Shown: one piece after another, positions 1-64,000 of the stretch
How positions within the stretch are numbered: the first letter of the stretch is position 1
Layout of the letters: each line of letters starts with the position of its first letter
Notes under the pieces: generated by a model
The model's input: only the letters and a program-made list of their open reading frames with translations
What the model was told of the DNA's origin: nothing
Database searches by the model: none
Made by a program: the position numbers and the translations under genes
Assembly: GCF_005406125.1 (NCBI RefSeq)
Contig: NZ_BIXZ01000003.1
Location: 124,001-188,000, forward strand
Direction: 5' to 3'
DNA length: 64,000 bases
Source: Haloarcula mannanilytica
Lineage (GTDB): Archaea > Halobacteriota > Halobacteria > Halobacteriales > Haloarculaceae

Positions 1-368
1 CGCAGTTTCCAGGTGGTCCCTTGGCCCACTGCATCGAGAATCGTCGCCTCCGAGTTGGTGAGCATCTGGACGATGAGGTCGACGTGGTCGATCCACTCCA
101 TCCTGAACAGCCACTCGTCCTCAAAGTCGCCCAGCAGTTCGACGTTGTCGACGGTCGGGTCCGCTTCGAGCGTCTGCTCGATGTCCTCGCGCTGGCTCCC
201 CCGAACCCACAGCATCGGCATGAGTGCGTCGTTACCGCTCGTGACGATCCGCTCGATTTCGAACTGCAACTCCGGTAACTGCTCCAGCGAGTGGTTGAGC
301 GCGAGGTCGCTGGCGGGCACCGTTCCGGAGACGATGGTGGGCATGGATACCCGAACTGCGAGCGGCAT
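1..368 (-). CDS. Bat-type HTH regulator, N-terminal part (truncated by window edge)
   Basis: Reading right to left, an ATG at 366-368 opens a frame that runs off the left edge after about 122 codons, so only the N-terminal domain is visible. The protein begins MPLAVRVSMPTIVSGTVPAS and continues with a mixed alpha/beta pattern (residues about 10-120) typical of the sensory domain that precedes the HTH_10 domain in haloarchaeal bacterio-opsin-activator-like regulators. The DNA-binding domain itself would lie outside the window, so the family call rests on the N-terminal pattern only. It is probably a cytoplasmic one-component transcription regulator; the target is unknown. Confidence 0.6.
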   Translation of the reverse strand, partial: MPLAVRVSMPTIVSGTVPASDLALNHSLEQLPELQFEIERIVTSGNDALMPMLWVRGSQREDIEQTLEADPTVDNVELLGDFEDEWLFRMEWIDHVDLIVQMLTNSEATILDAVGQGTTWKL

Positions 369-488
369 GCTAGTATGTCTTTCCGTTGACTAATCCGGGT
401 CCGGAGGCACGCGACTGTCTCGATCTCCCCGTCGGCTGCGTATGCAAGCACGTCTGTGATGCCCGTACCGGCAGTAGCGACGGCTGCA

Positions 489-737
489 ATGTCTACGATC
501 CAACTGACCGACGACGATGTCGGCAAGACAGTCGTTACGAGTACTGGTGACGAGGTCGGTATCGTCAGCAGGTACAGATACGGCACCGCCTACGTCGACC
601 CGGACCCCGGGCTGAAAACGACGCTCCTGACGAAACTCGGCTGGGAGGACACCGACGACGAGGACGGCTACCCGCTGCAGACTGACGCCGTCGACACCAT
701 TACCGAAGAGCAGATTCGGCTTAGCTCGGACCTGTAA
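489..737 (+). CDS. PRC-barrel-like small protein
   Basis: An 82-aa acidic protein (MSTIQLTDDDVGKTVVTSTG...). The pattern of a short N-terminal 'V-G-K-x-V' strand, then 'G-D-E-V-G-I-V' and repeated short strands is that of PRC-barrel domains, which in archaea occur as stand-alone proteins thought to act in RNA handling or as adaptor domains. I chose the ATG at 489 over an in-frame start at 456 because the domain begins directly there and the upstream 11 codons are low-complexity Ala/Val. It stands alone between oppositely oriented genes. The specific role is unknown. Confidence 0.7.
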   Translation: MSTIQLTDDDVGKTVVTSTGDEVGIVSRYRYGTAYVDPDPGLKTTLLTKLGWEDTDDEDGYPLQTDAVDTITEEQIRLSSDL

Positions 738-847
738 GTGACGGAGGTCAGGAGTCGGGGTATCGCAGTGCAACTGTTTTCTCGTGTCCGCTACCGAACA
801 GCGAGTCGGTGACGACCGCTCACCGCTCGGCCGTTATCTGTCCGTCG

Positions 848-1195
848 TCACTTGACCATCGACTCACAGGCCTCAGCGCACTCCGACAGGACCTCGGCAC
901 AGGTGCGACAGTGGTCGTGGTCGTGCTGTCGACATTCTTCGGCGCACTCCCGACAGACCGTCGCACAGAGTCCGGCCATCGCCTCTCGGTGTTCGGAGCC
1001 TCGGGCCAGGAGCTTGCAGTGGAGGGAGGCGATGTCCGTCACGTCGCGGCAGTGGCGAACACACTCGGTCATACCGTCCAGTCCCGCACACTCGTCGGCG
1101 CACCACTCGCATACTTCGACTGCGCGGCGACACAGTTCCAGACACTCGCGTTCACGCTCGCTCAGATGCGATGCGTCAGTGAGGGGTTGTGACAT
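848..1195 (-). CDS. Cys-rich four-helix-bundle protein (DUF326-like)
   Basis: A 115-aa protein from the ATG at 1193-1195. It holds about 14 cysteines in helical repeats such as CLELCRRAVEVCEWCADEC and CATVCRECAEECRQHDHDHC, the signature of the ferredoxin-like/DUF326 four-helix-bundle family. Bacterial members store or chelate copper through Cys and His lining the bundle core. The His-rich HDHDH segment after the last Cys pairs fits metal binding. A role in copper sequestration is a family-based inference. A longer in-frame start at 1375 would add 60 residues of non-acidic, Pro/Ser-rich sequence and is rejected. Confidence 0.8.
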   Translation of the reverse strand: MSQPLTDASHLSERERECLELCRRAVEVCEWCADECAGLDGMTECVRHCRDVTDIASLHCKLLARGSEHREAMAGLCATVCRECAEECRQHDHDHCRTCAEVLSECAEACESMVK

Positions 1196-1733
1196 TGCAG
1201 TGTCTGCTACCGCCTGTTCGCCCACGAGACTGTAGCTTGCATGCGAAGGTTGGCCGTCAGCTATGGGCAGGGCAGTCTCACAGCCGGCCCCGGACAGTCG
1301 ATGCATCTCAGCGGGATGGAAACGAGAACTGGGTACTGCGAACGGACCCGTCGAGGACCAGTGCCGGGTGGGCAAACCCGGCGTGGCACCGTCCCGTACA
1401 GGGGAGCAGGGGACGGTGGGTGTCGGGAGAGTACGAGCACGGAACGTGCTCGCATACGCCTCTCTGTGCTATCCGATGTTTGTTATACAGCCCTTTATCA
1501 GGAGATACTCGACGGTCTGTTCGACAGGAGGCGACTACCGAACGTCGGCCACACCGGCGCGGAGTCGTCGTCACTGACCGCTGCAACCGACGGTACGCCC
1601 GTCGCCAATCAGTCGTACTCCCCGTTTACAACGGACTAGCCAGCCGCTACTGGGTTGTCTCTGGACCGAAACGGGCCACGACGTTCTCCTCGCCCGGGCG
1701 GCGTCGACCTATGACGGGTGCGCCGCAGTGGGC
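1196..1733. other. 538-bp intergenic region with two hairpins
   Basis: No convincing coding sequence was seen on either strand: the ORFs here are basic, Arg/Ser/Pro-rich shadows unlike the acidic proteome. The stretch holds two compact inverted repeats (listed separately) and an AT-rich spot near 1480-1500. It separates two leftward genes and should contain the promoter of the Cys-rich protein, though no clear TATA box was found close to its start. Confidence 0.5.
1363..1452. repeat. Two adjacent hairpins
   Basis: GCCGGGT (1363-1369) pairs perfectly with ACCCGGC (1376-1382) across a 6-nt loop. CGAGCACG (1434-1441) pairs perfectly with CGTGCTCG (1445-1452) across GAA. They may be part of an untranslated RNA or operators; nothing in the sequence decides between these. 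Confidence 0.5.
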
Positions 1734-2069
1734 TTACTCCTCTGTCACCAGTTTCGGACCCGGCTTCCAGGTGTTCCCTTCGAGGACAACGAGGTCGTAC
1801 CGTTCGAGTACCTGGAGTGTATCGACGACCGCCTGGGCGTCGAAAGAGACGGCCATATCTTCGGGCAGCTGCTGGGCGATTGCGCTGCGTGTCCCACCGT
1901 CCATCCGGACGACGGTGTCGAGCAACTGTTCGAGGTCGTCAAGCAGCGAGACGAGGGAGGTCGAACCCTCGTCCTCTGTCGCCAGCTTCGACATTACTTC
2001 GTCGTAATTCCCCGAAATCTCCATCGATACGGTCACGGCCTCGTCTTCGATGTCTTCTTCGTCACCCAT
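1734..2069 (-). CDS. Acidic small protein, possible winged-helix, function unknown
   Basis: A 111-aa acidic protein beginning MGDEEDIEDEAVTVSMEISG at the ATG at 2067-2069. The middle is helical (a leucine-rich stretch around residues 35-60), and the last 40 residues (...DTLQVLERYDLVVLEGNTWK) look like a recognition helix followed by a beta wing, so a winged-helix fold is possible. Not recognised as a named family. In-frame upstream starts to 2195 add Ser/His/Lys-rich sequence and are unlikely. The long AT-rich gap upstream, with a 16-bp palindrome, is the likely regulatory region. Confidence 0.55.
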   Translation of the reverse strand: MGDEEDIEDEAVTVSMEISGNYDEVMSKLATEDEGSTSLVSLLDDLEQLLDTVVRMDGGTRSAIAQQLPEDMAVSFDAQAVVDTLQVLERYDLVVLEGNTWKPGPKLVTEE

Positions 2070-2528
2070 ACCAGCGAATGTGTGCACACTTGTAGAAATA
2101 TGTTTCCATATTCCGAATGACGAGTGTATCTGGCGGCCGTTTCTCTGCAAAATAGTAACTGATGGACGTTTGTGGCTGAGACTATCCCAAATCACATTCT
2201 AGAATTTTCTACCCATATTCTCGTAGTTGGGAAAACAAGTCATAATATGATATCATATTCGGGAATTTTATAGGCAAAATTCAGACTTAAGTTATTGGAT
2301 ATCCAAAATTTAACTATACAAGTAGATACATACGCCTACTATCCAACGGAACGGTTCAGAACCACAGACCGAACTCGCTCGTCTATCGGTACTATGGATT
2401 TCTGGAGGCCAACACCCTGACTGGCCACATAACAGCAGTACGGCCATTATCTCTCTCGGCGCTAAATTGCCCGAGATGACCGGCCTCGGCGGGCAAACGC
2501 TTACTTTCGCTCCGACCGCATATCTGCC
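2070..2528. other. AT-rich intergenic region
   Basis: A 459-bp gap between a leftward and a rightward gene (divergent arrangement). From about 2090 to 2340 it is much more AT-rich than its surroundings. Several possible TATA boxes occur, and one long perfect palindrome (2244-2259). No coding sequence was recognised. Confidence 0.5.
2244..2259. promoter_or_regulatory. 16-bp perfect palindrome, operator candidate
   Basis: AATATGATATCATATT is a perfect 16-bp palindrome lying between divergent genes, 174 bp upstream of the leftward start and 270 bp upstream of the rightward start. Its length and symmetry fit a dimeric regulator site. The protein that would bind is unknown. Confidence 0.4.
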
Positions 2529-3692
2529 ATGATCGATTATCTTGGTCTCGAAGCGGACCTCGGCGAGGAAGAGCGGATGGTCCGTGACACCGCCCGGGAG
2601 TTCGTCGAGAATGAGGTCGCGCCGGACGTGGGACAGCACTGGATCGACGGAACGTTTCCGATGGACCTCATCACCGAGATGGGCGAACTCGGCTTCTACG
2701 CCCCGAACCTCGACGGGTACGGGCTGCCGGGCCTCAGCGAGACGGCCTACGGTCTCCTGATGCAGGAACTGGAGGCCGGCGACAGCGGCCTGCGCTCGAT
2801 GGCCAGCGTCCAGGGCGCGCTCGTCATGTACCCGATCCACGCCTACGGCAGCGACGCTCAGAAAGCGGAGTGGCTGCCGGCGCTGGGCGGCGGGGAGCGG
2901 GTGGGCTGTTTCGGCCTGACGGAGCCCGAACACGGGTCTGATCCCGCGGCGATGGAGACGACGGCCGAGCGCGACGCTGACGGCTACGTTCTGAACGGCT
3001 CGAAGACCTGGATCACGAACGCGCCGATCAGCGACCTCGCGCTGGTGTGGGCGAAGGACACGTCCGCCGACGGCGACCCCGTCCGTGGATTCCTCGTGGA
3101 GACCGACCGCGACGGCGTCACGACGAACGAAATCGACGAGAAGCTCTCACTGCGCGCGTCGATTACGGGCGAAATCAGCTTGCAGAACGCCCGTGTCCCC
3201 GCTGAGAACGTCCTCCCGGGCGTCGAGGGCATGAAGGGGCCGCTGTCCTGTCTCACGCAGGCCCGCTACGGCATCGCCTGGGGGACCGTCGGCGCTGCGA
3301 TGGACTGCTTCGAGACCGCGCTGGAGTACGCCACCGACCGCGAGCAGTTCGGAAAGCCCATCGCCGGCTTCCAGCTTCAACAGGAGAAACTCGCGGAGAT
3401 GGCGACCCAGATCTCGCTCGGGCAGTTGCTCGCCCACCGGCTCGCGGAACTGAAAGAACGGGGCGACCTCCGCCCGGAGCAAGTTTCGATGGCAAAGCGC
3501 AACAACGCGCGGATGGCCCGCGAGCAGTCGCGAGTGGCCCGCGAGATGCTCGGCGGCAACGGCATCACGGCCGACTACTCCCCGATGCGGCACCTGACGA
3601 ACCTCGAAACTGTTTACACCTACGAAGGCACCGACGACATCCACTCGCTCATCATCGGCCACGACCTGACCGGTATCCCGGCGTTCGAGTAG
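2529..3692 (+). CDS. Acyl-CoA dehydrogenase, glutaryl-CoA dehydrogenase-like
   Basis: A 387-aa flavoenzyme of the acyl-CoA dehydrogenase family (usual length 380-400). The N-terminal helical domain is followed by the FAD/substrate signature CFGLTEPEHGSDPAAMETTA and a C-terminal helical domain ending YEGTDDIHSLIIGHDLTG. The expected catalytic base is Glu366 in YEGTDD. The YEGT..IH..I.G..LTGI.AF ending is characteristic of glutaryl-CoA dehydrogenases, which oxidise and decarboxylate glutaryl-CoA to crotonyl-CoA in lysine/tryptophan breakdown, passing electrons to ETF. No other pathway genes adjoin it, so substrate is inferred from family resemblance only. Confidence 0.85.
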   Translation: MIDYLGLEADLGEEERMVRDTAREFVENEVAPDVGQHWIDGTFPMDLITEMGELGFYAPNLDGYGLPGLSETAYGLLMQELEAGDSGLRSMASVQGALVMYPIHAYGSDAQKAEWLPALGGGERVGCFGLTEPEHGSDPAAMETTAERDADGYVLNGSKTWITNAPISDLALVWAKDTSADGDPVRGFLVETDRDGVTTNEIDEKLSLRASITGEISLQNARVPAENVLPGVEGMKGPLSCLTQARYGIAWGTVGAAMDCFETALEYATDREQFGKPIAGFQLQQEKLAEMATQISLGQLLAHRLAELKERGDLRPEQVSMAKRNNARMAREQSRVAREMLGGNGITADYSPMRHLTNLETVYTYEGTDDIHSLIIGHDLTGIPAFE

Positions 3693-3781
3693 TCCCCTCC
3701 GTCGGCGTGTTCGGGAGTTTGTGCGGGCGATATCTCCGAACCGAGCCGAACTTCTATTACACAGCAGACTCACGGAAAACC

Positions 3782-4915
3782 ATGACAAAACTTAGCACTG
3801 AGGATGTCGAACAGCTTAGAGCCCAGTTCGACCGCCAACTCGAAACCGGCCTACACCACGGCGCACAGTTGGCGGTGTACGTCGACGGCGATCTGGTCGT
3901 CGATTTCGCCGGTGGTGTGACAGGCCCCGACGGCGATGCGACGACGCCCGAGACGCGCCACCTCGTCTTCTCCTGTACGAAGCCGTTCGCCGGCGCGGGC
4001 CTGCACCAGCTGGTCGAGCAGGGCGAGCTTGACTACGACGATCCCGTCATCGAGCACTGGCCCGAATTTGCCGACGAGGGCAGCGAAAAGGCCGGAATCA
4101 CGGTCCGGCAGGTGCTCTGCCACACCGCCGGCATTCCCTTCGGTGAGTTCGACGACCAGCCCGAGCAGTGGGGCGATTGGGACGCCGTCGTCGCGGCGAT
4201 GGAAGATATCGAACCGACGTTCGAGCCCGGAACGACGCCGGCCTATCACACCATCAACTACGGCTGGCTCGTTGGCGAACTCATCCGCAGATGTAGCGGC
4301 CAGCCGGTGGAAGAGTACGTCGCCGAGAACGTGTTCGAACCGCTCGGCATGGACCGAACGGGGATCGGCTTGCGGGACGACGAACCCAACGACGTGGCGA
4401 CCCTGGCCGGCTTCGAGGAGTTCGACCGCTGCCGCGACGTGGATGAGGGACTCGAAGACCCCGCCGCAGCGTACGCCGCCGCGTTCAATCAGGACGCCAT
4501 CCAGCGGGCGGTGATTCCCGCCGCCAACGGCATCAGCACGGCCCGGGACATGGCCCGGTTCTACGCCTGTCTCGCCAACGGCGGGTCGTTGGACGGGACG
4601 CGGCTGCTGGAAGCCGAAACCGTCGACGAGGTGACCACGACTCACGCCGAAACCGACGACGACGGTACGCTGTCGCGGCCGGCCCGCTACGGCCTGGGCG
4701 TCTGGACCGGCGGGCTGGCCGCCGACATGTTCGGGGCCGCCAGCCGCGAGCGCATGTTCGGCCACGCGGGCCTCGGGAGCTGTTTCGGCTGGGGCGACCC
4801 CGAACTGAACGTCGGGTTTGCGCTTGTCACGAACGGCATCCGCGAGGAGTCGTTCGAACACCCGGCTCGCATCGGCCAGCTCTCAGACGCTGTCCGGCTG
4901 CTGTTACAAGAGTAA
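3782..4915 (+). CDS. Serine hydrolase, beta-lactamase/EstB-like family
   Basis: A 377-aa protein with the penicillin-binding/class C beta-lactamase fold. The active-site motif SxxK is Ser64-Cys-Thr-Lys67 (FSCTKPFAG), and the second catalytic element is the PGTTPAYHTINYGWLVGE segment with Tyr155. Haloarchaea lack peptidoglycan, so members are generally assumed to be esterases or peptidases; the substrate is unknown. No signal peptide is visible, so it acts in the cytoplasm. I used the ATG at 3782 rather than the in-frame start at 3707, because the extra 25 residues are non-conserved and basic. It follows the acyl-CoA dehydrogenase by about 90 bp on the same strand. Confidence 0.8.
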   Translation: MTKLSTEDVEQLRAQFDRQLETGLHHGAQLAVYVDGDLVVDFAGGVTGPDGDATTPETRHLVFSCTKPFAGAGLHQLVEQGELDYDDPVIEHWPEFADEGSEKAGITVRQVLCHTAGIPFGEFDDQPEQWGDWDAVVAAMEDIEPTFEPGTTPAYHTINYGWLVGELIRRCSGQPVEEYVAENVFEPLGMDRTGIGLRDDEPNDVATLAGFEEFDRCRDVDEGLEDPAAAYAAAFNQDAIQRAVIPAANGISTARDMARFYACLANGGSLDGTRLLEAETVDEVTTTHAETDDDGTLSRPARYGLGVWTGGLAADMFGAASRERMFGHAGLGSCFGWGDPELNVGFALVTNGIREESFEHPARIGQLSDAVRLLLQE

Positions 4916-4998
4916 AGGCGGATTTCCTTTGCAGTAGTTCGATTGTCACCGACACCAGCGACCCCGGTTTTTGTATGGCTCGGCACCCAGCTTCCGGT

Positions 4999-6297
4999 AT
5001 GAACTTCCCCGACCGAGGCGACGTGGACCACCTCATCGACCCACAGCCGCTCCCGGGATTCGCTCGCGTCCGGTACGAGCCGGAGACGGCGGCCGTCGAC
5101 GACCCGGCGGCCGCGGCACGGGCCGAACTCGACCGGCTCGACTTCGATGGGCTGGAACCGGGCGCAACCGTCGCCGTCGCCCTCGGCAGCCGCGGCATCC
5201 ACCGCATCGACGACATCGCCGGAGCCGTCGTCGAGGCGGTCCGCGAGCGGGGCTTCGAACCGATAATCGTCCCGGCGATGGGGAGCCACGGCGGCGCGAC
5301 GCCTGCGGGCCAGCGCGAGGTTCTGGAGAGTCTTGGCATCACGGAGGCACGGCTCGACGCTGAGATTGACGCTCGGATGGACACCGACCGGGTCGACACC
5401 GTCACCGTCGGCAACACCCAACTCCCGGTCCACGTCTCGACGGCAGCGCAGGAGGCCGACGCCGTGGTCGTGGTCAATCGGGTGAAGCCCCACACTAACT
5501 ACAGCGGACCCATTGAGAGCGGGCTGACGAAGATGACCGTCGTCGGGCTCGGCAAGCAAAACGGTGCAAAGGCGTTCCACTCGACGGCCATCGCGGAGGG
5601 CTACGTCGAGACGCTCGAAGCCGCGCTCCCGGTCGTTGAGACGGCGCTGCCGCTGGTGGGCGGCATCGCGCTGGTCGAGAACTTCCACGAGGAGACCGCC
5701 CACGTCGAAGCGGTTGCGGCGGGGTCGTTCACCGACCGCGAGCCAGCGCTGCTGGAGCGGGCCTACGACGAGATGGCGACCCTTCCGGTCGACGACATCG
5801 ACCTGTTGGTCGTCGACGAACTCGGCAAGGACATCTCGGGTGCAGGGATGGACACCAACGTTATCGGTCGCTACCGTGTCCTCAACGCCCCGGACCCCGA
5901 TGAGCCGGCGATCAAACTGCTGTACGCTCGCGGGCTCACTGCGGCGACGACGGGCAACGGCAACGGCATCGGGTTGGCAGACATCACCCGCCGGGCCGCC
6001 GTCGACCAGCTGGACTTGCAGAAGACGTACGCGAACGCGCTCACAAGCGGGTCGACGGCGAAGGCGAAGCTCCCGCTCGTCGCGCCGGACGACGAGTTCG
6101 CCATCCGGGCGGCGCTATCCGCGCTCGGCGGCTACGACCCCGACACCGTCCGCATCGTCTGGATACGGAACACACAGGACCTGTCTACGTTGCACGTCTC
6201 CGAACCGCTTGTCGACGACCTGCCGACTGCCACCACCGTCACCGACCGGGTGTCGCTCTCCTTCGACGACGGCACGGCGTCGTTGGCCCGCGACTGA
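4999..6297 (+). CDS. LarA-like (DUF2088) protein, possible nickel-dependent racemase homologue
   Basis: A 432-aa protein with the LarA N-terminal-like domain: an early Gly-rich VALGSRGIHRID segment, IIVPAMGSHGGATPAGQ, and the NRVKPHTNYSGPIESGLTKM segment that follows the Rossmann-like fold. Characterised LarA is a lactate racemase using a pincer-nickel cofactor made by LarB, LarC and LarE, none of which is in this window. LarA-like proteins of this kind are diverse and many have other 2-hydroxyacid or unknown substrates. The neighbouring D-lactate-type dehydrogenase, facing it tail to tail 39 bp away, makes a lactate connection plausible. An in-frame ATG at 4975 is an alternative start. Confidence 0.7.
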   Translation: MNFPDRGDVDHLIDPQPLPGFARVRYEPETAAVDDPAAAARAELDRLDFDGLEPGATVAVALGSRGIHRIDDIAGAVVEAVRERGFEPIIVPAMGSHGGATPAGQREVLESLGITEARLDAEIDARMDTDRVDTVTVGNTQLPVHVSTAAQEADAVVVVNRVKPHTNYSGPIESGLTKMTVVGLGKQNGAKAFHSTAIAEGYVETLEAALPVVETALPLVGGIALVENFHEETAHVEAVAAGSFTDREPALLERAYDEMATLPVDDIDLLVVDELGKDISGAGMDTNVIGRYRVLNAPDPDEPAIKLLYARGLTAATTGNGNGIGLADITRRAAVDQLDLQKTYANALTSGSTAKAKLPLVAPDDEFAIRAALSALGGYDPDTVRIVWIRNTQDLSTLHVSEPLVDDLPTATTVTDRVSLSFDDGTASLARD

Positions 6298-6336
6298 GAC
6301 GGAGCGGAGTCGCCGGCCAGGGTTCGCTCGCGCCCG

Positions 6337-9300
6337 TCACACCGACCGTGAGCCCGTCGTCGCGTCCGATAGCCGCTCGGCGACGACCTCGATGGGGTGG
6401 GGCGGGATGTCGTCGACGCCGTCGCGGTCACCCAACTGCGAGCGGCAGGACCCGCCCGGCGCGACGACGCGGTCGCCGTCGCTCTCATCGACCTTGTCGA
6501 ACAACAGGCGGCCGATAGTTTTCGAGAGGTCGTAGTGCTCGTCGTGGTAGCCGAAGCTTCCGGCCATGCCACAGCACGTCGAGTCAAGCGGGTCGACCTC
6601 GTAGCCGACCCGTCGCATCACGCCGACGGCGTGGTGGTCCTTGTTGGTCCCCTTCTGGTTGCAGTGGCCGTGGTAGCTGACCGACCCGGCAGTCCCGAGC
6701 GACCGGTCCTCGACCGGCAGCGCGTCGTCGAGCCGGAACGTGTCCAGATACTCCAGCACGCCGTAGGCGCTGTCGGCTACCCGCGACACCTCGGGGCCGT
6801 CGAGCAAGTCGCGGTACTCGTCCTGGAACATCACCGCGTCGGAGGGCTCGACGAACACGACATCCCAGCCGTCCGCGACGCGGTCCGAGAGCCGGGTCGC
6901 GTTCGTTTCGGCCCGCTCGCGCGCCAGGTCCAGCATGCCGGAGGAATACGCCGCCCGCCCGGACGGCGCGGTGTCGTCCGGAATGGCGACGTGGACGCCA
7001 GCGGCTTCGAGCGTTTCGACGGCGGCCTTGCCGGCGGCCGGATACGAGTAGTTCGTGTACGTGTCGGGGAACAGCAGGACCTTTCGGTCCGCTTCGGCCC
7101 GCGAGACGGCCGAGCCGCCGCGGTCGTCGAACCAGTCCCGGAGCGTCTCCCGCCGGAAGGTCGGGAGTTCCCGCTCCGGCGCGATGCCGAACACCTTCTG
7201 CATGACGAGGCGCGCGCCCGGAAGCTCTGTCGCCCAGTTCGAAATCGGGGCCAGTGCCGACCCGATTTTCGAGGCGGTGTCGATGTTAGCGAACAGACGC
7301 TCCCGGCGGCTCGTGCCCTCCTTCTCGTGGTGCTGGTGTTTCAGTTCGGTCTTGAGCTTCGCCATGTCGACGCCGGTCGGGCAGTCGCTCTTGCAGCCCT
7401 TGCAGCCGACACAGAGGTCGAGCACTTCCTCCTGGAAGCGCTCGGAGTGAATTTCGTCTTCGTCCAGGTCGCCACTGATGGCCGACCGGAGGAGGTTCGC
7501 CCGGCCCCGGGTCGCCTGCACCTCTTCGTTCGAGGCGCGGTAGGTGGGACACATCACGTCCCCGTCGGTCTGGCGGCAGGTGCCACAGCCGTTACACAGT
7601 TCGACGAGGTGTGAGAAGCCGCCCTCGTCTTCGAAATCGAGGGTCGTCTGGGGCTCCAGGGACTGGTAGTCGGGGCCATAGCGGAGGTTCTCACGCATGT
7701 CCGCGCCGATGCCCCGGTCGGCGTCGGGACCGATGTCCTCCGGGCCGTCGCGGTAGACGACGTTACCCGGGTGGAGCCACCACTGCGGGTCGAAGGCCGT
7801 CTTGACCTCTTTGAACGCGTTCCAGAGGGCGTCGCCGTACATTTTGGGGTTGAACTCCGTCCGGGCCATTCCGTCGCCGTGTTCGCCCGAAAAGGACCCG
7901 TTGTGTTCCAGTACGAGGTCGGTCACGTCGTCGGCGATGGAGTGCATGTCCTCGATGCCGGACTCCTCCTTCAGGTTGAGAATCGGGCGGATGTGCAGCG
8001 TCCCGGAGCCGGCGTGGGCGAAGTACGCGGCGGAGGTGTCGTGGTCGGCCAGTATCTCCTCGAACTTCTCGACGTACTCGGCCAGTTCGGCGGGCGGGAC
8101 CGTCGCGTCCTCGATGAACGGGTACGGCTTGGGGTCGCCGTCCATGGACATCAGGAGCGGAATCGCCGCCTTGCGGAGCTTCCAGAGGTCGTCCTGGTCC
8201 GCCTCGGTGTAGGCCTCGACCACGTCGAAGGCCGCGCCCTCGTCCACGAACCGCTCTGTAGTCCGCGCGATGGCCGCCTCGAAGTCGTCGTGGAGTTCCG
8301 AGTCGTATTCGAGCATCAACGCGGCCGCCGCCCGGTCGGGAATCGGGCCGACGTACTCGGCGTAGCCGTCGGAGCCGGCTGCCAGCCTGAACACCTCGTC
8401 GTCCATCAGCTCCACGGCGCTAACGTCGTAGTCGAGCGCGACTGGGACGGCTTGCATCGCGTCGGCGAGCGTGTCAAAGCAGTACAGCGCCAGCGCGGTC
8501 TCTTCCGGGACCGTCACCAGCGAGAGTTCGGCTTCGACGATGACGCCCAGGGTCCCCTCGCTGCCGACGAACAGTTTTGCGAGATTCATCACCTGCTCCC
8601 CGTCGTCGTTCTCGTAAACGACGCGGTCGAGGTTGTACCCCGACACCCGGCGCTTGAGGTCCGGATACCGCGCCTCGATCTCCTCGGCGTTCTCCTCGAT
8701 GATTTCGCGGACCGTCTGATAGATCTCGGCTTCGCGGTCATCCTTGCTCACGATGTCGTCCCACTCCGGCGAGTCGATGACCACCTCGCGGGCGTGGATG
8801 AGCGAACCGTCCGACAGGACGGCCTTCACGGCGTCAGTGTAGGCGTCGGTGATGCCGTACCGAACCGAGTGTGCGCCGGTGGAGTTGTTCCCGATACCGC
8901 CGCCGACCGACGCCCGGTTCGACGACGCCGGGTCCGGGGCGAATTTGAGCCCATAATCGGCCAGCGCGTCGTCGAGGTCGTCCTGCACCACGCCGGGCTG
9001 GATGTGTGCCGATTTCTCGTCCGGCCGAACGTCGAGAATTCCGTCCATGTGCCGGGACATATCCAAGACGACACAGCCCGGCCCGACGGCCTGTCCAGCG
9101 AGTGACGACCCGGTTCCGCGGGGCATTATCGGGACGCCGTGGTCCGTCGCCACCTCGACGGCCGCCTGCACGTCGTCGACATCGGTCGGGTACACGACTC
9201 CTGCCGGTTCGGCGCGGTAGATACTCCCGTCTGTCGCGTACAGAATCCGGGCGTACTCGTCGAACTCGACCCCACCCGAGACCCGTGACCGAAGCTCCGT

Positions 9301-9387
9301 CGCGAGGTCCCGATACGCATCCACGTCCGGTCGGTCGAGGTCCAGTTCCGCTGCTGACCAGGTATCCTCGACGTTTTCGATGGCCAT
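6337..9387 (-). CDS. FAD-linked D-lactate-type dehydrogenase with fused Fe-S/CCG domain
   Basis: A 1016-aa three-part protein. Residues about 45-290 form a PCMH-type FAD domain (PRGTGSSLAGQAVG; NRASVGGGIGNNSTGAHSV), and about 290-560 the FAD-oxidase C-terminal domain with a metal-site-like AHAGSGTLHIRP. From about 610 to 720 there are two 4Fe-4S clusters (CNGCGTC...CP and CVGCKGCKSDCP), and the C-terminal third has a CCG domain (STCCGMAGSFGYHDEHY). This architecture matches large D-lactate or 2-hydroxyglutarate dehydrogenases that feed electrons to quinones at the membrane. It is encoded convergent with the LarA-like gene. Substrate is inferred from family and context. Confidence 0.85.
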   Translation of the reverse strand: MAIENVEDTWSAAELDLDRPDVDAYRDLATELRSRVSGGVEFDEYARILYATDGSIYRAEPAGVVYPTDVDDVQAAVEVATDHGVPIMPRGTGSSLAGQAVGPGCVVLDMSRHMDGILDVRPDEKSAHIQPGVVQDDLDDALADYGLKFAPDPASSNRASVGGGIGNNSTGAHSVRYGITDAYTDAVKAVLSDGSLIHAREVVIDSPEWDDIVSKDDREAEIYQTVREIIEENAEEIEARYPDLKRRVSGYNLDRVVYENDDGEQVMNLAKLFVGSEGTLGVIVEAELSLVTVPEETALALYCFDTLADAMQAVPVALDYDVSAVELMDDEVFRLAAGSDGYAEYVGPIPDRAAAALMLEYDSELHDDFEAAIARTTERFVDEGAAFDVVEAYTEADQDDLWKLRKAAIPLLMSMDGDPKPYPFIEDATVPPAELAEYVEKFEEILADHDTSAAYFAHAGSGTLHIRPILNLKEESGIEDMHSIADDVTDLVLEHNGSFSGEHGDGMARTEFNPKMYGDALWNAFKEVKTAFDPQWWLHPGNVVYRDGPEDIGPDADRGIGADMRENLRYGPDYQSLEPQTTLDFEDEGGFSHLVELCNGCGTCRQTDGDVMCPTYRASNEEVQATRGRANLLRSAISGDLDEDEIHSERFQEEVLDLCVGCKGCKSDCPTGVDMAKLKTELKHQHHEKEGTSRRERLFANIDTASKIGSALAPISNWATELPGARLVMQKVFGIAPERELPTFRRETLRDWFDDRGGSAVSRAEADRKVLLFPDTYTNYSYPAAGKAAVETLEAAGVHVAIPDDTAPSGRAAYSSGMLDLARERAETNATRLSDRVADGWDVVFVEPSDAVMFQDEYRDLLDGPEVSRVADSAYGVLEYLDTFRLDDALPVEDRSLGTAGSVSYHGHCNQKGTNKDHHAVGVMRRVGYEVDPLDSTCCGMAGSFGYHDEHYDLSKTIGRLLFDKVDESDGDRVVAPGGSCRSQLGDRDGVDDIPPHPIEVVAERLSDATTGSRSV

Positions 9388-9487
9388 ACAGGTATTCAGG
9401 AGTAATAATCATTAAAATCTGTGCATGCGGTCACAGTTTTCCGCTACGGCCCACCAGTTATTTGCCGCGGGGCGTCGGAAGCGGTGT

Positions 9488-9868
9488 ATGGGCAGTGCAA
9501 GCGTACTCCACATGTGTCTGAACGTCGCTGACGCGGCGGAATCGATCGCGTTCTACGAACAATTTGGCTTCGAGAAGTCCTGGCAGTTCACCACGCCGGA
9601 CGGCGAGACGACGAACTACTACGTGGCCGACGACGACGGCGTCGAACTGCAACTCTCGGAAACAGAGGGGGAGACGAACTTCGAGATGGGCAGTGGCTGG
9701 GACCACCTCGCGCTCGGCGTGGACGATGTCGACGCAACGGTCGAACGCATCGACCACCACGGCGTCGTCAAGGAGCCAGGACCCCAACCCGAGGCCGGCG
9801 CGTACACGGCCTTCGTCGCGGACCCCGACGGTCACCACGTCGAACTCATCGAACCGCTCGAAGACTGA
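9488..9868 (+). CDS. Glyoxalase I-like VOC-family protein
   Basis: A 126-aa vicinal-oxygen-chelate protein with two beta-alpha-beta-beta-beta modules. The four expected metal ligands are in place: His8 (VLHMCLNV), Glu53 (GVELQL), His73 (WDHLALGV) and Glu119 (DPDGHHVELIEP). This is the lactoylglutathione-lyase pattern, converting a methylglyoxal-thiol adduct to a lactoyl thioester. Haloarchaea use gamma-glutamylcysteine rather than glutathione, so the thiol would differ. I chose the ATG at 9488; an earlier in-frame start at 9425 adds 21 basic residues. It lies divergent from the D-lactate-type dehydrogenase. Confidence 0.85.
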   Translation: MGSASVLHMCLNVADAAESIAFYEQFGFEKSWQFTTPDGETTNYYVADDDGVELQLSETEGETNFEMGSGWDHLALGVDDVDATVERIDHHGVVKEPGPQPEAGAYTAFVADPDGHHVELIEPLED

Positions 9869-9945
9869 AAAATTCGAAGCCTGCAGCGCTCAAAAACTGA
9901 ACCGCGCCCACGGCGTTTCGAATGACGAAATGCTGACGACGGTCG

Positions 9946-11253
9946 TCAGTTCCCGACGGCCGTGGCGCGCTCGACGATGTCAGCGCCGTACATCTCCTCT
10001 AGTTCCTCATGCTGGTCCGGACGGTGCTCGTACACGTCCTGGAACAGCGTGATGGGCGTCTGGGCGGCCTGATAGGTTGCCTCGTCCCACATCCGGTCCT
10101 TGCTGATGTCCACCTCGACACCGTCGATGACCAGCGTGGCAGCCTGGGTCATCGCGATGGCACCCTTGCCGGCCTCCTTGGCGGCCTCGAACTCCTCCAT
10201 GGAGTCGACGATGTCGTTCATGCTGGGGATGTACGCGGTGCGGTCGAGCAGTTCCTCGGTGAGTTCCTCCTCGTCGAGTTCCAGTCGCTCACCGCCCGCC
10301 TGCAGGACGTATCCGCCGTCGCCATCCGTTTCAAGTGAGAGGTCGTCGCCGTCGTACACCTGCTTGCCGTCCCGTGCTTCGAGTTCGACTTCCTGCCCGC
10401 CGACCTCGAGCAGCCAGCTGCCGGTCTTCGGCGGGAGCGGAGCCGTGTTCGCCTCCACGACCTGGCCCGGCGTCAGCGACCAGATGCCGGTCATCCCCTT
10501 CGCGCGGTTGTCCTTCATCCGCTCGCGGTAGCCCTCGACATCGCGGATGTCGTCGTAGGGACCGTCGACGGCGATGAGGCCCGCAGCGCTGGCCCCGCGG
10601 GAGGTGTTGTGCCGCAGTTCGGGCCACGGCGGGAGTTCGCCGGTGGGCGTCATCGCGCGCATGTCTTTCGTGTAGTCGACCTCACCGTCGACGAGCAGGA
10701 ACATGCGTTCGAGGTTGTTCGAGGGCTTGCCCATCTCCTCGCGCAGGTCGCCCATCGCCAGTTCGGCCTCGCCGCTCTCGACGATGACCGACATCGAGAG
10801 GCTCCCTTCTTCGAGGCCGTGCTCGTGCTCGATGATGGTGAAGAACTCGTCGGCCTTCTTCCAGTCGTCGATGTCGCCCACCTCCGGGATGACGAAGCCG
10901 TCGATGTGGTCGACTGCGCCGTTGTCGGGGTCGGCGATCTCGAGCATCTGCTGGAACCCCTGGTAGCGGGTCGACGGCGACTCGCGGTGCCAGACGACCC
11001 GCGGGTGGATTTCGCCGGGGAACTCGGCACCCTGTTCGGCGACGACTTCGATGATGTTCTGGACGCCCTCCTCGCGCATGTTCGGCGCCGTCGCGTCCTC
11101 GTTGTCCGGGACCCAGACATCCGGGGCCTGCAGGCCGCGGAGTTGGCCCGCGCTCCGAAGCATCTTCGCGGAGTCGTCCTCCCCGTCGACGGCTGTCGGA
11201 GAGGTAAAGAACGTTCTGACGAACTCGCGGTCGTAGTGTCGCGTCACACTCAT
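9946..11253 (-). CDS. aceB: Malate synthase, haloarchaeal type
   Basis: A 435-aa protein very similar in length and sequence to the distinct small malate synthase described from Haloferax. It condenses glyoxylate with acetyl-CoA to malate. Recognisable features are the N-terminal VPDNEDATAPNMREEGVQNI, the HPRVVWHRESPSTRYQGFQQ segment and the C-terminal MTQAATLVIDGVEVD. No isocitrate lyase gene is near. In Haloarcula the glyoxylate is supplied by the methylaspartate cycle rather than by isocitrate lyase, which fits. The gene has its own TATA box (11283-11289) about 30 bp upstream of the ATG, implying a leaderless transcript, and it faces away from an IclR regulator. Confidence 0.92.
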   Translation of the reverse strand: MSVTRHYDREFVRTFFTSPTAVDGEDDSAKMLRSAGQLRGLQAPDVWVPDNEDATAPNMREEGVQNIIEVVAEQGAEFPGEIHPRVVWHRESPSTRYQGFQQMLEIADPDNGAVDHIDGFVIPEVGDIDDWKKADEFFTIIEHEHGLEEGSLSMSVIVESGEAELAMGDLREEMGKPSNNLERMFLLVDGEVDYTKDMRAMTPTGELPPWPELRHNTSRGASAAGLIAVDGPYDDIRDVEGYRERMKDNRAKGMTGIWSLTPGQVVEANTAPLPPKTGSWLLEVGGQEVELEARDGKQVYDGDDLSLETDGDGGYVLQAGGERLELDEEELTEELLDRTAYIPSMNDIVDSMEEFEAAKEAGKGAIAMTQAATLVIDGVEVDISKDRMWDEATYQAAQTPITLFQDVYEHRPDQHEELEEMYGADIVERATAVGN

Positions 11254-11282
11254 AACTCACCTCAGAAATCCCGACGGAACCG

Positions 11283-11289
11283 CTTAAAT
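11283..11289 (-). promoter_or_regulatory. TATA box of aceB
   Basis: On the minus strand this reads ATTTAAG, about 30 bp upstream of the aceB ATG. That spacing fits a leaderless transcript, usual for haloarchaea. Confidence 0.5.
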
Positions 11290-11349
11290 CTACCGTCCGT
11301 CAACATCCCAAACACCGGTCTGGACCGTCGTCCTACCGTTTCTCAGTGG

Positions 11350-11365
11350 GTTCGAAAATACGAAA
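11350..11365. promoter_or_regulatory. Operator candidate copy 1, aceB-iclR gap
   Basis: GTTCGAAAATACGAAA. The same 16 bases occur in reverse complement at 11524-11539. The core TTCG-N6-CGAA is itself a dyad, as expected for a dimeric regulator. It lies about 60 bp upstream of the aceB TATA box. Confidence 0.55.
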
Positions 11366-11523
11366 TTCTATCGATTTGTTACCTTTCACCGTTCGACTGC
11401 GCAGTCGATCCAGCGGTCGACGGTACGCAACCGATACGTCGATTCTTGCGACTGCCGGTCGCCACGCTGGGCAGCACTGACGATCCCGGTCGCAGGTTCC
11501 CGAGCCACCAAGCCCGTTTTCCG

Positions 11524-11539
11524 TTTCGTATTTTCGAAC
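11524..11539. promoter_or_regulatory. Operator candidate copy 2, aceB-iclR gap
   Basis: TTTCGTATTTTCGAAC, the exact reverse complement of 11350-11365, about 94 bp upstream of the iclR-family TATA box. Two identical sites in a divergent promoter region suggest cooperative binding or looping by the adjacent IclR protein. Confidence 0.55.
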
Positions 11540-11632
11540 GCCTGCGTCGGTCTGTGATCATCGAACGGCAGTTCAGGGGTCCGTTCGCTCCCGGTAAGTA
11601 CCACAGAGCGGTTGTCACAGCCGATACGGCAA

Positions 11633-11638
11633 TTTTAT
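11633..11638 (+). promoter_or_regulatory. TATA box of the IclR-family gene
   Basis: TTTTAT lies 27 bp before the ATG at 11665. This supports that start and a leaderless transcript. Confidence 0.5.
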
Positions 11639-11664
11639 TCGAGCGGCAGTGGAACTGGTATCCA

Positions 11665-12429
11665 ATGACACGGGCGAAAACGAACTCGGTGCGGGCGACA
11701 CAGACCTCGCTGACAGTGCTTTCGGAGATCAAAACGCTCGGCGGGAGCGCCACGCTGGCCGAACTGGCCGATTCGCTGGAGCCGACCAAGAGCACGATAT
11801 ACAAGCACCTCGTCACGCTGGAAGACGAGGGGCTAGTGGTAGAACAGGACGGCGAGTACCGCATCGGGCTCCGCTGGCTGGAGTTCGGCGGGATCGCACA
11901 GCGATACGACGGCATCTACGAAGTGGCAAAGCCCGAAGTCAGACGGATGGCCGTCGAGACCGGCGAACTGGCGAACTTGATGATCGAGGAGCAGGGCTAC
12001 GGCATCTATATCCACACCACCAGCGGCGACCAGGCGGTCGCGCTCGATACGCGCCTCGGGAAGCGCATCCATCTCCACAAAACGGCTATCGGCAAGGCGC
12101 TGCTATCGAGTTTCGACGACAACCGGGTCGAGGAAATAATCGAGACTCGCGGGCTTCCCGCCGAGACGGAGAACACGATCACCGACCGCGAGGCACTGTT
12201 CGCGGAACTGGAGACGATTCGGGAGCGCGGCGTCGCCGACGACACGGAGGAACGGGTCGACGGCACCGGCTGTGTGGGCGTTCCCATCGACACCGGTGAC
12301 CGCCGCGAGGCTGCCATCAGCATCACCGCACCGATCAACCGACTCCAGTCACCGGGCCGCAAAGCCCAGCTCATCGACACGGTCCAGCAGGCCGCTAACG
12401 TCATCGAAGTCAATCTGGTCCACGGGTGA
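11665..12429 (+). CDS. IclR-family transcription regulator
   Basis: A 254-aa protein with an N-terminal winged HTH (residues about 8-65; SLTVLSEIKTLGGSATLAEL, then EPTKSTIYKHLVTLEDEGLV) and a C-terminal IclR effector domain (about 80-250; RIHLHKTAIGKALLSS, GCVGVPIDTGDRREAAISIT). Bacterial IclR represses the glyoxylate-shunt genes including aceB. Here the gene is divergent from malate synthase with two matched operator-like sites in the 411-bp gap, so control of aceB and of itself is the natural hypothesis. The start is fixed by the TATA box at 11633-11638; much longer in-frame extensions upstream are non-coding. Confidence 0.9.
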   Translation: MTRAKTNSVRATQTSLTVLSEIKTLGGSATLAELADSLEPTKSTIYKHLVTLEDEGLVVEQDGEYRIGLRWLEFGGIAQRYDGIYEVAKPEVRRMAVETGELANLMIEEQGYGIYIHTTSGDQAVALDTRLGKRIHLHKTAIGKALLSSFDDNRVEEIIETRGLPAETENTITDREALFAELETIRERGVADDTEERVDGTGCVGVPIDTGDRREAAISITAPINRLQSPGRKAQLIDTVQQAANVIEVNLVHG

Positions 12430-12787
12430 CAGAATAGATCGCTGTATTCGTGGATTCGATGACACTAACGACGGGCGACCGTTCGAATCTCAGTAGAATC
12501 TAATACCAGTACAGCTGTTATTTGCTGCCCGAACATCCGATACCATCCGATGATGTAGCCGCTCAATCACCGCTATTTCATCAATACTACGCCAGTTTTA
12601 TAGACATATATGCCTACTTTGTAAATATAAAACAGAAATAAAACTTTAAAAAGAATATGTGAGATCATAATCTACAAAAATGGCCTTAGAGAACTCAAAG
12701 TGAATCTATACCGCCTATATATGTCTGAATCTTCTCACGTTCGCAGGTACAACTTCCAGCACCACCTTTGTGAGGGTCGGACGTTAC
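12430..12787. other. AT-rich gap left of the insertion sequence
   Basis: 358 bp with no recognised gene. Positions 12560-12720 are strikingly AT-rich (runs such as AAATATAAAACAGAAATAAA) against the GC-rich background. Before the IS arrived this was the gap between the IclR gene and a convergent membrane-protein gene. It ends with TTAC (12784-12787), the inferred IS target. Confidence 0.5.
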
Positions 12788-12790
12788 GGA

Positions 12791-12847
<57 letters not shown>

Positions 12848-12918
12848 CAAACCACCGACGATAGCACGGTCTGATATTCCAACAATTACTTAAGCAAGTA
12901 CATATAATTACATTTGTA

Positions 12919-14208
<1,290 letters not shown>

Positions 14209-14212
<4 letters not shown>

Positions 14213-14544
14213 CGATAGCGCAGGGTCACGGCGAGTATGACGAAATACGTCACAAGCCCCCAGCACACCGCAGCGACGACACTCGGACCGAAGACCGCCG
14301 CGAGCCCGGCCGCGCCCACGAGAAGGGCGACTGCCGAACCCGTCCGCACGCCGCGGCGCTCCCACAGCGACCCGACGGGCGTGTCGAGGACGAACAGCGC
14401 TTCGACACCCACTGCGACGGCCACCCCGATAGCGGCGACCGGGACAGACCAGAGGGCATTGATTGCACCGCTCCAGCCCAGATACCCGATGAGGGCCACG
14501 CCACAGAGTAGTGCAACCCCGGCATCGCGTCGGTACTCGGACAC
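14209..14544 (-). CDS. Small integral membrane protein; IS inserted at its stop codon
   Basis: A 111-aa hydrophobic protein starting at a GTG (14542-14544) with VSEYRRDAGVALLCGVALIG. It has about four membrane helices separated by short loops and ends VTLRYR. No family was recognised. The IS right end (TCAA at 14209-14212) supplies its stop codon: the last codon is CGT (one base from the IS) and the stop is TGA. With the IS removed, the codon would be CGG (Arg) followed by TAA, so the protein sequence is unchanged by the insertion. A TTG start at 14601 is an alternative. Confidence 0.6.
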
Positions 14545-14633
14545 AGCGACGGTACAGGCCCCAGTCGGAAAGCGATACTGACAGGGGTCCCGGATACCCA
14601 AAGTACAAAGACACTGTCATTCGCAGTGAACCT

Positions 14634-16625
14634 ATGCACCATCCTGGACCGCCGCGGTTCGTGGCGACGGGTGACGAGGTCGAACTCGCACCCCGGGACC
14701 CGGATCCGTCGGCGACGTACACCTGGCGACTCACGCGGGCACCGGTACGCTCAACGGCGTCACTTGGGGACGACCCGGTCGAACACCTCGTCCCCGACGC
14801 GCCGGGCAGATACGTCGTCCGTCTCAGCGCGCCGGACGGCGAGTACGACCTCACCATCCGCGCGTTCCCGGGCGACCTCCAACCGAGCGGGGGATATACG
14901 TCCGGCGTCTCTGGCGGCCAAAGCGGCGGCGTCTCCGGCGGACAAAGCGGTCCCGGCCGGAGCGGCAGCGGCGAGTACACCCAGACGGGGGACGGTCCCG
15001 GCGGCGACGGCGGCGGCCGGCCGCGCCTGTCGCTGCGGCCGGAAATCGAGGGCAACGAGGCCGTCGTCCGCGCGGATTGCAACCCTCATCCCGAGGGAAG
15101 CGAGACGGCCGCCGACCTCGCCGTCGAGTTCCTGCTCGACGACCGCGACAACATCGACGAGGACGCGGTGACCCGGGAAGGGGCGGAACTCCGGATACCG
15201 CTGGACGCGCTGCCAGAACGCGCCCGAATCCACGGTGTCGCGGTCGGCGAATACGGCTACAGTGTGCCCGATGCTGTCGAGTTCACGCGCACCGCGGATG
15301 GCGTCGAGACGGTTGCGAGTGGCGCAGATGTCGCCGCCCGGCGACCGTACGTCGCGCCGGCCTGGGCTGAGGACTCGGTCATCTACGAGATATACGTCCG
15401 CACCTTCGCCGGTGATAGCGATGAATCGCCCTTCGATGCAATCGTCGACCGGCTGGACTACCTCGACTCGCTCGGGGTTGATGTCATCTGGCTCACGCCG
15501 GTGCTACAGAACGACCACGCGCCCCACGGGTACAACATCACGGACTTCTTCGAGATCGCGTCGGATCTGGGCACCCGCGAGGACTACGAGCGGTTCGTCG
15601 AGGCGGCCCACGACCGCGGGTTCAAAGTCCTGTTCGACCTCGTGTGCAATCATTCGGCGCGGACCCACCCGTACTTCGAGTCCGCTGTCGACGATCCGGA
15701 TAGCGAGTACCGCGACTGGTACGCCTGGCGCACCGACACCGAACCGGAGACGTACTTCGACTGGGAGCACATCGCCAACTTCGACTTCGACCACCTGCCG
15801 GTCCGCCGGCACCTGCTCGATGCGGTCGCCCAGTGGGCCGAACTGGTCGACGGGTTCCGGTGTGACATGGCCTGGGCCGTCCCGAACGGCTTCTGGCGCG
15901 AGATACACGATTACTGCAAGGACCGCGACAGCGAGTTCCTACTGTTGGACGAGACTATCCCGTACATCCCCGATTTCCAGGCCGGGCTGTTCGACATGCA
16001 CTTCGACTCGACGACCTACGCCGCGCTCCGGCAGGTCGGGGGCGGTGCCGACGCCGATGCGGTCCTCAACGCTATCGAGGGCCGGGCGGAGATCGGCTTC
16101 CCGGACCACGCCTCGTTCATGCTGTACGCGGAGAACCACGACGAGACGCGCTACATCGTCGACTACGGGCGCGAGGCCGCCGAGGCCGCCGCGGGAGCGC
16201 TGTTCACGCTTCCGGGCGCGCCGCTACTCTATGCCGGTCAGGAGTTCGGCCAGCGCGGGCGGCGGGACGACCTCGCGTGGGACCACGCCGACGAGACGCT
16301 CCAGGCGTTCGTCAGTGACCTCGCTTCGGTCAGACACGACCAGCCGGCGCTGTCGGCCGACGCGGACCTCGTCCGAATCCCATACGAGGTCCGGGACGGT
16401 TCGTCCGACCGCGTTGTCGCGTACGCACGAGCAACCGAGGCGGACGCGGCCGTCGTGGCGCTCAACTTCGGCGACGAGCCGGCGACGGTTGCGCTTCCGG
16501 CCGAGACCGGCGAAACCGACCTCGTTTCCGGGGAGTCTCGCGGGGCCGCTGGCGACGGGAACACGACTGTCACGGTCGACAGCGTCGGCGTGTTCCCGGC
16601 CGCCGATAGCGACCTGACTCAGTAG
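14634..16625 (+). CDS. GH13 alpha-amylase-family glycosidase, intracellular
   Basis: A 663-aa protein. Residues 1-85 look like an immunoglobulin-like beta domain, 86-125 are a Gly/Ser-rich linker, then a second beta domain precedes a GH13 barrel from about residue 245. Catalytic elements are GFRCDMAW (nucleophile Asp), LLLDETIPY (acid/base Glu) and AENHDE (third Asp); HGYNITDFF and DLVCNHSA are conserved regions. No Tat or Sec signal is present, unlike secreted haloarchaeal amylases, so it acts on cytoplasmic alpha-glucan or imported oligosaccharides. It heads a cluster of alpha-glucan genes and is followed by the glucoamylase after 123 bp. Confidence 0.88.
   Translation: MHHPGPPRFVATGDEVELAPRDPDPSATYTWRLTRAPVRSTASLGDDPVEHLVPDAPGRYVVRLSAPDGEYDLTIRAFPGDLQPSGGYTSGVSGGQSGGVSGGQSGPGRSGSGEYTQTGDGPGGDGGGRPRLSLRPEIEGNEAVVRADCNPHPEGSETAADLAVEFLLDDRDNIDEDAVTREGAELRIPLDALPERARIHGVAVGEYGYSVPDAVEFTRTADGVETVASGADVAARRPYVAPAWAEDSVIYEIYVRTFAGDSDESPFDAIVDRLDYLDSLGVDVIWLTPVLQNDHAPHGYNITDFFEIASDLGTREDYERFVEAAHDRGFKVLFDLVCNHSARTHPYFESAVDDPDSEYRDWYAWRTDTEPETYFDWEHIANFDFDHLPVRRHLLDAVAQWAELVDGFRCDMAWAVPNGFWREIHDYCKDRDSEFLLLDETIPYIPDFQAGLFDMHFDSTTYAALRQVGGGADADAVLNAIEGRAEIGFPDHASFMLYAENHDETRYIVDYGREAAEAAAGALFTLPGAPLLYAGQEFGQRGRRDDLAWDHADETLQAFVSDLASVRHDQPALSADADLVRIPYEVRDGSSDRVVAYARATEADAAVVALNFGDEPATVALPAETGETDLVSGESRGAAGDGNTTVTVDSVGVFPAADSDLTQ
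14904..14951 (+). repeat. Tandem 24-bp repeat coding for a Gly/Ser linker
   Basis: Two copies of a 24-bp unit (14904-14927 and 14928-14951) differing at only a few positions, each encoding GVSGGQSG. They form the flexible linker between the N-terminal beta domains of the GH13 protein. Confidence 0.7.
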
Positions 16626-16748
16626 CCGTCGGTGGGGCTGTTTCGGATCCGAGACTCGGCGCTCCTGTGGTCTCCGGCCACTTCTCCAAAATATCACTAA
16701 TTTGTACGAACCACAGGAGTTTATAGAGATTGGTCTGCTTTGATACGT

Positions 16749-19700
16749 ATGCGGCTTTCGACAGCGCTCAACGAGTACAAGCGGACTCGCCACGAGCGCT
16801 TTCCAGAGGAACGACGGACTGTTTCAGGCTCTTTCTCCGGGCACGGTGACCGCCTCGTACACGTCGGCGAAGACGGCACACTGAAGGACTACTCCGATTC
16901 GCTCTCCGGGCTCTCCGGTATCGACCGCTCCCGACTCGGCGTGATGTCTGGGGACGAGACGCGGTGGTTCAGCGACCTGGAGACCATCAGACAGCACTAC
17001 TACCGCGAGACGCGACTCGTCGAGACCGAATACGATGCAGGGTCGTTCACGGTCCACCAATACGACCTGACGCTGGGGCGGGCACACGTCACACACGTCG
17101 CGATGCGTGGGGCTGTGCCACAGGACGCCAAGCTCGTGGCGTTCGTCACGCTGGCCCCCGAAGGCAGTGACAGCGGCGTCGGCTCGCTCATCCACGAAGA
17201 CGCCGGACCCGACGGCTCGCGTGTTCTGGAGGTGTACCACCGCCGGGAGCACGATTACCTCGCCTCCTCGACCGGCCTCGACGCCGTCGCCGGGCAGCGG
17301 CCCGAACGCCTCGCGGAGATTCTCGACGACAGCCCGGTCGCGTTCCCGCGGTCGGAACCGGTCGAACGGCGCGACCAGACGCGGCTCACCGGCGATTTCC
17401 TCGTGACCGCCCCGCTCGACCGGTCCGGGCGCAGCAAGGACACGACGCTCGTCAGCCAGCTCTCGAACCACAACGAGGTCGACCGTGAGACGGCGCTCAT
17501 CGACCTCGCCGACTGCGTGACGGCGCATACGACTGCCGACGACCTCCGGCAGGCCGGTCGGGAACGAACGCGTATCGACGTGGACGAATCGGTGCCGCGC
17601 TCGGAGTCGATACGGATGGACCTGCGGGTGCTTGACTTGCTGTCCTCACCGACCGGCGGTCGGATCGCCGCCCCGGAGTTTGACCCCTTCTACTCGAACT
17701 CCGGCGGCTACGGCTACGTCTGGTTCCGCGACGACGCCTCGGTCTCCCGGCACCTGCTCGAAGCCGGTGACCGGCTCGACATCGACACCGCGGAGATGCT
17801 GACAGAGAGCGCGCAGTTCCTCTGTGACAGCCAGCTTCCCGACGGCCGGTGGCCCCACCGCGTGTGGGCCGACAGCGGAGCCATCGCGCCGGGCTGGGCC
17901 AACGCCAGAGTCGAGCACAACGCCGAGTCGCCGGAGTATCAGGCCGACCAGACTGCGACGGTCACGGCCTTCCTCGCGACGATGCTGCGGACACACCGCA
18001 GCGCGTTAGACACCGAACTGACGGCGACGGTCCGAGAGACTATCGAGTCGGCCGTCGACACGCTCATCGAAGACATCGCGGCCAACGACCTGCCAGAACC
18101 GTGCCAGAACGTCTGGGAGGACTCCATCGGCCAGTTCACGCACACTACTGCGACGTTCATCGAGGCCTTCGCCGCGGTGGCTCGTGCCCCGATGGGCGAG
18201 GCGGTCCGCGAGCGGAGCCTAGCAGCGGCCGACCAGCTGCTTGACGGTCTCGATACGCTCTGGGATGAGGACCTCGGCGTGTACGTGATGGGGCTGACAA
18301 ACGGGACGCCCGACCACCGCATCGACGCCGCGGCGCTCCACCTCGCCGACGCACTGCAGGAGTACGACAGCGTTGAAACGACCGAACTGCCCGACCAACA
18401 GCTCACTCGCCTGGCCGACCACGTGAGCACGACACTCGATACGCTCTTTCGGAACCCGACCGAGAGCCAGGTCGCAGGCCTCGCCCGCTACGAGGGCGAC
18501 CGCTGGCGGACCGGCCATCAGGACAGCGAGAAGATCTGGACCGTCACGACGGGGATGGGAGCCCTCGCCGCTGCCCGCGTCGGCGACATGCTGAACGACC
18601 GCGACGGGAGCGGCGACGCCTACCTCGACCGAGCAAGCGACCTGTACGAACTGCTCGCCGACGACGGCCCGCTGGCGACCGATGCCGGCTACCTCGCCGA
18701 ACAGGCCTTCGACGATGGCGACCTCGACAGCGCGACGCCGCTTGGCTGGTCGCACGCGCTGCGGCTTCACGCGACCGCGCGCCTGGGAGAGTTGAACGCG
18801 CTCCCAACGACCTCGGCCAGCACCGAGGGGCCGAGCGAGCGCCCGACCTGGACGACCGGAGAGAAGTACGGCGTCGGCACCGTCGCCGACCACGACGAGC
18901 CGGACCCTTCACGCGTCTGGTTTACGCTCACCGAGGGCGCGCTGACGGAGGCCCGCTACCCGCAGGTCGACCTGATGAACCTGCGGACGCTCGATTTCCT
19001 GGTCCGGTGTACGGACGAGACGGACTACGCCGTCCGGACCCACCGGGAGAACCGCCGGACCGACGACACCGTCAGGCGTCGCGTCGAGCCGGTCGACGAC
19101 GAGGCGTTGCTCTATCGGCACGTCTTCACCGAAACCGGGGACGGCCGGGGCCACGAGTGGACGCTGACCGTCGACTACGCGACCGACCCCGAACACGACG
19201 CCATCGTCGCCGATGTGTCCTTCAGCGCCGACGACGGCAAGTCCTACGACGTGTTCTCGGTCGCCGACATCGCGCTCACCAGTACGGTCACCGAGGACCG
19301 CGCCATCAGATACGGCCAGCCCGGGAGCTACCACCTCGTCGGCCGGAACCCCCACGCCTACACCGACCAGACGGACAACGACCTGCTCGTCGACGAGAAC
19401 GGCGACGCCTACTCCATCGCCGTGGCGATGGCCGCGGCCGGGCGCTTCGACTGGGCCACTGTCGGCGCGGCCGGCAGCGACCGCCTCGACGGGCTGTACT
19501 CCGACGGCGACCTCCCGGACCCACTCGAAGACATCGACGGGACGAACCTCGTCCTCATCGGCCGGCTGGACTCGGGAACCAGAGTCAGCGACACGGTCGC
19601 GCTCGGCTTCGCGCGGCAAGCTGACACCGCTGCCGCGCTGGGCGAAGCCGACGGGGCGCTCGACCGCGGCTACGAGACGGTCAGCGCCGAGTACGCCGAT

Positions 19701-21284
19701 AGCTGGGCTGAGTTCCTTTCGGACAAGCAACTCCCGGAGTCGGTCGCCGACGACGCGGACCTGGCGAACCAGTACCGGACCGCGCTGATGACGCTGCTGG
19801 CGGTCGAGGACAAGACCTACCACGGCGCATCCATCGCCTCGCCGTCCGTGCCGTGGGGCGAAGCCGTCCACGCCGAGGAACCCAAAGGCTACGGCTACAA
19901 CTTCGTCTGGTCCCGTGACCTCTATCAGGTGTTCAGCGTCTTCGACGCCATCGGGTCGCTTGACATCGCGGCCGACCAGCTGGAGTACATCTACGAGTAC
20001 CAGCAGGACGACGCCGGCTTCATCCCGCAGAACACCTACGTCAACGGGACGACCCGCTGGGGCGGCGAGCAGATGGACAACATCTCGTTCCCGCAGGTGA
20101 TGGCCTATCGCCTCGCCGAGAACGGCGTCGACTTCGACGATGTCGACTACAGCTACGAGAACGTCCGGCGGTCCGCCGAGTACGTCGTCCGCCACGGCCC
20201 CGAGACCGCCCAGGAGCGCTGGGAGGAGGAAGCCGGCTTCTCGCCGTCCTCGATTGCGACCGAGATCGCCGGCCTCGCCTGTGCGGCCAAGATCGCGCTC
20301 GACACCGGCCACGAGGCTGACGCGCTGATCTGGCTCGCGCTTGCGGACCACTGGGCGAACAACGTCGCGGCTTGGACTGCGACCGAGACCGGGACCGAGC
20401 GCCACACTCACACGCCCTACTACACCCGGGTAACGCTCGATGGCAACCCAGAGGCTGGGCATCTCCGGACGCTCGCCAACGACGGCCCGACGCTCGACGA
20501 GCGCAACATCATCGACGGCGGCTTCCTCGAACTCGTCCGACTGGGCATCAAGCCCGCCGACGACGAGATCATCCGGAACTCGCTCGTCGAGGTCGACGAC
20601 ACGATCAGCGTCGACACGGAGTACGCACCCGGGTTCTACCGGTACAACGGCGACGGCTACGGCGAACGCGGCCGGGGCGACCAGGGCGCGCCGTGGTCGG
20701 TCGAGCACAAGGGGAAGGGTCGCCTCTGGCCGCTGCTCACCGGCGAGCGCGGCGAGTACGAACTCCACCGCGACGACCCGGACATCGCGCCCGAGAACTG
20801 CCTCCGGATGATGGAGGACGTGGCGAACTCGGGGCGGATGATCGCCGAGCAGATCTGGGACCGCGGGCACGCGACCGATTACGACTGGGAGTTCGCCGAA
20901 GGGACCGGCTCGGCGACGCCGCTGGCGTGGTCGATGGCCCAGTACGTGCGGCTGGCCCACGGCATCAGCGCCGGCGAACCGGTCGAGACGCCGGCGTTCG
21001 TCGACGAGCGCTATCGCGAACGCAAGGCCCACACGCCGGACCGCAGTCCGGCGCTGCGCGTGGACACGCAGTTCCGCGGGAACGAACTCGTCGTCTCCGG
21101 CGAGACGACCGGCGTCCGCGTCGTCGTCAAGACGCCCGCCGATATCACATCCATCACCGTTGACGACCGGGAGTTCGAGGTCACGGTCGATGTCGACCCC
21201 GGTGAAAATCAGGTAATCGTTGCCGCTGCAGACGACGAGGACCTGGTCTCCGCCGGGACGACCGTCTGGCAGCTCAACCTGTAG
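16749..21284 (+). CDS. Giant glucoamylase with two GH15 modules
   Basis: A 1511-aa protein, about twice the usual glucoamylase length. The first half (about 1-650) has an N-terminal beta domain and a GH15-like helical barrel (GYGYVWFRDDASVSRHLLEA; DSQLPDGRWPHRVWADSG). The second half starts near residue 705 with a glucodextranase-N-type beta domain (GEKYGVGTVADHDEPDPSRV) and a second GH15 barrel (YGYNFVWSRDLYQVFSVFDA; QQDDAGFIPQNTYVNGTTRW), ending in a small beta domain. GH15 enzymes release glucose from the ends of alpha-1,4/1,6-glucans. There is no signal peptide. The halves are diverged, so an old fusion is more likely than a recent duplication. Confidence 0.9.
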   Translation: MRLSTALNEYKRTRHERFPEERRTVSGSFSGHGDRLVHVGEDGTLKDYSDSLSGLSGIDRSRLGVMSGDETRWFSDLETIRQHYYRETRLVETEYDAGSFTVHQYDLTLGRAHVTHVAMRGAVPQDAKLVAFVTLAPEGSDSGVGSLIHEDAGPDGSRVLEVYHRREHDYLASSTGLDAVAGQRPERLAEILDDSPVAFPRSEPVERRDQTRLTGDFLVTAPLDRSGRSKDTTLVSQLSNHNEVDRETALIDLADCVTAHTTADDLRQAGRERTRIDVDESVPRSESIRMDLRVLDLLSSPTGGRIAAPEFDPFYSNSGGYGYVWFRDDASVSRHLLEAGDRLDIDTAEMLTESAQFLCDSQLPDGRWPHRVWADSGAIAPGWANARVEHNAESPEYQADQTATVTAFLATMLRTHRSALDTELTATVRETIESAVDTLIEDIAANDLPEPCQNVWEDSIGQFTHTTATFIEAFAAVARAPMGEAVRERSLAAADQLLDGLDTLWDEDLGVYVMGLTNGTPDHRIDAAALHLADALQEYDSVETTELPDQQLTRLADHVSTTLDTLFRNPTESQVAGLARYEGDRWRTGHQDSEKIWTVTTGMGALAAARVGDMLNDRDGSGDAYLDRASDLYELLADDGPLATDAGYLAEQAFDDGDLDSATPLGWSHALRLHATARLGELNALPTTSASTEGPSERPTWTTGEKYGVGTVADHDEPDPSRVWFTLTEGALTEARYPQVDLMNLRTLDFLVRCTDETDYAVRTHRENRRTDDTVRRRVEPVDDEALLYRHVFTETGDGRGHEWTLTVDYATDPEHDAIVADVSFSADDGKSYDVFSVADIALTSTVTEDRAIRYGQPGSYHLVGRNPHAYTDQTDNDLLVDENGDAYSIAVAMAAAGRFDWATVGAAGSDRLDGLYSDGDLPDPLEDIDGTNLVLIGRLDSGTRVSDTVALGFARQADTAAALGEADGALDRGYETVSAEYADSWAEFLSDKQLPESVADDADLANQYRTALMTLLAVEDKTYHGASIASPSVPWGEAVHAEEPKGYGYNFVWSRDLYQVFSVFDAIGSLDIAADQLEYIYEYQQDDAGFIPQNTYVNGTTRWGGEQMDNISFPQVMAYRLAENGVDFDDVDYSYENVRRSAEYVVRHGPETAQERWEEEAGFSPSSIATEIAGLACAAKIALDTGHEADALIWLALADHWANNVAAWTATETGTERHTHTPYYTRVTLDGNPEAGHLRTLANDGPTLDERNIIDGGFLELVRLGIKPADDEIIRNSLVEVDDTISVDTEYAPGFYRYNGDGYGERGRGDQGAPWSVEHKGKGRLWPLLTGERGEYELHRDDPDIAPENCLRMMEDVANSGRMIAEQIWDRGHATDYDWEFAEGTGSATPLAWSMAQYVRLAHGISAGEPVETPAFVDERYRERKAHTPDRSPALRVDTQFRGNELVVSGETTGVRVVVKTPADITSITVDDREFEVTVDVDPGENQVIVAAADDEDLVSAGTTVWQLNL

Positions 21285-21335
21285 CATCTCTTATATTTGA
21301 GTACCACTTTATAATTCGGGTCTGTCTGGTGAGAT

Positions 21336-22280
21336 ATGGACGCAATAGTGCTAGCCGGCGGCTACGCGACACGACTGTGGCCGATCACGCGCCGACGGCC
21401 GAAGATGCTGCTGCCGGTCGGCGAGACGACTGTCATCGACGGGGTTCTCCAGTCGCTTGAGGAGGATGACCGAGTCGGGACGACCTATCTGAGTACCAAT
21501 GAGGCCTTCGCCGCGGACTTCGAGGCCCACATCGACGAGATGGGCTACGAGTCGGTCCAGCTCTCAGTCGAGAGCACGGCGGACGAAGACGAGAAGTTCG
21601 GGGTCGTCGGCGCGCTCGCGCAACTCATCGACCGCGAGGGTATCGACGATGACCTGTTCATCATCGGGGGCGACAACCTCATCGGCTTCGACCCCTCGGC
21701 GTTCCTCGACTTCTTCGAGGAGCGTGACGGGGCGGCACTCGCTGCCTACGACGTGGGCTCCCGGGAGAAAGCCAAGTCCTACGGCCTCGTCGAACTCGAC
21801 GGCGAGCGCGTCGTGGACTTCCAGGAAAAGCCCGACAACCCCAAGAGTACGCTCGTTTCCATCGCCTGCTACGCCTTCCCGGCCGACTCGCTTCGCTTCG
21901 AGGAGTACCTCTCGGGCGACAACAACCCCGACGAACCGGGCTGGTACATCGACTGGCTGCAACAGCAGGAACCAGTGTACGCGTACACCTTCGACGATAT
22001 CTGGTTCGATATCGGGACGCCGGCGTCGTACTTCGAAGCGGTCGAGTGGAAGCTCGACGGCGGATCGCTCATTCACCCGGACGCGACCGTCGAGAACGCC
22101 GAAATCGGTGAGACCGTCCACGTGATGGCCGGTGCGGAAGTAACCGACAGCAGCCTCGACCGGACCATCGTCTTCCCGGACGCCGAGGTCAACGACTGCG
22201 ACCTCGACGAAACGATTCTCGGCGAGGACGTGGCCGTCGATGGGTTCGACATGGCCGGGTCGCTCATCATCAACCGCTGA
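21336..22280 (+). CDS. Sugar-phosphate nucleotidyltransferase
   Basis: A 314-aa protein with the nucleotidyltransferase signature LAGGYATRLWPITRRRPKML at the N-terminus, a metal/nucleotide motif IIGGDNLIGFD near residue 110, a substrate motif FQEKPDNPKS, and a C-terminal left-handed beta-helix tail. It should activate a hexose-1-phosphate to an NDP-sugar. Its place between glucoamylase and a GT4 glycosyltransferase suggests it makes the glucose donor for alpha-glucan synthesis. The nucleotide (ATP, UTP or dTTP) cannot be told from sequence. It begins 52 bp after the glucoamylase. Confidence 0.88.
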   Translation: MDAIVLAGGYATRLWPITRRRPKMLLPVGETTVIDGVLQSLEEDDRVGTTYLSTNEAFAADFEAHIDEMGYESVQLSVESTADEDEKFGVVGALAQLIDREGIDDDLFIIGGDNLIGFDPSAFLDFFEERDGAALAAYDVGSREKAKSYGLVELDGERVVDFQEKPDNPKSTLVSIACYAFPADSLRFEEYLSGDNNPDEPGWYIDWLQQQEPVYAYTFDDIWFDIGTPASYFEAVEWKLDGGSLIHPDATVENAEIGETVHVMAGAEVTDSSLDRTIVFPDAEVNDCDLDETILGEDVAVDGFDMAGSLIINR

Positions 22281-22388
22281 TGATCCGTCCACGTCGACCC
22301 GCTGCTCGGGCATGGGATTTGCCGCGACCTGTGGCCGGCCACCGGACCGCTTGCGAAGGACTAAGTGACACAGCGCCGTCTACTCGCC

Positions 22389-22739
22389 ATGAGCAAGTCA
22401 TCTGATAACATGGGCCAATCAGAGTCCGACCCGGTCACCTTCGAGATGACAATCGAGGACGGCCGGACCAGGATCGATGTCTCGGGCGACCGCGATACGG
22501 CCGTCATCGTCCGCTCGAAATCGGGTGAGAAAATATACCTGCCGCCGGAGGACTTCGACCGGCCGCCGGAGGACAGGCAGACGCCCTACGACAGCCCCTA
22601 CCAGTCGGCCGACGGGACCGCCGACAGCCCGTACCGGACCCGGACCGACACCACGTCGGTGACGGGGCTGGAACCGACCGCCGACGGCTACCTCATCGTT
22701 CACCCGGAGCCGGTCACGGACGTTCGCTTTCTCCGGTAG
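22389..22739 (+). CDS. Small acidic protein of unknown function
   Basis: A 116-aa protein starting at the ATG at 22389 (an earlier in-frame start at 22365 is less likely). Residues 15-50 form a compact beta-rich segment (VTFEMTIEDGRTRIDVSGDR...IVRSKSGEKIYLPPEDFD), a disordered part has two DSPY repeats, and the end is VTDVRFLR. Not recognised as a named family. Its position inside the alpha-glucan cluster, between the nucleotidyltransferase and the convergent glycosyltransferase, hints at an accessory role, but nothing in the sequence shows it. Confidence 0.65.
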   Translation: MSKSSDNMGQSESDPVTFEMTIEDGRTRIDVSGDRDTAVIVRSKSGEKIYLPPEDFDRPPEDRQTPYDSPYQSADGTADSPYRTRTDTTSVTGLEPTADGYLIVHPEPVTDVRFLR

Positions 22740-22752
22740 GCGCGGCCGCCGG

Positions 22753-23829
22753 TCAGGCCTCGTCTAAGACCTCGTGGTAGAACTCGACGTGTTCGTCGGC
22801 GACTTCCTCCCAGGTGCGGACCTCGTACTCGATTGGCGTCGACAGCGACAGTGCGTGTTCGATGCCCTCCGCAATCGAGTCCGAGTCGGGTTCGACTTCG
22901 ATGACGCAGTTCTCGTCGAGCAGCTCCGCGGCCCCGCTCTCACAGGCGACGACGCGCGTGCCGACCGACAGCGCTTCGACGATTGTGATGCCAAAGGGCT
23001 CCGCAAGCGACGGCGAGACGAACAGGTCCGCGCTGTTGTAGTAGTCCCCGAGCTCCGACTGGGGGAGATACCCTGGGAAGTAGACTCGGTCCTCAATTCC
23101 CAGCAACTCCGCGAACCGTTCGAGCTGTTCGGTGAGGTGGCCCGAGCCACCAAGCACCAGGCTGACGTTGTCCCGGTCGAGCTTCGAGAGCGCGTACAGG
23201 AGATACGAGAGCCCCTTCTGGTCGGTGTGTCGGCCGACGAAAAACAGCATCTTCCCGTCGATACCGAGTTCGGCCTTGATGTCCCGGCCCGTCGGCTCCA
23301 CCGACGAGAACCCGTTGTAGATGACCGTCGAGTCGGCGTCGTACTGCTCGCGGATCCGTCGCTGCGTGAAATTGCTCACTGCGACGATGTGGTCAGAGCG
23401 GTTGGCGACCCGCTGTTCGGTTTCGACCTCCCGCTGTGGTGGGTTCACGTTCCGGTCCGCCGACAGCGAGTGAAACGTCGAGATCCACTCGACATCGTGG
23501 GACGACTTGGCCCGCGAACCGGGGTTGTAGCCGAACCAGTCGTTCGTGTGGATGATGTCGGCGCTGGCCGCCTCGTCGGCGAACTCTCCGGCCAGGCGGC
23601 CGATGCGCGTGATGATGTCGCCACTGCCCGTCGGGACGCCGTGGATGCCGTCGCGGTCCGGCGGCGCGTACTCCGCGGGTAACACCAGCTCAAACTCGAT
23701 GTCGTCTCTCGGTTCGAGCTGCTCGAACAGCTCCCCGATAGCGGTATCAAGCCCGCCGGTGATGTTGGGTGGGAACCCCCAGCCAAGCATCAGCACGTTT
23801 GGTGGCATCTCTGGTACTGGCTCACTCAT
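22753..23829 (-). CDS. GT4-family glycosyltransferase, glycogen/starch-synthase-like
   Basis: A 358-aa GT-B glycosyltransferase. The N-terminus MLGWGFPPNITGGLDTAIGE resembles the start of starch/glycogen synthases, with the acceptor-site Gly pair. The C-terminal domain has FFVGRHTDQKGLSYLLYALS and the retaining-enzyme motif SPSLAEPFGITIVEAL, in which the first Glu binds the donor. With the neighbouring nucleotidyltransferase, amylase and glucanotransferase, alpha-glucan synthesis is the most economical reading; another glycoconjugate is possible. The ATG at 23829 was chosen; an in-frame TTG at 23850 lies in the AT-rich promoter. It is divergent from malQ. Confidence 0.82.
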   Translation of the reverse strand: MSEPVPEMPPNVLMLGWGFPPNITGGLDTAIGELFEQLEPRDDIEFELVLPAEYAPPDRDGIHGVPTGSGDIITRIGRLAGEFADEAASADIIHTNDWFGYNPGSRAKSSHDVEWISTFHSLSADRNVNPPQREVETEQRVANRSDHIVAVSNFTQRRIREQYDADSTVIYNGFSSVEPTGRDIKAELGIDGKMLFFVGRHTDQKGLSYLLYALSKLDRDNVSLVLGGSGHLTEQLERFAELLGIEDRVYFPGYLPQSELGDYYNSADLFVSPSLAEPFGITIVEALSVGTRVVACESGAAELLDENCVIEVEPDSDSIAEGIEHALSLSTPIEYEVRTWEEVADEHVEFYHEVLDEA

Positions 23830-23991
23830 CAGAGCATCAAATGGATACAATATATAGGTTTGCGTGCGCCCTCGCAGTAGTCTGCGGGCACGTTCGTCGA
23901 CGGTGAATCCACCTCATTACGGTTGTTCACAGACCGGCCGTTCAGGGAAAGACCCTTCCCATTGAAATGCCTGTCAGGGCAACAGGTGCGT

Positions 23992-25482
23992 ATGCAATTC
24001 GAACGGCAGAGTGGCGTGTTTCTCCACCAGACGTCGCTCCCGGGGCCACACGGCATCGGTGACCTCGGTGCCGGCGCGCGGGCGTTTGTCGACTTCCTTG
24101 ACCGGGCTGACCAGTCACTGTGGCAGTTCTGTCCGCTCGGTCCCACGGCGAGTGTCCACGGCAACTCTCCGTACCAGTCGTCGTCCGCCTTCGCCGGGAA
24201 CCCCTTGCTCATTGACCTCCGCGACCTCGTTGAGCGGGGCTATCTCACCGAAGACGATATCGACCCGCCCGAGGACCTCTCGGACCAGCACGTCAAGTAC
24301 GACCGCGTGACCGAGTTCAAGACGGGTCGGCTCCGGGACGCGTTCGCGACCTTCGACGACAGCGCGGACGAGGCCGACCAGCAGTCGTTCGCCGAGTTCT
24401 GCGAGCGCGAATCGGGGTGGCTGGACGACTACGCGCTGTTTACGGCGCTGAAATCCGAGTTCGACGGCGCGGGCTGGATGGACTGGCCCGACGACATCAG
24501 AACGCGCGAGCCAGCAGCCATGGAGCGATACCGGGACGAACTGGCCGCGGACATCCGCTATCACAAGTTCGTCCAGTGGTGCTTCGACACCCAGTGGCAG
24601 GAACTGGCCGAGTACGCGTCCGAGCGGGGGATCGGCCTCGTCGGCGACCTCCCCATCTACGTCGGCCTCGACTCGGCTGATGTCTGGGCGTATCCCGAAG
24701 TGTTCCGTCTCGACGACGAGCACAACCCCGCGGAGGTGGCCGGCGTCCCGCCAAATCCCGGCGACGACGGCCAGCGCTGGGGGAATCCGGTCTATGACTG
24801 GGAGACCCTGCGAGAGACCGACTACGGCTGGTGGCTCGACCGCTTCGAGCGGCTGTTTGACCTCGTCGACATCGCCCGTCTCGATCACTTCAAGGCCTTC
24901 GACGAGTTCTGGTCGATCCCGGCCGAGGCGGACGATCCGGCCGCCGGACAGTGGCGCGCCGGCCCCGGCGCGGACTTCTTCGAGACGGTCGAAGACCGGC
25001 TCGGCGACCTGCCGTTTTTTGTCGAGGACCTGGGCTTTCTCGACGAGGGAATCGTCACGCTGCGGGACCGGTTCGGGTTCCCCGGCATGCGCGTCCCGCA
25101 GTACGCCGACTGGTGTGAAGAGGGCCACATGTACCAGCCGATGCACTATCCGGAGCCGTCGGTGGGCTACACCTCAACGCACGACACGGACACCATCGTG
25201 GGATACTATCGCGACCTCTCGGATCGGCAGCGCGATTGCCTCCACTACAACCTCGGCACTGACGGGAACGAGATCAACTGGGACCTCATCGAAGCCGTCT
25301 GGAACTCCAACGCGGTCGTCGCGATGACGACCATGCAGGACCTGCTCGGCCTCGACAGCGACGCCCGGTTCAACGTCCCCGGGACGGCGACCGGGAACTG
25401 GCAGTGGCGGGTGACCGAGGACGGCCTCGACCCCGACGTTGCCGAGCGACTCCGACAGGTCACCGACAGAACAATCCGCTAA
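23992..25482 (+). CDS. malQ: 4-alpha-glucanotransferase (amylomaltase)
   Basis: A 496-aa GH77 enzyme of the usual length. Catalytic elements are the nucleophile Asp in DIARLDHFKAF, the acid/base Glu in FFVEDLGFL, and the Asp in TSTHDTDT; the early SPYQSSSAFAGNPLLIDL and the VAGVPPNPGDDGQRWGNPVY loop are diagnostic. It moves maltosyl and longer glucan units between chains in the cytoplasm, a step shared by maltodextrin use and glycogen turnover. The ATG at 23992 is used; 23 residues upstream in frame are basic and unlike the family. Confidence 0.93.
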   Translation: MQFERQSGVFLHQTSLPGPHGIGDLGAGARAFVDFLDRADQSLWQFCPLGPTASVHGNSPYQSSSAFAGNPLLIDLRDLVERGYLTEDDIDPPEDLSDQHVKYDRVTEFKTGRLRDAFATFDDSADEADQQSFAEFCERESGWLDDYALFTALKSEFDGAGWMDWPDDIRTREPAAMERYRDELAADIRYHKFVQWCFDTQWQELAEYASERGIGLVGDLPIYVGLDSADVWAYPEVFRLDDEHNPAEVAGVPPNPGDDGQRWGNPVYDWETLRETDYGWWLDRFERLFDLVDIARLDHFKAFDEFWSIPAEADDPAAGQWRAGPGADFFETVEDRLGDLPFFVEDLGFLDEGIVTLRDRFGFPGMRVPQYADWCEEGHMYQPMHYPEPSVGYTSTHDTDTIVGYYRDLSDRQRDCLHYNLGTDGNEINWDLIEAVWNSNAVVAMTTMQDLLGLDSDARFNVPGTATGNWQWRVTEDGLDPDVAERLRQVTDRTIR

Positions 25483-25488
25483 CCCCGC

Positions 25489-26340
25489 TCAGAACTCCAG
25501 AATGCCGTCTTCCGTAACGACCGTATCGAGCAGGCGGGTCGGCGTCGCGTCGTAGCCCGGGTTGCCGATGTCGAACCCCTCCGGCGGTTCGAGCATCACG
25601 TCAGAGCCCGGCCGGAACGTGTTCGTGAAGGTGAAGCCGCTGCCGATGAACTTCGACGAGGTCCCGACGACGGTCACGGGAACGTCCATCTCGTTGGCCG
25701 TCGCGGCCAGTGGCAACGTCCCGATGCGGTTGTACACCTCGTCTTCGATGAGGCAGTTCATGCCGACGAAGACGCGGTCGGCCTCCGCGAGGTAGTGGCC
25801 CGCCGCGCCGTCGACGATGAGCGTCACGTCGGCCCCGTCCCGGTCGGCCAGCTGGCGGGCGGTTCGACGGCCCAGGAAATGTGGCCGGGACTCTCTGGCG
25901 TAAAGCTGGAACTCCTTGCCGTCGTCAAGCGCCGCCATCAGCGTCGCCATCACTGTCGATGAGTTCTCGTGTGTCACCAGCACGTCGCCGTCCTCGATGA
26001 GCGTCGCCGCCTGCTCCGCGGCGCGGTCCTTGCTAGTCTCGATCTCCGTGACGACCTCGTCAATTGCGGCGAGCAGTTGCTCCTTGGCTTCCGAGACGGA
26101 CTCCGGCTCAGCGTCTTTCAGGTCCGTGACGATACGTTGCTGTGTCGTGTACAGCGGCGCATGCGAGCGGTTCGCCCGCTGGAGTGCGCTGCTGTTGCGT
26201 TCGACCACGCGGAGGAAGTCCTCGACCGTGTGGCACTCGCGGTCTGTCAGTTCGCGGAGCGCCTTGGCGGCCTTCACGGCGGCAATCGAGGAGCTCTGTG
26301 TCTCCATCTCCTCGATCTGCCGAACCGTCTCGTTTATCAT
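25489..26340 (-). CDS. eIF2B alpha/beta/delta-family protein, possible ribose-1,5-bisphosphate isomerase paralogue
   Basis: A 283-aa protein of the eIF2B-regulatory-subunit/isomerase superfamily: a helical N-terminal domain (1-110) and a Rossmann-like half with LVTHENSSTVMATLMAALDD, VDGAAGHYLAEADRVFVGMN and PVTVVGTSSKF. Archaeal members include ribose-1,5-bisphosphate isomerase of the AMP pathway and 5-methylthioribose-1-phosphate isomerase, both of which are longer (about 320-370 aa). The active-site Cys region of those enzymes is replaced by HENSST here, so the function is uncertain. It lies 6 bp from the convergent malQ stop and about 60 bp from the next leftward gene. Confidence 0.7.
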   Translation of the reverse strand: MINETVRQIEEMETQSSSIAAVKAAKALRELTDRECHTVEDFLRVVERNSSALQRANRSHAPLYTTQQRIVTDLKDAEPESVSEAKEQLLAAIDEVVTEIETSKDRAAEQAATLIEDGDVLVTHENSSTVMATLMAALDDGKEFQLYARESRPHFLGRRTARQLADRDGADVTLIVDGAAGHYLAEADRVFVGMNCLIEDEVYNRIGTLPLAATANEMDVPVTVVGTSSKFIGSGFTFTNTFRPGSDVMLEPPEGFDIGNPGYDATPTRLLDTVVTEDGILEF

Positions 26341-26403
26341 GCAGATACCTGTGGCCGCCTCCCTTATAACGGTACAGCCGATATCCGCTCCACTCGTCTG
26401 GAC

Positions 26404-27627
26404 TCACTCGGCTCCGACCACGTCTTGGTCAGTCGGCCCCTGGCCGTCGAACTCGGCGACGAGCGAATCTAGCTGTTCCGGGTCGTCGACAGAGGCGAGT
26501 GTCTGGTCCGCGGTCCGACAGTCGCCGTCGACGCCGAGGGTGTCACAGACGAGGTCGGTCGTCGCCTCGGCCATCTGCCGGTAGGTGGTTAGCTTGCCGC
26601 CGACGATGCTCGCCATGTTGTCGATGCCGTCGTCGGCGTGGTCCAGCAGGAAGAACCCACGTGAGATGCCACGGCCGCCGCGCTCGTCCTCGTCTGGTGC
26701 GTACAGCGGCCGGACGCCCCACCAGGTCCGGACCTCCGACGCGTCCGCGACCGGGGGCAGCATCGCTGCACATTCCGCGATGCTCTCCTCGACTTCCCAC
26801 TGTTCTGTCTCGTAGTCGTCGGGGTCGCGGACGGGCACGCTCGTTGTTCCGAGGACGGCCTCGCTTTCGTGTGGTACGACTATGTCGCCGTCGTCGGGGT
26901 CCCGACAGCGGTTGAGTACCGGCCCGAGGTCGTCGTACTCGACAGAGACCATCACGCCCCGCGTCGGTCGCATCTCCACGTCGAGGCCGGCCATCGAAGC
27001 GAACTCGCCCGCCCATGCCCCCGTCGCGTTGACGACGTAGTCAGCCTTGATGGTGTCGTCGACCGCGCCGCCGACTTGGACACCGGTCACCGCTCCATCG
27101 TCGACAATCACGTCCTCGACGGGCGCGTGTGGGTGTATCGTCGCCCCGTGGTCGCGGGCGTCGGCGGCGTTCGCGGCGACGAGCCGCGACGGGTAGATGA
27201 CGGCATCGGGAACCTCGAACGCGCGCTCGGTATCTGCGGCGAGTTCGGGAACTCGCTGGCGTGCTTCCTCAGCGTCCAGCGTCTCGACGGGGATACCCAC
27301 GTCTTCGCAGGCCGCCCGTTTGGCCTCGAAATACTCGGGGTCGTCCGCAGAAAGCTGGACGAACAGCCCGCCGGTATCGCGGATGCAGGCGCCGGCGATC
27401 TCCTTGAGTATCCGGTTCTCGGCGATGCACTCCTCGGCACCGACTCGGTCAGCCTCGGCGTAGCGGGCCCCGCTGTGGAGCAGTCCGTGCGAGCGACCGG
27501 AGGTACCGCTTGTCAGCCCGCCGCGTTCAACCAGTGTCACGTCGACACCGCGGAGCGCGAGATCACGGGCGACGCCGGCCCCGGTCGCGCCACCACCGAC
27601 GACGAGGACATCCGTTTCAATAGTCAT
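26404..27627 (-). CDS. GlpA-like FAD-dependent oxidoreductase, short form
   Basis: A 407-aa flavoprotein of the glycerol-3-phosphate dehydrogenase family: dinucleotide motif VVGGGATGAGVARDLALRGV at residues 8-27, VERGGLTSGTSGRSHGLLHS, and the C-terminal ASIVGGKLTTYRQMAEAT. Anaerobic-type GlpA proteins of haloarchaea are about 580 aa and carry an extra C-terminal Fe-S (BFD-like) domain, absent here. No glpB, glpC or glpK is adjacent. It may be a stand-alone glycerol-3-phosphate or related 2-hydroxy-acid oxidase. It starts just downstream of an AT-rich stretch (27628-27660) that probably holds its promoter. Confidence 0.78.
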   Translation of the reverse strand: MTIETDVLVVGGGATGAGVARDLALRGVDVTLVERGGLTSGTSGRSHGLLHSGARYAEADRVGAEECIAENRILKEIAGACIRDTGGLFVQLSADDPEYFEAKRAACEDVGIPVETLDAEEARQRVPELAADTERAFEVPDAVIYPSRLVAANAADARDHGATIHPHAPVEDVIVDDGAVTGVQVGGAVDDTIKADYVVNATGAWAGEFASMAGLDVEMRPTRGVMVSVEYDDLGPVLNRCRDPDDGDIVVPHESEAVLGTTSVPVRDPDDYETEQWEVEESIAECAAMLPPVADASEVRTWWGVRPLYAPDEDERGGRGISRGFFLLDHADDGIDNMASIVGGKLTTYRQMAEATTDLVCDTLGVDGDCRTADQTLASVDDPEQLDSLVAEFDGQGPTDQDVVGAE

Positions 27628-27804
27628 ACCAACTGTTAGGCGAAATGACGTAATATTCTACCGGTGCTAGGGGTGTTGACGACGCCATTCCCGTGCTGTC
27701 GAAAGGCGACTGCGTGTCGACGGTTCGAGACAGACGAACGGGGACACGGCCACCGAGTGTAACCCGATTTCTGTTCGCTCGGCCGCGTCCCCAAGTAGCT
27801 ACAC

Positions 27805-27811
27805 TTATATT
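27805..27811 (+). promoter_or_regulatory. TATA box of the isolated 5S rRNA gene
   Basis: TTATATT centred about 25 bp before the 5S start, the normal distance for an archaeal promoter. It suggests the 5S gene is transcribed on its own. Confidence 0.6.
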
Positions 27812-27832
27812 CGTGACCGCATTGGACACTGT

Positions 27833-27954
27833 ATAGGCGGCCACAGCGGTGGGGTTGCCTCCCGTACCCATCCCGAACACGGAAGATAAGCCCACCAGCG
27901 TTCCGGGGAGTACTGGAGTGCGCGAGCCTCTGGGAAATCCGGTTCGCCGCCACA
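27833..27954 (+). rRNA. rrf: 5S ribosomal RNA, isolated copy
   Basis: About 122 nt with the complete haloarchaeal 5S sequence: GGCGGCCACAGCGGTGGGG, CCCGTACCCATCCCGAACAC, GGAAGATAAGCCCACCAGC and the 3' strand CGCCGCC closing against the 5' GGCGG. It agrees with my recollection of the Haloarcula marismortui 5S except near the 5' end and for GAAATCCGG where I expect GAAACCCGG; that change swaps a G-C for a G-U pair and keeps the stem. No 16S, 23S or tRNA gene flanks it within the window, so it is not in an rRNA operon. Ends are set by alignment to that recollection, good to 1-2 nt. Confidence 0.93.
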
Positions 27955-28145
27955 CCATTCATCTCGTATATAATCCATCGAGCGACGCGGATGTGCTGTC
28001 CTGCGTGGCATCCGTCTCGACCATGACGGACTCGTTCGTCTCTGTCCACGCTTCGTTTGAACGCGACAGTCAGACCGGGACTGGTCTTGAGACGACCGAT
28101 GGGTGGACAGGACGGACTTCTACAGGCGGAGTCGGCCGAGGCGGT

Positions 28146-28586
28146 TTACAGGTTCGCGTACGCTTCCTCGACCATCTCGCCGGTCCGCTCGACGACATCG
28201 GCCATCGCCTCGTTGTCGGGGGCAAGTCCGGTCAGCCGCGCGATACGCATGATGCTGACGTGATACACCGTCTGGACGCCCGGCGATTCCTCCCAGATGA
28301 CGACGTTACAGGGAAACAGCGCGCCGATGCGGTGCTCCGAGTGGTCCAGCACCTCGTCCGCGATAGCCGGATTGCACGCCCCCAGGACGTAGTACGGGTC
28401 CCGCTCCGCATCGACTTTCTCGTTGAGCAGGGTCGACGGCGAGAACTCCGACGGGAAGCCAAACCCTGCCTCGGCGAAAGCCTCGCGGACGTGTTCGATG
28501 GCGTCCTCGTGGGACATTTCTAGAGTCGCGCGCTTCTCGCCGATGTCCTCGGGGTCGACTTCGCTTGGATCGATAGGCAACGTCAT
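28146..28586 (-). CDS. DUF302-family protein
   Basis: A 146-aa acidic protein. The segment EFSPSTLLNEKVDAERDPYY followed by VLGACNPAIADEVLDHSEHR and GALFPCNVVIWEE matches the DUF302 domain, whose members are small alpha/beta proteins of unknown function, often near redox or sulfur genes. The invariant GACNP and LPCNV-like motifs are present. I chose the ATG at 28586 because the family domain follows immediately; a longer frame to 28670 exists. The nearest gene upstream on the same strand is the Tat-exported protein. Confidence 0.82.
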   Translation of the reverse strand: MTLPIDPSEVDPEDIGEKRATLEMSHEDAIEHVREAFAEAGFGFPSEFSPSTLLNEKVDAERDPYYVLGACNPAIADEVLDHSEHRIGALFPCNVVIWEESPGVQTVYHVSIMRIARLTGLAPDNEAMADVVERTGEMVEEAYANL

Positions 28587-28720
28587 ACTCACACAGAGGG
28601 GTGACCGACAGAAGTCCGTTTCGTGCATGGACTCTCGGCGGTCGGTTTCCGCTGTCAGTTTGGGGACCATGGAAAAACGAGGGGTTCGCGGGACCCGGTT
28701 CGTATCGGTTTCGAACCCGG

Positions 28721-29341
28721 TCAGTCCGACCCAGACCCGTTCGCTGTGTCACCCTCTAGTACCTGTTGTAACTGCTCGATCAGCGTGCGGCCCGAGAGGT
28801 CGTTCCCATACACGCGGACGGAGTCGAAACCGGCGTAGCCGTGGTCGCCGGACTCGTCTCGCTCCCAGTAGAGCCACGCCGTCTCTTCCCCGCCGTCAAG
28901 ACCCGTCTCGTCGACCGGGAACGTGAGCACCAGCGACTCTTGGCCGCCCTCGCTATCGTCTTCGGGCTGTCTGACCTCGCCGTCGTCGACGGGTCGCGCG
29001 CCCCCGCCATCTTCTAGTGCAAGGCGTGATCCGAAACGATAGCGAACATCCCGCTCTGTCGGGTCGAACGTCTCACTCTCACCGTCACCGTCGACGAACT
29101 CGGACTGCTGGACAGCGACCGTGACGGTGTCGTGGTCGCCAAGATCGATGAAGTTCTCCGCGTTCTCGGGCTGAATATCGATCGATAGCTCGGTTGGGAA
29201 ATGGGCCGCCGCGATACCGCTCAGGCTCGGGACCGCCGCCACGGTCGCCGCTGCACCGAGTGTCCCCTTGAGGAACCGTCGCCGTGTGCTGGGTGTCGAT
29301 TCTGGACCGTCGTCGCTCGTCATCGACTGCGTCGGTTTCAT
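28721..29341 (-). CDS. Tat-exported protein of unknown function
   Basis: A 206-aa protein with a clear twin-arginine signal: STRRRFLKGTLGAAATVAAV at residues about 19-38, cleavage likely after GIAAA. The mature part is acidic and beta-rich (...TELSIDIQPENAENFIDLGD...; VRVYGNDLSGRTL near the end) and is not recognised. Lack of a Cys at the cleavage site means it is released rather than lipid-anchored. The start is the ATG at 29341; an in-frame ATG at 29323 is also possible. It is divergent from the pilus-type operon, with a 282-bp AT-rich gap between. Confidence 0.75.
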   Translation of the reverse strand: MKPTQSMTSDDGPESTPSTRRRFLKGTLGAAATVAAVPSLSGIAAAHFPTELSIDIQPENAENFIDLGDHDTVTVAVQQSEFVDGDGESETFDPTERDVRYRFGSRLALEDGGGARPVDDGEVRQPEDDSEGGQESLVLTFPVDETGLDGGEETAWLYWERDESGDHGYAGFDSVRVYGNDLSGRTLIEQLQQVLEGDTANGSGSD

Positions 29342-29592
29342 CCGGGTAGACTGCTGGGTCGGTACGGGTTTGATAATTCTGGTGCATAATTCGAAAACAC
29401 ACACATGTCGGCGTAACGACCCTGAGATATCGTTTTGACCGCTCAGTGGTCGCGTCTCTGTGGGCCTATCAGGCGATTTTGTCTGTCGGTGCTCTGTGTC
29501 GGAGCCGACGAGGGCACGGCCTCTGCTTCCACTCCAACCGTCGGTAGCGGTGCATTATATTCCAATATATTTCACAAAACTAAGTCTACAAC

Positions 29593-29598
29593 TTTAAG
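29593..29598 (+). promoter_or_regulatory. TATA box of the pilus-type operon
   Basis: TTTAAG, 26 bp before the ATG at 29624. It favours that start over the ATG at 29603 and indicates a leaderless mRNA for the seven-gene operon. Confidence 0.5.
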
Positions 29599-29623
29599 TA
29601 GAATGGGCGGTCTAAACCGGTCT

Positions 29624-31861
29624 ATGACCGCACAGGCCGACACGGAGATCGCCCCGGTGGTTCCCGCGCCGACGCCGCCGGACGACGCCGATGCCTGGTA
29701 CGCGCCGGACGTTCGGGAGCAAGACGAGGTGTATCCGGGCGTTGTCGTGACCGTCCGCCGGGAACGGAGCGGGTTCCGGTACAGTGTCCGGGATCCGGTG
29801 CTATCGACGGTCGAGGCTGACGCACTGTCGACCATCGAGTCGCACTTCGCCGGTGCGAACATCGAGCGCCCGCGGACCCGTGAGGGAGCCGTCGAGCGAA
29901 TGAACGGGGGTTTCGACGCGAAGCATCGACGGGTAATCGACCGGCTGATCGACGCGTCACCGGCGAGCCGACGGCGTATCGAGTACCATGCGCTCTCGTC
30001 GCTGGCGTGTTTCGCAGAGCTGACACCATATGCGCTTGATTCTCGCATCGACGTGGCCGACGTGACCGATGATGGTGTGGTCGTCCACACCGACGACTAC
30101 GCTCCGGCCGAAACGGATCTCGGCCCGGACCCCGAATATCTCAACCGCTTCGCGAGCGAGCGTGTCGAACGCCACACGGTTCGGTTTCAGGGCTTCGAGG
30201 TCCCGGTCGTCGTCTACCGCGAGCACTTGCTCGGTGCGGACCCGTTCACGACGAAATACGCTGTCCGCGAGCCGGACCTGCTCCCCGGCGACGAACAGCT
30301 CATCGAGGTGTGTAAGAAGCGCGTCTGGGAAACCGGGGTTAACGGCGTGGTCGACGACCGGGTGACCTTTGTCCGAGAGCGTGCGCGCTCGCTACTGGCC
30401 CGACAGCTGACTGTCCGCAACACGACCGAGTGGGTCGACGCCGCCCGCTATCGGGTCCGGTCGGCACTGGCCGAACTCGATCTGGCCGTGCCGCCGGTCG
30501 ATCATCGCTTCGCTGACGACCGCCTTGACGACCTGCTGTACTACGTCCTCCGAGACCTCGTCGGCTATGGGAAGCTCACCGTCCCGATTCGGGACCACAC
30601 GCTGGAGGATATCGAAGCGAACCGGGTCGACGAGCGGGTGAAGGTCCTGCCACGCGCTGACCTCGGCCACGACGGTCGTGTGCCAACCAATCTCGCTTTT
30701 GATTCGGAAGCGGCGTTCGTCAACGTCGTCACGCAACTGGCGGCCGACGACGGCGTCGAACTCAACGCATCGAACCCGAGCGCGAAGGTCAACATCGACC
30801 CCGACGGCGACGGACTGCACGACGCCGACGACACTATCCGCTGTGCCGTTGCCCTGCCGACTATCAGCGAGGGCGGGCCACACATCTCTATCCGGAAGCA
30901 GTCGGCCGACGCGATGACCCCGGTCGATCTGGTGCAGCGGGACTCGCTCCCGACGGAACTGGTCGCGCTGCTGTGGCTCCTCTATGAATCTCACGGCGTC
31001 GTTCTCTTCTCCGGACCGACTGGGGCAGGCAAGACGACGCTGATGAACGCCCATATGCCGTTTATCCCGTACCGCGACCGTCCCATCAGCATCGACGAAG
31101 GGTCACGCGAGGTCCGGATACCCCACGAGACCGGCGTCTCGCTCACCACCAGAGAGCACGAACGGGACCACCGCCGGGTGACGATGGCGGACCTGATGAC
31201 ACAGTGCAACTATCTCAATCCCGATGTCGAGGTCATCGCAGAGATCAACACCGCGGCGTCCTTCGAAACCTTTGCTGAGACGCTGAACACCGGCCATGGT
31301 GTCATCGGTACCACCCACGCTGACGACATCGATTCGCTGGTCAACCGCGTCATCGAGAAGGGCTTGCCGACCTACCTGCTCAAAGAGATCGACCTCGTTG
31401 TGTTCCCGCGTCACGTCGGCGGAGACCGGTACGTCGGCGACGTGGTCGAGTTCGTTGAGGACCCATCCGTCGTCGAGAGTGGGAGCGACCGGAGCGGGAC
31501 GATACACAAGGACGGGACGACTATCCACTGGAACAGCGTCTGCCGGCGGCGACCCGACGGGAGCTTCGATCTCGCCTACGACCACCCGCAGTTCGGGGAC
31601 GAGCAACGGCGGGTCGATACCGGCATTCTCGACCGGCTTTCGGATCTCCGGGACGAGCCGGTGTCGGCCGTCGAAGACGCGTTCCACCGCCGCCACCGCT
31701 ACGTGCAGTATCTCGTCCAGGAGGGATTGACCGACTTCGACGACCTGTTCGGCGTTCTGGCCGACTTAGAGACCAACGAGGCAGCGACCGTCGAGCGACT
31801 GCGGCGACAGGCCGGGGCGCCCGACGACCCGCAACTGGAGGTCAGTACGGGTGACGACTGA
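29624..31861 (+). CDS. Type IV pilus/secretion ATPase (PilB/TadA-like)
   Basis: A 745-aa member of the archaeal type II/IV secretion ATPase family. The N-terminal 300 residues are an acidic haloarchaeal domain. The C-terminal motor has Walker A GPTGAGKTT at about residues 464-472, the Asp-box DRPISIDEGSREV, Walker B-like DVEVIAEINTAASFETFAET and the His box GHGVIGTTHADDIDS. It should power assembly or secretion through the membrane platform encoded next. It is the first gene of an operon whose neighbours overlap by 4-11 bp. This gene set lacks archaellum motor accessory genes, so a pilus or protein-secretion role is more likely than motility. Confidence 0.9.
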   Translation: MTAQADTEIAPVVPAPTPPDDADAWYAPDVREQDEVYPGVVVTVRRERSGFRYSVRDPVLSTVEADALSTIESHFAGANIERPRTREGAVERMNGGFDAKHRRVIDRLIDASPASRRRIEYHALSSLACFAELTPYALDSRIDVADVTDDGVVVHTDDYAPAETDLGPDPEYLNRFASERVERHTVRFQGFEVPVVVYREHLLGADPFTTKYAVREPDLLPGDEQLIEVCKKRVWETGVNGVVDDRVTFVRERARSLLARQLTVRNTTEWVDAARYRVRSALAELDLAVPPVDHRFADDRLDDLLYYVLRDLVGYGKLTVPIRDHTLEDIEANRVDERVKVLPRADLGHDGRVPTNLAFDSEAAFVNVVTQLAADDGVELNASNPSAKVNIDPDGDGLHDADDTIRCAVALPTISEGGPHISIRKQSADAMTPVDLVQRDSLPTELVALLWLLYESHGVVLFSGPTGAGKTTLMNAHMPFIPYRDRPISIDEGSREVRIPHETGVSLTTREHERDHRRVTMADLMTQCNYLNPDVEVIAEINTAASFETFAETLNTGHGVIGTTHADDIDSLVNRVIEKGLPTYLLKEIDLVVFPRHVGGDRYVGDVVEFVEDPSVVESGSDRSGTIHKDGTTIHWNSVCRRRPDGSFDLAYDHPQFGDEQRRVDTGILDRLSDLRDEPVSAVEDAFHRRHRYVQYLVQEGLTDFDDLFGVLADLETNEAATVERLRRQAGAPDDPQLEVSTGDD

Positions 31862-33743
31862 GGGCGGCGGCACCCTCGGCTTGCTCGACCGGGGCCTGTA
31901 TGCCCTGTTTGCCCACCACGCCGAGGACGACCGGCACGCGAGCACCCGGGACCGCTACCGGGCCGCCTATCCGAGCACGGGCTTTGGCGTCTACGTCGCC
32001 AGAGTGTACGGGCTGTCGTGGCTAGCGCTTTTCGTCGGTATCGTCGGGACTGCGACGACGGCCCTGCTTGTCCCGTCCGGGACCTTCGACTCGTTCGTCG
32101 CGGTGCTCCAGCAGAGCCTCCCCGTGATCAATCGGTTGGCGCTCCCAGCGGTTCCCCGGAGTCTCACGGCTGCTGTCCTCGGAACCGTTGCCGGCCTCAC
32201 GCTCAAACGGGCCGTGTTCCTCGCCGGAAACCGGTATCTCTCGTGGGTTGCGAGCGCACGGAGTGCGGACATCGCAGCCACGCTCCCCGGTGCGGTCCGC
32301 TACCTCAGAGTCCTCGCGTCGGGAACGCACGACCGCCGCGAGATGTTACGCGCCGTCGCCGAACAGGATGCCTACGGCGAGACAGCTGTCGCCTTCCGGC
32401 GGGCGCTCAATCAGGGAATCCTAACCGGCAGCCTCGACACGGGTATCGAACGGGTAGCGAGCGAGACGCCATCGCGGGACCTGCTCGCCCCGTTCCTGCT
32501 GAAGTTCCGCGAACACGCGAATCAGAGCGCCGAGGCACTGGAGGGGTATCTAGAGATGGAGGGGCGGCTACTCTCACATGAGCAGAGCCGCCAGCACGAG
32601 CGCGCGACCGGCTACCTCGAACTGCTCGCCGAACTGTTCGTCGTGTTGCTTGTCCTGCCCGCGCTCGTGGTACTCATCGTCACCGTGATGGGAATCCTCG
32701 CGCCAGGACTCTCCGAACCAGTTACGACGCCGCTCGGAGAGACGACCGTCCGCGCCATCGTCGTCTACGGCAGTGCGGCGTTCGTGATGGCCGCCGGCTT
32801 GCTGGCAGCGTTCGTCGTCGCTACGCTCAGGCCGCGGAACACGGCCGCTCCGAGTTACAGCCTGCCGGACGGCCCCGTCGCGATACTCACTTCACTCCCC
32901 TCAAATCCTGCGAGTGCGCTTGTCGCCTGCGTGCCGTTGGGTGCCGTCGTTGCGGTCGGCCTTTGGTCGCTTGGCTATCGCCCGGTCAACGTCGCGCTCC
33001 TCTCGTACGCCACGGTGGGTATTCCGGTCGGCGCAGTGACGGTCCGGCGGGCCAGAACGGACGACGCGAAAGACCGGGAGATACAGGATTTCGTCCACGC
33101 TGTTGCCGGGCACGTCGCGCTGGGCCGCCCGTTCCCGGAGGCGGTCCGACGCGTCGCCGACGACGTAGAACTCGGCGCGCTCGCCAGCGATGTCCAGTCG
33201 CTCGCGTTCACGCTCTCACTGGGCGATAGTCCCGGTGATTCGGCGGCCGATAGACGGGCCGCCGCGCTGGACCAGTTCGTCGACCGTGTCGGCACGCCGA
33301 TGGCCGAACAGACTATCGGGCTGGTCGTCGGCGCGCTGGATACGGGAAGCGATGCGGAGGACGTGTTCGAAACATTACAGACTGAGATAGGTCAACTTTA
33401 CCACCTTCGGAAATCAATCCGCTCAGCACTGCTGGTCTACGTTGCAGTCGGCTGGACGACGGCACTTCTGGTCATCGGAATTACCGTCGCCGTCAACGTC
33501 TACGTCCTCGATAGTTTCGCGCAACTGTCGGCCGTCTCGGGCGGCGCGAACATCGCTTTCGACCCGACCGCGATCAAGCCGGCCCGGGAGCGACACCGGT
33601 TCTACGTCGTGACACAGGCGACGATGCTGGCCTGTGGCTGGTTCGCCGGCACGGCGAGTCGAGGGGTGTACGAGGCGCTGTTGCACTCCTCGGGGCTGGT
33701 ACTCATCGCCTACGTCGTTTTCGCGGGGGCTGGTCTGATTTGA
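31851..33743 (+). CDS. Pilus/secretion membrane platform protein (PilC/TadC-like)
   Basis: A 630-aa polytopic membrane protein with two T2SSF-type halves (helical cytoplasmic domains about 130-240 and 410-510), each followed by paired transmembrane helices, and a last hydrophobic stretch at the C-terminus (LVLIAYVVFAGAGLI). This duplicated arrangement is the usual one for archaeal pilus and archaellum platform proteins. The GTG start at 31851 overlaps the ATPase stop by 11 bp and is preceded by GGAGGT at 31837-31842, which fixes the start and suggests translational coupling. Confidence 0.88.
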   Translation: MTTEGGGTLGLLDRGLYALFAHHAEDDRHASTRDRYRAAYPSTGFGVYVARVYGLSWLALFVGIVGTATTALLVPSGTFDSFVAVLQQSLPVINRLALPAVPRSLTAAVLGTVAGLTLKRAVFLAGNRYLSWVASARSADIAATLPGAVRYLRVLASGTHDRREMLRAVAEQDAYGETAVAFRRALNQGILTGSLDTGIERVASETPSRDLLAPFLLKFREHANQSAEALEGYLEMEGRLLSHEQSRQHERATGYLELLAELFVVLLVLPALVVLIVTVMGILAPGLSEPVTTPLGETTVRAIVVYGSAAFVMAAGLLAAFVVATLRPRNTAAPSYSLPDGPVAILTSLPSNPASALVACVPLGAVVAVGLWSLGYRPVNVALLSYATVGIPVGAVTVRRARTDDAKDREIQDFVHAVAGHVALGRPFPEAVRRVADDVELGALASDVQSLAFTLSLGDSPGDSAADRRAAALDQFVDRVGTPMAEQTIGLVVGALDTGSDAEDVFETLQTEIGQLYHLRKSIRSALLVYVAVGWTTALLVIGITVAVNVYVLDSFAQLSAVSGGANIAFDPTAIKPARERHRFYVVTQATMLACGWFAGTASRGVYEALLHSSGLVLIAYVVFAGAGLI

Positions 33744-34465
33744 TTGGCGACACCGACGCCCAGTCCCACGTAGTCGGCGTGGTGTTGCTGTTGGGACTGA
33801 CCGTCGTCGCCCTCGGCGGACTGACGGCCGTCGTCGGAAGCGTCGTTGACGGCCACACGGCGACCGCCGACGAAACTCGCGTTGCCAACACCTTCGAGAC
33901 AGCGTTCCGGCCGGTCGAACAGACGGGCCAGCGGACCGCTCGCGTGCGGTTCACGGATGGGCGGCTGACTACCGTGGAACGTGAACTTCGGGTTCTCAAT
34001 GATTCCGGTGTTCAGCGAGCGGTCCCCATCGACGCGATGGTGTACGAGTCCGGCGACAACCGCGTTCGCTTCCTCGGCGGGAGCGTCGTCCGCGGGACAC
34101 AGGGGAACGCGTGGCTCGAGACAGACCTGCCCGTGACGGCGACGCGAGACGATACCGCAGTCATCGTCGGCGCACCGCTTGTCAACGCCAGCGGCGGGAC
34201 GGTCTCCGGAACCGGGGGTGTGACAGCTGGCATCCGACAAAACATCAGCCACGAGCGCGAGCGACTCCCGACCGACAACTACAGCGTTGCCATCGAGACG
34301 GAGACGCCCCGTCCGTTCGCCGAGTACTTCCAGCGGGTCGGTGCAACGACGCAAGTCAGAGATATCGACGGCGACGGCGTCCAGAGCGTCGTGGCGTCGT
34401 TCCCCGGCCAACGAACGCTGTATCTGGTCCGCCACGATATGCGGACGGAGGTGAGCCATGGATAA
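33740..34465 (+). CDS. Pilin-like single-helix protein 1
   Basis: A 241-aa protein starting at a TTG (33740) that overlaps the previous stop. N-terminus DTDAQSHVVGVVLLLGLTVV: a short charged leader, an Ala-Gln junction and a hydrophobic helix, resembling archaeal prepilins cut by PibD-type peptidase (after Ala, before Gln) and the VVGVVLLL helix of archaeal type IV pilins. The rest is a beta-rich acidic extracellular-type domain with several N-x-S/T sequons. It is the largest of five such proteins in the operon and could be the main subunit or tip. No characterised homologue was recognised. Confidence 0.75.
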   Translation: MIGDTDAQSHVVGVVLLLGLTVVALGGLTAVVGSVVDGHTATADETRVANTFETAFRPVEQTGQRTARVRFTDGRLTTVERELRVLNDSGVQRAVPIDAMVYESGDNRVRFLGGSVVRGTQGNAWLETDLPVTATRDDTAVIVGAPLVNASGGTVSGTGGVTAGIRQNISHERERLPTDNYSVAIETETPRPFAEYFQRVGATTQVRDIDGDGVQSVVASFPGQRTLYLVRHDMRTEVSHG

Positions 34466-34904
34466 CCGCGCGCTCAGTACGGTCGTCGAGAAACTGCTGA
34501 GCATGGGGCTGGTACTGCTGTACATCGGACTGGTGACGACGACGCTGTACGGTGGTACTGTCCCGGCATATCAATCTGCAGTCGGCGCTGAACTCGGTGA
34601 CCGAACGCTCGCCGAAGCGACGGCCCGCGTCGAACAGGCCATCCCGCCGGATGGCCGGACTGTCTCGACGACCGTCCGGGTCTCCCTTCCAGCTACTATC
34701 GACGGCACAGGGTACAGCATCCGGGCCGACGGCGACGCCCTCGTGCTTGACCATCCCGATCCTGAAATCGGCGGGTGGTCACAGTTGGTACTGCCTGACA
34801 GAGTTAATGCCCTCGAAGGTGAATGGCAGAGCGGCAGTCCAACGGTGGTCACCGTTTCCGGAACGCGGGGGCGGGTAACAGTGACACTGGAGGTGGAGCG
34901 ATGA
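34458..34904 (+). CDS. Pilin-like single-helix protein 2
   Basis: A 148-aa protein, ATG preceded by GGAGGTGA (34447-34454) inside the previous gene, overlapping it by 8 bp. N-terminus MDNRALSTVVEKLLSMGLVL: leader DNRA, possible cut before Leu, helix to about residue 32, then a small beta domain (TVSTTVRVSLPATIDGTGYS). The Glu at the end of STVVE sits near position 5 after the predicted cut, where type IV pilins have their conserved Glu. Single-pass, most of it outside the cell. Function unknown apart from the operon context. Confidence 0.72.
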   Translation: MDNRALSTVVEKLLSMGLVLLYIGLVTTTLYGGTVPAYQSAVGAELGDRTLAEATARVEQAIPPDGRTVSTTVRVSLPATIDGTGYSIRADGDALVLDHPDPEIGGWSQLVLPDRVNALEGEWQSGSPTVVTVSGTRGRVTVTLEVER

Positions 34905-35605
34905 CCGGGATGAGTCGCTGCCCCGCTCACACCGAGCGCGCCCAGACATCGCTGCCGGCACTGGGAATCGCGCTCGTGTTGCTGACAGTCGTCACGGGAT
35001 TGGGCGTTTCGATGGCCGACGCTGCGATTGCTGGCGCGGAACGGACCCCTGACGAGCGGCGGGTCGCAGCCGCTATCGCTGACCGACTTGTCTCGGCTGA
35101 CGGCCCGCTGGCTGCCCGGAGCAACGTACTCAACCGTTCCCGGGTGGACGATTTCGACCAGTCGGCCCTCGAACGGAGCGCGCCGCCGGCCACCGAGTAC
35201 GCAGTATCGGTCGAGGTGGCCGATACGGAAATTGCGAGCAGTGGAGCGGTTCACAGCGGGACTCAGATCACGCGACTCGTTGTGGTCGAAGCCCGTGAAT
35301 CACGGACGCTGACGCCCGACCTGACGACGACGGACACAGTGACGCTCCCTCGCCGGAGCGCACAGGCCACAGTAACAATCGACCCGCCGGCCGGCACTAC
35401 GATCTGGACAGTCCGTGCCAATGACCGGGTCGTCCTGCACAACCGGAGCGGGCTGGATGGCAGCTACGAGGTTCCGCTGATTCCCTATGAGACGACTGAG
35501 CTCCGCTTCCAGCGAGCCGGCTCGATCCAACCCGGAAACGTAACCGTTAGCTACGACGCCCCGCGGTCAACGAAGGAATCGCTGGTGGTGACTGTCGATG
35601 CGTAG
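34901..35605 (+). CDS. Pilin-like single-helix protein 3
   Basis: A 234-aa protein; its ATG overlaps the preceding TGA (ATGA) and follows GGAGGTGG at 34889-34896. Leader MTGMSRCPAHTERA is followed by QTSLPALGIALVLLTVVTGL, again an (R)A-Q junction before a helix. The remaining 190 residues are beta-rich with N-x-S/T sequons (LNRSR, HNRSG, GNVTV), in line with a surface-exposed, possibly glycosylated domain. The longer in-frame extension to 34823 lies within the previous gene and is rejected. Confidence 0.72.
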   Translation: MTGMSRCPAHTERAQTSLPALGIALVLLTVVTGLGVSMADAAIAGAERTPDERRVAAAIADRLVSADGPLAARSNVLNRSRVDDFDQSALERSAPPATEYAVSVEVADTEIASSGAVHSGTQITRLVVVEARESRTLTPDLTTTDTVTLPRRSAQATVTIDPPAGTTIWTVRANDRVVLHNRSGLDGSYEVPLIPYETTELRFQRAGSIQPGNVTVSYDAPRSTKESLVVTVDA

Positions 35606-36002
35606 AGGTCAGCTCCCGCTGTCACTCGTCGAGGTTGCGCTCGGGACGGTGCTGATTCTCGGCGTCGCGCTCGGGTTCGCACTGGGGACGCCAGCGCCGG
35701 ACAGACAGGGACCACAGCTCGATGCGTACGCTTCCGATACGGCGGCGGTTCTCGCGAACGATCCGCCGCGACACGATGGGGCGACACGGCTCCAGGAAAT
35801 CGTTGCGAGCCCGGCGGCGTTCGACCGTGAACGGGACGCACTCGCGGATCGAGTCACTCGTATCCTACCCGAGAACATCCTCTTCCGTGTCGAGACGCCA
35901 CACGGTGCCGTCGGAACCCCGACACCCAACGGCGTCAGTACCGGGACCACAACTGTACCGACGGGACACGGCAGCGTCCGAATTATCGTGTGGTACGCAT
36001 GA
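35598..36002 (+). CDS. Pilin-like single-helix protein 4
   Basis: A 134-aa protein overlapping its predecessor by 8 bp. It begins MRRGQLPLSLVEVALGTVLI: Arg-Gly before Gln is a good match to the (K/R)G-Q prepilin cleavage pattern, and a Glu follows a few residues into the helix (SLVEVALG) as in type IV pilins. The exterior part is short (about 95 residues) with a region YASDTAAVLANDPPRHDGAT. Size and motif fit a minor pilin or initiator subunit. Confidence 0.72.
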   Translation: MRRGQLPLSLVEVALGTVLILGVALGFALGTPAPDRQGPQLDAYASDTAAVLANDPPRHDGATRLQEIVASPAAFDRERDALADRVTRILPENILFRVETPHGAVGTPTPNGVSTGTTTVPTGHGSVRIIVWYA

Positions 36003-36532
36003 CCCGGCGCGGGCAGCTGGTCCTCGTCGCGGCCACAGTCGTCGCTGTCGCACTCGTCCCCATCGTCCTCGCCTCGCTGCAACTGGGCTATCACGACGAT
36101 GTTCGTGCGTCGGCTGACTACGACGACGACCCCTCGGCTGACGCCCTCCGAGTCCTGGAACGTGCTGTCGCAACGGAGAGCGCACAGATTCCGAGCCAGT
36201 ACGCCTGGGCCGCGAGAGATGCGGCGGTGACGGCCGTTCGTACAGGATTGCGGCCGCGGCTCGACCGACTCGAAACGTCCCGCATCGAAGACGGCGTCCA
36301 TTACAATATAACCTACAACGGTACCGCGACACAGCAGTGGAGAGACAGTAACTGCCCATCCGGCCCGGACCGCCAGTTTGGGGACTGTGTCGTCGACCGT
36401 GGCGTCGTCGTTCAGGACCGTGTGGGCCGCACGCACGTTCTCGCTGTCGGTGTCGATCTAACGACGACGACCGAACGCGGCGAAGCCACTGTCACTGTGG
36501 TTCTGGAACCCAGCGGTCGATCATCGCGGTGA
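35999..36532 (+). CDS. Pilin-like single-helix protein 5
   Basis: A 177-aa protein, last gene of the operon, ATGA overlap with the previous stop. It begins MTRRGQLVLVAATVVAVALV, again RRG-Q before a long hydrophobic helix. The external part contains a Cys pair (NCPSGPDRQFGDCVV) that could form a disulfide, and sequons NITYNGT. An in-frame start nine bases earlier is less likely than the coupled ATG. The operon ends here; a convergent lipoprotein gene starts its 3' end 54 bp away. Confidence 0.72.
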   Translation: MTRRGQLVLVAATVVAVALVPIVLASLQLGYHDDVRASADYDDDPSADALRVLERAVATESAQIPSQYAWAARDAAVTAVRTGLRPRLDRLETSRIEDGVHYNITYNGTATQQWRDSNCPSGPDRQFGDCVVDRGVVVQDRVGRTHVLAVGVDLTTTTERGEATVTVVLEPSGRSSR

Positions 36533-36586
36533 GCGTCCGAATCAAAAACGACGCTTGCACCGGAACTCAGCGAACCACTGACGATG

Positions 36587-37102
36587 TCACTCCGACGCTG
36601 TCGGCGTTCCAGTTCGGACCCGCGACCGGATCTGTTCGAATGTTGCTTGCGGGAAAAGGCCGGTGACGCTTTCAACCGAGAGGGAGTCTATGAGGCCGGC
36701 TGGTGGGCCAGTGACCAGCAGCGCACCCGCTAGGGAAACTGAATCGTCGACGGTGAGACCGAGGTCCGATGTCGCGCGCTCGGTAAATGCGTTGATTGCG
36801 TCTTCGGCAAGGTTCTTCTGGGCGGTGCGGTATTCCGACTGGGCCTCGCCTTGCGTGAGATTCCCCGCTTCGAATTCGGATTGGATCTCTTGCTGGCGTT
36901 GCTGTAGCTGCGCTTGGTCCGGTTCGATGGCAACCGTGACCGTCGCGGCATCGGCGTCCGCGGTTTGCTGGTTTTGTGGTCCTGTTCCCGCGTTTGACCC
37001 GTCGCCGTCTCCGCCAAGGAGAGCGTTACAGCCGGCGAGAGACACTGTCGCGCTCGTGCCGGCGAGTTGCATGAAACGGCGGCGGGTGGATTCGAATTCC
37101 AT
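36587..37102 (-). CDS. Tat-dependent lipoprotein of unknown function
   Basis: A 171-aa protein with a Tat signal and lipobox: STRRRFMQLAGTSATVSLAG followed by Cys, as in most haloarchaeal lipoproteins, so it is anchored outside the membrane. After a disordered Gly/Asn/Gln segment comes a long amphipathic helix (QAQLQQRQQEIQSEFEAGNL) and a C-terminal globular part. It faces the pilus-type operon tail to tail. Whether it serves that system is unknown. No family was recognised. Confidence 0.75.
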   Translation of the reverse strand: MEFESTRRRFMQLAGTSATVSLAGCNALLGGDGDGSNAGTGPQNQQTADADAATVTVAIEPDQAQLQQRQQEIQSEFEAGNLTQGEAQSEYRTAQKNLAEDAINAFTERATSDLGLTVDDSVSLAGALLVTGPPAGLIDSLSVESVTGLFPQATFEQIRSRVRTGTPTASE

Positions 37103-37251
37103 TATCGGCTAGGGCAGGTCCCGCGGGGTAACCCTTCTGGTCGCCATATCGGAACCCCCTGCGCTGGTCACCGAGCCCCGTCACGAACGGTGTGGTTCCG
37201 AAAGCCGAAAGACAGTGGTATCTGTGGCCCAATGAGGCACCAATAGCGCGT

Positions 37252-38850
37252 ATGCCGGAACTGGAGTCGGACGACACGCTCATCCCACAGCAGGACACGA
37301 TTCCGGCGCTTGACGACGACGAATCCGGGACGGTCGTCTGGCATCGCGAGCACCTGCGGGTGCGCGACCAGGCCGCGGTAGCGAGGGCCGCAGCGTCGGA
37401 GTCCCTGCTCCCGCTGTTCGTGTTCGACCCGGCGTTCTACGGCGCGGACGGGCTGGCCTGTGACAGTCGCATCCGGTTTCTGCACGACTGTCTGGCCGAC
37501 CTCTCGGACCAGTACCACACCGCGACGGGTCGCGGGCTCACCTACGCCCACGGGGATCCGGTGGACGTGCTGGAGCGGTTCCGCGAGGCCGGCTGGGACA
37601 TCGTGACGATGGCCGTTCCGACGGGACGCTACGGTCGGGAGCGGGACCGGCGCGTGCGGGAACAGTGTGGTGTGACTTTCGTTGACGGCGACGGACTGGT
37701 GCGGGACCGAACGGAAACCCGCGACGGGTGGCAAGACGACGTGTCGGCGTGGTTCGCCGCCGACCCGTGCGACTGGGACCCTGGGTCGGTCACCTCCCGG
37801 ACCTTCGACAGCGGTATCGACATCGACGCAATCGAGGACCACTACGACCTCACGCCGTCGAAATCCGACGTGCCACGGGGCGGGACCGGTCCCGCACGTG
37901 AGCGACTGTCTGCGTTCGTCGAGCGCATCGGCGACTACCCGGGTAACATCTCCGCACCGACGGACGCGCGGGGCGGGACCAGCAGGCTCTCGCCGTATCT
38001 CGCCTTCGGCTGTCTCTCCGTGCGGCAGGTCGTCCAGTACATCGACGAGTACGCGCCCGACGGCCGCGGGAAGGAGATGTTCGTCTCGCGGCTGTACTGG
38101 AACAAGCACTACGAGCAGAAACTTGACGATTGGCCGGGCTGGCTCGATACGGCAGTGAACCCGGTGTTCGAGGGGTTCAACGCAGACCAGTACGATCCCG
38201 ACCTGGTGGAAGCCTGGAAGCACGGGCAGACCGGGTTTCCGCTGGTCGATGCGTCGATGCGCTGTCTCAAGGGGACGGGCTGGCTCAACTTCCGGATGCG
38301 GGCGATGTGTGCGTCGGTGTATTACCACCTCCTCCAGCAGCCCTGGCGGATCGGTGCGGACTGGTTTTACCACCATCTCATCGACGCCTCAGCGGCAATC
38401 AACTACACGCAGTGGCAGTCCCAGTGCGGACTGGTCGGCAAGCCGACGCTCCGGCTGTACAACCCCCGAAAGCAGGTCCGCGACCAGGACCCCGACGGCG
38501 AGTTCATCTGTCGGTGGGTGCCGGAACTCGAACCGCTCCCCGACGAGTACCTCGACCGGCCCGAGCAGACACCGGTCCATGTCCAGGCATCCTGTGGCGT
38601 CGACATCGGCGAGGACTACCCGCACCCGGTCGTCGACTACGACACAGCCCGACAGACGTTCCGCCGTCGCTACGAAGGGATTCGCACCGAGGCGGCCGAC
38701 GCCCTACGGGACCCGGATATCGCGCGCCGCGCGTCCTTCTCTGGCGGCCGCGAGGCCGCCGCTCGCATTGCCGCGGAACACGGAACGGAGGCGTCAGACG
38801 GCACGGAAGACGGCGGGACCCAGACCAGTCTCGGCTCGTTCGGCGAGTAG
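37252..38850 (+). CDS. phr: Deoxyribodipyrimidine photolyase / cryptochrome family
   Basis: A 532-aa flavoprotein. The N-terminal photolyase domain (about 20-190; VVWHREHLRVRDQAAVARAA) is followed by the FAD-binding helical domain with signature HGQTGFPLVDASMRCLKGTG and WLNFRMRAM, and IDASAAINYTQWQSQCGLVG. It repairs cyclobutane pyrimidine dimers with blue light; a (6-4) or cryptochrome role cannot be excluded. The extra N-terminal 28 residues and Gly/Glu-rich C-terminal tail are haloarchaeal additions. The ATG at 37252 was preferred over an upstream frame start at 37192. Confidence 0.92.
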   Translation: MPELESDDTLIPQQDTIPALDDDESGTVVWHREHLRVRDQAAVARAAASESLLPLFVFDPAFYGADGLACDSRIRFLHDCLADLSDQYHTATGRGLTYAHGDPVDVLERFREAGWDIVTMAVPTGRYGRERDRRVREQCGVTFVDGDGLVRDRTETRDGWQDDVSAWFAADPCDWDPGSVTSRTFDSGIDIDAIEDHYDLTPSKSDVPRGGTGPARERLSAFVERIGDYPGNISAPTDARGGTSRLSPYLAFGCLSVRQVVQYIDEYAPDGRGKEMFVSRLYWNKHYEQKLDDWPGWLDTAVNPVFEGFNADQYDPDLVEAWKHGQTGFPLVDASMRCLKGTGWLNFRMRAMCASVYYHLLQQPWRIGADWFYHHLIDASAAINYTQWQSQCGLVGKPTLRLYNPRKQVRDQDPDGEFICRWVPELEPLPDEYLDRPEQTPVHVQASCGVDIGEDYPHPVVDYDTARQTFRRRYEGIRTEAADALRDPDIARRASFSGGREAAARIAAEHGTEASDGTEDGGTQTSLGSFGE

Positions 38851-38920
38851 GGCCTGACTGCTCGCCCAACGGTGCCAAACAGCAAAGAGGCTAAGACGGT
38901 CGCCCACCCAGATATGTGCA

Positions 38921-39736
38921 ATGACGGAGGGTCCGGACGACACCGCATTCGAGGATTGTCAGTTCCTCACCGGCTCACCCCAGCGGTTCGCGGTGCTGGC
39001 CCAGCTGCAGGAGCGTCCGGCACGGCCCACCGACCTGTGTGACACGGTGGACGCGACGCGGACCACGATCCAGCGGATACTCGCGGGCTTCTCCGACCGG
39101 CAGTGGGTCGTCAAACGGGACGGTGAGTACCAGCTTACGGTGACCGGAGAGCGGGTGTTCGACCGGTACACGGCGCTTCTCAGGGAAGTCGAGCGGGCTC
39201 GCGCGGTCGGGCCGCTGGCCGCCCATCTCGGTCCCCTCGCAACGGATCTCCCGACGGACCTGTTAGACCCCGACTGTCTCACAACAAGTTCCGAGCAGAA
39301 TCCACTGACGGCCATCAATCGATTCACCGACTGGTTACGGGAGGTCGACGGCGACGTTCGGGCCATCTCGCCAATCGTGACATCGGTGTTCAACGATGCC
39401 GCCCTGGAGTTGCTCGAATCGGGGACGCACATCGATTTCATCATCGACCACGACGTGCTCGAACGGTCCGAGTCCGATTTCACTGACGCACTGGAACGAA
39501 GCGTCGAACACGAGAACATCGACACGTACGTCCACGATACCCCGCTCGACATCGGTCTCGCGATGGACCGCTCGAGGGTCTGTCTGGCAGCCTACGACGA
39601 CCGGAACAACGTCCGTGCGATAGCCGAATCCGACGCCACAGCGGTCTATAGCTGGGCCGACGCGACGTTTGACCGGTATAAAGAGCGTTCGGAACCGCTT
39701 GCCACAGTTCTATCGGTACAGGAAACCCAGCAGTAA
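38921..39736 (+). CDS. HTH regulator with DUF1724-type domain
   Basis: A 271-aa regulator. Residues 15-90 form a winged HTH (SPQRFAVLAQLQERPARPTD, then RTTIQRILAGFSDRQWVVKR). Residues about 130-262 match the C-terminal domain found in many archaeal regulators of this layout (AISPIVTSVFNDAALELLES; DRSRVCLAAYDDRNNVRAIA). Such proteins are abundant in haloarchaea and mostly uncharacterised. It follows the photolyase by 70 bp on the same strand but has no obvious link to DNA repair. Confidence 0.85.
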   Translation: MTEGPDDTAFEDCQFLTGSPQRFAVLAQLQERPARPTDLCDTVDATRTTIQRILAGFSDRQWVVKRDGEYQLTVTGERVFDRYTALLREVERARAVGPLAAHLGPLATDLPTDLLDPDCLTTSSEQNPLTAINRFTDWLREVDGDVRAISPIVTSVFNDAALELLESGTHIDFIIDHDVLERSESDFTDALERSVEHENIDTYVHDTPLDIGLAMDRSRVCLAAYDDRNNVRAIAESDATAVYSWADATFDRYKERSEPLATVLSVQETQQ

Positions 39737-39882
39737 CCCGCTGGTGAGCGTATGAAGGGCCGAAGGGAGCACTGGTCAGCGCTCCAGCACTCACTGGAGG
39801 GCGGGATTGCGTATCCCCGAGACAGGATACTGCGTGTGAGTGCCTATACTTATTTGCTGTAACTGTTCTCGGCACCACCACA

Positions 39883-39901
39883 TGTTACAGGGGTTGTAAC
39901 A
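39883..39901. promoter_or_regulatory. 7-bp inverted repeat, operator candidate
   Basis: TGTTACA (39883-39889) and TGTAACA (39895-39901) form a perfect dyad around GGGGT. A further TGTAAC lies about 20 bp upstream. The site is about 90 bp upstream of the TATA box of the small HTH gene and could be its operator. Confidence 0.4.
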
Positions 39902-39991
39902 CCCACACATCATCAGTTCTGTCGGCCGTCGATTCGGTTCCAGTCACAGACGGTTTTCCTATATCTCAGCGAGAATGAAACAATTGCCGAC

Positions 39992-39999
39992 AGTATAAG
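39992..39999 (+). promoter_or_regulatory. TATA box of the small HTH gene
   Basis: AGTATAAG, 25 bp before the ATG at 40024. This decides for that start over the GTG at 40003 and indicates a leaderless mRNA. Confidence 0.5.
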
Positions 40000-40023
40000 T
40001 GTGTGGCAATCGTTAACAGAAGT

Positions 40024-40257
40024 ATGTCTCCGCCTGGGCGAGAGATCCAGTACACTGAATCGGACGTTATCGAGGTGTTCAAACACCGGAACGATTACGC
40101 GGAGCCACTCACAGCGTCAGAGGTTGCGGACAGGCTCGGCTGTTCGCGCCGGACCGCGCTAAACAAGCTCCACGATCTCGAATCGGAAACCGACATCACG
40201 AGCAAGAAAGTCGGCGGGCGGTCGCGGGTGTGGTGGATCCCGGTGCGAGCCGAGTGA
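40024..40257 (+). CDS. Small winged-helix DNA-binding protein
   Basis: A 77-aa protein that is almost entirely one winged HTH: helices at about 12-20 and 28-38 (TASEVADRLGCSRRTALNKL, the recognition helix), and a wing ending VGGRSRVWWIPV. Comparable mini-regulators are common in haloarchaea and probably act as dimers or as partners for larger regulators. It stands alone; a T-run at 40270-40274 after the stop could end its transcript. The target is unknown. Confidence 0.8.
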   Translation: MSPPGREIQYTESDVIEVFKHRNDYAEPLTASEVADRLGCSRRTALNKLHDLESETDITSKKVGGRSRVWWIPVRAE

Positions 40258-40444
40258 GTCGTCACGGCGGTTTTTCAGAGTGGAATCGAGGCTGTGTCAC
40301 ACTGCAGCGGTTCGACAGGTCCGGCGCGGGTTTCAGGAGGTCCACACGCTGACCGCACGTAGTGGCACAGGTCGATAGCGCCAGTGCGTGGCGTCATCCG
40401 GAGACGGCGGGCCTCCGCTGACAGTGGTGTTCTGCGGGTCGACC

Positions 40445-41002
40445 TCAGAACTCCCACTGCTGAGCGCGCTCGCGGGCCTCCGAGCGCGCCTGGTCTTTGA
40501 TCGCCTCGATTTTCTCCGTGTCGTCGAGGAACGCCTCGACGGCGCTTCGTTCTGTGGCTCCGTCCTCGGTCGTCGCCACGTCGTCGCTACCCGTCGGTGA
40601 CAGCCGCTCATCGGGGGCCGCCCGTCGTGTGCTATCAGCCAGTGCTGGGTCCCCACCCAGGCGCTCGGCGGGCATTCCGGGCGGGACCCGAAGGTCGGCT
40701 GCGTCGTGCGCCGATTCGAGGTCGGCGGGATCGAGGGCGTACAGCGAGACGTGATACGGGCCGGGGATAGCGAGGTCCGCGAGCGCTGGCGGGCCGCCAC
40801 GGTCAGTGCCGGTGTGGTAGGCCAGCACCGGCACGCCGTCGGTGAACGTGATGACGCCACGGCCCTCACCGTCGAGCAGGAGCGTCTCCTGTGACTCGAA
40901 GACGGCGTAGCCGGTCAGTTCGCGGTCGAGCACGTCAGCCAACGTGTCCCGCGGGTCCGTGACGACGCGGGACTTGTCGAGTCGGCCGCGGGGCAGCTTC
41001 AT
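40445..41002 (-). CDS. Unknown partner of the MinD-like ATPase
   Basis: A 185-aa protein whose ATG overlaps the stop of the upstream minD-like gene by 4 bp, so the two are co-translated. Residues 15-110 form a compact alpha/beta domain (ELTGYAVFESQETLLLDGEG, then GVITFTDGVPVLAYHTGTDR) with weak resemblance to DUF4388-like regulatory domains; the rest is a disordered acidic region ending in a basic helix (KIEAIKDQARSEARERAQQW). Such a tail could bind the ATPase or the membrane. No function is known. Confidence 0.72.
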   Translation of the reverse strand: MKLPRGRLDKSRVVTDPRDTLADVLDRELTGYAVFESQETLLLDGEGRGVITFTDGVPVLAYHTGTDRGGPPALADLAIPGPYHVSLYALDPADLESAHDAADLRVPPGMPAERLGGDPALADSTRRAAPDERLSPTGSDDVATTEDGATERSAVEAFLDDTEKIEAIKDQARSEARERAQQWEF

Positions 41003-41766
41003 CGTGACTCGGGGATGACGGCGCTCTGGAACCGGTCGGCGGCGTCGGCGGCGGTCCCGTCCTGGACTGTGAGCGCCTCGGCGGCCGCCCGGTAGGCGGT
41101 CGCCGCCTCGCATTCGGGGGCGTGGGCCAGTAGCGGCCGACCGGCGCGGCGTGCCTCGCGGGCGCGCTCGCTTTCGGGGACCGACGCCAGCGTCGGCCCG
41201 TCGAAGTACCGCTCGGTCTTGGCCGAGACCTCCTCGATAGACTCGGACTCGCGGACCTTGTTGAACAGGAGGCCGGCCACGTCCGTGTCGTAGGTCGTCG
41301 CGTACTCCTGGACCTTCAGGCCGTCCGAGATGGCTGGAATCGTCGGCTGGAGGACGACGACGATGCGGTCGGCCAGCACGATCGGAAGCACGGCGGTCCG
41401 GCTGTCAAGTGCCGGCGGCGAATCGAGGAGGATGACCTCCGTGTCTTCTGCGAGCGTCGCGACCACGTCCCGGAGCCGACTCGGGTCGGCGTCCCTGAAC
41501 CCGTCTAGGCTCGTTCCGCAGGGGACGACTGTCAGCCCGAACCGGTCGTAGGTGGCCGCTTCGACTGGCGCGTCGTCGGCCAGCACGTCGTGTAGCGTCG
41601 TCTCGGCGTCGGAGAGGCCCGCGTGAAAGAGGAGGTTCGCCATCCCCGTGTCGGCGTCGACCACCGTCACGTCGTAGCGGTCGGCAAGCGCCATTCCGAG
41701 GGCGACGGCGCTTGTCGTCTTGCCGGTCCCCCCCTTCCCGCTGGCGACCGCGAACACTTCGACCAT
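40999..41766 (-). CDS. MinD/ParA-family ATPase
   Basis: A 255-aa P-loop ATPase with the deviant Walker A motif KGGTGKTT at residues 11-18 (two lysines, as in MinD/ParA), VTVVDADTGMANLLFH and the Walker B-like VILLDSPPALDS. Haloarchaea have several MinD paralogues that position archaella, chemoreceptors or other polar complexes. No clear membrane-targeting amphipathic helix is seen at its C-terminus. It is transcribed ahead of, and coupled to, the unknown 185-aa partner, which is probably its adaptor. Confidence 0.88.
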   Translation of the reverse strand: MVEVFAVASGKGGTGKTTSAVALGMALADRYDVTVVDADTGMANLLFHAGLSDAETTLHDVLADDAPVEAATYDRFGLTVVPCGTSLDGFRDADPSRLRDVVATLAEDTEVILLDSPPALDSRTAVLPIVLADRIVVVLQPTIPAISDGLKVQEYATTYDTDVAGLLFNKVRESESIEEVSAKTERYFDGPTLASVPESERAREARRAGRPLLAHAPECEAATAYRAAAEALTVQDGTAADAADRFQSAVIPESR

Positions 41767-41826
41767 TGGGAAATATTGCGAGCTAGCTGTATATAAATTT
41801 CCGGAAGTGAGAGGAGTATCAAACGA

Positions 41827-43305
41827 TCACTGCTCGGGGAGCCCGAGCGGTCCGAGGTCGACATGGGTTGCGATGAGTTCCGTCGCTCGTTCGTACGGGT
41901 CGCCGTTATCTTGCTCGCTCGCCGCTGGCGGATCGATACCGGCGGCTGCGAAAGTGTTTCGCACGAAGGCATCTCGGGCGGTGTCGTTGACGAAGAGATC
42001 GTGGAGGTAGGTCCCCAGCACGTCGTCGGTCGCCGCTCCGTCGCTGTCGAACGGCCGGGCCGCCTCGCCGGTCAGCGTCGAGTCGCCCATGTGAATCTCA
42101 TAGCCCTCGACGGTCCCGCTCGCACCGGAGAGCGGCCCCACGCCATGGAGGTCCCGCTCAACGTGTTCGACCGTCTTTGACTCGCTGAACTCTGTCGTCA
42201 CCGGCAACAGTCCCAGGCCCTCGACGCGGTCCGCATCGCCGGTGCCCTCAATGTCGGCGTTCGTGATTGCCTCGCCGAGCATCTGGTAGCCGCCACAGAG
42301 GCCGACGATGGGGCCATCGAACGACTGGAGGCGGTCGCCAAAGCCTGCCTTAGTGAGCGCGAGCAGGTCGTCGACGGTATTTTTGCTCCCCGGCAGGACC
42401 ACCGCGTCGGCGTCGTCGAGACTCGAATCGGGCGGAACGTACGCGACCCTGACACCGGGCTCGCTGGCGAGTGGCTGGAGGTCGGTGAAGTTCGAGATGC
42501 GCGGGAGCCGCGGGACTGCGACGGTGACGCTCTTGTCGTCGGTCACGCCGTCATCGTCGCCGACGACGGACCGCTCGCCGACCGGCGGCAGCGCGACGCT
42601 GTCTTCTTCGGGGAGCCCGGGATCGTCGTGGGGAATCACACCGAGGACGGGCACGCCGGTTCGGTCCTCGAACTCCTCGACGCCGGGGGCAAGCAGCGAC
42701 CGGTCGCCGCGGAACTTCGTGATGACTGCGCCGGCCACCTGCTCGCGGATGTCGTCGGGGACCAGTTCCAGCGTTCCGACGAGCGACGCGAACACGCCGC
42801 CGCGTTCGATGTCGGCGACGAGCAGGATGTCGGCGTCGGCAAAGCGCGCCGTCTCGACGTTCGCCAGGTCGCGGTCGTGCAGATTGATTTCGGCAATCGA
42901 GCCGGCCCCTTCCGCGACGAGTACGTCGTGGGACTGCGCGAGTCGGTCGTGGGCCGCACGGGCGGTCTCCAGCGCGTCCTCCCAGTGGTCGTCGTAGTAT
43001 CCTCGGGCTTCGAAGTGGCCGACCGCCTCGCCGTCGAGAACGAGTTGCGACTCGCCGTCGCCCCGCGGTTTCAGGAGGACTGGGTTGTGGTCGGTCGACG
43101 GCGCGACGCCGGCCGCGCGGGCCTGGACGTACTGGGAGACGCCGACCTCGCCGCCGGGCGTCGCCCGGGCGTTGTTGCTCATGTTCTGGGCCTTGAACGG
43201 CGCGACGGAGACACCCCGGTCGGCCAGATAGCGACAGAGGCCGGCCGCGACGGTCGACTTGCCGACGTGGCTCGCCGTTCCCGCGACCAGCAGCGTGTGG
43301 GCCAT
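41827..43305 (-). CDS. cobQ: Cobyric acid synthase
   Basis: A 492-aa protein (also called CbiP). An N-terminal dethiobiotin-synthetase-like ATPase domain ([40 protein letters not shown]) is joined to a class I glutamine amidotransferase domain with the nucleophile Cys in [13 protein letters not shown] and a late His ([12 protein letters not shown]). It amidates four side chains of adenosyl-cobyrinic acid a,c-diamide in the cytoplasm. It is transcribed leftward on its own, about 2.5 kb from the other cobamide genes. A 14-bp perfect palindrome lies 48 bp upstream. Confidence 0.93.
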
Positions 43306-43614
43306 CAGGCTGTGTTGGGAGACGGACGCACTGGTGTCTTTCGCTCAGACGGCTAAACCGGTTTAGGGTTACTGCGTCCACAGCAACTAGATTCGGTTAC
43401 GCAATTCACCTGCTATTTACTGTAGTATATTCAACCAAAAGAGGGGGTGCCATAGAACTGTTGTCACACCCGGTTTGAAACCGTCAGTACACCCTCTACC
43501 AGCCTACTCTAGTGAAAGTGGCTATTTCGAAACCGTGACACGGACTATCCAGTTAAAAAGAGTAGACATATATCGTGTGAAATTTCAGATGTTGTCGAAC
43601 GCTTTGTGACACTG
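43306..43614. other. Intergenic region upstream of cobQ
   Basis: 309 bp without a recognised gene between cobQ and the small zinc-ribbon gene. It holds a 14-bp palindrome (listed separately), a short dyad CGGTTTGAAACCG at 43471-43483, and AT-rich promoter-like sequence near 43550-43575 in front of the zinc-ribbon gene. Confidence 0.45.
43353..43366. promoter_or_regulatory. 14-bp palindrome upstream of cobQ
   Basis: CTAAACCGGTTTAG is a perfect palindrome 48 bp upstream of the cobQ start. Its half CTAAAC with flanking ACGG (ACGGCTAAAC, 43349-43358) also occurs, inverted on the plus strand, at 46473-46482, just upstream of cobO. It may be a shared control element for cobamide genes. Confidence 0.4.
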
Positions 43615-43728
43615 ATGAGTTTCGACCAGTACAACTGTCCGAACTGCGGCGCGGGATTGAGCTACCAGACGACGAAACACAACGGCTGTTCGAACTGCGG
43701 TTTCGTTCCTCCACACAGCGCTGAGTAA
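43615..43728 (+). CDS. 37-aa zinc-ribbon microprotein
   Basis: A complete small frame, ATG at 43615 to TAA at 43728, translating to a protein that begins MSFDQYNCPNCGAGLSYQTT and ends PPHSAE. It has two CPxCG-like knuckles, CPNCG at residues 8-12 and CSNCG at 25-29, spaced as in a single zinc ribbon. Haloarchaea encode many such zinc-finger microproteins, few of them studied. The intact paired motifs in so short a frame make chance unlikely. No operon partner is seen; the next gene is on the other strand. Confidence 0.7.
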   Translation: MSFDQYNCPNCGAGLSYQTTKHNGCSNCGFVPPHSAE

Positions 43729-43879
43729 CGAATTTGGTCGGGGTTGCAGGCGCAATATGCACGCATACCGAGCGGCCATATCTCAAAGACAGACCTGCGA
43801 TAATGAATAACGACTTGTCCGATAAACCGTAGCGTTTGTGCGCCTCCTCTGAAGGGCGCGCAGATGAATATGTGAGTAA

Positions 43880-44278
43880 TCAGCGGTACTCTACAACGTT
43901 GATGACTCGTTTCGTCTCCTCGTGTGTGAGATCACTATCCGCTGAGACCACTGGCGCATCAAGTTCTCGCCCAACCGCAGCAACGAGCGCGTCGACGCCG
44001 TCAAGATATGGTCCCTCTGGTCCAATTTCGTCGGCGATCCGCCCTGCTTCAACCGACAGGTCACCGTTGATTTCGTAGACCTCACCCCATGACAGCGCTT
44101 CAGCCGCCTCTTCAAAACCGCCCGATGGGAGGTTCCCGACACCAACGAGTGCTTCTGCGTGGGCGGGTGCAGGCATTACCCACAGTTCTTCCCCACCACC
44201 GTTCGATTCGTAATACGTTTCTGTGGCAGGGTGGCCGCTCAGGTAGTCAATGAGGAAGTTCGTATCGAGAACCTTCAT
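43880..44278 (-). CDS. PIN-domain RNase toxin (VapC-like)
   Basis: A 132-aa PIN-domain protein. The expected acidic metal-binding residues are present: Asp5 (MKVLDTNFLIDYL), Glu42 (PAHAEALVG), Asp93/Asp96 (LDGVDALVAA) and Asp114/Asp116 (VVSADSDLTHEE). VapC toxins cleave specific RNAs such as initiator tRNA or rRNA loops. It starts 4 bp inside the end of the preceding antitoxin-like gene, the standard vapBC arrangement. The active site looks complete, so the toxin should be functional. Confidence 0.87.
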   Translation of the reverse strand: MKVLDTNFLIDYLSGHPATETYYESNGGGEELWVMPAPAHAEALVGVGNLPSGGFEEAAEALSWGEVYEINGDLSVEAGRIADEIGPEGPYLDGVDALVAAVGRELDAPVVSADSDLTHEETKRVINVVEYR

Positions 44279-44520
44279 GTGTTCTCGTCTAACCGCTGCA
44301 TCCGCTCTTTCCGCTTCTCCTTCGACTTCTCGCCCTTGTCCCGAATCCAGTTGGCGTCGTCATCCGAGAGAATGCCAAAGCCGTCGTAGAAGTCCGTCTC
44401 GTCACTCTCGTCGAGGACGCGTTCGAGCACGTCGTTGAACGATTCGCCCTCACGCCGGCGACGGTCAAGCTGTCGCTTCACTCGGTCACTCACCCGGATT
44501 TGTTCATCTGCGGTCGCCAT
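44275..44520 (-). CDS. VapB-like antitoxin
   Basis: An 81-aa protein. The N-terminus (MATADEQIRVSDRVKRQLDR) is a short ribbon-helix-type DNA-binding segment, and the highly charged C-terminus (DKGEKSKEKRKERMQRLDEN) is the likely toxin-neutralising part. It overlaps the PIN toxin by 4 bp. The ATG at 44520 is used; an in-frame upstream start at 44583 would run through the repeated operator-like DNA. Autoregulation by binding those repeats is typical of the family and inferred here. Confidence 0.8.
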   Translation of the reverse strand: MATADEQIRVSDRVKRQLDRRRREGESFNDVLERVLDESDETDFYDGFGILSDDDANWIRDKGEKSKEKRKERMQRLDENT

Positions 44521-44524
44521 TGTT

Positions 44525-44547
44525 ACGTTGACGTTAGCGTTGACATT
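44525..44547. repeat. Tandem 12-bp-period repeat upstream of the antitoxin
   Basis: ACGTTGACGTT (44525-44535) and GCGTTGACATT (44537-44547) repeat with a 12-bp period, immediately before the antitoxin ATG. Their position fits operator half-sites for toxin-antitoxin autoregulation. Confidence 0.45.
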
Positions 44548-44609
44548 GATTAATGCTTGTGGAGTGGTTTTGAGTGCGACCACACGGATCGTGGTCGCCG
44601 AGAATTTTT

Positions 44610-44626
44610 TATAACGACTCGTTATA
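44610..44626. promoter_or_regulatory. 17-bp perfect inverted repeat
   Basis: TATAACGA and TCGTTATA flank a single C. A run of T precedes it on the plus strand. It lies 90 bp upstream of the antitoxin start and could be an operator, or a terminator for leftward transcription entering from the right. Confidence 0.4.
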
Positions 44627-44786
44627 CAGGTCGAAATCTAGTCAGTGCAGGCCAAGAATCGCTCAATACAGGTAGCCTATGAATCAGTTCCACCTCTTGC
44701 TGTAGCTGAGTTATTGGGAGTTTTTCCCCGACACGACACTCATCTACACAAATCGAACAGTATGAATTGCCGTCGGTTCTTCTCAT
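44622..44786 (-). CDS. Possible 54-aa Cys-containing protein
   Basis: A small frame from the ATG at 44784-44786, beginning MRRTDGNSYCSICVDECRVG and then turning helical (ITQLQQEVELIHRLPVLSDS). The C-x2-C-x3-C cluster suggests half of a zinc finger, but a partner Cys pair is missing. Composition is less acidic than the neighbours. It may be a decayed gene remnant or chance; nothing more can be claimed. Confidence 0.22.
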   Translation of the reverse strand: MRRTDGNSYCSICVDECRVGEKLPITQLQQEVELIHRLPVLSDSWPALTRFRPV

Positions 44787-44964
44787 TCTCGGTGTTTTGT
44801 CTCTCAATACCCATCTGATGGTAGTCTTGGAAGATAGCAGACACAATTAACGTACACAACAAATCCATCCTTCGAGGTTGTGGCTCAGCAAATAATGTAA
44901 ATTAACTAAACAATAGTGGATCTTCCTCACTTCGCGATAGACGGGCTATCGCAGCCGATAATGG

Positions 44965-45687
44965 CTACTTGTCGGGCATCCACGCTGGCCGGGCCACCTT
45001 CGCATTTCCGAACTCAGAAACATCGTATATTGTCTGTCGGGTGAACTCGTCGTTTCCTCTTGTGATATTGTATTCTGCGATGTACCCATCCTCGGTAACG
45101 ACTATGTGTCCGGTTGCGGTATTGGATGGGACTGAGTCAGGTTTCCTGATGCCAGTTACGGTGTATCTGACAGCTGTCGTCTCCTCAACGGAGATAGTCT
45201 CAGTTGCGTTTATTTCGAGATCCAACAGGGGCCGTCGAACTCCCTCGTGGGAGGCGATACGGTTTGGTTCCCAATCCTCGTCGGGACGCTGGTCCAGTTC
45301 GCCTGTCGTCCGATCATACTCGTATACACCGTTAGCGCTGTAGTATACGTGTGTGTCAGTCCCGAATTGCGTGTCAACAAACCTCATTGCAGCGGTACCA
45401 GCATCGGCATCAAACATTCGCACTACCGTGCGATTATAGTCTCCCTGGATGATAGCCAGTCGACTTTTTCTGGAGACATTTTCCACAGTCTCATCGTGCG
45501 TACGCAGTGCAACAGCGATATCTGTAATCCCTGTTTGAGACCATCCTGACGGGTACGAGAAATTCTCTACTGTCGGTTGAGCAGTCGGTGTCTGTTGGTC
45601 TGTGACAGGTAGGGCCGAGCAGCCGGCCAGCAACAGGGCAACGGCCAGTAGTACAGCGTGGCGGGTAACTCGTGGGCGGGCAACCAT
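44965..45687 (-). CDS. Sec-type lipoprotein of unknown function
   Basis: A 240-aa protein with a signal peptide and lipobox (VLLAVALLLAGCSALPV, Cys at about residue 23), so it is lipid-anchored outside the membrane. The mature part is beta-rich with several sequons and a fold reminiscent of LppX/LolA-like outer-surface proteins (YSANGVYEYDRTTGELDQRP; VRYTVTGIRKPDSVPSNTAT), but no close family was recognised. Codon use and GC content are a little lower than in the cobamide genes nearby. It is monocistronic. Confidence 0.75.
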   Translation of the reverse strand: MVARPRVTRHAVLLAVALLLAGCSALPVTDQQTPTAQPTVENFSYPSGWSQTGITDIAVALRTHDETVENVSRKSRLAIIQGDYNRTVVRMFDADAGTAAMRFVDTQFGTDTHVYYSANGVYEYDRTTGELDQRPDEDWEPNRIASHEGVRRPLLDLEINATETISVEETTAVRYTVTGIRKPDSVPSNTATGHIVVTEDGYIAEYNITRGNDEFTRQTIYDVSEFGNAKVARPAWMPDK

Positions 45688-45798
45688 ATCACCAGAATAA
45701 TTTTCAGTGTTTAAGATGGTTGTGACAACGCTGTTTCAGAGCAAGAGTTGTATGACACTCTGTAAAAGGGGTAACCCACTTTGCGTGCTGGGAACCGT

Positions 45799-46449
45799 CT
45801 AGAACTCCGTTCCCTTCCGCGCGCCCTGTCCGGCGTCGATGGGGTGTTTCTCCTTGCTGACCTCCGTAATGAGGTCCGCGTGGTCGGTCAGGAACTCTGG
45901 TCGCTCGTGGCCGCCCGTGAGCACGAGTTCGAGGTCGTCGGGCTTGGACTCGATAAGCCCGAGTACGTCCTCGGGGTCGACGAGGCCGCGATTCGCGGCG
46001 TAGAGAATCTCGTCGAGAACGAGCATGTTGACGCCGTCTTCCGGTGGGCCGTCGGCGTCCTGCGGCGTCGAGAGGTCGGCGTCGGCGCTGGCCTGCATGA
46101 TCTCCCGAGCGCGGTCGAGTGCCCCTTTCGCGCGGGCCTCGTGCTCGTCGTCCTCGCTGCCGTCGAGGAAGCCGTGCCAGCCGTAGTGGCCCGCGTTCTC
46201 GTATGAGAAGCCGGGTAGGGCAGCGATAGCGTTGTACTCCCCGCGCACGTCCTCGACGGTGCTGGTCCCGCCTTTCATGAACTGCAGGAGGTGGACGCGG
46301 TAGCCGTGGCCGACGGCGCGGGTCGCCATCCCCAGCGCCGCCGTCGTTTTGCCCTTGCCGTCGCCCCACCAGACCTGGACCAGCCCGAACTCCTCGGGCG
46401 CGCTCGGACTGATGGGCTCGGCGGTCGGTCCGGCCGTGTTGTCGCTCAT
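45799..46449 (-). CDS. cobO: Cob(I)alamin adenosyltransferase, CobO/CobA type
   Basis: A 216-aa P-loop protein. The nucleotide-binding motif GDGKGKTT at residues 29-36, the segment HLLQFMKGGTSTVEDVRGEY, and VLDEILYAANRGLVD are diagnostic of the corrinoid adenosyltransferase family. It attaches the adenosyl group to reduced corrinoids, needed both in synthesis and salvage. The ACGGCTAAAC motif about 24 bp upstream is shared with the cobQ upstream region. The cbiZ gene lies 69 bp further right on the same strand. Confidence 0.93.
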   Translation of the reverse strand: MSDNTAGPTAEPISPSAPEEFGLVQVWWGDGKGKTTAALGMATRAVGHGYRVHLLQFMKGGTSTVEDVRGEYNAIAALPGFSYENAGHYGWHGFLDGSEDDEHEARAKGALDRAREIMQASADADLSTPQDADGPPEDGVNMLVLDEILYAANRGLVDPEDVLGLIESKPDDLELVLTGGHERPEFLTDHADLITEVSKEKHPIDAGQGARKGTEF

Positions 46450-46518
46450 GTCCGTCTGTTCGACCGGATTCTGTTTAGCCGTTTGGACTTCGTGAGCGTC
46501 GCGGGATACACTGCCCTC

Positions 46519-47229
46519 TCACGGCTCGAAAACTTCGGCATCTCGGTCGGTGACGACGCCGTATGCCGCATCCTCGACGGTCGACAGGTCGTCGTAGCGA
46601 GCAGCGAGACTCGCCCGAACAGCGTCACGCACACAGACGCGAGCGGCGGCCCCGATGTCGGTCGCGCTGCCGGCGAATGGGGCGGACACAGCGCTCGGGA
46701 CACAGCCGACGATGGCGGCGTCCGAGGTAGTCCCGGGGACGCCCGCAGCGTCGAGCAAGGTTGCGGCCTTGGCTTCCACGACTGTCGCAAGCAGCGTCGC
46801 CAGCGCGCCGTCGTCCAGTGCGCGGTCGACGACGACGACGAGATTGACCGTGCCGGGACGCCAGTCGGGGCTGTCGGCCGGATTCGCGGCGATCCCGTCG
46901 AAGCCGTCCGCGTCACTCTCCGTCGGCATCGGCAACGCCGCGGGGTTCGAGAGGCCCGCGGTCGCCAGCACTGACACCGGGCCGCTGCGGGCACAGCGGG
47001 CGTGGGCCATGTCGACGCCGGTGAGCAGCGCCGGGCCGACGGGGAAGCCAGCCGCCGACAGCCGCTCGGCTCGGTAGGCGTCGAGGTCGGTCCGTTCGAA
47101 CCCCTCTGGGACGGTGACGTTGTAGACTGCGTCGGCGGTTCGATAGCCGCCGTCCCACGCCGTCGAGAGCCAGTAGGCACCCTCACGGTAAACCTGGCAA
47201 ACGCCATCTCGGACGGTCGTCTCAAACAT
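46519..47229 (-). CDS. cbiZ: Adenosylcobinamide amidohydrolase
   Basis: A 236-aa protein of the CbiZ family (PVGPALLTGVDMAHARCARS; SVLATAGLSNPAALPMPTES; GTVNLVVVVDRALDDGALAT). CbiZ cuts the aminopropanol side chain off adenosylcobinamide to give adenosylcobyric acid, letting archaea salvage incomplete or foreign corrinoids. The ATG at 47229 overlaps the end of cobD by 8 bp, indicating one transcription unit cobD-cbiZ. A longer in-frame start at 47406 falls inside cobD and is rejected. Confidence 0.9.
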   Translation of the reverse strand: MFETTVRDGVCQVYREGAYWLSTAWDGGYRTADAVYNVTVPEGFERTDLDAYRAERLSAAGFPVGPALLTGVDMAHARCARSGPVSVLATAGLSNPAALPMPTESDADGFDGIAANPADSPDWRPGTVNLVVVVDRALDDGALATLLATVVEAKAATLLDAAGVPGTTSDAAIVGCVPSAVSAPFAGSATDIGAAARVCVRDAVRASLAARYDDLSTVEDAAYGVVTDRDAEVFEP

Positions 47230-48277
47230 CGAGCGCGTCAAGCAGCCGGGCGTTTTCTTCGGAGGCTCTGACGGCGACGCGGATGTGTGCGTCCAGCCCG
47301 CGGAACGTCCGGGCGTCCCGGAGCGCGATACCGGCCTCGCGGGCGGTCGCCAGAATGTCATCGACGGACTCGCTGTCGCTGACCGACAGTAGGAGAAACG
47401 GCGCATCGGAGCGGAACACGTCGAACCGCCCCGAGAGCCGCTCCCGCATGCGTGCTCGCTCGTCGGCGACGCGGGCCTTCGTCTCCGCGACGAACTCGCG
47501 TTGCCCGTAGCAGTGTGCGCCCACCGCGGCTGCAGCGGTGCTCATCGACCAGGCGCGGCGTGCGGTGGCGAGGCGGTCCCTGGCTGCGCCCGCGCCGACA
47601 GCATAGCCCATTCGGATGCCGGGGAGGCCGAACAGCTTCGTCAGCGACCGTGCGACGATGACGCCCTCATGGCCCGCCAGCGACCGCTCGTCGGTGAAGC
47701 CGAGAAAGGCCTCGTCGACCAGCAGCGTCGTCCCAGCCGCGAGACAGTCGTCGGCGAAGGCCCGGAGCGCTGACGGGTCAGCGGCCTCGCCGGTCGGGTT
47801 GTTCGGATTGCAGATGATAGCGAGCGCGTGGTCGGACGGGTCGGCGGTCAGCAGTTCGTCGTGTGGGACGAACTCCGGCACCCCGCCCTGCAGCCGGACT
47901 TCGCGGGCGTACTCGCCGAAACTGGGGTAGGGGACGAGGACGCTGTCGCCGGCCCGGACCGTCGTCTGGATCGCCAGGCGAATCGCTTCGAGACCGCCGG
48001 CCGTGGGTATCACTTGCTTAGGCTCGCAGTCGACGAACGTCGCCGCGGCCGCCCGGAACTCGGGGTAGTCGTCATCCGGATACGAGCGGGCGGCGTCGAA
48101 CGCCTTCCGGTACGTCTTCGCCGCGCCCGTCGGGACGCGGGGGTTCGTGTTCGCACTGAAATCCAGCAGGTCCGGGTCGTCGCTGCTGCCGTGTGGCACG
48201 CGGCCGTCCGGACCGATAGCGTCCGTGGCCCCGTCGCCGCCGCTCGCCCGCAAGCCCTCGACCGAGTCAGGGTCCAT
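47222..48277 (-). CDS. cobD: L-threonine-phosphate decarboxylase (PLP enzyme)
   Basis: A 351-aa PLP-dependent enzyme of the histidinol-phosphate-aminotransferase fold. DFSANTNPRVP near residue 40, IICNPNNPTGE, LLVDEAFLGF and the PLP-lysine motif RSLTKLFGLPGIRMGY are present. In cobamide clusters this fold is L-threonine-O-3-phosphate decarboxylase (CobD), which makes the aminopropanol phosphate linker for CbiB. A true HisC is possible from fold alone, but the translational overlap with cbiZ argues for cobD. Confidence 0.88.
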   Translation of the reverse strand: MDPDSVEGLRASGGDGATDAIGPDGRVPHGSSDDPDLLDFSANTNPRVPTGAAKTYRKAFDAARSYPDDDYPEFRAAAATFVDCEPKQVIPTAGGLEAIRLAIQTTVRAGDSVLVPYPSFGEYAREVRLQGGVPEFVPHDELLTADPSDHALAIICNPNNPTGEAADPSALRAFADDCLAAGTTLLVDEAFLGFTDERSLAGHEGVIVARSLTKLFGLPGIRMGYAVGAGAARDRLATARRAWSMSTAAAAVGAHCYGQREFVAETKARVADERARMRERLSGRFDVFRSDAPFLLLSVSDSESVDDILATAREAGIALRDARTFRGLDAHIRVAVRASEENARLLDALDV

Positions 48278-48350
48278 GCGCAGGTGCTACGGCGGGTGGT
48301 GTGGAGAAAGTTTCGTGGCCGGCGTTGCTTGCATGTCGTTTGGGTCCCGC

Positions 48351-51300
48351 TCACTCCGCGGCGTCGACGCCCCGGAATTCGAACCGGGCACCGCCGCCCT
48401 CGCTCTCGGTCGTGGTGACCGTCCAGCCGTGTGCCTCGGCGATTTCCCGGACGATAGCAAGCCCGAACCCGGTTCCGGTATCCGAGGTTGAGTAGCCGCT
48501 TCGGAAGACCGATTCGCGCTCGTCTTCGGGGATACCGGTCCCATCGTCCGCAAAGTAGAAGCCCGAACCGTCGTCAAGGGTCCTGACGGTCACCATGAGG
48601 TCCGTGTCGCTCGTAGTAGCCTGTGGCCGGCCGGACTGGGTCTGTCCGCTGTCGGCGGACAGCACGTCCTCCGCCTGTGGCTCCGATGCCGTGGCCGAGG
48701 ACCCGTGTTCCACGGCGTTCCGGATGAGGTTCTCGAACAACTGCTGGAGGCGGGTCGGGTCGGCCATGATTGACCCCGAAACGTCGGTTTCGAGCGTTGT
48801 TTCGCCGGTCTGGACGCTCCGCCAGGCCTGTTCGATTGCGTTTTCGATGGCGACCGGTCGTATCTCGGTAACCCTCTCGCCCTGTCGGGCCAGCGTCAGG
48901 AGGTCGTCGATGAGCTCCTGCATGCGGTCGAGCGACCGCTCGATGACCGACAGATGCTCCTCCGACGGGTCTGCCTTGGCGAGTCGCACCTGCCCCATCG
49001 CAACATCGAGTGGGTTCCGGAGGTCGTGTGAGACGATGCTGGCGAACTCATCGAGGCGCTCTTTCTGGCGCTCGATGTCGGCTTTGTACTCGGCGCGCTC
49101 GGTGATATCGGTGGCGACGCCACAGATCCCCGTAACGTTCCCCTCGTCGTCGTATATCGGGTTCTTGAGCGTGAGGAAGGTCCGCAAACCGTCGGTGGTC
49201 GGGACCTCCTCCTCGCGTTCGATCGATTCCTCGGTCTCAAGTATGGTTCGGTCGTCTGCGCGAATCTGTTCGGCGATCTCCTCCGGAAACAGCTCCACGT
49301 CCGTCTTGCCGACCACGTCCGTTTCATCGTCGGCGAAGACCTCTCGGAACCGCTCGTTTGCTCGCCGGTAGTGGCCGTCGCTATCTTTGACGAACACCAG
49401 CGCAGTGGTGGTTTCGAGGATCGTCTGGAGCTGTCGGTTCGTCCTGGCGAGCGTCTCTTCGTGCTCTTTGCGGGTCGAGATATCGCGACCAATGGCGGCG
49501 ATACGCACATCGCCCTCGGGCGTTTCGACTCGCTCAACGACGAACTCGTACGGGATGGTCGTCCCGTCTGCCGTCACCAGCGTCGTTTCGACGGCCGTAC
49601 TCTCACCCTCGAATGCCCGTTCGATGACGGACTGGTCCGGTGTCTCCACGAGATCCCCGACCGTCATCGCTCCGAGGTCCGCTGGCGAGTACCCGGTGAC
49701 GCTCACGAGCGACTCGTTCCAGCGCCTGATCTGCCTCTCGTCGTCGAAGATGACGAATACGTCATCGAGCGTGTCGAGGATGGTGTTCGTGAACTCCCGG
49801 TAGCGGCTGAGTTCCGCCTCTCGCTGTTGCAGCTCCCGGGTCGCTCGTTTCAGTGGTGTGATATCGAGTACTGCGCCGCGGAGAACGTCCGTTTCGTCGT
49901 CGGTGCCTTCCGAGACAACGCGAAGCCAGCGCTCGTTGCCCTTCCCGCTTCGGATACGGTATTCGAATGCCAGTTGCGTACCGGTTTCGAGAAGCCGTTC
50001 GATCTCTGCTTTGACCCGGTCGTGGTCGTCGGGATGGACGAAGTCGAGAATCCGTTCCGGCGTCAGCGGCTCCTGTGGTGGGATCTCAAAGATCTCGTAC
50101 AGCTGGTCAGTCCACTCTATGTCGTACGGGGTCTCCGAAATGTCGATCTCCCAGCCGCCGACGTTTGCGATCCGCTGTGTCTGGCGCAGGAAGTCGGTTT
50201 TCCGTTCGAGTTCTGCCTGCTGTTCTTTCAGGTCTGTGATATCGACGATTGCACCACGAGCTTTGACGATCTCGCCGTCTCTCTCGATGGGGGCACCGAT
50301 GGATCGAACCCAGCGCTGTTCGCCGTCCACCGTCTCGATACGGATCTCGATGTCGAAGGGGTCACCCGCTTCCAGTAGGCCCTCGACCGATTCCTCGACC
50401 AACTCGCGGTCCGACGGATGGGCGAACTCAAGGAGATCGTCGACCGATAACTCGACACCCGGCGACAGTCCGTAGATTCGATAGAACTCGTCGGTCGGTG
50501 TCCCCGTGTACGGCGGTCCGGTACTGATATCGAGCTCCCAGCCGCCGACGTTTGCGAGCCGCTGGACCCGCGACAGGAGGTTGCTGATCCGTTCCAGCTC
50601 CTCCTCGCGTTCGTTCCGGGCTGTCACGTCTTGGCCGGAGACGACGAGCGACACCACGTCGCCGGTGTTGTTCCTGACGGGCCGTATGAACCCGTTCATA
50701 CTGCGTTCAGCAGAAGCCGTCCGGGTGTGGTCGATCTCGAAGTCGACGTACTCGCCGTTGGCGGCGCGTTCGACCCTGGCTCTCACGTCCGACTCGTCGT
50801 CGGTCGGCAGCCAGGGCACGTCCCAGAGGAATTTGCCGAGGACCGCCTCCCGCGAGCGCCCGATTGCCGTCAGTGCAGTCTCGTTTACCTTCCGAACGGT
50901 CCCGTCGGGGTCGAGGACGCCGACCTGGACCTGCGGGTCCTGGAACACCGCCTCGAACCGCCGCTCGCTCCGTCTGCGCTCCTGCTGTGCCCGACGACGT
51001 TCGACGGCGTTTCGGATGCGGTTTGCCAGAATCGTGTACTGGTCCGTGCTACTGTCTTTCTGCAGGTAGTCCGTGATGCCAGCCGAGACGGCTTCGCTGG
51101 CGACGGCCTCGTTCCCTCGGCCGGTAAAGAGGATAAAGGGGAGATCGGGATAGCGGTTCCGGACAAGGTGAAACAGCTCTAAGCCGTTCCGCTCGGGCAT
51201 CTCGTAATCGCTGACGACACAGTCGATGCTGTCGTCGAGCCGGTCTAACGTGTGGTCAGGGTTTGTCTCGGTTACGACCGTCAGATCGTCGGCTATCCGT

Positions 51301-51374
51301 TCGAGATATTCGGCCGTCAGCTCGGCGAACCCTTGTTCGTCGTCGACGTGGAGGACAGTGATCTGATCGGCCAT
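48351..51374 (-). CDS. Soluble multi-PAS histidine kinase with N-terminal receiver domain
   Basis: A 1007-aa hybrid. Residues 1-125 are a receiver domain with phospho-acceptor Asp56 (VVSDYEMPERNG). Next come about five PAS/PAC modules (about 140-780), several of which contain the closely similar VGGWE-DIS segment. The HisKA domain has the phospho-His in FASIVSHDLRNPLD, and the HATPase end has ENLIRNAVEHGS and GFGLAIVREIAEAHG. There is no transmembrane helix, so it senses an internal signal, perhaps redox or light through a PAS cofactor. No output regulator adjoins it. It sits within the cobamide region on the same strand, 74 bp upstream of cobD, but no functional link is evident. Confidence 0.9.
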   Translation of the reverse strand: MADQITVLHVDDEQGFAELTAEYLERIADDLTVVTETNPDHTLDRLDDSIDCVVSDYEMPERNGLELFHLVRNRYPDLPFILFTGRGNEAVASEAVSAGITDYLQKDSSTDQYTILANRIRNAVERRRAQQERRRSERRFEAVFQDPQVQVGVLDPDGTVRKVNETALTAIGRSREAVLGKFLWDVPWLPTDDESDVRARVERAANGEYVDFEIDHTRTASAERSMNGFIRPVRNNTGDVVSLVVSGQDVTARNEREEELERISNLLSRVQRLANVGGWELDISTGPPYTGTPTDEFYRIYGLSPGVELSVDDLLEFAHPSDRELVEESVEGLLEAGDPFDIEIRIETVDGEQRWVRSIGAPIERDGEIVKARGAIVDITDLKEQQAELERKTDFLRQTQRIANVGGWEIDISETPYDIEWTDQLYEIFEIPPQEPLTPERILDFVHPDDHDRVKAEIERLLETGTQLAFEYRIRSGKGNERWLRVVSEGTDDETDVLRGAVLDITPLKRATRELQQREAELSRYREFTNTILDTLDDVFVIFDDERQIRRWNESLVSVTGYSPADLGAMTVGDLVETPDQSVIERAFEGESTAVETTLVTADGTTIPYEFVVERVETPEGDVRIAAIGRDISTRKEHEETLARTNRQLQTILETTTALVFVKDSDGHYRRANERFREVFADDETDVVGKTDVELFPEEIAEQIRADDRTILETEESIEREEEVPTTDGLRTFLTLKNPIYDDEGNVTGICGVATDITERAEYKADIERQKERLDEFASIVSHDLRNPLDVAMGQVRLAKADPSEEHLSVIERSLDRMQELIDDLLTLARQGERVTEIRPVAIENAIEQAWRSVQTGETTLETDVSGSIMADPTRLQQLFENLIRNAVEHGSSATASEPQAEDVLSADSGQTQSGRPQATTSDTDLMVTVRTLDDGSGFYFADDGTGIPEDERESVFRSGYSTSDTGTGFGLAIVREIAEAHGWTVTTTESEGGGARFEFRGVDAAE

Positions 51375-51467
51375 TACCCGACATAACGGCATCCGGGGTC
51401 ATATTTGCTTGCCACAAACTACCACACACAATTGCATTTCAGCGTTATATGTCTCCGTCCAGACAGT

Positions 51468-52022
51468 TCACAGCCACTGCTCGGCCACACGAGCATCGGC
51501 GAGCGTGTTGACGTTGACCGCGACGCGTCGGTCCCGTGTGAGCCAGTCGTCGTCGGTGACGGACCCGACGACGTTGACGCCCGTCGGCGCGACTTCACGG
51601 GCCTCGCTTTCGAACGTTGTGTGGTCGCTCACGCCGAGGCTGCGCTTCAGCGCGGCCGGGACCAGAACCGTCAGCGATCCGTCGCTGTGCTCGGCGAGCA
51701 CGCGGTCCACTATCTCCCCGTCAAGCAACGGCAGGTCGGCGGCGACGGTCAGTACCGGCCGTGAGAGCCGGCCGTCGGCGAGTGCCGCGTCGAGGTCCGC
51801 GACGTACCCTTCGCCCGGCGTCTCGATACAGTGCACGTCGAGATGTGCCCGCGTATCTGGCGTTTTCGGCGACGTTGCAGCGATAATTCGCTCGACGGCA
51901 CTATCTTCGAGTGCGCCGACGACCCGGTCGACCATCGGCACGTCGTCGACCCGAAACAGTGGTTTCTCAACCTCGGTGTCCAGCCGCGTCCCGCGTCCGC
52001 CACACATCACGAGAGCGTCCAT
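51468..52022 (-). CDS. cobY: GTP:adenosylcobinamide-phosphate guanylyltransferase
   Basis: A 184-aa nucleotidyltransferase with the signature MDALVMCGGRGTRLDTEVEK, then VLTVAADLPLLDGEIVDRVL. Archaea use CobY in place of bacterial CobU to activate adenosylcobinamide phosphate with GTP. Its start overlaps the end of cobS by 16 bp, placing it last in the HAD-cbiB-cobS-cobY operon. A giant in-frame extension through cobS is a shadow. Confidence 0.9.
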   Translation of the reverse strand: MDALVMCGGRGTRLDTEVEKPLFRVDDVPMVDRVVGALEDSAVERIIAATSPKTPDTRAHLDVHCIETPGEGYVADLDAALADGRLSRPVLTVAADLPLLDGEIVDRVLAEHSDGSLTVLVPAALKRSLGVSDHTTFESEAREVAPTGVNVVGSVTDDDWLTRDRRVAVNVNTLADARVAEQWL

Positions 52023-52810
52023 GCAAGCACCCCCCAGCGGCCCACCGGCACCGACCAGACGCCACCGAACAGCGACCACATAGCGACGGAGGCGTGGAGC
52101 GCGACGGCTCGTGTCAGCTCGTTGGCCGCGCCGAAGACATCGCCCCCGACGCCGCCCAGTTGGCGGTCCGCCCAGCGTGAGAGCCCGACGGCGATCAGCG
52201 GGCCGGTGATTACCGCGATTGCGGTCGCCGGAACGGCGACGACGGCGGCCGGAACTGCGACGGCAAGCGAGGCGACAAGCCGTCGCGGGCCGTTTCCGGC
52301 GATCACCGTCGATCCGAATCCATCGTGGCTCGGCCGTCCGATACAGGCCAGCGTCGCCATCGCGAGCTTCGCCCCGACTTCGGCGGCCAGGACCAGCGCG
52401 ACGGCGATAAGCGGCCGAAGTCCAGCGACGGCCAGTGCGGCCAGCGCGAGCGCGAGAAGCACGGTCCCCAGCGCGAGGACGGCCCCGACGCCGACGGTCG
52501 TATCCCGCATCGCGTCGCGGCGCTCCGCGGGGTCGCCGTGAACGACGGCGGCGTCCCCGAGGTCGGCTAGACCGTCGGCGTGGTTGACACCGGTGACGAG
52601 GACAACGCTTCCGAGGTACGCCGCGGCGACGACCGGCGCTGGGAGCAGCCCGGCGGTGAGGAACGGGAGCGCCATGAGGCCGCCGACGACGTAGCCGGCC
52701 AGCGGGAACGCTGCCGGCGTCCCGACGAAGGCCTCCCAGGCGCGCTCGCTGTGGCCGACCGGGAGCCGCGAGAGGAAGCCAAGCGCCCCCCGAACCGCGG
52801 TCAGAACCAC
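52007..52810 (-). CDS. cobS: Cobalamin synthase (adenosylcobinamide-GDP ribazoletransferase)
   Basis: A 267-aa integral membrane protein with about six helices. Conserved motifs are FLSRLPVG near residue 12, and GVNHADGLADLGDAAVVHGD with PAERRDAMRDTTVGV, the DGLxD metal/substrate region of CobS. It joins the activated corrinoid to alpha-ribazole (phosphate) at the membrane. The GTG start at 52810 overlaps the cbiB stop by 10 bp; a longer frame to 53095 lies within cbiB. Confidence 0.92.
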   Translation of the reverse strand: MVLTAVRGALGFLSRLPVGHSERAWEAFVGTPAAFPLAGYVVGGLMALPFLTAGLLPAPVVAAAYLGSVVLVTGVNHADGLADLGDAAVVHGDPAERRDAMRDTTVGVGAVLALGTVLLALALAALAVAGLRPLIAVALVLAAEVGAKLAMATLACIGRPSHDGFGSTVIAGNGPRRLVASLAVAVPAAVVAVPATAIAVITGPLIAVGLSRWADRQLGGVGGDVFGAANELTRAVALHASVAMWSLFGGVWSVPVGRWGVLAWTLS

Positions 52811-53724
52811 GCGAACACCCCCGCGCCAGCCAACAGATACGCCAGTACTCCGGCAATGCCAACCCGCGTCACGCTGCGCTGGGCCGTCGCTGCGTCGGGG
52901 AGCCGGCCCGCGGGGTTCAGGACGTACACGCCCGGCTTTTCGAGTCGAACGTCGAGCGCTGCGGCAGCCGTTCCCATCGGCCACCCGGAGTTCGGCGAGG
53001 GCACGCCGTCTAGCCAGGACCGAGCGCGGGCTACCGAGCGGGGCGACCCACAGGCGATAGCGAGCAGAAGCGCACTCACTCGTGCCGGGAGCCACATCAC
53101 GGCGTCGTCGAGCCTCGCCGCAGGCGTCCCGACGCGTTTCGAGCGGTAGCCCACCATTGAGTCCATCGTGTTGACGGCCTTGACCCAGGCCGCTGCGCCG
53201 GCAGCGACGGGCAGCGGTGGAAGGCCGACACCCGCGGCGACGACCCCGCCCAGAACAAACGCGGCCAGCGACGCGACCAGACCGTCGGCGAGGTTCTCCG
53301 ACGTGCTCTCGACGGCAGCGCTGCGGACTTCGCCCGCCGAGAGGTCGCTGGCGTCGCGGCCAGCGAGTGCGAGCAGCCCGTCCCGAGCGGCCGGGAGGTC
53401 AGCTTCGGTGTCGGCGATAACGCCCCGAGCGGTCGAAAGGAGACTGCGGAGGCTCGTGGTCAGGAACAGCACGAGGCCGGCGAGCGCGACAGCGGCGAGC
53501 GGTTCGAGCCTGGCGGCCAGCATCACGGCTCCGGCGACGACGGCAGCAGCGCCCAACGGCAACAGCACCGCAGCCAGCGTGCCGACCGCGAGCGGGTGGT
53601 TCCATTCGCGGTCGACGGCTCCGACGAGCCGCCCGAACCACGCGACGGGGTGGAGCCGGGTCGGTGGTTCACCGACGGCGAGTTCCAGCCCGGCGGCGAC
53701 GGCCACGGCCAGCGCGCTCAGCAC
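52801..53724 (-). CDS. cbiB: Adenosylcobinamide-phosphate synthase
   Basis: A 307-aa membrane protein of the CbiB family. LAVGEPPTRLHPVAWFGRLV near the N-terminus, ESTSENLADGLVASLAAFV and AAWVKAVNTMDSMVGYRSKR are diagnostic. It attaches aminopropanol phosphate (made via CobD) to adenosylcobyric acid. It starts with GTG at 53724 and overlaps the HAD gene by 7 bp and cobS by 10 bp, so the four genes are translationally coupled. Confidence 0.92.
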   Translation of the reverse strand: MLSALAVAVAAGLELAVGEPPTRLHPVAWFGRLVGAVDREWNHPLAVGTLAAVLLPLGAAAVVAGAVMLAARLEPLAAVALAGLVLFLTTSLRSLLSTARGVIADTEADLPAARDGLLALAGRDASDLSAGEVRSAAVESTSENLADGLVASLAAFVLGGVVAAGVGLPPLPVAAGAAAWVKAVNTMDSMVGYRSKRVGTPAARLDDAVMWLPARVSALLLAIACGSPRSVARARSWLDGVPSPNSGWPMGTAAAALDVRLEKPGVYVLNPAGRLPDAATAQRSVTRVGIAGVLAYLLAGAGVFAWF

Positions 53725-54356
53725 AGCGCTCCCTCCCGGAGTTGTTCGGCTATCGTGGGCAGCGAGTCGTCGTCCAGCAGAACCGACTGCGCGCCCGCAC
53801 GGCCCGCGCCGCCGTCCGTCCGGGCGTCGTCGCCGACGTGAATGAGGCCCGAGAGCGCCACGTCGAGCGCATCAGCGGTTGTCTCGAAAATGTTCGGATG
53901 CGGCTTCCGCCAGCCACAGCCGACACTGGTGATGATAGCGTCGAACTCGTGCCCGCTCCGGGCCTCGATGTCGGACCGGGCGAGCGTCCGTTCGACCAGC
54001 CCCGGGACGCTACAGTTCGAGCAGACGGCGACTGGTCCCCGCTGTGCGGCAGCGTCCAGCGCCTCGATTGCTCCGTCGCGGACTGTTACCGGGCCGTCAA
54101 AGGCATCGAGGACGGCCTTGGCCGCCGTCGCCTCAGTGATCTCGACCCCGCGGCTGGCAAGCGCCAGCCGAACGTGCTCGTCAAGCGGCGCTTCCCGGCC
54201 GCGGTCGTACTCGCGATGGGCCGAGCGATAGGCGTCCTCCCAGTCGTCCGGTACTCGTACCGACCGGGCGGCAAGCGCCTCCGCAACGGCGTCCCACGGC
54301 GCTGCCGGTCGGTCTGTTGCGACGAGCGTCCCGAACAGATCGAACGAGAGTGCCAC
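53718..54356 (-). CDS. HAD-superfamily phosphatase in the cobamide operon
   Basis: A 212-aa HAD hydrolase. Motif I is SFDLFGTLVATD (degenerate first position: the second Asp of DxD is replaced by Gly, as in haloacid-dehalogenase-like members), motif II AVCSNCSVPG, motif III Lys in GWRKPHPNIFE, motif IV HVGDDARTDGGAGR. It is the first gene of the operon with cbiB, cobS and cobY. The last steps of cobamide assembly require a phosphatase (CobC or CobZ), and neither is seen here, so this enzyme is a good candidate. A housekeeping phosphatase role is possible. Confidence 0.82.
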   Translation of the reverse strand: MALSFDLFGTLVATDRPAAPWDAVAEALAARSVRVPDDWEDAYRSAHREYDRGREAPLDEHVRLALASRGVEITEATAAKAVLDAFDGPVTVRDGAIEALDAAAQRGPVAVCSNCSVPGLVERTLARSDIEARSGHEFDAIITSVGCGWRKPHPNIFETTADALDVALSGLIHVGDDARTDGGAGRAGAQSVLLDDDSLPTIAEQLREGALC

Positions 54357-54531
54357 ACCTGTGTGGTTAGTGCAAGCTCACTTGAACTGTTGGGGTGGAT
54401 CGGGACTGGGGCGTCTGTGGGCGGTGGTACTGCTGTCGGGGCTTTCCGGGTGTTCGAAATCCAGCCATTCCAGACGAGCCCAGCCACAACGTGGCAGTAG
54501 CGAGAGGGCTGGCTTGCGTCATTCCAAACCG

Positions 54532-54537
54532 TTTATA
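54532..54537 (+). promoter_or_regulatory. TATA box of the eIF5A-agmatinase operon
   Basis: TTTATA 25 bp before the eIF5A ATG; a leaderless start is implied. Confidence 0.5.
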
Positions 54538-54561
54538 CCCAAACAGGGGTAATCCGGCGGT

Positions 54562-54942
54562 ATGGCAAGAGAGCAGACCGAAGTTCGAGAGCTCGACGAA
54601 GGCAGCTACGTCATGATCGAAGACACGCCGTGTAAGATCAACTCTTACAGCACGGCCAAGCCGGGCAAGCACGGCAGCGCCAAGGCCCGCATCGACGCCA
54701 AGGGCGTCTTCGACGGCAAGAAGCGCTCGCTGTCCCAGCCCGTCGACGCGAAGGTCTGGGTCCCGATTGTCAACCGGAAGCAGGGCCAGGTCGTCTCCAC
54801 GGACGGCAACGATGCCCAGGTCATGGACCTCGACACCTACGACACGTTCACGATGCGCGTCCCCGAGGATATTGACCTCCAGCCCGACGACGAAATCGAG
54901 TACCTGCAGTACGAAGAACAGCGCAAAATCACACGCTCGTAA
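54562..54942 (+). CDS. eif5A: Translation factor aIF5A
   Basis: A 126-aa protein of the usual archaeal length: an N-terminal SH3-like domain with the modification loop [11 protein letters not shown], in which Lys36 is the site of hypusine formation, and a C-terminal OB fold ([20 protein letters not shown]). It binds stalled ribosomes and helps form difficult peptide bonds. Two bases separate its stop from the agmatinase-family gene, and the modifying enzyme gene (deoxyhypusine synthase) is about 5 kb downstream. Confidence 0.95.
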
Positions 54943-54944
54943 CG

Positions 54945-55748
54945 ATGTTGCCCGGTGCGGGGGCCGACCGCGGGGCGGCCGACTACGCGCTTGTGGGCGC
55001 GCCACTCGACGCATCCACGTCGTTTCGCCCCGGGGCGCGCTTTGGCCCGCGCCGCGTCCGCCAGTTCGGCCAGCAGTTCGACGATTACGACCACCGCACC
55101 GGCCAGCACTTCACTGACTGTTCCGTCTACGACCACGGCGATATCGGTCCCACGGCCGATGTCGCCGAGTACCTCACCTTCCTCCAGGGCACCCTCTCGG
55201 ATTTCGACAGCGAGGGGGCCGTCCCGCTCGTCGTCGGCGGCGAACACACCGTCTCCGTCGCCGGCGTGCGCGCGCTGGACCCCGACGTGTTCGTCTGTCT
55301 GGACGCACATCTGGACCTACGCGAGTCCTACGCCGGCGACGAGTACTCCCACGCGACGGTGACTCACCACGCGCTCTCGGTGGCCGACGAAGCGATTGTG
55401 CTGGGTGCACGCACCGGCTCGGAGGCCGAATGGGACCGAGCGAGCGACGACGACGTGACCGTGGTTCCGCCCGAGGACGTAGCCGACTGGACACCTGACT
55501 TCGACGACGAGCGGGTGTATCTCTCCGTCGACATTGACGCCGCCGACCCCGGGTTCGCGCCGGGAACCGGGACGCCGGAGCCGTTCGGCCTCGCTCCGCG
55601 GGAGCTACACGATGTGGTCCGGGCCGTCGCACCGCATGCAGTGGGGTTCGACACCGTGGAGGTCAACGACCGCGACGACGGCCAGGCAGCGACGCTGGCC
55701 GCCAAACTCCTTCGGGCGTTCGTGTTCGCCCACGCCGCTGCCGAGTAA
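54945..55748 (+). CDS. speB: Agmatinase-family ureohydrolase
   Basis: A 267-aa ureohydrolase. Mn-binding motifs are GGEHTV (Glu replacing the more common Asp), DAHLD and SVDIDAADPGFAPGTGTPEP. The family hydrolyses agmatine to putrescine and urea. Coupling to aIF5A is notable: for Haloferax a pathway has been proposed in which deoxyhypusine synthase uses agmatine and a ureohydrolase then removes urea from the modified factor. This gene is the natural candidate for that step. Arginase or another guanidino substrate cannot be excluded. Confidence 0.88.
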   Translation: MLPGAGADRGAADYALVGAPLDASTSFRPGARFGPRRVRQFGQQFDDYDHRTGQHFTDCSVYDHGDIGPTADVAEYLTFLQGTLSDFDSEGAVPLVVGGEHTVSVAGVRALDPDVFVCLDAHLDLRESYAGDEYSHATVTHHALSVADEAIVLGARTGSEAEWDRASDDDVTVVPPEDVADWTPDFDDERVYLSVDIDAADPGFAPGTGTPEPFGLAPRELHDVVRAVAPHAVGFDTVEVNDRDDGQAATLAAKLLRAFVFAHAAAE

Positions 55749-55811
55749 CCTTTCTTTGGCTCACATCGGAGCCGCGGTATACTGATACGTTCGGGACCAG
55801 ACAGTCCCCGT

Positions 55812-56783
55812 ATGAGTGCTGGTACCACGGTTCCCGAGGACCGCGCGCTGTCGCCCGATGACTGGTCCCATCCAGCGGAGCGACGCTACGCGGACGCACA
55901 GGCCCGTCTCGCCGACCACTACGATCTCACCGTGGAGTCCCGTGTAACCGAGACAGACGCGGCGGGCCGGGTTCACTATTTAGTCGGCGGGGACTCGGAC
56001 GGCGACTCCGTGCTACTCCTTCACGGGGTCGGGACGCCGGCGGCGACGTGGCTCCCCCTGTTTCCGGCCCTCACTGACGAGTACCGCGTGTTCGCCCCTG
56101 ACCGACCCGGACTCGGGCTCTCGGCCGCTCCGAGCTACCGCGACCGGGACCTGCGCTCGTTTCTGGTCGCGTACCTGTTAGACTTCCTAGACGATCTTGC
56201 GATTGAGCGGCCCCACGTGGTCGGCAACTCTCACGGCGGCCTCCAGTCGTTCCTGCTCGCACTCGACCATGACCGCGTGGACCGACTGCAACTGGTCGGC
56301 GCGCCGGGGGGAGTCTCCCGGGACCTCCCGTTGTTGTTCCGTCTCATGACGGTCCGCGGCCTTAATCGGGCGTTGCTGTGGCTCCTCAACCGCGGCGACC
56401 CCGTCCAGAACGCGAAGCAGTCGATGCAGCGGGTCAACGTTGTCGATGCCGCGGCGATACCGGACGCCTTCTACGAACTGCTCGCCGCCGGACAGGACCT
56501 GCCTGGACGACGGGTAAGCCAGCGGTCGCTGGCGACCGCACAGGGGTCGTACGGCCGCGCCCATCCGCTGTTTGACATCCGGAACGAAATCGTGCATATC
56601 GACCGACCGACGCAGTTCGTCTGGGGCACCGAGGACACCTTCTGGCCGCCCGACGTTGGTCGTCCCGTCGCCGAGAAGATGCCCGACGCCGCGTTCCACG
56701 AACTCCCCGGACACGGTCACACGCCGTGGCTGGAACCGGGTGACGACGCCGCCGAACGGGTCCGGGCGTTCCTCGATGGGTGA
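55812..56783 (+). CDS. Alpha/beta-fold hydrolase
   Basis: A 323-aa protein. The oxyanion region LLLHGVGTPAATWLPLF, the nucleophile elbow GNSHGG with Ser140, Asp in WGTEDTFW and the His in GHGHTPW form the expected catalytic triad. Soluble, no signal peptide. Substrate unknown; the sequence pattern is that of small-ester or C-C bond hydrolases. It follows the agmatinase gene by 63 bp and may be expressed separately. Confidence 0.85.
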   Translation: MSAGTTVPEDRALSPDDWSHPAERRYADAQARLADHYDLTVESRVTETDAAGRVHYLVGGDSDGDSVLLLHGVGTPAATWLPLFPALTDEYRVFAPDRPGLGLSAAPSYRDRDLRSFLVAYLLDFLDDLAIERPHVVGNSHGGLQSFLLALDHDRVDRLQLVGAPGGVSRDLPLLFRLMTVRGLNRALLWLLNRGDPVQNAKQSMQRVNVVDAAAIPDAFYELLAAGQDLPGRRVSQRSLATAQGSYGRAHPLFDIRNEIVHIDRPTQFVWGTEDTFWPPDVGRPVAEKMPDAAFHELPGHGHTPWLEPGDDAAERVRAFLDG

Positions 56784-56890
56784 GTGTATGCAATAGACTA
56801 CAATGCAAACACGAGCGAAACGCGGCTCCGCTTGGACCGTCGCTCCGGGCCACTACCCCAGTGACTGGGGATTGAGTGAGCCAGGTGGCC

Positions 56891-56900
56891 TTTTATTAAA
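56891..56900 (+). promoter_or_regulatory. TATA box of the zinc-finger gene
   Basis: TTTTATTAAA centred about 26 bp before the ATG at 56922; a leaderless start is implied. Confidence 0.5.
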
Positions 56901-56921
56901 CGGGGTATCTTTCTTGCGGGC

Positions 56922-57632
56922 ATGGACCAGCTATCGTCGTGTTACTTCTGCGGTGGCGCGCTCGATGTCTCGCTTTCCGAGTATCCGATCATTCCGAAAT
57001 CACTGGACCCGGAAGCGGAAAAGCAGGGGACCGTCGTGCTCTGTTCGACCTGCCGGGAGAAGCTCGCAACCATCGTCGAACCGGCCGTCGAGGCGGCGAA
57101 GGCCGACGCCCGCGAGACGGCGGCGACGGCTGCCGATGCTGGAGCCGCGGAGCCGGCGGGCCTGCCTGACGATTCCGAGACGCCGACGGGCGAGGACCCG
57201 ACGGCAACAGACAGCGTGGTCGAGCCGGCCGACGACGGCTCGCTGCTGGGCGACGATAGCGCGAGCGCAGCGGACCAGAAACCGTCCGACCGGGCAGCGG
57301 AGACGGCGGACTCGACAGCGGAACCCGATGCGACGGAACCGACCGAGGAAAACGCCGCCGCGGCTGAGACAGAGACAGAAGGTGGCGACACCGATAGCAC
57401 CGGGAATGGAGACGGACGCGCCGACGGCCCCTCGCTGACGAAACTGGAGTACAACAAGGTGATGCGTCTGCTTCAGAACCGCGAGATGCCCGTCGACCGC
57501 GCGGAGATCCGCGAGGTCGCGGTCAACGCCTACGACATCGACGGGGAGCAGTTCGACGCTATCATCGACGCCGCTGTGGACCGGGACCTCATTGGCCAGG
57601 AAAACGGCCAGTTGGTCGAAGCGGACGGGTAG
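56922..57632 (+). CDS. Zinc-finger/disordered-linker/C-terminal helical protein
   Basis: A 236-aa protein in three parts. Residues 1-50 hold a zinc finger with CYFCGG and CSTCRE. Residues 60-165 are a long acidic, Ala/Asp/Thr-rich stretch without predicted structure. Residues 168-236 (LEYNKVMRLLQNREMPVDRA...) form a helical domain resembling a small winged helix. Not recognised as a named family. The layout suggests an adaptor joining two partners, perhaps in transcription or translation. A leaderless promoter fixes the start. Confidence 0.75.
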   Translation: MDQLSSCYFCGGALDVSLSEYPIIPKSLDPEAEKQGTVVLCSTCREKLATIVEPAVEAAKADARETAATAADAGAAEPAGLPDDSETPTGEDPTATDSVVEPADDGSLLGDDSASAADQKPSDRAAETADSTAEPDATEPTEENAAAAETETEGGDTDSTGNGDGRADGPSLTKLEYNKVMRLLQNREMPVDRAEIREVAVNAYDIDGEQFDAIIDAAVDRDLIGQENGQLVEADG

Positions 57633-57669
57633 AGAAAAGCATACCACGGCCCCTCTCGAAGCCCGCGCT

Positions 57670-58437
57670 ATGAACGCAGGAGACATCGCGACGCGGCTCG
57701 ACGACCGACTCGACATCGAGGCCTACGCCGACATCGACGCCAGCCCGAACGGCCTGCAGGTCGGACCGGCGAGCCAGCCGGTCGAGCACGTCGCCTTCGC
57801 GGTGGACGCGGCCGTCGAGACCATCGACCGCGCCGCCGAGGCGGGCGCGGACCTGCTCGTGACCCACCACGGCATCGTCTGGGGCGGGATGGAGCGCGTA
57901 ACCGGAACCAACTACCGCCGGGTCGCGCCGCTCATCAACGACGACCTCGCACTGTACGTCGCCCACCTCCCGCTGGACGGCCACCAGTCGCTTGGCAACG
58001 CCGCCGGCGTCGCGGACCTGCTGGACCTCGACAACCGCGCCCCGTTCGGGTCGATGGGTGGCGAGCACATCGGCCAGCGCGGAACCCTCGCAGAACCTCA
58101 GACGGTCTCCGAACTCACTGATGCCCTCGAAGGACGTTTAGATACTGGCGGGCAATCCATCCAGGTGCTTGATTTCGGTCCATCGACTATCGAGAACGTC
58201 GCCATCGTCACCGGCAGCGGCGTCGACTGGCTGCAGGAGGCAGTCGAGAAAGACGCCGATGTACTCATTACCGGCGAGGGGAAACAGCAGGCCTTCCACG
58301 AGGCGCGCGAGGCGGGGATTCGCGTCGTCCTCGCCGGCCACTACGCGACGGAGACGTTCGGCGTCCAGTCGCTGCAGTCCGTCGTCAATGACTGGGGACT
58401 CCAGACGACCTACATCGACTGTCCGACCGGCCTCTGA
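57670..58437 (+). CDS. NIF3/DUF34-family dinuclear-metal protein
   Basis: A 255-aa member of the NIF3 family. Metal ligands are the His pair in LLVTHHGIVWG, the Asp/His of AHLPLDGHQSLGNAAGVADL, and the late His-Glu in GHYATE. Family members are near-universal; bacterial ones have been called GTP cyclohydrolase I type 2, but the true role is unsettled. Start at the ATG 57670; a frame start at 57592 is inside the preceding gene. Four bases separate it from the next gene, so the two are probably co-expressed. Confidence 0.88.
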   Translation: MNAGDIATRLDDRLDIEAYADIDASPNGLQVGPASQPVEHVAFAVDAAVETIDRAAEAGADLLVTHHGIVWGGMERVTGTNYRRVAPLINDDLALYVAHLPLDGHQSLGNAAGVADLLDLDNRAPFGSMGGEHIGQRGTLAEPQTVSELTDALEGRLDTGGQSIQVLDFGPSTIENVAIVTGSGVDWLQEAVEKDADVLITGEGKQQAFHEAREAGIRVVLAGHYATETFGVQSLQSVVNDWGLQTTYIDCPTGL

Positions 58438-58441
58438 GGCG

Positions 58442-59005
58442 ATGACAGACGCAGCTTCCTACGAAGGTATCACTTCGGACGCGGACCTCGTCGACTGGTC
58501 GCGGCAGTACTGTCGCGGGGTCCGCCGCGAGTGGGGCGTCTCGGTTCGGTTCGACCTCGTCGACTGGGAGGTGTCCCACCGCGCCAAGCGCCGGGCCGCT
58601 GCGGTCAAGCGACCGAAACTGGCCGACGCCACTGTTGGAACGCGGTACGACTGGGATAGCATCGACGGGAGCGACGGCCGGCCGCTGCCCTGTACGGTGT
58701 CGCTGACCTGGGACGCGTTCTCGGCCTTCGACCGCGAGGAGTGGGCGTCGACGCTGCGCCATGAACTCATTCACGTCGAGCAGTACCAGCGCGACGGGAC
58801 GACCGACCACGGGCGAGCCTTCCGGCAGCGGGCCGACCAGCTCGACACCGACGTGCACTGTCCGGCCTTCTCCGAACCGAAACACGTGCTCACCTGCGAA
58901 GCCTGTGGCGGCCTCGTCGCCCGCCGCTACCAGGACTGCAAACTCGTCGAGCAACGCGAGCAGTATCGGTCGGACTGCTGTGGGGCGGCACTGGAACTGG
59001 CCTGA
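58442..59005 (+). CDS. SprT-like zinc metallopeptidase
   Basis: A 187-aa protein. The zinc-protease motif HELIH is at residues 107-111 (STLRHELIHVEQYQRDG), with a further His in TDHGRAFRQR, and there is a C-terminal zinc ribbon (CEAC at 152-155; CC at 179-180). This is the SprT layout; the eukaryotic relative Spartan removes DNA-protein crosslinks. A similar repair role is possible. It is coupled to the NIF3-family gene. Confidence 0.85.
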   Translation: MTDAASYEGITSDADLVDWSRQYCRGVRREWGVSVRFDLVDWEVSHRAKRRAAAVKRPKLADATVGTRYDWDSIDGSDGRPLPCTVSLTWDAFSAFDREEWASTLRHELIHVEQYQRDGTTDHGRAFRQRADQLDTDVHCPAFSEPKHVLTCEACGGLVARRYQDCKLVEQREQYRSDCCGAALELA

Positions 59006-59253
59006 AGCAGCGTCCGTCGGAAGCAAGGGGTTTAGCGGCATCTATACTGACGATATCTGCCACCGATTCATACGCAGGCCCGCCGGGTTGCTCTCGCCCG
59101 AACGCACCACTGTGCAGGGGATGAATGTGGCCACCCGTTATCAGGCATTGTCGCCACACGCCACCATGGTAATAATTAACACGAACTGGGGAGATAGTAC
59201 AAGATGGCGCTCCCGATAGGAGCAACTCGGAGCGCCGGAGGCGAGGTACGACG

Positions 59254-59688
59254 ATGTCTACAACCGATACCACGAACACCGACACAGTCAGGCGATACCT
59301 GCACGCGTTCAACGAGCGAGACCTGGAGACACTGGACGAGATTCTGGCCGACGACGTGGTCGAGCACGGTATTCACGAGACACTCCACGGCCCCGAGGCA
59401 GTCATCGAGTTCCTCGAATCGCACTTCGAACGGTTCCCGGATTACAGCGGCACGACACACGCGATGATCGCAGAGGGCGATACGGTCGCCGTTCGCTACT
59501 CCGCGATGGGGACACACAAAGGCGCGTTCCTCGATGTCGAGCCGACCGGGCACGAGGTCGAGTGGTCCGGGATGGCGATGTACCGGCTGGTGGATGACGA
59601 GATTACTGAAGTGTGGGTCGAGGAGGACCGGCTCGGCCTCCTCGAACAGTTAGAGGCTGTCGACCCGCCCGCTCACCTCAGAATCTGA
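59254..59688 (+). CDS. SnoaL-like (NTF2-fold) protein
   Basis: A 144-aa protein with the cone-shaped NTF2-like fold: an N-terminal helix (TVRRYLHAFNERDLETLDEI), HGIHETLHGPEAVIEFLESH, and alternating strands with VEWSGMAMYRLVDDEITEVW. It matches the SnoaL/ester-cyclase group that in haloarchaea is common and uncharacterised. A GC hairpin after the stop (59702-59718) may end its transcript. Confidence 0.8.
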   Translation: MSTTDTTNTDTVRRYLHAFNERDLETLDEILADDVVEHGIHETLHGPEAVIEFLESHFERFPDYSGTTHAMIAEGDTVAVRYSAMGTHKGAFLDVEPTGHEVEWSGMAMYRLVDDEITEVWVEEDRLGLLEQLEAVDPPAHLRI

Positions 59689-59701
59689 CCCAGCGGCGGG
59701 T

Positions 59702-59718
59702 GGGGCGGAAACCGCCCC
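59702..59718 (+). terminator. GC hairpin after the SnoaL-like gene
   Basis: GGGGCGG and CCGCCCC around AAA form a 7-bp stem 14 bp after the stop codon. No T-run follows, so it may stabilise or end the mRNA but is not a standard archaeal terminator. Confidence 0.35.
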
Positions 59719-59935
59719 GCGCCACGAGCGTTCCGGCGATGCGTTTCACCGTGGCGATACCACTCGAAGCAACCGTCGCAGACACCTCGTCGAAGGGCCG
59801 CAGTGTGCATGCTTCTCGGTTCTGTGCAGAACGAAGCCCCCGTTCCCGTTGTCCTGTGCGATGTCGGAACCGAGCATGACCTCCGAGAGAACTGAACCAC
59901 GACGTTGAAACGCGCCCGCGCTCGATTGCACAGCA

Positions 59936-60943
59936 ATGAGCGACCACACTGACGAGCGGGAGACGTTCCATCACGACCCCATCGGGCACGCGGAGGCGCG
60001 GGCCGGCATGACGGTCGGCGAACTGGCCGACAGCTACGGACAGGCCGGCATCGGCGCGAGCGACATCCACGAGGCCGTCGACATCTACAGCGAGATGCTC
60101 GCCGACGATGTGACGACTTTCTTCGGCCTCGCCGGCGCGATGGTCCCGACCGGGATGCGCGCTATCGTCAGCGAACTCATCCGCGACGGCCACATCGACG
60201 TGCTGGTCACGACAGGGGCGAACTGCACCCACGACAGCATCGAGGCCATCGGCGGCAAGCACCACCACGGCGAGGTCACCCCTGAGGGCCGGACCGAGCG
60301 CGAACACGACGAGACGCTCCGTGACGAGGGCGTCGACCGTATCTACAACGTCTATCTCCCACAGGAGCATTTCGCCCTGTTCGAGAACCACCTCCGCGAC
60401 GAAGTGTTCTCGACGCTGGAAGACGAGGGCGCGGTCTCGATTCAGCGCATGACCGAGGAACTGGGCCGGGCCAACAGCGAGGTCAACGAACGCGAGGCCG
60501 TGCCCGAAGACGCCGGTGTGCTGGCGGCGGCCTACGAGAACGACGTGCCGGTGTACTGCCCAGCGTTCCAGGACTCGGTACTGGGGCTGCAGGCGTGGAT
60601 GTACTCCCAGACCAGTGAGTTCACCGTCGACGCGCTGGCGGACATGACCCAGATTACGGACATCGCCTACGAGGCCGACAGCGCCGGCGCGATGGTCGTC
60701 GGCGGCGGCGTCCCGAAGAACTATGTCCTCCAGACGATGCTGGTCTCGCCGGACGCCTACGACTACGCCGTCCAGTTGACGATGGACCCCTCGAACACCG
60801 GCGGCCTCTCCGGGGCGACCTTAGATGAGGCCCGCTCGTGGGGCAAACTGGAAAAAGACGCCCGAAACGTCTCGGTGTACGCCGACGCGACGATTACGCT
60901 CCCGCTCGTCGTGGCCGCGGCCCGCGAGCGAATCGGCGAATAA
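59936..60943 (+). CDS. dys: Deoxyhypusine synthase
   Basis: A 335-aa enzyme. NAD-binding and active-site blocks are FFGLAGAMVPTGMRAIVSEL, LVTTGANCTHDSIEAIGG, GGGVPKNYVLQTML and the terminal SWGKLEKDARNVSVYADATI, in which Lys304 corresponds to the catalytic Lys of human DHS. It transfers the aminobutyl group of a polyamine (in haloarchaea possibly agmatine) to the aIF5A lysine. Its gene is about 5 kb from the aIF5A-agmatinase operon on the same strand. Confidence 0.94.
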   Translation: MSDHTDERETFHHDPIGHAEARAGMTVGELADSYGQAGIGASDIHEAVDIYSEMLADDVTTFFGLAGAMVPTGMRAIVSELIRDGHIDVLVTTGANCTHDSIEAIGGKHHHGEVTPEGRTEREHDETLRDEGVDRIYNVYLPQEHFALFENHLRDEVFSTLEDEGAVSIQRMTEELGRANSEVNEREAVPEDAGVLAAAYENDVPVYCPAFQDSVLGLQAWMYSQTSEFTVDALADMTQITDIAYEADSAGAMVVGGGVPKNYVLQTMLVSPDAYDYAVQLTMDPSNTGGLSGATLDEARSWGKLEKDARNVSVYADATITLPLVVAAARERIGE

Positions 60944-61060
60944 GCCTGAATTCTCTGGTATGTACAGCTACAGACCTGAATACTGTCGCTCACGGCTATC
61001 GAGGCGAACATATCACTCATATAAACGGTCTTTCACGACCGGTCGGCAGCCGTACCTGCC

Positions 61061-62074
61061 ATGTCACAGTACATCGGTCGACGGACGTTCGTTGAAGGGA
61101 CCGCAGCGACACTGGCCGGCGCGGGACTCGTGGGCGGTGCAACGGCCCAGGAATCCGACAATGAATCGGACGACGACGGATCAGACGAAAGTGAATCAGA
61201 CGACACCGAGGGCGAGGAGATGCCCGACGACACGACGCTGATCGCCCACCGCGGGTTCGCGGGCGTCTACCCGGAGAACACGCAACTGGCCGTCGAGGCC
61301 TCGTCGTTCGGTGGCCCGGGAACAGAGACGGCCCACCGGCGCGCCGACATGATCGAGGTCGATGTCGTGCCGACAGCCGACGGGACGCTCGTTACTTTCC
61401 ACGACAACGGCTTGGCCGAACGCGACGGCGGCGAGCGCGGCCTGACCGACACCGAGGGACTCATCTTCGAGACCGACACTGACACCGTCACGAGCGCAAA
61501 GGTCCTCGGCACCGAGGAAACAGTCCCGACGCTCGAAACGGTCATGGACTCGATTCCGCCGAGCGTCGCGGTCAATCTGGAGTTCAAGAATCCCGGCAGC
61601 GAGGACCTCTACTTCGCCGAGTCGCTGTCGGACCAGACGCTGTCGACGCAGCGAGAACTGTGGCGGCCCTACACCGAGCGCGCGCTGGACCTCGCTGGCG
61701 AGTACGACAACGACATCCTCGTCTCGTCGTTCTACGAGGCCGCGCTGGCGACCGTCCGGGACTACGACGACTCGGTCCCTATCGCCTTCCTCTTCTGGGA
61801 CAGCATCGAGGAGGGGCTGGAAGTCACCCGCCGCTACGACTGCGAAGCGATGAACGTCCCCTGGAACACGATTCAGGGAACGCCCTTCTTCAACGACGAC
61901 GGCTACATCGAGTCCGACCTGAGCGACATCGACCTCGTCGAGGTCGCCGACGACGAGGACCGGGAACTGAACACCTGGACGGTCAGCACGTGGTATCAGG
62001 CTCAGGAACTGGTCCGGGCCGGCGTCGACGGGCTCATCTCCGACTACCCGACCGTGCTCTCGTTCCAGGACTGA
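61061..62074 (+). CDS. Exported glycerophosphodiester phosphodiesterase
   Basis: A 337-aa protein. The N-terminus MSQYIGRRTFVEGTAATLAG is a Tat-type signal (twin Arg, then a hydrophobic stretch), cleavage near GGATAQ, followed by an acidic low-complexity segment. The GDPD barrel starts with LIAHRGFAGVYPENT, contains MIEVDVVPTADGTLVTFHDN (metal-binding Glu/Asp and His), VNLEFKN and ends ELVRAGVDGLISDYPTV. It releases glycerol phosphate from phospholipid head groups outside the cell. Confidence 0.9.
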   Translation: MSQYIGRRTFVEGTAATLAGAGLVGGATAQESDNESDDDGSDESESDDTEGEEMPDDTTLIAHRGFAGVYPENTQLAVEASSFGGPGTETAHRRADMIEVDVVPTADGTLVTFHDNGLAERDGGERGLTDTEGLIFETDTDTVTSAKVLGTEETVPTLETVMDSIPPSVAVNLEFKNPGSEDLYFAESLSDQTLSTQRELWRPYTERALDLAGEYDNDILVSSFYEAALATVRDYDDSVPIAFLFWDSIEEGLEVTRRYDCEAMNVPWNTIQGTPFFNDDGYIESDLSDIDLVEVADDEDRELNTWTVSTWYQAQELVRAGVDGLISDYPTVLSFQD

Positions 62075-62122
62075 CGGCGGAACTCGGTTTCGTTGTTCTT
62101 TCTTCAAAGAACCAGAAAGCCC

Positions 62123-62195
62123 CTGCCGTATCGGCTCCCGCGACTTGCTGCGCTCCGGTAGGTGCTTGCGTCGTCGGGGTTCGCCGATACGGCAG
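62123..62195. repeat. Long two-tier hairpin
   Basis: CTGCCGTATCGGC (62123-62135) pairs perfectly with GCCGATACGGCAG (62183-62195). Inside, CCCG-CGAC and GTCG-T-CGGG continue the stem with one bulge. The loop is about 25 nt. Confidence 0.75.
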
Positions 62196-62256
62196 CCCCT
62201 TTCATCCCCACCCAGGCTGGATCGTCCAACAGGCAATAGGGAGGACTGAAAGGGGC
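62195..62256. repeat. 10-bp inverted repeat
   Basis: GCCCCTTTCA (62195-62204) is the reverse complement of TGAAAGGGGC (62247-62256), spacer 42 nt. The motif TGAAAGGGGC is one I associate with dispersed haloarchaeal repeats. Confidence 0.5.
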
Positions 62257-62443
62257 GGCTGGCTAGACGAAGGTGGACGATGCAAGCACCGGAGGAACGA
62301 CTGTAAGGAGTGACGAGGAGCGCAATGAGTCCCCCAAGCTCAGCCAGCCAGGACTTTTTGGCTGTTCGAAATCGCTGCCCAGTCTGTGTATACAGTCAAT
62401 CCAAGGCCGAATGTTGAAGGGGCGACCCGCCGACATCGCTACC

Positions 62444-62914
62444 ATGGAAGCACCGACCGGAGACGCGGGAATCTACGCCCGTGAGTCGTCGTATCTCGAC
62501 CGGTACGTCCAGCTCGGCGAGGCCGGCGACCGTATCATCTCGCTGTCGTTCCCGTCCCAGCCCGAGGACGATGTCAGCGAGGCCCACGCGCTGCTCGACC
62601 GCATCGACGAATATCTCCAGGGGGTCGAGGACGACTTTACGGATGTCACCGTCGGCCTCACGGTCCCGACGGACCAGCGGAAAATACTGGAAGCCGTCCG
62701 GGAAATCCCCTATGGCGAGGACGCCTCCGTCGCACAGGTCGCGCGGATGACACCGGACCTGGACGATGACGACGAGGACGACATCGCACAGGTCCGGGAG
62801 GCACTGGCCGCGAACCCCGTACCGCTGTTGATTCCGGACCATCGGGTTCGGGACGGGCCAAGCGCCGCGCCGCCGCCGGTCGAACAGAAGCTCCGGGCCG
62901 TCGAGGGCCTTTAG
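62444..62914 (+). CDS. Alkyltransferase-like protein, catalytic Cys replaced by Asp
   Basis: A 156-aa protein whose residues 74-156 match the DNA-binding/active-site domain of O6-methylguanine-DNA methyltransferases (VPTDQRKILEAVREIPYGED; then LAANPVPLLIPDHRVRDGP). The invariant PCHRV motif reads PDHRV, with Asp132 in place of the alkyl-accepting Cys. Alkyltransferase-like (ATL) proteins lack that Cys and flag O6-alkylguanine for nucleotide excision repair. The N-terminal 70 residues are unusual and helical. It overlaps the convergent protease gene by 4 bp. An in-frame ATG at 62411 is an alternative start. Confidence 0.8.
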   Translation: MEAPTGDAGIYARESSYLDRYVQLGEAGDRIISLSFPSQPEDDVSEAHALLDRIDEYLQGVEDDFTDVTVGLTVPTDQRKILEAVREIPYGEDASVAQVARMTPDLDDDDEDDIAQVREALAANPVPLLIPDHRVRDGPSAAPPPVEQKLRAVEGL

Positions 62915-63732
62915 GCCCAGAGCCGGTCGACACCCAGCCCCTCGTGGACGACCAGTTCGAGTGCGTTGACGAGGTAATGGGCGACAACGACGGCGAGCAG
63001 GCTGTTCGTCGCGATGAACAGGCCGGCAAGCGCCAGCCCCAGCGTTCCGGTGACGACGATGCCTGCCCGGCCCTGTGCGCCGTGGCCCAGCGCGAAGGCG
63101 ACGGAGGCGACGATAGCCATCGCCCACGCCGGTGCGCCCAGTCCCGCGACGGGGACGCCGATAGCTGCCGCCCGGAAGAGGAGTTCCTCGACGATTGCGA
63201 TGACCGGCAGGACAACCCCGAGCAGGACGACCCAGCCGCCGACCGAGTCCGGCGCGAGCAGTTCCCGCAGCGACTCGTCGAAGGCGACGCCGAAGCCATC
63301 CGCCAGCGCGGCGGCGAGTTCGTTGCCGAGCCAGAAGCCGACACCCGCGCCGACGCCGACGGCTAGTGCGGGGCGGCCGGTCGAGAGCCCGTCCATGGTG
63401 ATACCGAAGGCACTGGCCGGGATTTCGAAGTAGAACGCGCCGGCGACCAGCAGGACGCCGAACAATCCCTGCGTGAACGCGACGTTGGCCAGCAACATGC
63501 CGGTCGAGACATCAGCCGGGGCGAGCGTGTCGCGCATCTGCTGGCGCTGGGCCGCTGCTCGTTGCGTCTCGAAGCGTGGGATGGTCGGGTCACCGTCGGG
63601 CATCGAGAGCCCGTCGGTCGTCGCGGAGACGCCGCCCTCGGGTCGCACCGCCCCCTGTGAGAGCCGTGCGAGACCGAGAAGCGCGGTTAGAAGAAATCCC
63701 GTCAGGCCGACGAATGCGGCCCACTCGGGCAT
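62911..63732 (-). CDS. CPBP-family intramembrane metalloprotease
   Basis: A 273-aa polytopic membrane protein with the CPBP (Abi/Rce1-like) motifs: EELLFR at residues 182-187, the His of ALGHGAQG (His217) and AHYLVNALE (His252, Asn256). Family members cleave prenylated proteins, process peptides or confer bacteriocin immunity; here the substrate is unknown. Its ATG directly follows the lonB stop codon, so the two are probably transcribed together, which fits a membrane-protein quality-control role. Confidence 0.87.
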   Translation of the reverse strand: MPEWAAFVGLTGFLLTALLGLARLSQGAVRPEGGVSATTDGLSMPDGDPTIPRFETQRAAAQRQQMRDTLAPADVSTGMLLANVAFTQGLFGVLLVAGAFYFEIPASAFGITMDGLSTGRPALAVGVGAGVGFWLGNELAAALADGFGVAFDESLRELLAPDSVGGWVVLLGVVLPVIAIVEELLFRAAAIGVPVAGLGAPAWAMAIVASVAFALGHGAQGRAGIVVTGTLGLALAGLFIATNSLLAVVVAHYLVNALELVVHEGLGVDRLWA

Positions 63733-64000
63733 CTATTGGGGACTCGGACTGCCGCCGCTCTGCCGGCCGACCTCGTGGTCGAGCGCCTTGCCCGTGATGG
63801 ACTTGAGGCGGTCGACCAGCGAGTCCTTCTCCGCTTCGCCGGCCAGTGCGACCTCCAGGACCTCGGAAATGTGCGAGACGGGGATGATCTCGATCATGTC
63901 CTCGTACTCGTCTTCGATCATCACGTCCTGGGTGTTCGCTTCGGGGATGATGACCGTATCGAGGCCGGACTTGGCGGCCGCCTCGATTTTGTGGGTGACG
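63733..64000 (-). CDS. lonB: Archaeal Lon protease, C-terminal end (truncated by window edge)
   Basis: The last 88 codons of a frame that enters from the right edge. The sequence HKIEAAAKSGLDTVIIPEAN and then MIEIIPVSHISEVLEVALAG is the end of the Lon proteolytic domain, followed by a short acidic tail. The membrane-bound archaeal LonB is the AAA+ protease essential in haloarchaea. The catalytic Ser/Lys and ATPase domain lie outside the window. Confidence 0.88.
   Translation of the reverse strand, partial: VTHKIEAAAKSGLDTVIIPEANTQDVMIEDEYEDMIEIIPVSHISEVLEVALAGEAEKDSLVDRLKSITGKALDHEVGRQSGGSPSPQ

Follow-up and report, generated by a model that had tools for sequence, protein, structure and literature searches.

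In Methanococcus, an additional 5S rRNA gene is unlinked from the rRNA operon and lies in a tRNA cluster. Separately transcribed 5S rRNA genes have been reported to be usual in crenarchaea and are known in Thermoplasma, whereas most euryarchaea link 5S rRNA (PMC8339473). In Haloferax volcanii, the 5′ end of 5S rRNA is reported to be processed by tRNase Z at a tRNA-like structure (PMC3296008, PMC7714728). According to the accessible portion of a study of H. hispanica and H. marismortui, every rRNA operon of these species contains a 5S rRNA gene and the 5S rRNA genes are identical; this portion contains no mention of the 5S copy on plasmid pHH400 (PMC5368182). Nearly all 5S rRNA genes of the present haloarchaeal sample are positioned in an operon behind a tRNA-like leader.

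The window analyzed here, a 64-kb stretch (64,000 nucleotides) of the genome of Haloarcula mannanilytica, contains a 5S rRNA gene outside an operon (Table 1). The gene matches positions 1–120 of the RF00001 model with 85.3 bits, relative to a gathering score of 38 (E = 9.4e-17, Infernal), and is the sole Rfam match at gathering level in the whole window. ARAGORN identifies no tRNA in the 64 kb, and inspection of the flank reveals no 23S rRNA end within 800 nucleotides upstream. The gene is not operon-borne; it is unlinked from 16S and 23S rRNA genes, as are independently transcribed archaeal 5S rRNA genes. The preliminary description of the locus, which reported a complete 5S rRNA gene standing alone with a TATA box upstream, is correct in both respects. 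Locus tags skip one number at the place of the 5S rRNA gene in plasmids pHH400 and pNG700, and RefSeq may therefore already list the isolated copies as 5S rRNA genes. The gene is probably already annotated, yet apparently unstudied.

Table 1 Features of the isolated 5S rRNA unit and its neighbors in the window.
Feature	Position in window	Strand	Basis
Whole conserved unit (promoter block, 5S rRNA gene, trailer, downstream element)	27786–27990	+	BLAST with the pHH400 neighborhood as query; extents compared with 13 relatives
GTAGCTAC palindrome at −38 to −31 (overlaps with the BRE position)	27795–27802	+	At most one mismatch in each of the 14 isolated copies; absent from the 152 others
TTATA, TATA box, −28 to −24	27805–27809	+	Same spacing in every one of the 14 isolated copies
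Predicted transcription start, mature 5′ base A	27833	+	Predicted; all 14 isolated copies have a purine at +1
5S rRNA gene	27833–27955	+	RF00001 full length; operon copy identical over 120 compared bases
CATTCAT trailer	27956–27962	+	Common to operon copies; role predicted
GAGCGACGCGG, conserved downstream element	27980–27990	+	Alignment of isolated copies
Neighbor: GlpA-like FAD-dependent oxidoreductase	26404–27627	−	"GlpA-like" is a reading of the Pfam DAO match
Neighbor: DUF302 protein	28146–28670	−	One side of the isolated 5S rRNA gene

The genome containing the window is a 33-contig draft with three 5S rRNA matches: the window copy on contig C3, an operon copy on contig C1, and a partial copy at the edge of contig C8, presumably from a second operon. 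The only assembled 16S and 23S rRNA genes are located on C1, with the 5S rRNA gene behind the 23S. Across the 120 compared bases, the window 5S rRNA and that of the C1 operon are the same, and the C8 fragment shows no difference from them as far as it extends. The window and operon copies differ only in the +1 base, which is A in the window copy and T in the operon copy, and in their flanks. The preliminary description had noted a C-to-T difference from a recollected consensus as a possible mark of a specialized 5S rRNA, and had proposed an alignment to the operon copies as a check. Because the operon 5S rRNA is identical, the base belongs to the ordinary 5S rRNA of this genome and is no mark of the isolated copy; a specialized nature of the gene does not follow from it. 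Separate regulation of the isolated gene is plausible.

The genus sample comprises 32 Haloarcula genomes, 28 of which contain 5S rRNA matches at 73 places. Flanks were obtained for all places but two contig-edge fragments, and operon status was judged from the fetched flanks, in which a 23S rRNA end was sought within 800 nucleotides upstream. Fifteen isolated copies are positioned away from contig edges. One of them, in genome G022, was set aside as divergent and having a decayed T-arm, which leaves a class of 14. The counts that follow cover 66 of the 73 places, 14 isolated copies and 52 others, with seven contig-edge or broken places left out. The isolated 5S rRNA gene with its promoter block is present once in each of 14 of the 32 genomes. 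Operon copies are directly preceded by a tRNA-like element around GGTTCGAnTCC, and their leader folds into a T-arm and an acceptor-like stem with an energy that is not unusual relative to shuffled sequences (z = −0.81 and −0.37 for the two leaders folded). The T-arm leader, the site of tRNase Z, is found in 51 of the 52 other copies and in none of the 14 isolated ones, and folding of the stretch upstream of the isolated copy forms no T-arm. The isolated copies have GTAGCTAC-NC-TTATA in its place. Both GTAGCTAC with at most one mismatch and TTATA exactly at −28 are present in 14 of 14 isolated copies and in 0 of 52 others; as judged from sequence, each isolated gene thus has its own promoter, correctly spaced from the mature end. 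The +1 base is a purine in all 14 isolated copies and T in 51 of the 52 others, and the CATTCAT trailer follows 14 of 14 and 47 of 52, respectively. The G022 copy (L066, G022:C5:135376-135497) is the sole exception for both the T-arm and the +1 base among the 52. It represents a second kind of isolated 5S rRNA gene, with 15 differences from the window 5S rRNA, a decayed T-arm upstream, and no TATA box, and is a candidate relic of an operon copy.

The order-wide sample consists of 59 genomes, 56 of them outside the genus, of which 54 have 5S rRNA matches at 99 places. Ninety places were obtained and nine at contig edges were left out; after matches lacking the 5′ end and three starts with too little upstream sequence had been dropped, 84 starts remained. 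A strict T-arm precedes 82 of the 84 starts, and variants of the T-arm precede the other two. Neither TTATA at −28 nor the GTAGCTAC palindrome occurs at any of the 84 starts, and no isolated 5S rRNA gene was found in the order-wide sample. Among these 84 starts outside the genus, 70 have T, 8 have G, and 6 have A at +1; therefore, a purine at this position alone has no diagnostic value there. Among 16 plasmid starts from 14 loci, two of which are Haloarcula operons, 14 have the strict T-arm, two have a variant, and none has TTATA at −28. The 12 inspected non-Haloarcula plasmid loci, considered as candidates for isolated 5S rRNA genes in other genera, are all operons (matches H2, H7, and H9 were left out). 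The promoter block is present in all 14 isolated copies and absent from all 152 other 5S rRNA starts tested (52 from the genus, 84 from the order, and 16 from plasmids), which supports the earlier claim that the gene has its own promoter. Within the family, the strict promoter-5S pattern matches 12 of 146 genomes, each of which belongs to Haloarcula. A pattern scan of a genome-contig collection, which may omit records near the window genome and from which some species known to have the gene did not come back, returned five stretches, all from Haloarcula (sebkhae, amylolytica, argentinensis, vallismortis, and japonica). In Halorussus limi (L119), the rRNA operon of plasmid NZ_CP096663.1 adjoins genes annotated as ribonuclease Z and aCPSF1, and genes for RNA processing are thus located next to a plasmid rRNA operon.

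The interval of −28 to −24 is the usual distance of an archaeal TATA box from the start site, so the first transcribed base of the isolated gene would be the mature 5′ base. The position of the mature 5′ end is presumed from known Haloarcula 5S rRNA and the Rfam match. The invariant bases of the promoter are TAGC at −37 to −34, TTATA, and GT at −20/−19, with free positions between them at −30 and −23. The GTAGCTAC element is palindromic and lies over the BRE position, which we take not to be a canonical BRE; our guess is that the palindrome might be recognized by a regulatory protein or by one specific TFB. The combination of the palindrome with the TATA box, GTAGCTACNNTTATA, has a single occurrence in the window genome, and it was therefore rejected as an element of a regulon or of rRNA operon promoters. 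The motif TAGCTACNNTTATA is found in 15 of the 19 genomes given and is located at the isolated gene in 13 of the 14 genomes that have this gene; G030 has TAGCCAC. Extra sites have the sequence TAGCTACCGTTATA in five genomes (G001, G003, G007, G023, and G012), whereas G014 has a single TAGCTACACTTATA. In the four of these six genomes that were inspected (G001, G007, G012, and G014), no 5S rRNA gene follows the extra site. The motif is absent from the rRNA operon promoters in the seven operon upstream regions inspected, among which one GTAGCTAC is positioned 1035 nucleotides before a 16S rRNA gene. The sequence TTAAGTGTGGC in one rRNA operon promoter (L182, L184; upstream regions of H. hispanica and H. 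marismortui) resembles the TTATAAGTGTGGC core, which is present in only some isolated 5S promoters. This likeness is a hint at shared control of the isolated 5S rRNA gene and the rRNA operon.

Sequence constraint was measured as the mean pairwise identity in a gapped alignment of the 14 isolated copies. The identity is 0.35–0.50 from −250 to −51, 0.81 from −50 to −31, 0.74 from −30 to −11, and 0.93–0.99 over most of the 5S rRNA; it is 0.61–0.67 for approximately 40 nucleotides past the gene and low beyond them. Third codon positions of rpoB′ average 0.86, and the identity of the promoter block is therefore far above that of its flanks, but not above that of third positions. The isolated 5S bodies have a mean mutual identity of 97.8% (range 95–100%), whereas their upstream flanks are about 35–50% identical, and their bit scores of 79.6–85.8 overlap those of intact full-length operon copies of the genus (77.4–87.4). 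The idea that the gene is a relic finds no support in these values. Positions 17 and 61 are paired in the predicted fold; two isolated copies have C-G there and the other twelve have T-A, which is a compensated change. Structure-breaking changes were not found in the isolated 5S rRNA, the window copy being identical to the operon copy. Downstream of the gene, the stretch GAGCGACGCG is conserved; a terminator or hairpin at this place was rejected, because RNAalifold found no consensus structure or hairpin in the isolated copies and there is no terminator-like site behind the gene.

The isolated 5S rRNA equals at least one other copy in four of the 12 genomes with a comparable copy (G000, G008, G027, and G031, in the last of which the equal copy is at a contig edge). 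It differs from every other copy in the remaining eight, including G001, whose operon copy is broken. No other 5S rRNA copy is assembled in G003 and G023. In H. hispanica (G007), two adjacent bases set the isolated 5S rRNA apart from each of the three operon copies: it has TC at compared positions 105–106, where the operon copies have CG. Its +1 base is A, against T in the operons. A C40T change in loop C is found in the isolated 5S rRNA of G013 and G029 (L167/L052 and relatives versus L074, L067), and no operon copy compared in the genus has it. A two-nucleotide insertion at the 3′ end (CACACCATTCAT in place of CACCATTCAT) is common to the window copy (27953–27956) and the G004 copy (L021), yet their genomes are not sisters.

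Complete plasmids from H. hispanica, H. marismortui, H. sinaiiensis, and Haloarcula sp. CBA1115 carry the isolated unit. Its host replicon in the named complete genomes is a megaplasmid of ~400 kb (pHH400, pNG700), and the two plasmids have been described as collinear (PMC3528665). A tree of rpoB′ DNA that covers 30 of the 32 Haloarcula genomes places those with the isolated gene, 14 in number, on one side of a branch with support of 100/99, which corresponds to one change. Twelve of the 14 genomes share, with varying completeness, the neighborhood hypothetical-ABC-hypothetical-(nitroreductase)-5S-...-CcdA-TlpA-SCO-FmdA; a further genome, G004, retains FmdA. The window genome has no gene of the common neighborhood within 10 kb of the isolated 5S rRNA gene. 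Because the upstream neighbors of the common arrangement are located on contig C6 without a 5S rRNA gene, and only ~205 bp of the window genome (C3:151786-151990, 88% identity, BLAST) match the stretch around the pHH400 copy, the unit has evidently moved, or its surroundings have been rearranged, with the promoter, gene, and trailer kept.

The isolated gene is probably a functional, independently transcribed 5S rRNA gene in which initiation replaces the processing of the 5′ end by tRNase Z, and the RNA of which enters ribosomes. The sequences themselves show the isolation of the gene, the promoter block with its fixed spacing, the missing leader, the purine at +1, the confinement to one clade, and the survival of relocation; that the gene is transcribed, where transcription starts, that the RNA reaches ribosomes, and why the gene is kept are inferred. 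A single-copy 5S rRNA gene would have become detached from the operons in the ancestor of a single Haloarcula clade, and would now be transcribed by itself, mostly from a megaplasmid. The TATA box would direct RNA polymerase to start on the mature 5′ nucleotide, predicted to be the A of GTATAGGCGG on pHH400 and pNG700, so that the tRNA-like leader cut by tRNase Z would not be needed, and it is absent. The CATTCAT trailer is probably part of 3′ maturation or termination; its occurrence in operon copies suggests ordinary 3′ maturation as in the operons. The RNA would most likely enter ribosomes as an extra 5S rRNA made independently of the operons. The gene possibly originated from a 5′-matured precursor RNA, which would fit the kept operon trailer and the way the promoter meets the gene at the mature 5′ end; however, the same junction would arise through selection for the start site. 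We regard as tentative, and somewhat doubtful as a whole, the more detailed scenario in which direct initiation replaces the tRNase Z leader, a dedicated regulator or transcription factor reads GTAGCTAC over the BRE, the cell gains a supply of 5S rRNA uncoupled from the operons, or else a second 5S rRNA with a role of its own, and the mainly megaplasmid-borne gene was possibly born from precursor RNA.

The noncanonical sequence at the BRE position, a promoter block no more conserved than rpoB′ third positions, and the lack of a terminator-like site behind the gene weigh against the preferred reading. The presence of operon copies that already supply 5S rRNA counts against a ribosomal role of the isolated gene. 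The same redundancy would be expected if the gene were a recently copied or decaying pseudogene kept by chance, and the divergent G022 copy demonstrates that relics do occur in the genus. However, the retention of the gene in all 14 genomes of one clade, with an intact 5S rRNA and a conserved promoter between diverged flanks, and its survival of relocation in the window genome make this explanation very improbable. The transcript may alternatively be a 5S-like RNA with a non-ribosomal task, such as binding uL5/uL18 or titrating 5S assembly. The promoter and leader unlike those of any operon copy, the distinctness of most isolated copies within their genomes, and the C40T change that is confined in the genus to two isolated copies are in line with such a task, but the equality to another copy in a third of the comparable genomes and the whole 5S fold and length, which are kept as expected for ribosomal RNA, argue against it, and we consider it unlikely.

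A DNA-level role, in which the 5S sequence serves as a recombination or integration site and the promoter-like block binds a protein, could account for the movement of the unit in the window genome and for the palindromic GTAGCTAC. Most copies nevertheless share one neighborhood, there are no notable flanking direct repeats, and the exact TATA-to-+1 spacing and the purine at +1 point to transcription; the probability of this role is therefore slight. Loss of a 16S-23S operon through misassembly is conceivable for a draft in which operons are broken at contig ends, and the preliminary description named such an error as an outcome that would refute it. Its probability is negligible, because homologous units of the same kind are found in complete Haloarcula plasmids and the upstream block is seen in no operon copy. 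The reading of the gene as a functional, self-transcribed 5S rRNA gene is preferred.

A clade that keeps an operon-free and leader-free 5S rRNA gene in 14 of 14 genomes provides a natural test of whether the supply of 5S rRNA has to be coupled to the large rRNAs and of whether it needs tRNase Z. The isolated promoter may allow 5S rRNA to be produced with the usual trimming omitted. The two adjacent bases that distinguish the isolated 5S rRNA of H. hispanica from all operon copies make its share in ribosomes directly readable. Together with the rRNA operon double mutants reported for H. hispanica (PMC5368182), this makes the species a workable test organism.

No description of the isolated Haloarcula gene was found in the literature searched, which mostly did not extend to subscription papers. 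As far as found, unlinked, promoter-driven archaeal 5S rRNA genes are already known, whereas the additional, leaderless, clade-wide, and mostly megaplasmid-borne haloarchaeal copy is apparently undescribed. The haloarchaeal operon (16S-tRNA-23S-5S) has the same 5S rRNA, identical in the window genome, and the same CATTCAT trailer; however, its 5S rRNA gene is positioned behind the 23S rRNA gene with a T-arm leader, in place of which the isolated gene has a promoter. The tandem second 5S rRNA genes of some haloarchaeal operons (L112, L124, L240, L245, L252, L254, L258, and L259) are also extra copies, but they stay in the operon, belong to other haloarchaeal genera, and, where inspected with upstream sequence, have their own T-arm. 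The extra gene of Methanococcus is, like the Haloarcula gene, an additional copy away from the operon, whereas there is no tRNA cluster at the isolated Haloarcula gene. The 5S rRNA genes of crenarchaea and Thermoplasma, as they are reported, share with the Haloarcula gene the lack of linkage to 16S and 23S rRNA genes and, as predicted for the latter, transcription of their own. By contrast, the unlinked gene is the standard arrangement in those archaea, whereas in Haloarcula it supplements complete operons as an extra copy, limited to one euryarchaeal clade and mostly carried on a megaplasmid.

Follow-up and report, generated by a model that had tools for sequence, protein, structure and literature searches.

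What is built by an operon that couples a pilus-type ATPase and a platform protein to five small fibre-type proteins, none of which has previously been studied individually? The operon lies in Haloarcula mannanilytica, within a stretch of 64,000 nucleotides that we analyzed as a whole and call the window (contig NZ_BIXZ01000003.1, positions 124,001 to 188,000). A first-pass annotation had placed its seven genes at 29624-36532 on the forward strand, with neighbors overlapping by 4-11 bp. These coordinates are correct, with successive overlaps of 11, 4, 8, 4, 8 and 4 bp, and all seven genes (pilB, pilC and the five prepilin genes) are intact (Table 1). Each prepilin gene scores above the curated cut-off of its own Pfam family (DUF7289, DUF7266, DUF7263, DUF7262 and DUF7261, in gene order), with E-values from 1e-51 to 1e-83. 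The DUF7289 protein has weak extra matches to Pilin_N (7.5e-5, under the Pilin_N cut-off) and to DUF7266. The operon is very probably a haloarchaeal type IV adhesion pilus system of the pil-2 kind, putatively belonging to subclade 4C.

Table 1. Features of the operon, in window coordinates
Feature	Coordinates	Strand	Evidence
PilB-type (VirB11/TadA family) assembly ATPase, 745 aa, N-terminal domain of ~300 residues	29624..31861	+	Pfam T2SSE, E=1.9e-22; P-loop GPTGAGKTT at residues 464-472
pilB Walker A codons and adjoining GAACGC, empty here; mobile-element integration site in relatives	31013..31048	+	
PilC/TadC platform, 630 aa, two T2SSF domains, at least 6 hydrophobic segments	31851..33743	+	Pfam T2SSF, E=8.3e-18, 2 stretches; hydropathy
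Prepilin 1, DUF7289, TTG start, junction DA/QSHVVG	33740..34465	+	Pfam, motif and helix
Prepilin 2, DUF7266, junction RA/LSTVVE	34458..34904	+	Pfam, motif and helix
Prepilin 3, DUF7263, junction RA/QTSLPA	34901..35605	+	Pfam, motif, model
Prepilin 4, DUF7262, junction RG/QLPLSL	35598..36002	+	Pfam, motif
Prepilin 5, DUF7261, junction RG/QLVLVA	35999..36532	+	Pfam, motif, model

According to hydropathy, each of the five small proteins has a single hydrophobic helix directly after a [DR][AG] junction. The first-pass annotation had read these N-termini as prepilin-like leaders, a view that would fail if most of them were Sec signals or plain anchors. We collected 60 named haloarchaeal loci with DUF7262 and searched each for all seven genes, obtaining 59-60 orthologues per prepilin family. 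In four families, every orthologue has Arg at position -2; in DUF7289, 58 of 59 sequences have either Arg or Asp there. Across the five families, position -1 is Ala or Gly except for a single Ser, and position +1 is Gln in 56-60 orthologues of four families, the exception being DUF7266. Upstream of the junction, the leaders vary freely in sequence and length. A fixed junction next to a freely varying leader is what selection on a peptidase site would produce. Conservation of the junction is ~100%, as against a mean column identity of 49% and 43% in the two prepilin families that were aligned in full. Judged by motif and by conservation among orthologues, all five leaders are of the class III type. 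A protein could be anchored by such a hydrophobic helix on its own, so the five might be plain membrane anchors, or carry Sec signal peptides with only a superficial likeness to prepilins. However, we find this scarcely credible, as the R-A/G junction occurs in nearly all 59-60 sequences of each family, next to a pilus platform gene.

Two further properties of these proteins had been described less exactly. Two of them do have a Glu near the start of the mature protein, but at positions +6 (DUF7266) and +8 (DUF7262) rather than about five residues past the junction. The Glu is present at +6 in 16 of 59 DUF7266 orthologues and at +8 in all 60 of those of DUF7262. The five prepilins therefore do not follow the Glu5 rule of bacterial type IVa pilins. 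N-glycosylation sequons, which had been attributed to the outer domains in general, are found in DUF7289, DUF7263 and DUF7261, but not in the other two. The genome encodes a single prepilin peptidase (Peptidase_A24), on contig C2 and unlinked to the operon.

The ATPase and platform superfamilies are common to this operon and to the archaellum (ArlI, ArlJ), and the nearest solved relatives of the window ATPase are 2oap, CpaF and FlaI. However, the window ATPase scores 131 bits against the ArlI/FlaI model, whose cut-off is 550. The true ArlI of this genome is elsewhere on contig C2 and scores 883.6 bits. Four paralogues from this genome were included in the pilB tree, and the window ATPase is clearly separate from them. 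The ATPase and PilC families, the leaders and the ArlI score thus sustain the earlier description of a complete module for pilus-type assembly that has several distinct subunits and stands apart from the archaellum.

A similar operon, pil-2, is known from Halobacterium salinarum R1 (OE1347R-OE1332R) and was found in haloarchaea only (PMC4292770). It consists of seven co-transcribed ORFs over 6.9 kb, namely PilB2, PilC2 and five further ORFs (PMC4292770). The window operon likewise has seven ORFs over 6.9 kb, with an ATPase, a platform and five small genes. By contrast with the intact window genes, R1 pilC2 has an in-frame stop and NRC-1 pilB2 is interrupted (PMC4292770). Moreover, FlaFind called three prepilins in pil-2 (PMC4292770), whereas all five in the window operon match the motif. 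The halobacterial subclade-4C type IV pilus system includes PilB1 and PilB2 of Hfx. volcanii, and has pilins in common with the PilB4 system (PMC4858521). As in the 4C system (PMC4858521, PMC6491452, PMC9856176), the window operon has an ATPase-platform pair with its own pilins, and the 4-nt overlap between Hfx. volcanii pilC1 and the next pilin gene (PMC6491452) recurs with the window pilC. All five DUF families are above cut-off in the Hfx. volcanii control genome, a 4C carrier, where presence was scored genome-wide. The window differs from the 4C system in that no tubulin-family (cetZ) gene lies within 20 kb of the operon, the nearest being ~36 kb off. Putative orthology to the pil-2/4C loci is suggested by gene content, order, size and overlaps, together with the Hfx. 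volcanii family control.

This operon type and its adhesion role have thus already been reported in other species. The first-pass annotation knew of no characterized function, which does not hold for the system, characterized as pil-2, 4C and in pilB1-C1 adhesion, but does hold for the five families, which remain Pfam DUFs without an assigned function. Our literature search found no paper that names DUF7289, DUF7266, DUF7263, DUF7262 or DUF7261. With the present analysis, all five can be assigned to one known pilus system as its pilin set.

In Hbt. salinarum, pilB2 is 8.5-fold higher in adherent cells (PMC4292770). Loss of pilB1-C1 in Hfx. volcanii lowers adhesion, and PilB3-C3 can replace PilB1-C1, while the reverse fails (Legerme and Pohlschroder, PMC6491452). 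The co-transcription, the induction on attachment and the adhesion defect of these related loci argue for reading the window operon as one for an adhesive fibre.

Type IV filaments elsewhere serve in DNA uptake or in contact between cells, and the window operon could encode a pilus of this kind rather than one for surface adhesion. Later work on Hfx. volcanii, which proposes specialized roles for PilB1/C1 (PMC12240190), would be in keeping with such a function. However, adhesion is the phenotype in the only direct mutant data, and we recognized no DNA-uptake gene among the window neighbors that were scanned. We therefore regard a DNA-uptake or contact pilus as quite unlikely.

For an adhesive type IV pilus, we propose that the five small proteins would enter the membrane via their class III leaders and that the single PibD-type peptidase of the genome would cut them after Ala or Gly. 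PilB would hydrolyze ATP beneath the PilC platform, and the cut proteins would be drawn up by their N-terminal helices to form a heteromeric fibre, which may cross the S-layer and help the cell attach to surfaces. Cleavage by PibD, drawing-up by PilB and PilC and assembly through the N-terminal helices are taken from established knowledge of type IV pili.

AlphaFold2 models of DUF7263 and DUF7261, built with 43-44 sequences, appear to fit the general pilin plan of a long N-terminal helix and a head. The DUF7263 model (pLDDT 90.4) has an N-terminal helix of 30 residues, a second helix and a beta-rich head. The DUF7261 model (pLDDT 89.2) has a 28-residue helix and an alpha/beta head, and two Cys residues are nearly invariant in this family. 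A fold search with the two heads retrieved no solved structure, hence no known pilin, at E<1e-3, and a PDB sequence search with the two profiles found nothing. Beta-sandwich and lectin-like matches of the DUF7263 head (LecB, 1ous; TM-score to target 0.42) were too weak to use. A common origin of the five outer domains is undetectable, and the only likeness is between the N-termini of DUF7289 and DUF7266.

The order of ATPase, platform and five prepilins is kept in most of the 60 named loci, which represent more than 20 genera, all of them halophilic archaea. The full seven-gene order spans Haloarcula, Halorubrum, Halobacterium and the divergent Actinarchaeum halophilum (L086). Small genes without a platform would have spoken against a joint machine, but PilC adjoins them in 58 of the 60 loci. 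In one of the other two (L032), the upstream part consists of other genes, and the second (L047) is a 3.8-kb contig. pilB is absent from the stretch, shortened or displaced in ~12 of the 60. In a Haloplanus MAG in which pilB and pilC are not adjacent, a salactin gene (PF25229) is immediately 5' of pilC (L077:3936-5117).

DUF7263 is above cut-off in 79 of 194 sampled class members, nearly always as a single copy, and the N-terminal domain of the ATPase was found in 110 of the 194. Much of this surplus comes from genomes whose pilB-pilC pair has no adjoining prepilin genes; all eight such loci that were read lack an adjacent prepilin gene (L100-L104, L108, L109 and L111). The pilB tree places these pairs at different positions inside clades of full operons, e.g., beside Halorubrum with the full operon, although long branches make the position of L108 and L109 uncertain. 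Given this separate nesting, the five prepilin genes were probably lost more than once beside a retained pilB-pilC pair. Repeated loss agrees with the published remark that Natrialbales are often without pilB2, or have a pilB2 outside a regulon (PMC9856176).

A pilB-pilC pair without an adjacent pilin gene has either to work with pilins supplied in trans or to stand idle, and the occurrence of such orthologous pairs in several lineages bears on what the five proteins do. Instead of making up most of the fibre, they might form a priming or tip complex of minor pilins, with a PilA-type pilin encoded elsewhere as the bulk subunit. The five outer domains are all different and without detectable relation, unlike interchangeable major pilins, and Makarova et al. 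class several such families as minor pilins (PMC4858521). However, for the 4C locus the same census singles out one family as the likely major pilin (PMC4858521), and PilB1-C1 of Hfx. volcanii does not make PilA pili (PMC6491452), which favors a system with its own major subunit. We consider a role restricted to minor pilins possible, if rather unlikely.

Two more sets of five prepilins occur in the H. mannanilytica genome itself (G000), on contig C4 (L114:8884-12062 and L115:4015-8840). Their families are DUF7287, DUF7288, a DUF7261-like family, DUF7266 and DUF7289, and one set is beside an 832-aa PilB. The presence of this set next to the 832-aa PilB fits the published sharing of pilins with the PilB4-type system (PMC4858521). 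The contig C4 sets resemble the window operon in having five prepilin genes in a row and in including relatives of DUF7289, DUF7266 and DUF7261. They differ in that DUF7287 and DUF7288 replace DUF7263 and DUF7262, with no detectable homology between the two pairs, and in that the 832-aa ATPase is only distantly related to that of the window. DUF7289, DUF7266 and DUF7261, which recur in the other pilin sets of the genome, may thus be a shared core, whereas DUF7263 and DUF7262 are specific to the window-type system. Separating three shared from two system-specific subunits makes the division of labor among archaeal pilins testable.

Several relatives carry inserts within or between pilB and pilC. 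Beta-glucanase genes (GH16 and GH81/CBM56) separate pilB from pilC in Haladaptatus pallidirubidus (L042:914-5020) and Halorussus aquaticus (L048:763-4893). The secreted glucanases in these two relatives, and the combination of five distinct pseudopilin-like subunits with one ATPase and one platform, are what might be expected of a short pseudopilus that expels proteins, like the piston of bacterial type II secretion with its five pseudopilins. However, the glucanases have twin-arginine signals of their own, according to their sequences, and are present in only 2 of 60 loci. Moreover, the operon holds no other secretion component, and the published phenotypes concern adhesion. A secretion piston is accordingly very unlikely. 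Elsewhere, a gene for a LanM-like lanthipeptide synthetase (DUF4135 and LANC_like) is found between pilB and pilC (L126:4254-7400), and in Haloarcula argentinensis a Hachiman defense pair (HamA, HamB) stands in place of the 3' portion of pilB and the 5' portion of pilC (L031:2149-5791).

The freshest lead of the analysis is an insertion site within pilB. In three loci, pilB is split directly after the Walker A codons (L125 in genome G041, 2600-10720; L105 in genome G161, on the reverse strand; and L081, 4170-4200). At its right end, the insert has CTACTAGTAG, then 12 bases, then GAACGCNCACATGCC. This right-end pattern occurs in 4 of 391 genomes, belonging to three genera (L128-L131), and the reversed control gave 0. 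In all four pattern-bearing genomes, pilB resumes at NAHMP. The L125 insert encodes a tyrosine recombinase (PF00589), has the palindrome TCTACTAGTAGA at both ends and doubles the target GAACGC. Joining its flanks yields GPTGVGKTTLMNAHMPFIPYRD, which leaves the pilB frame unbroken. A related integrase gene, together with two related small genes, adjoins a pilB fragment in another locus (L041). A 10-kb insert with an integrase gene has also been described in pilB2 of NRC-1 (Losensky et al., PMC4292770). We found no free viral genomes with a joined attachment site in viral_contigs.

It is conceivable, but doubtful, that integrating elements control the pilus, such that insertion after the Walker A codons would turn it off and precise excision would restore it. 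For comparison, prophages integrate into and excise from comK in bacteria. If such control exists, the elements would target a stretch of codons that the host can hardly change, and a virus receptor could be lost along with the target gene. The prepilin genes have apparently been lost repeatedly, and the insertions fall exactly at the P-loop codons; both point to strong evolutionary pressure, perhaps from viruses.

We now note some other genes of the window. A MinD/ParA-type ATPase is encoded ~4.5 kb downstream of the operon (41002-41766, reverse strand), and a very similar gene also adjoins pilC in L108 and L109. A 1511-aa protein with glucodextranase N-terminal and GH15 domains is encoded at 16749-21281 on the forward strand, next to a nucleotidyltransferase gene. 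A lone 5S rRNA gene occupies 27833-27955 (forward strand), with no 16S or 23S rRNA found in the 64 kb.
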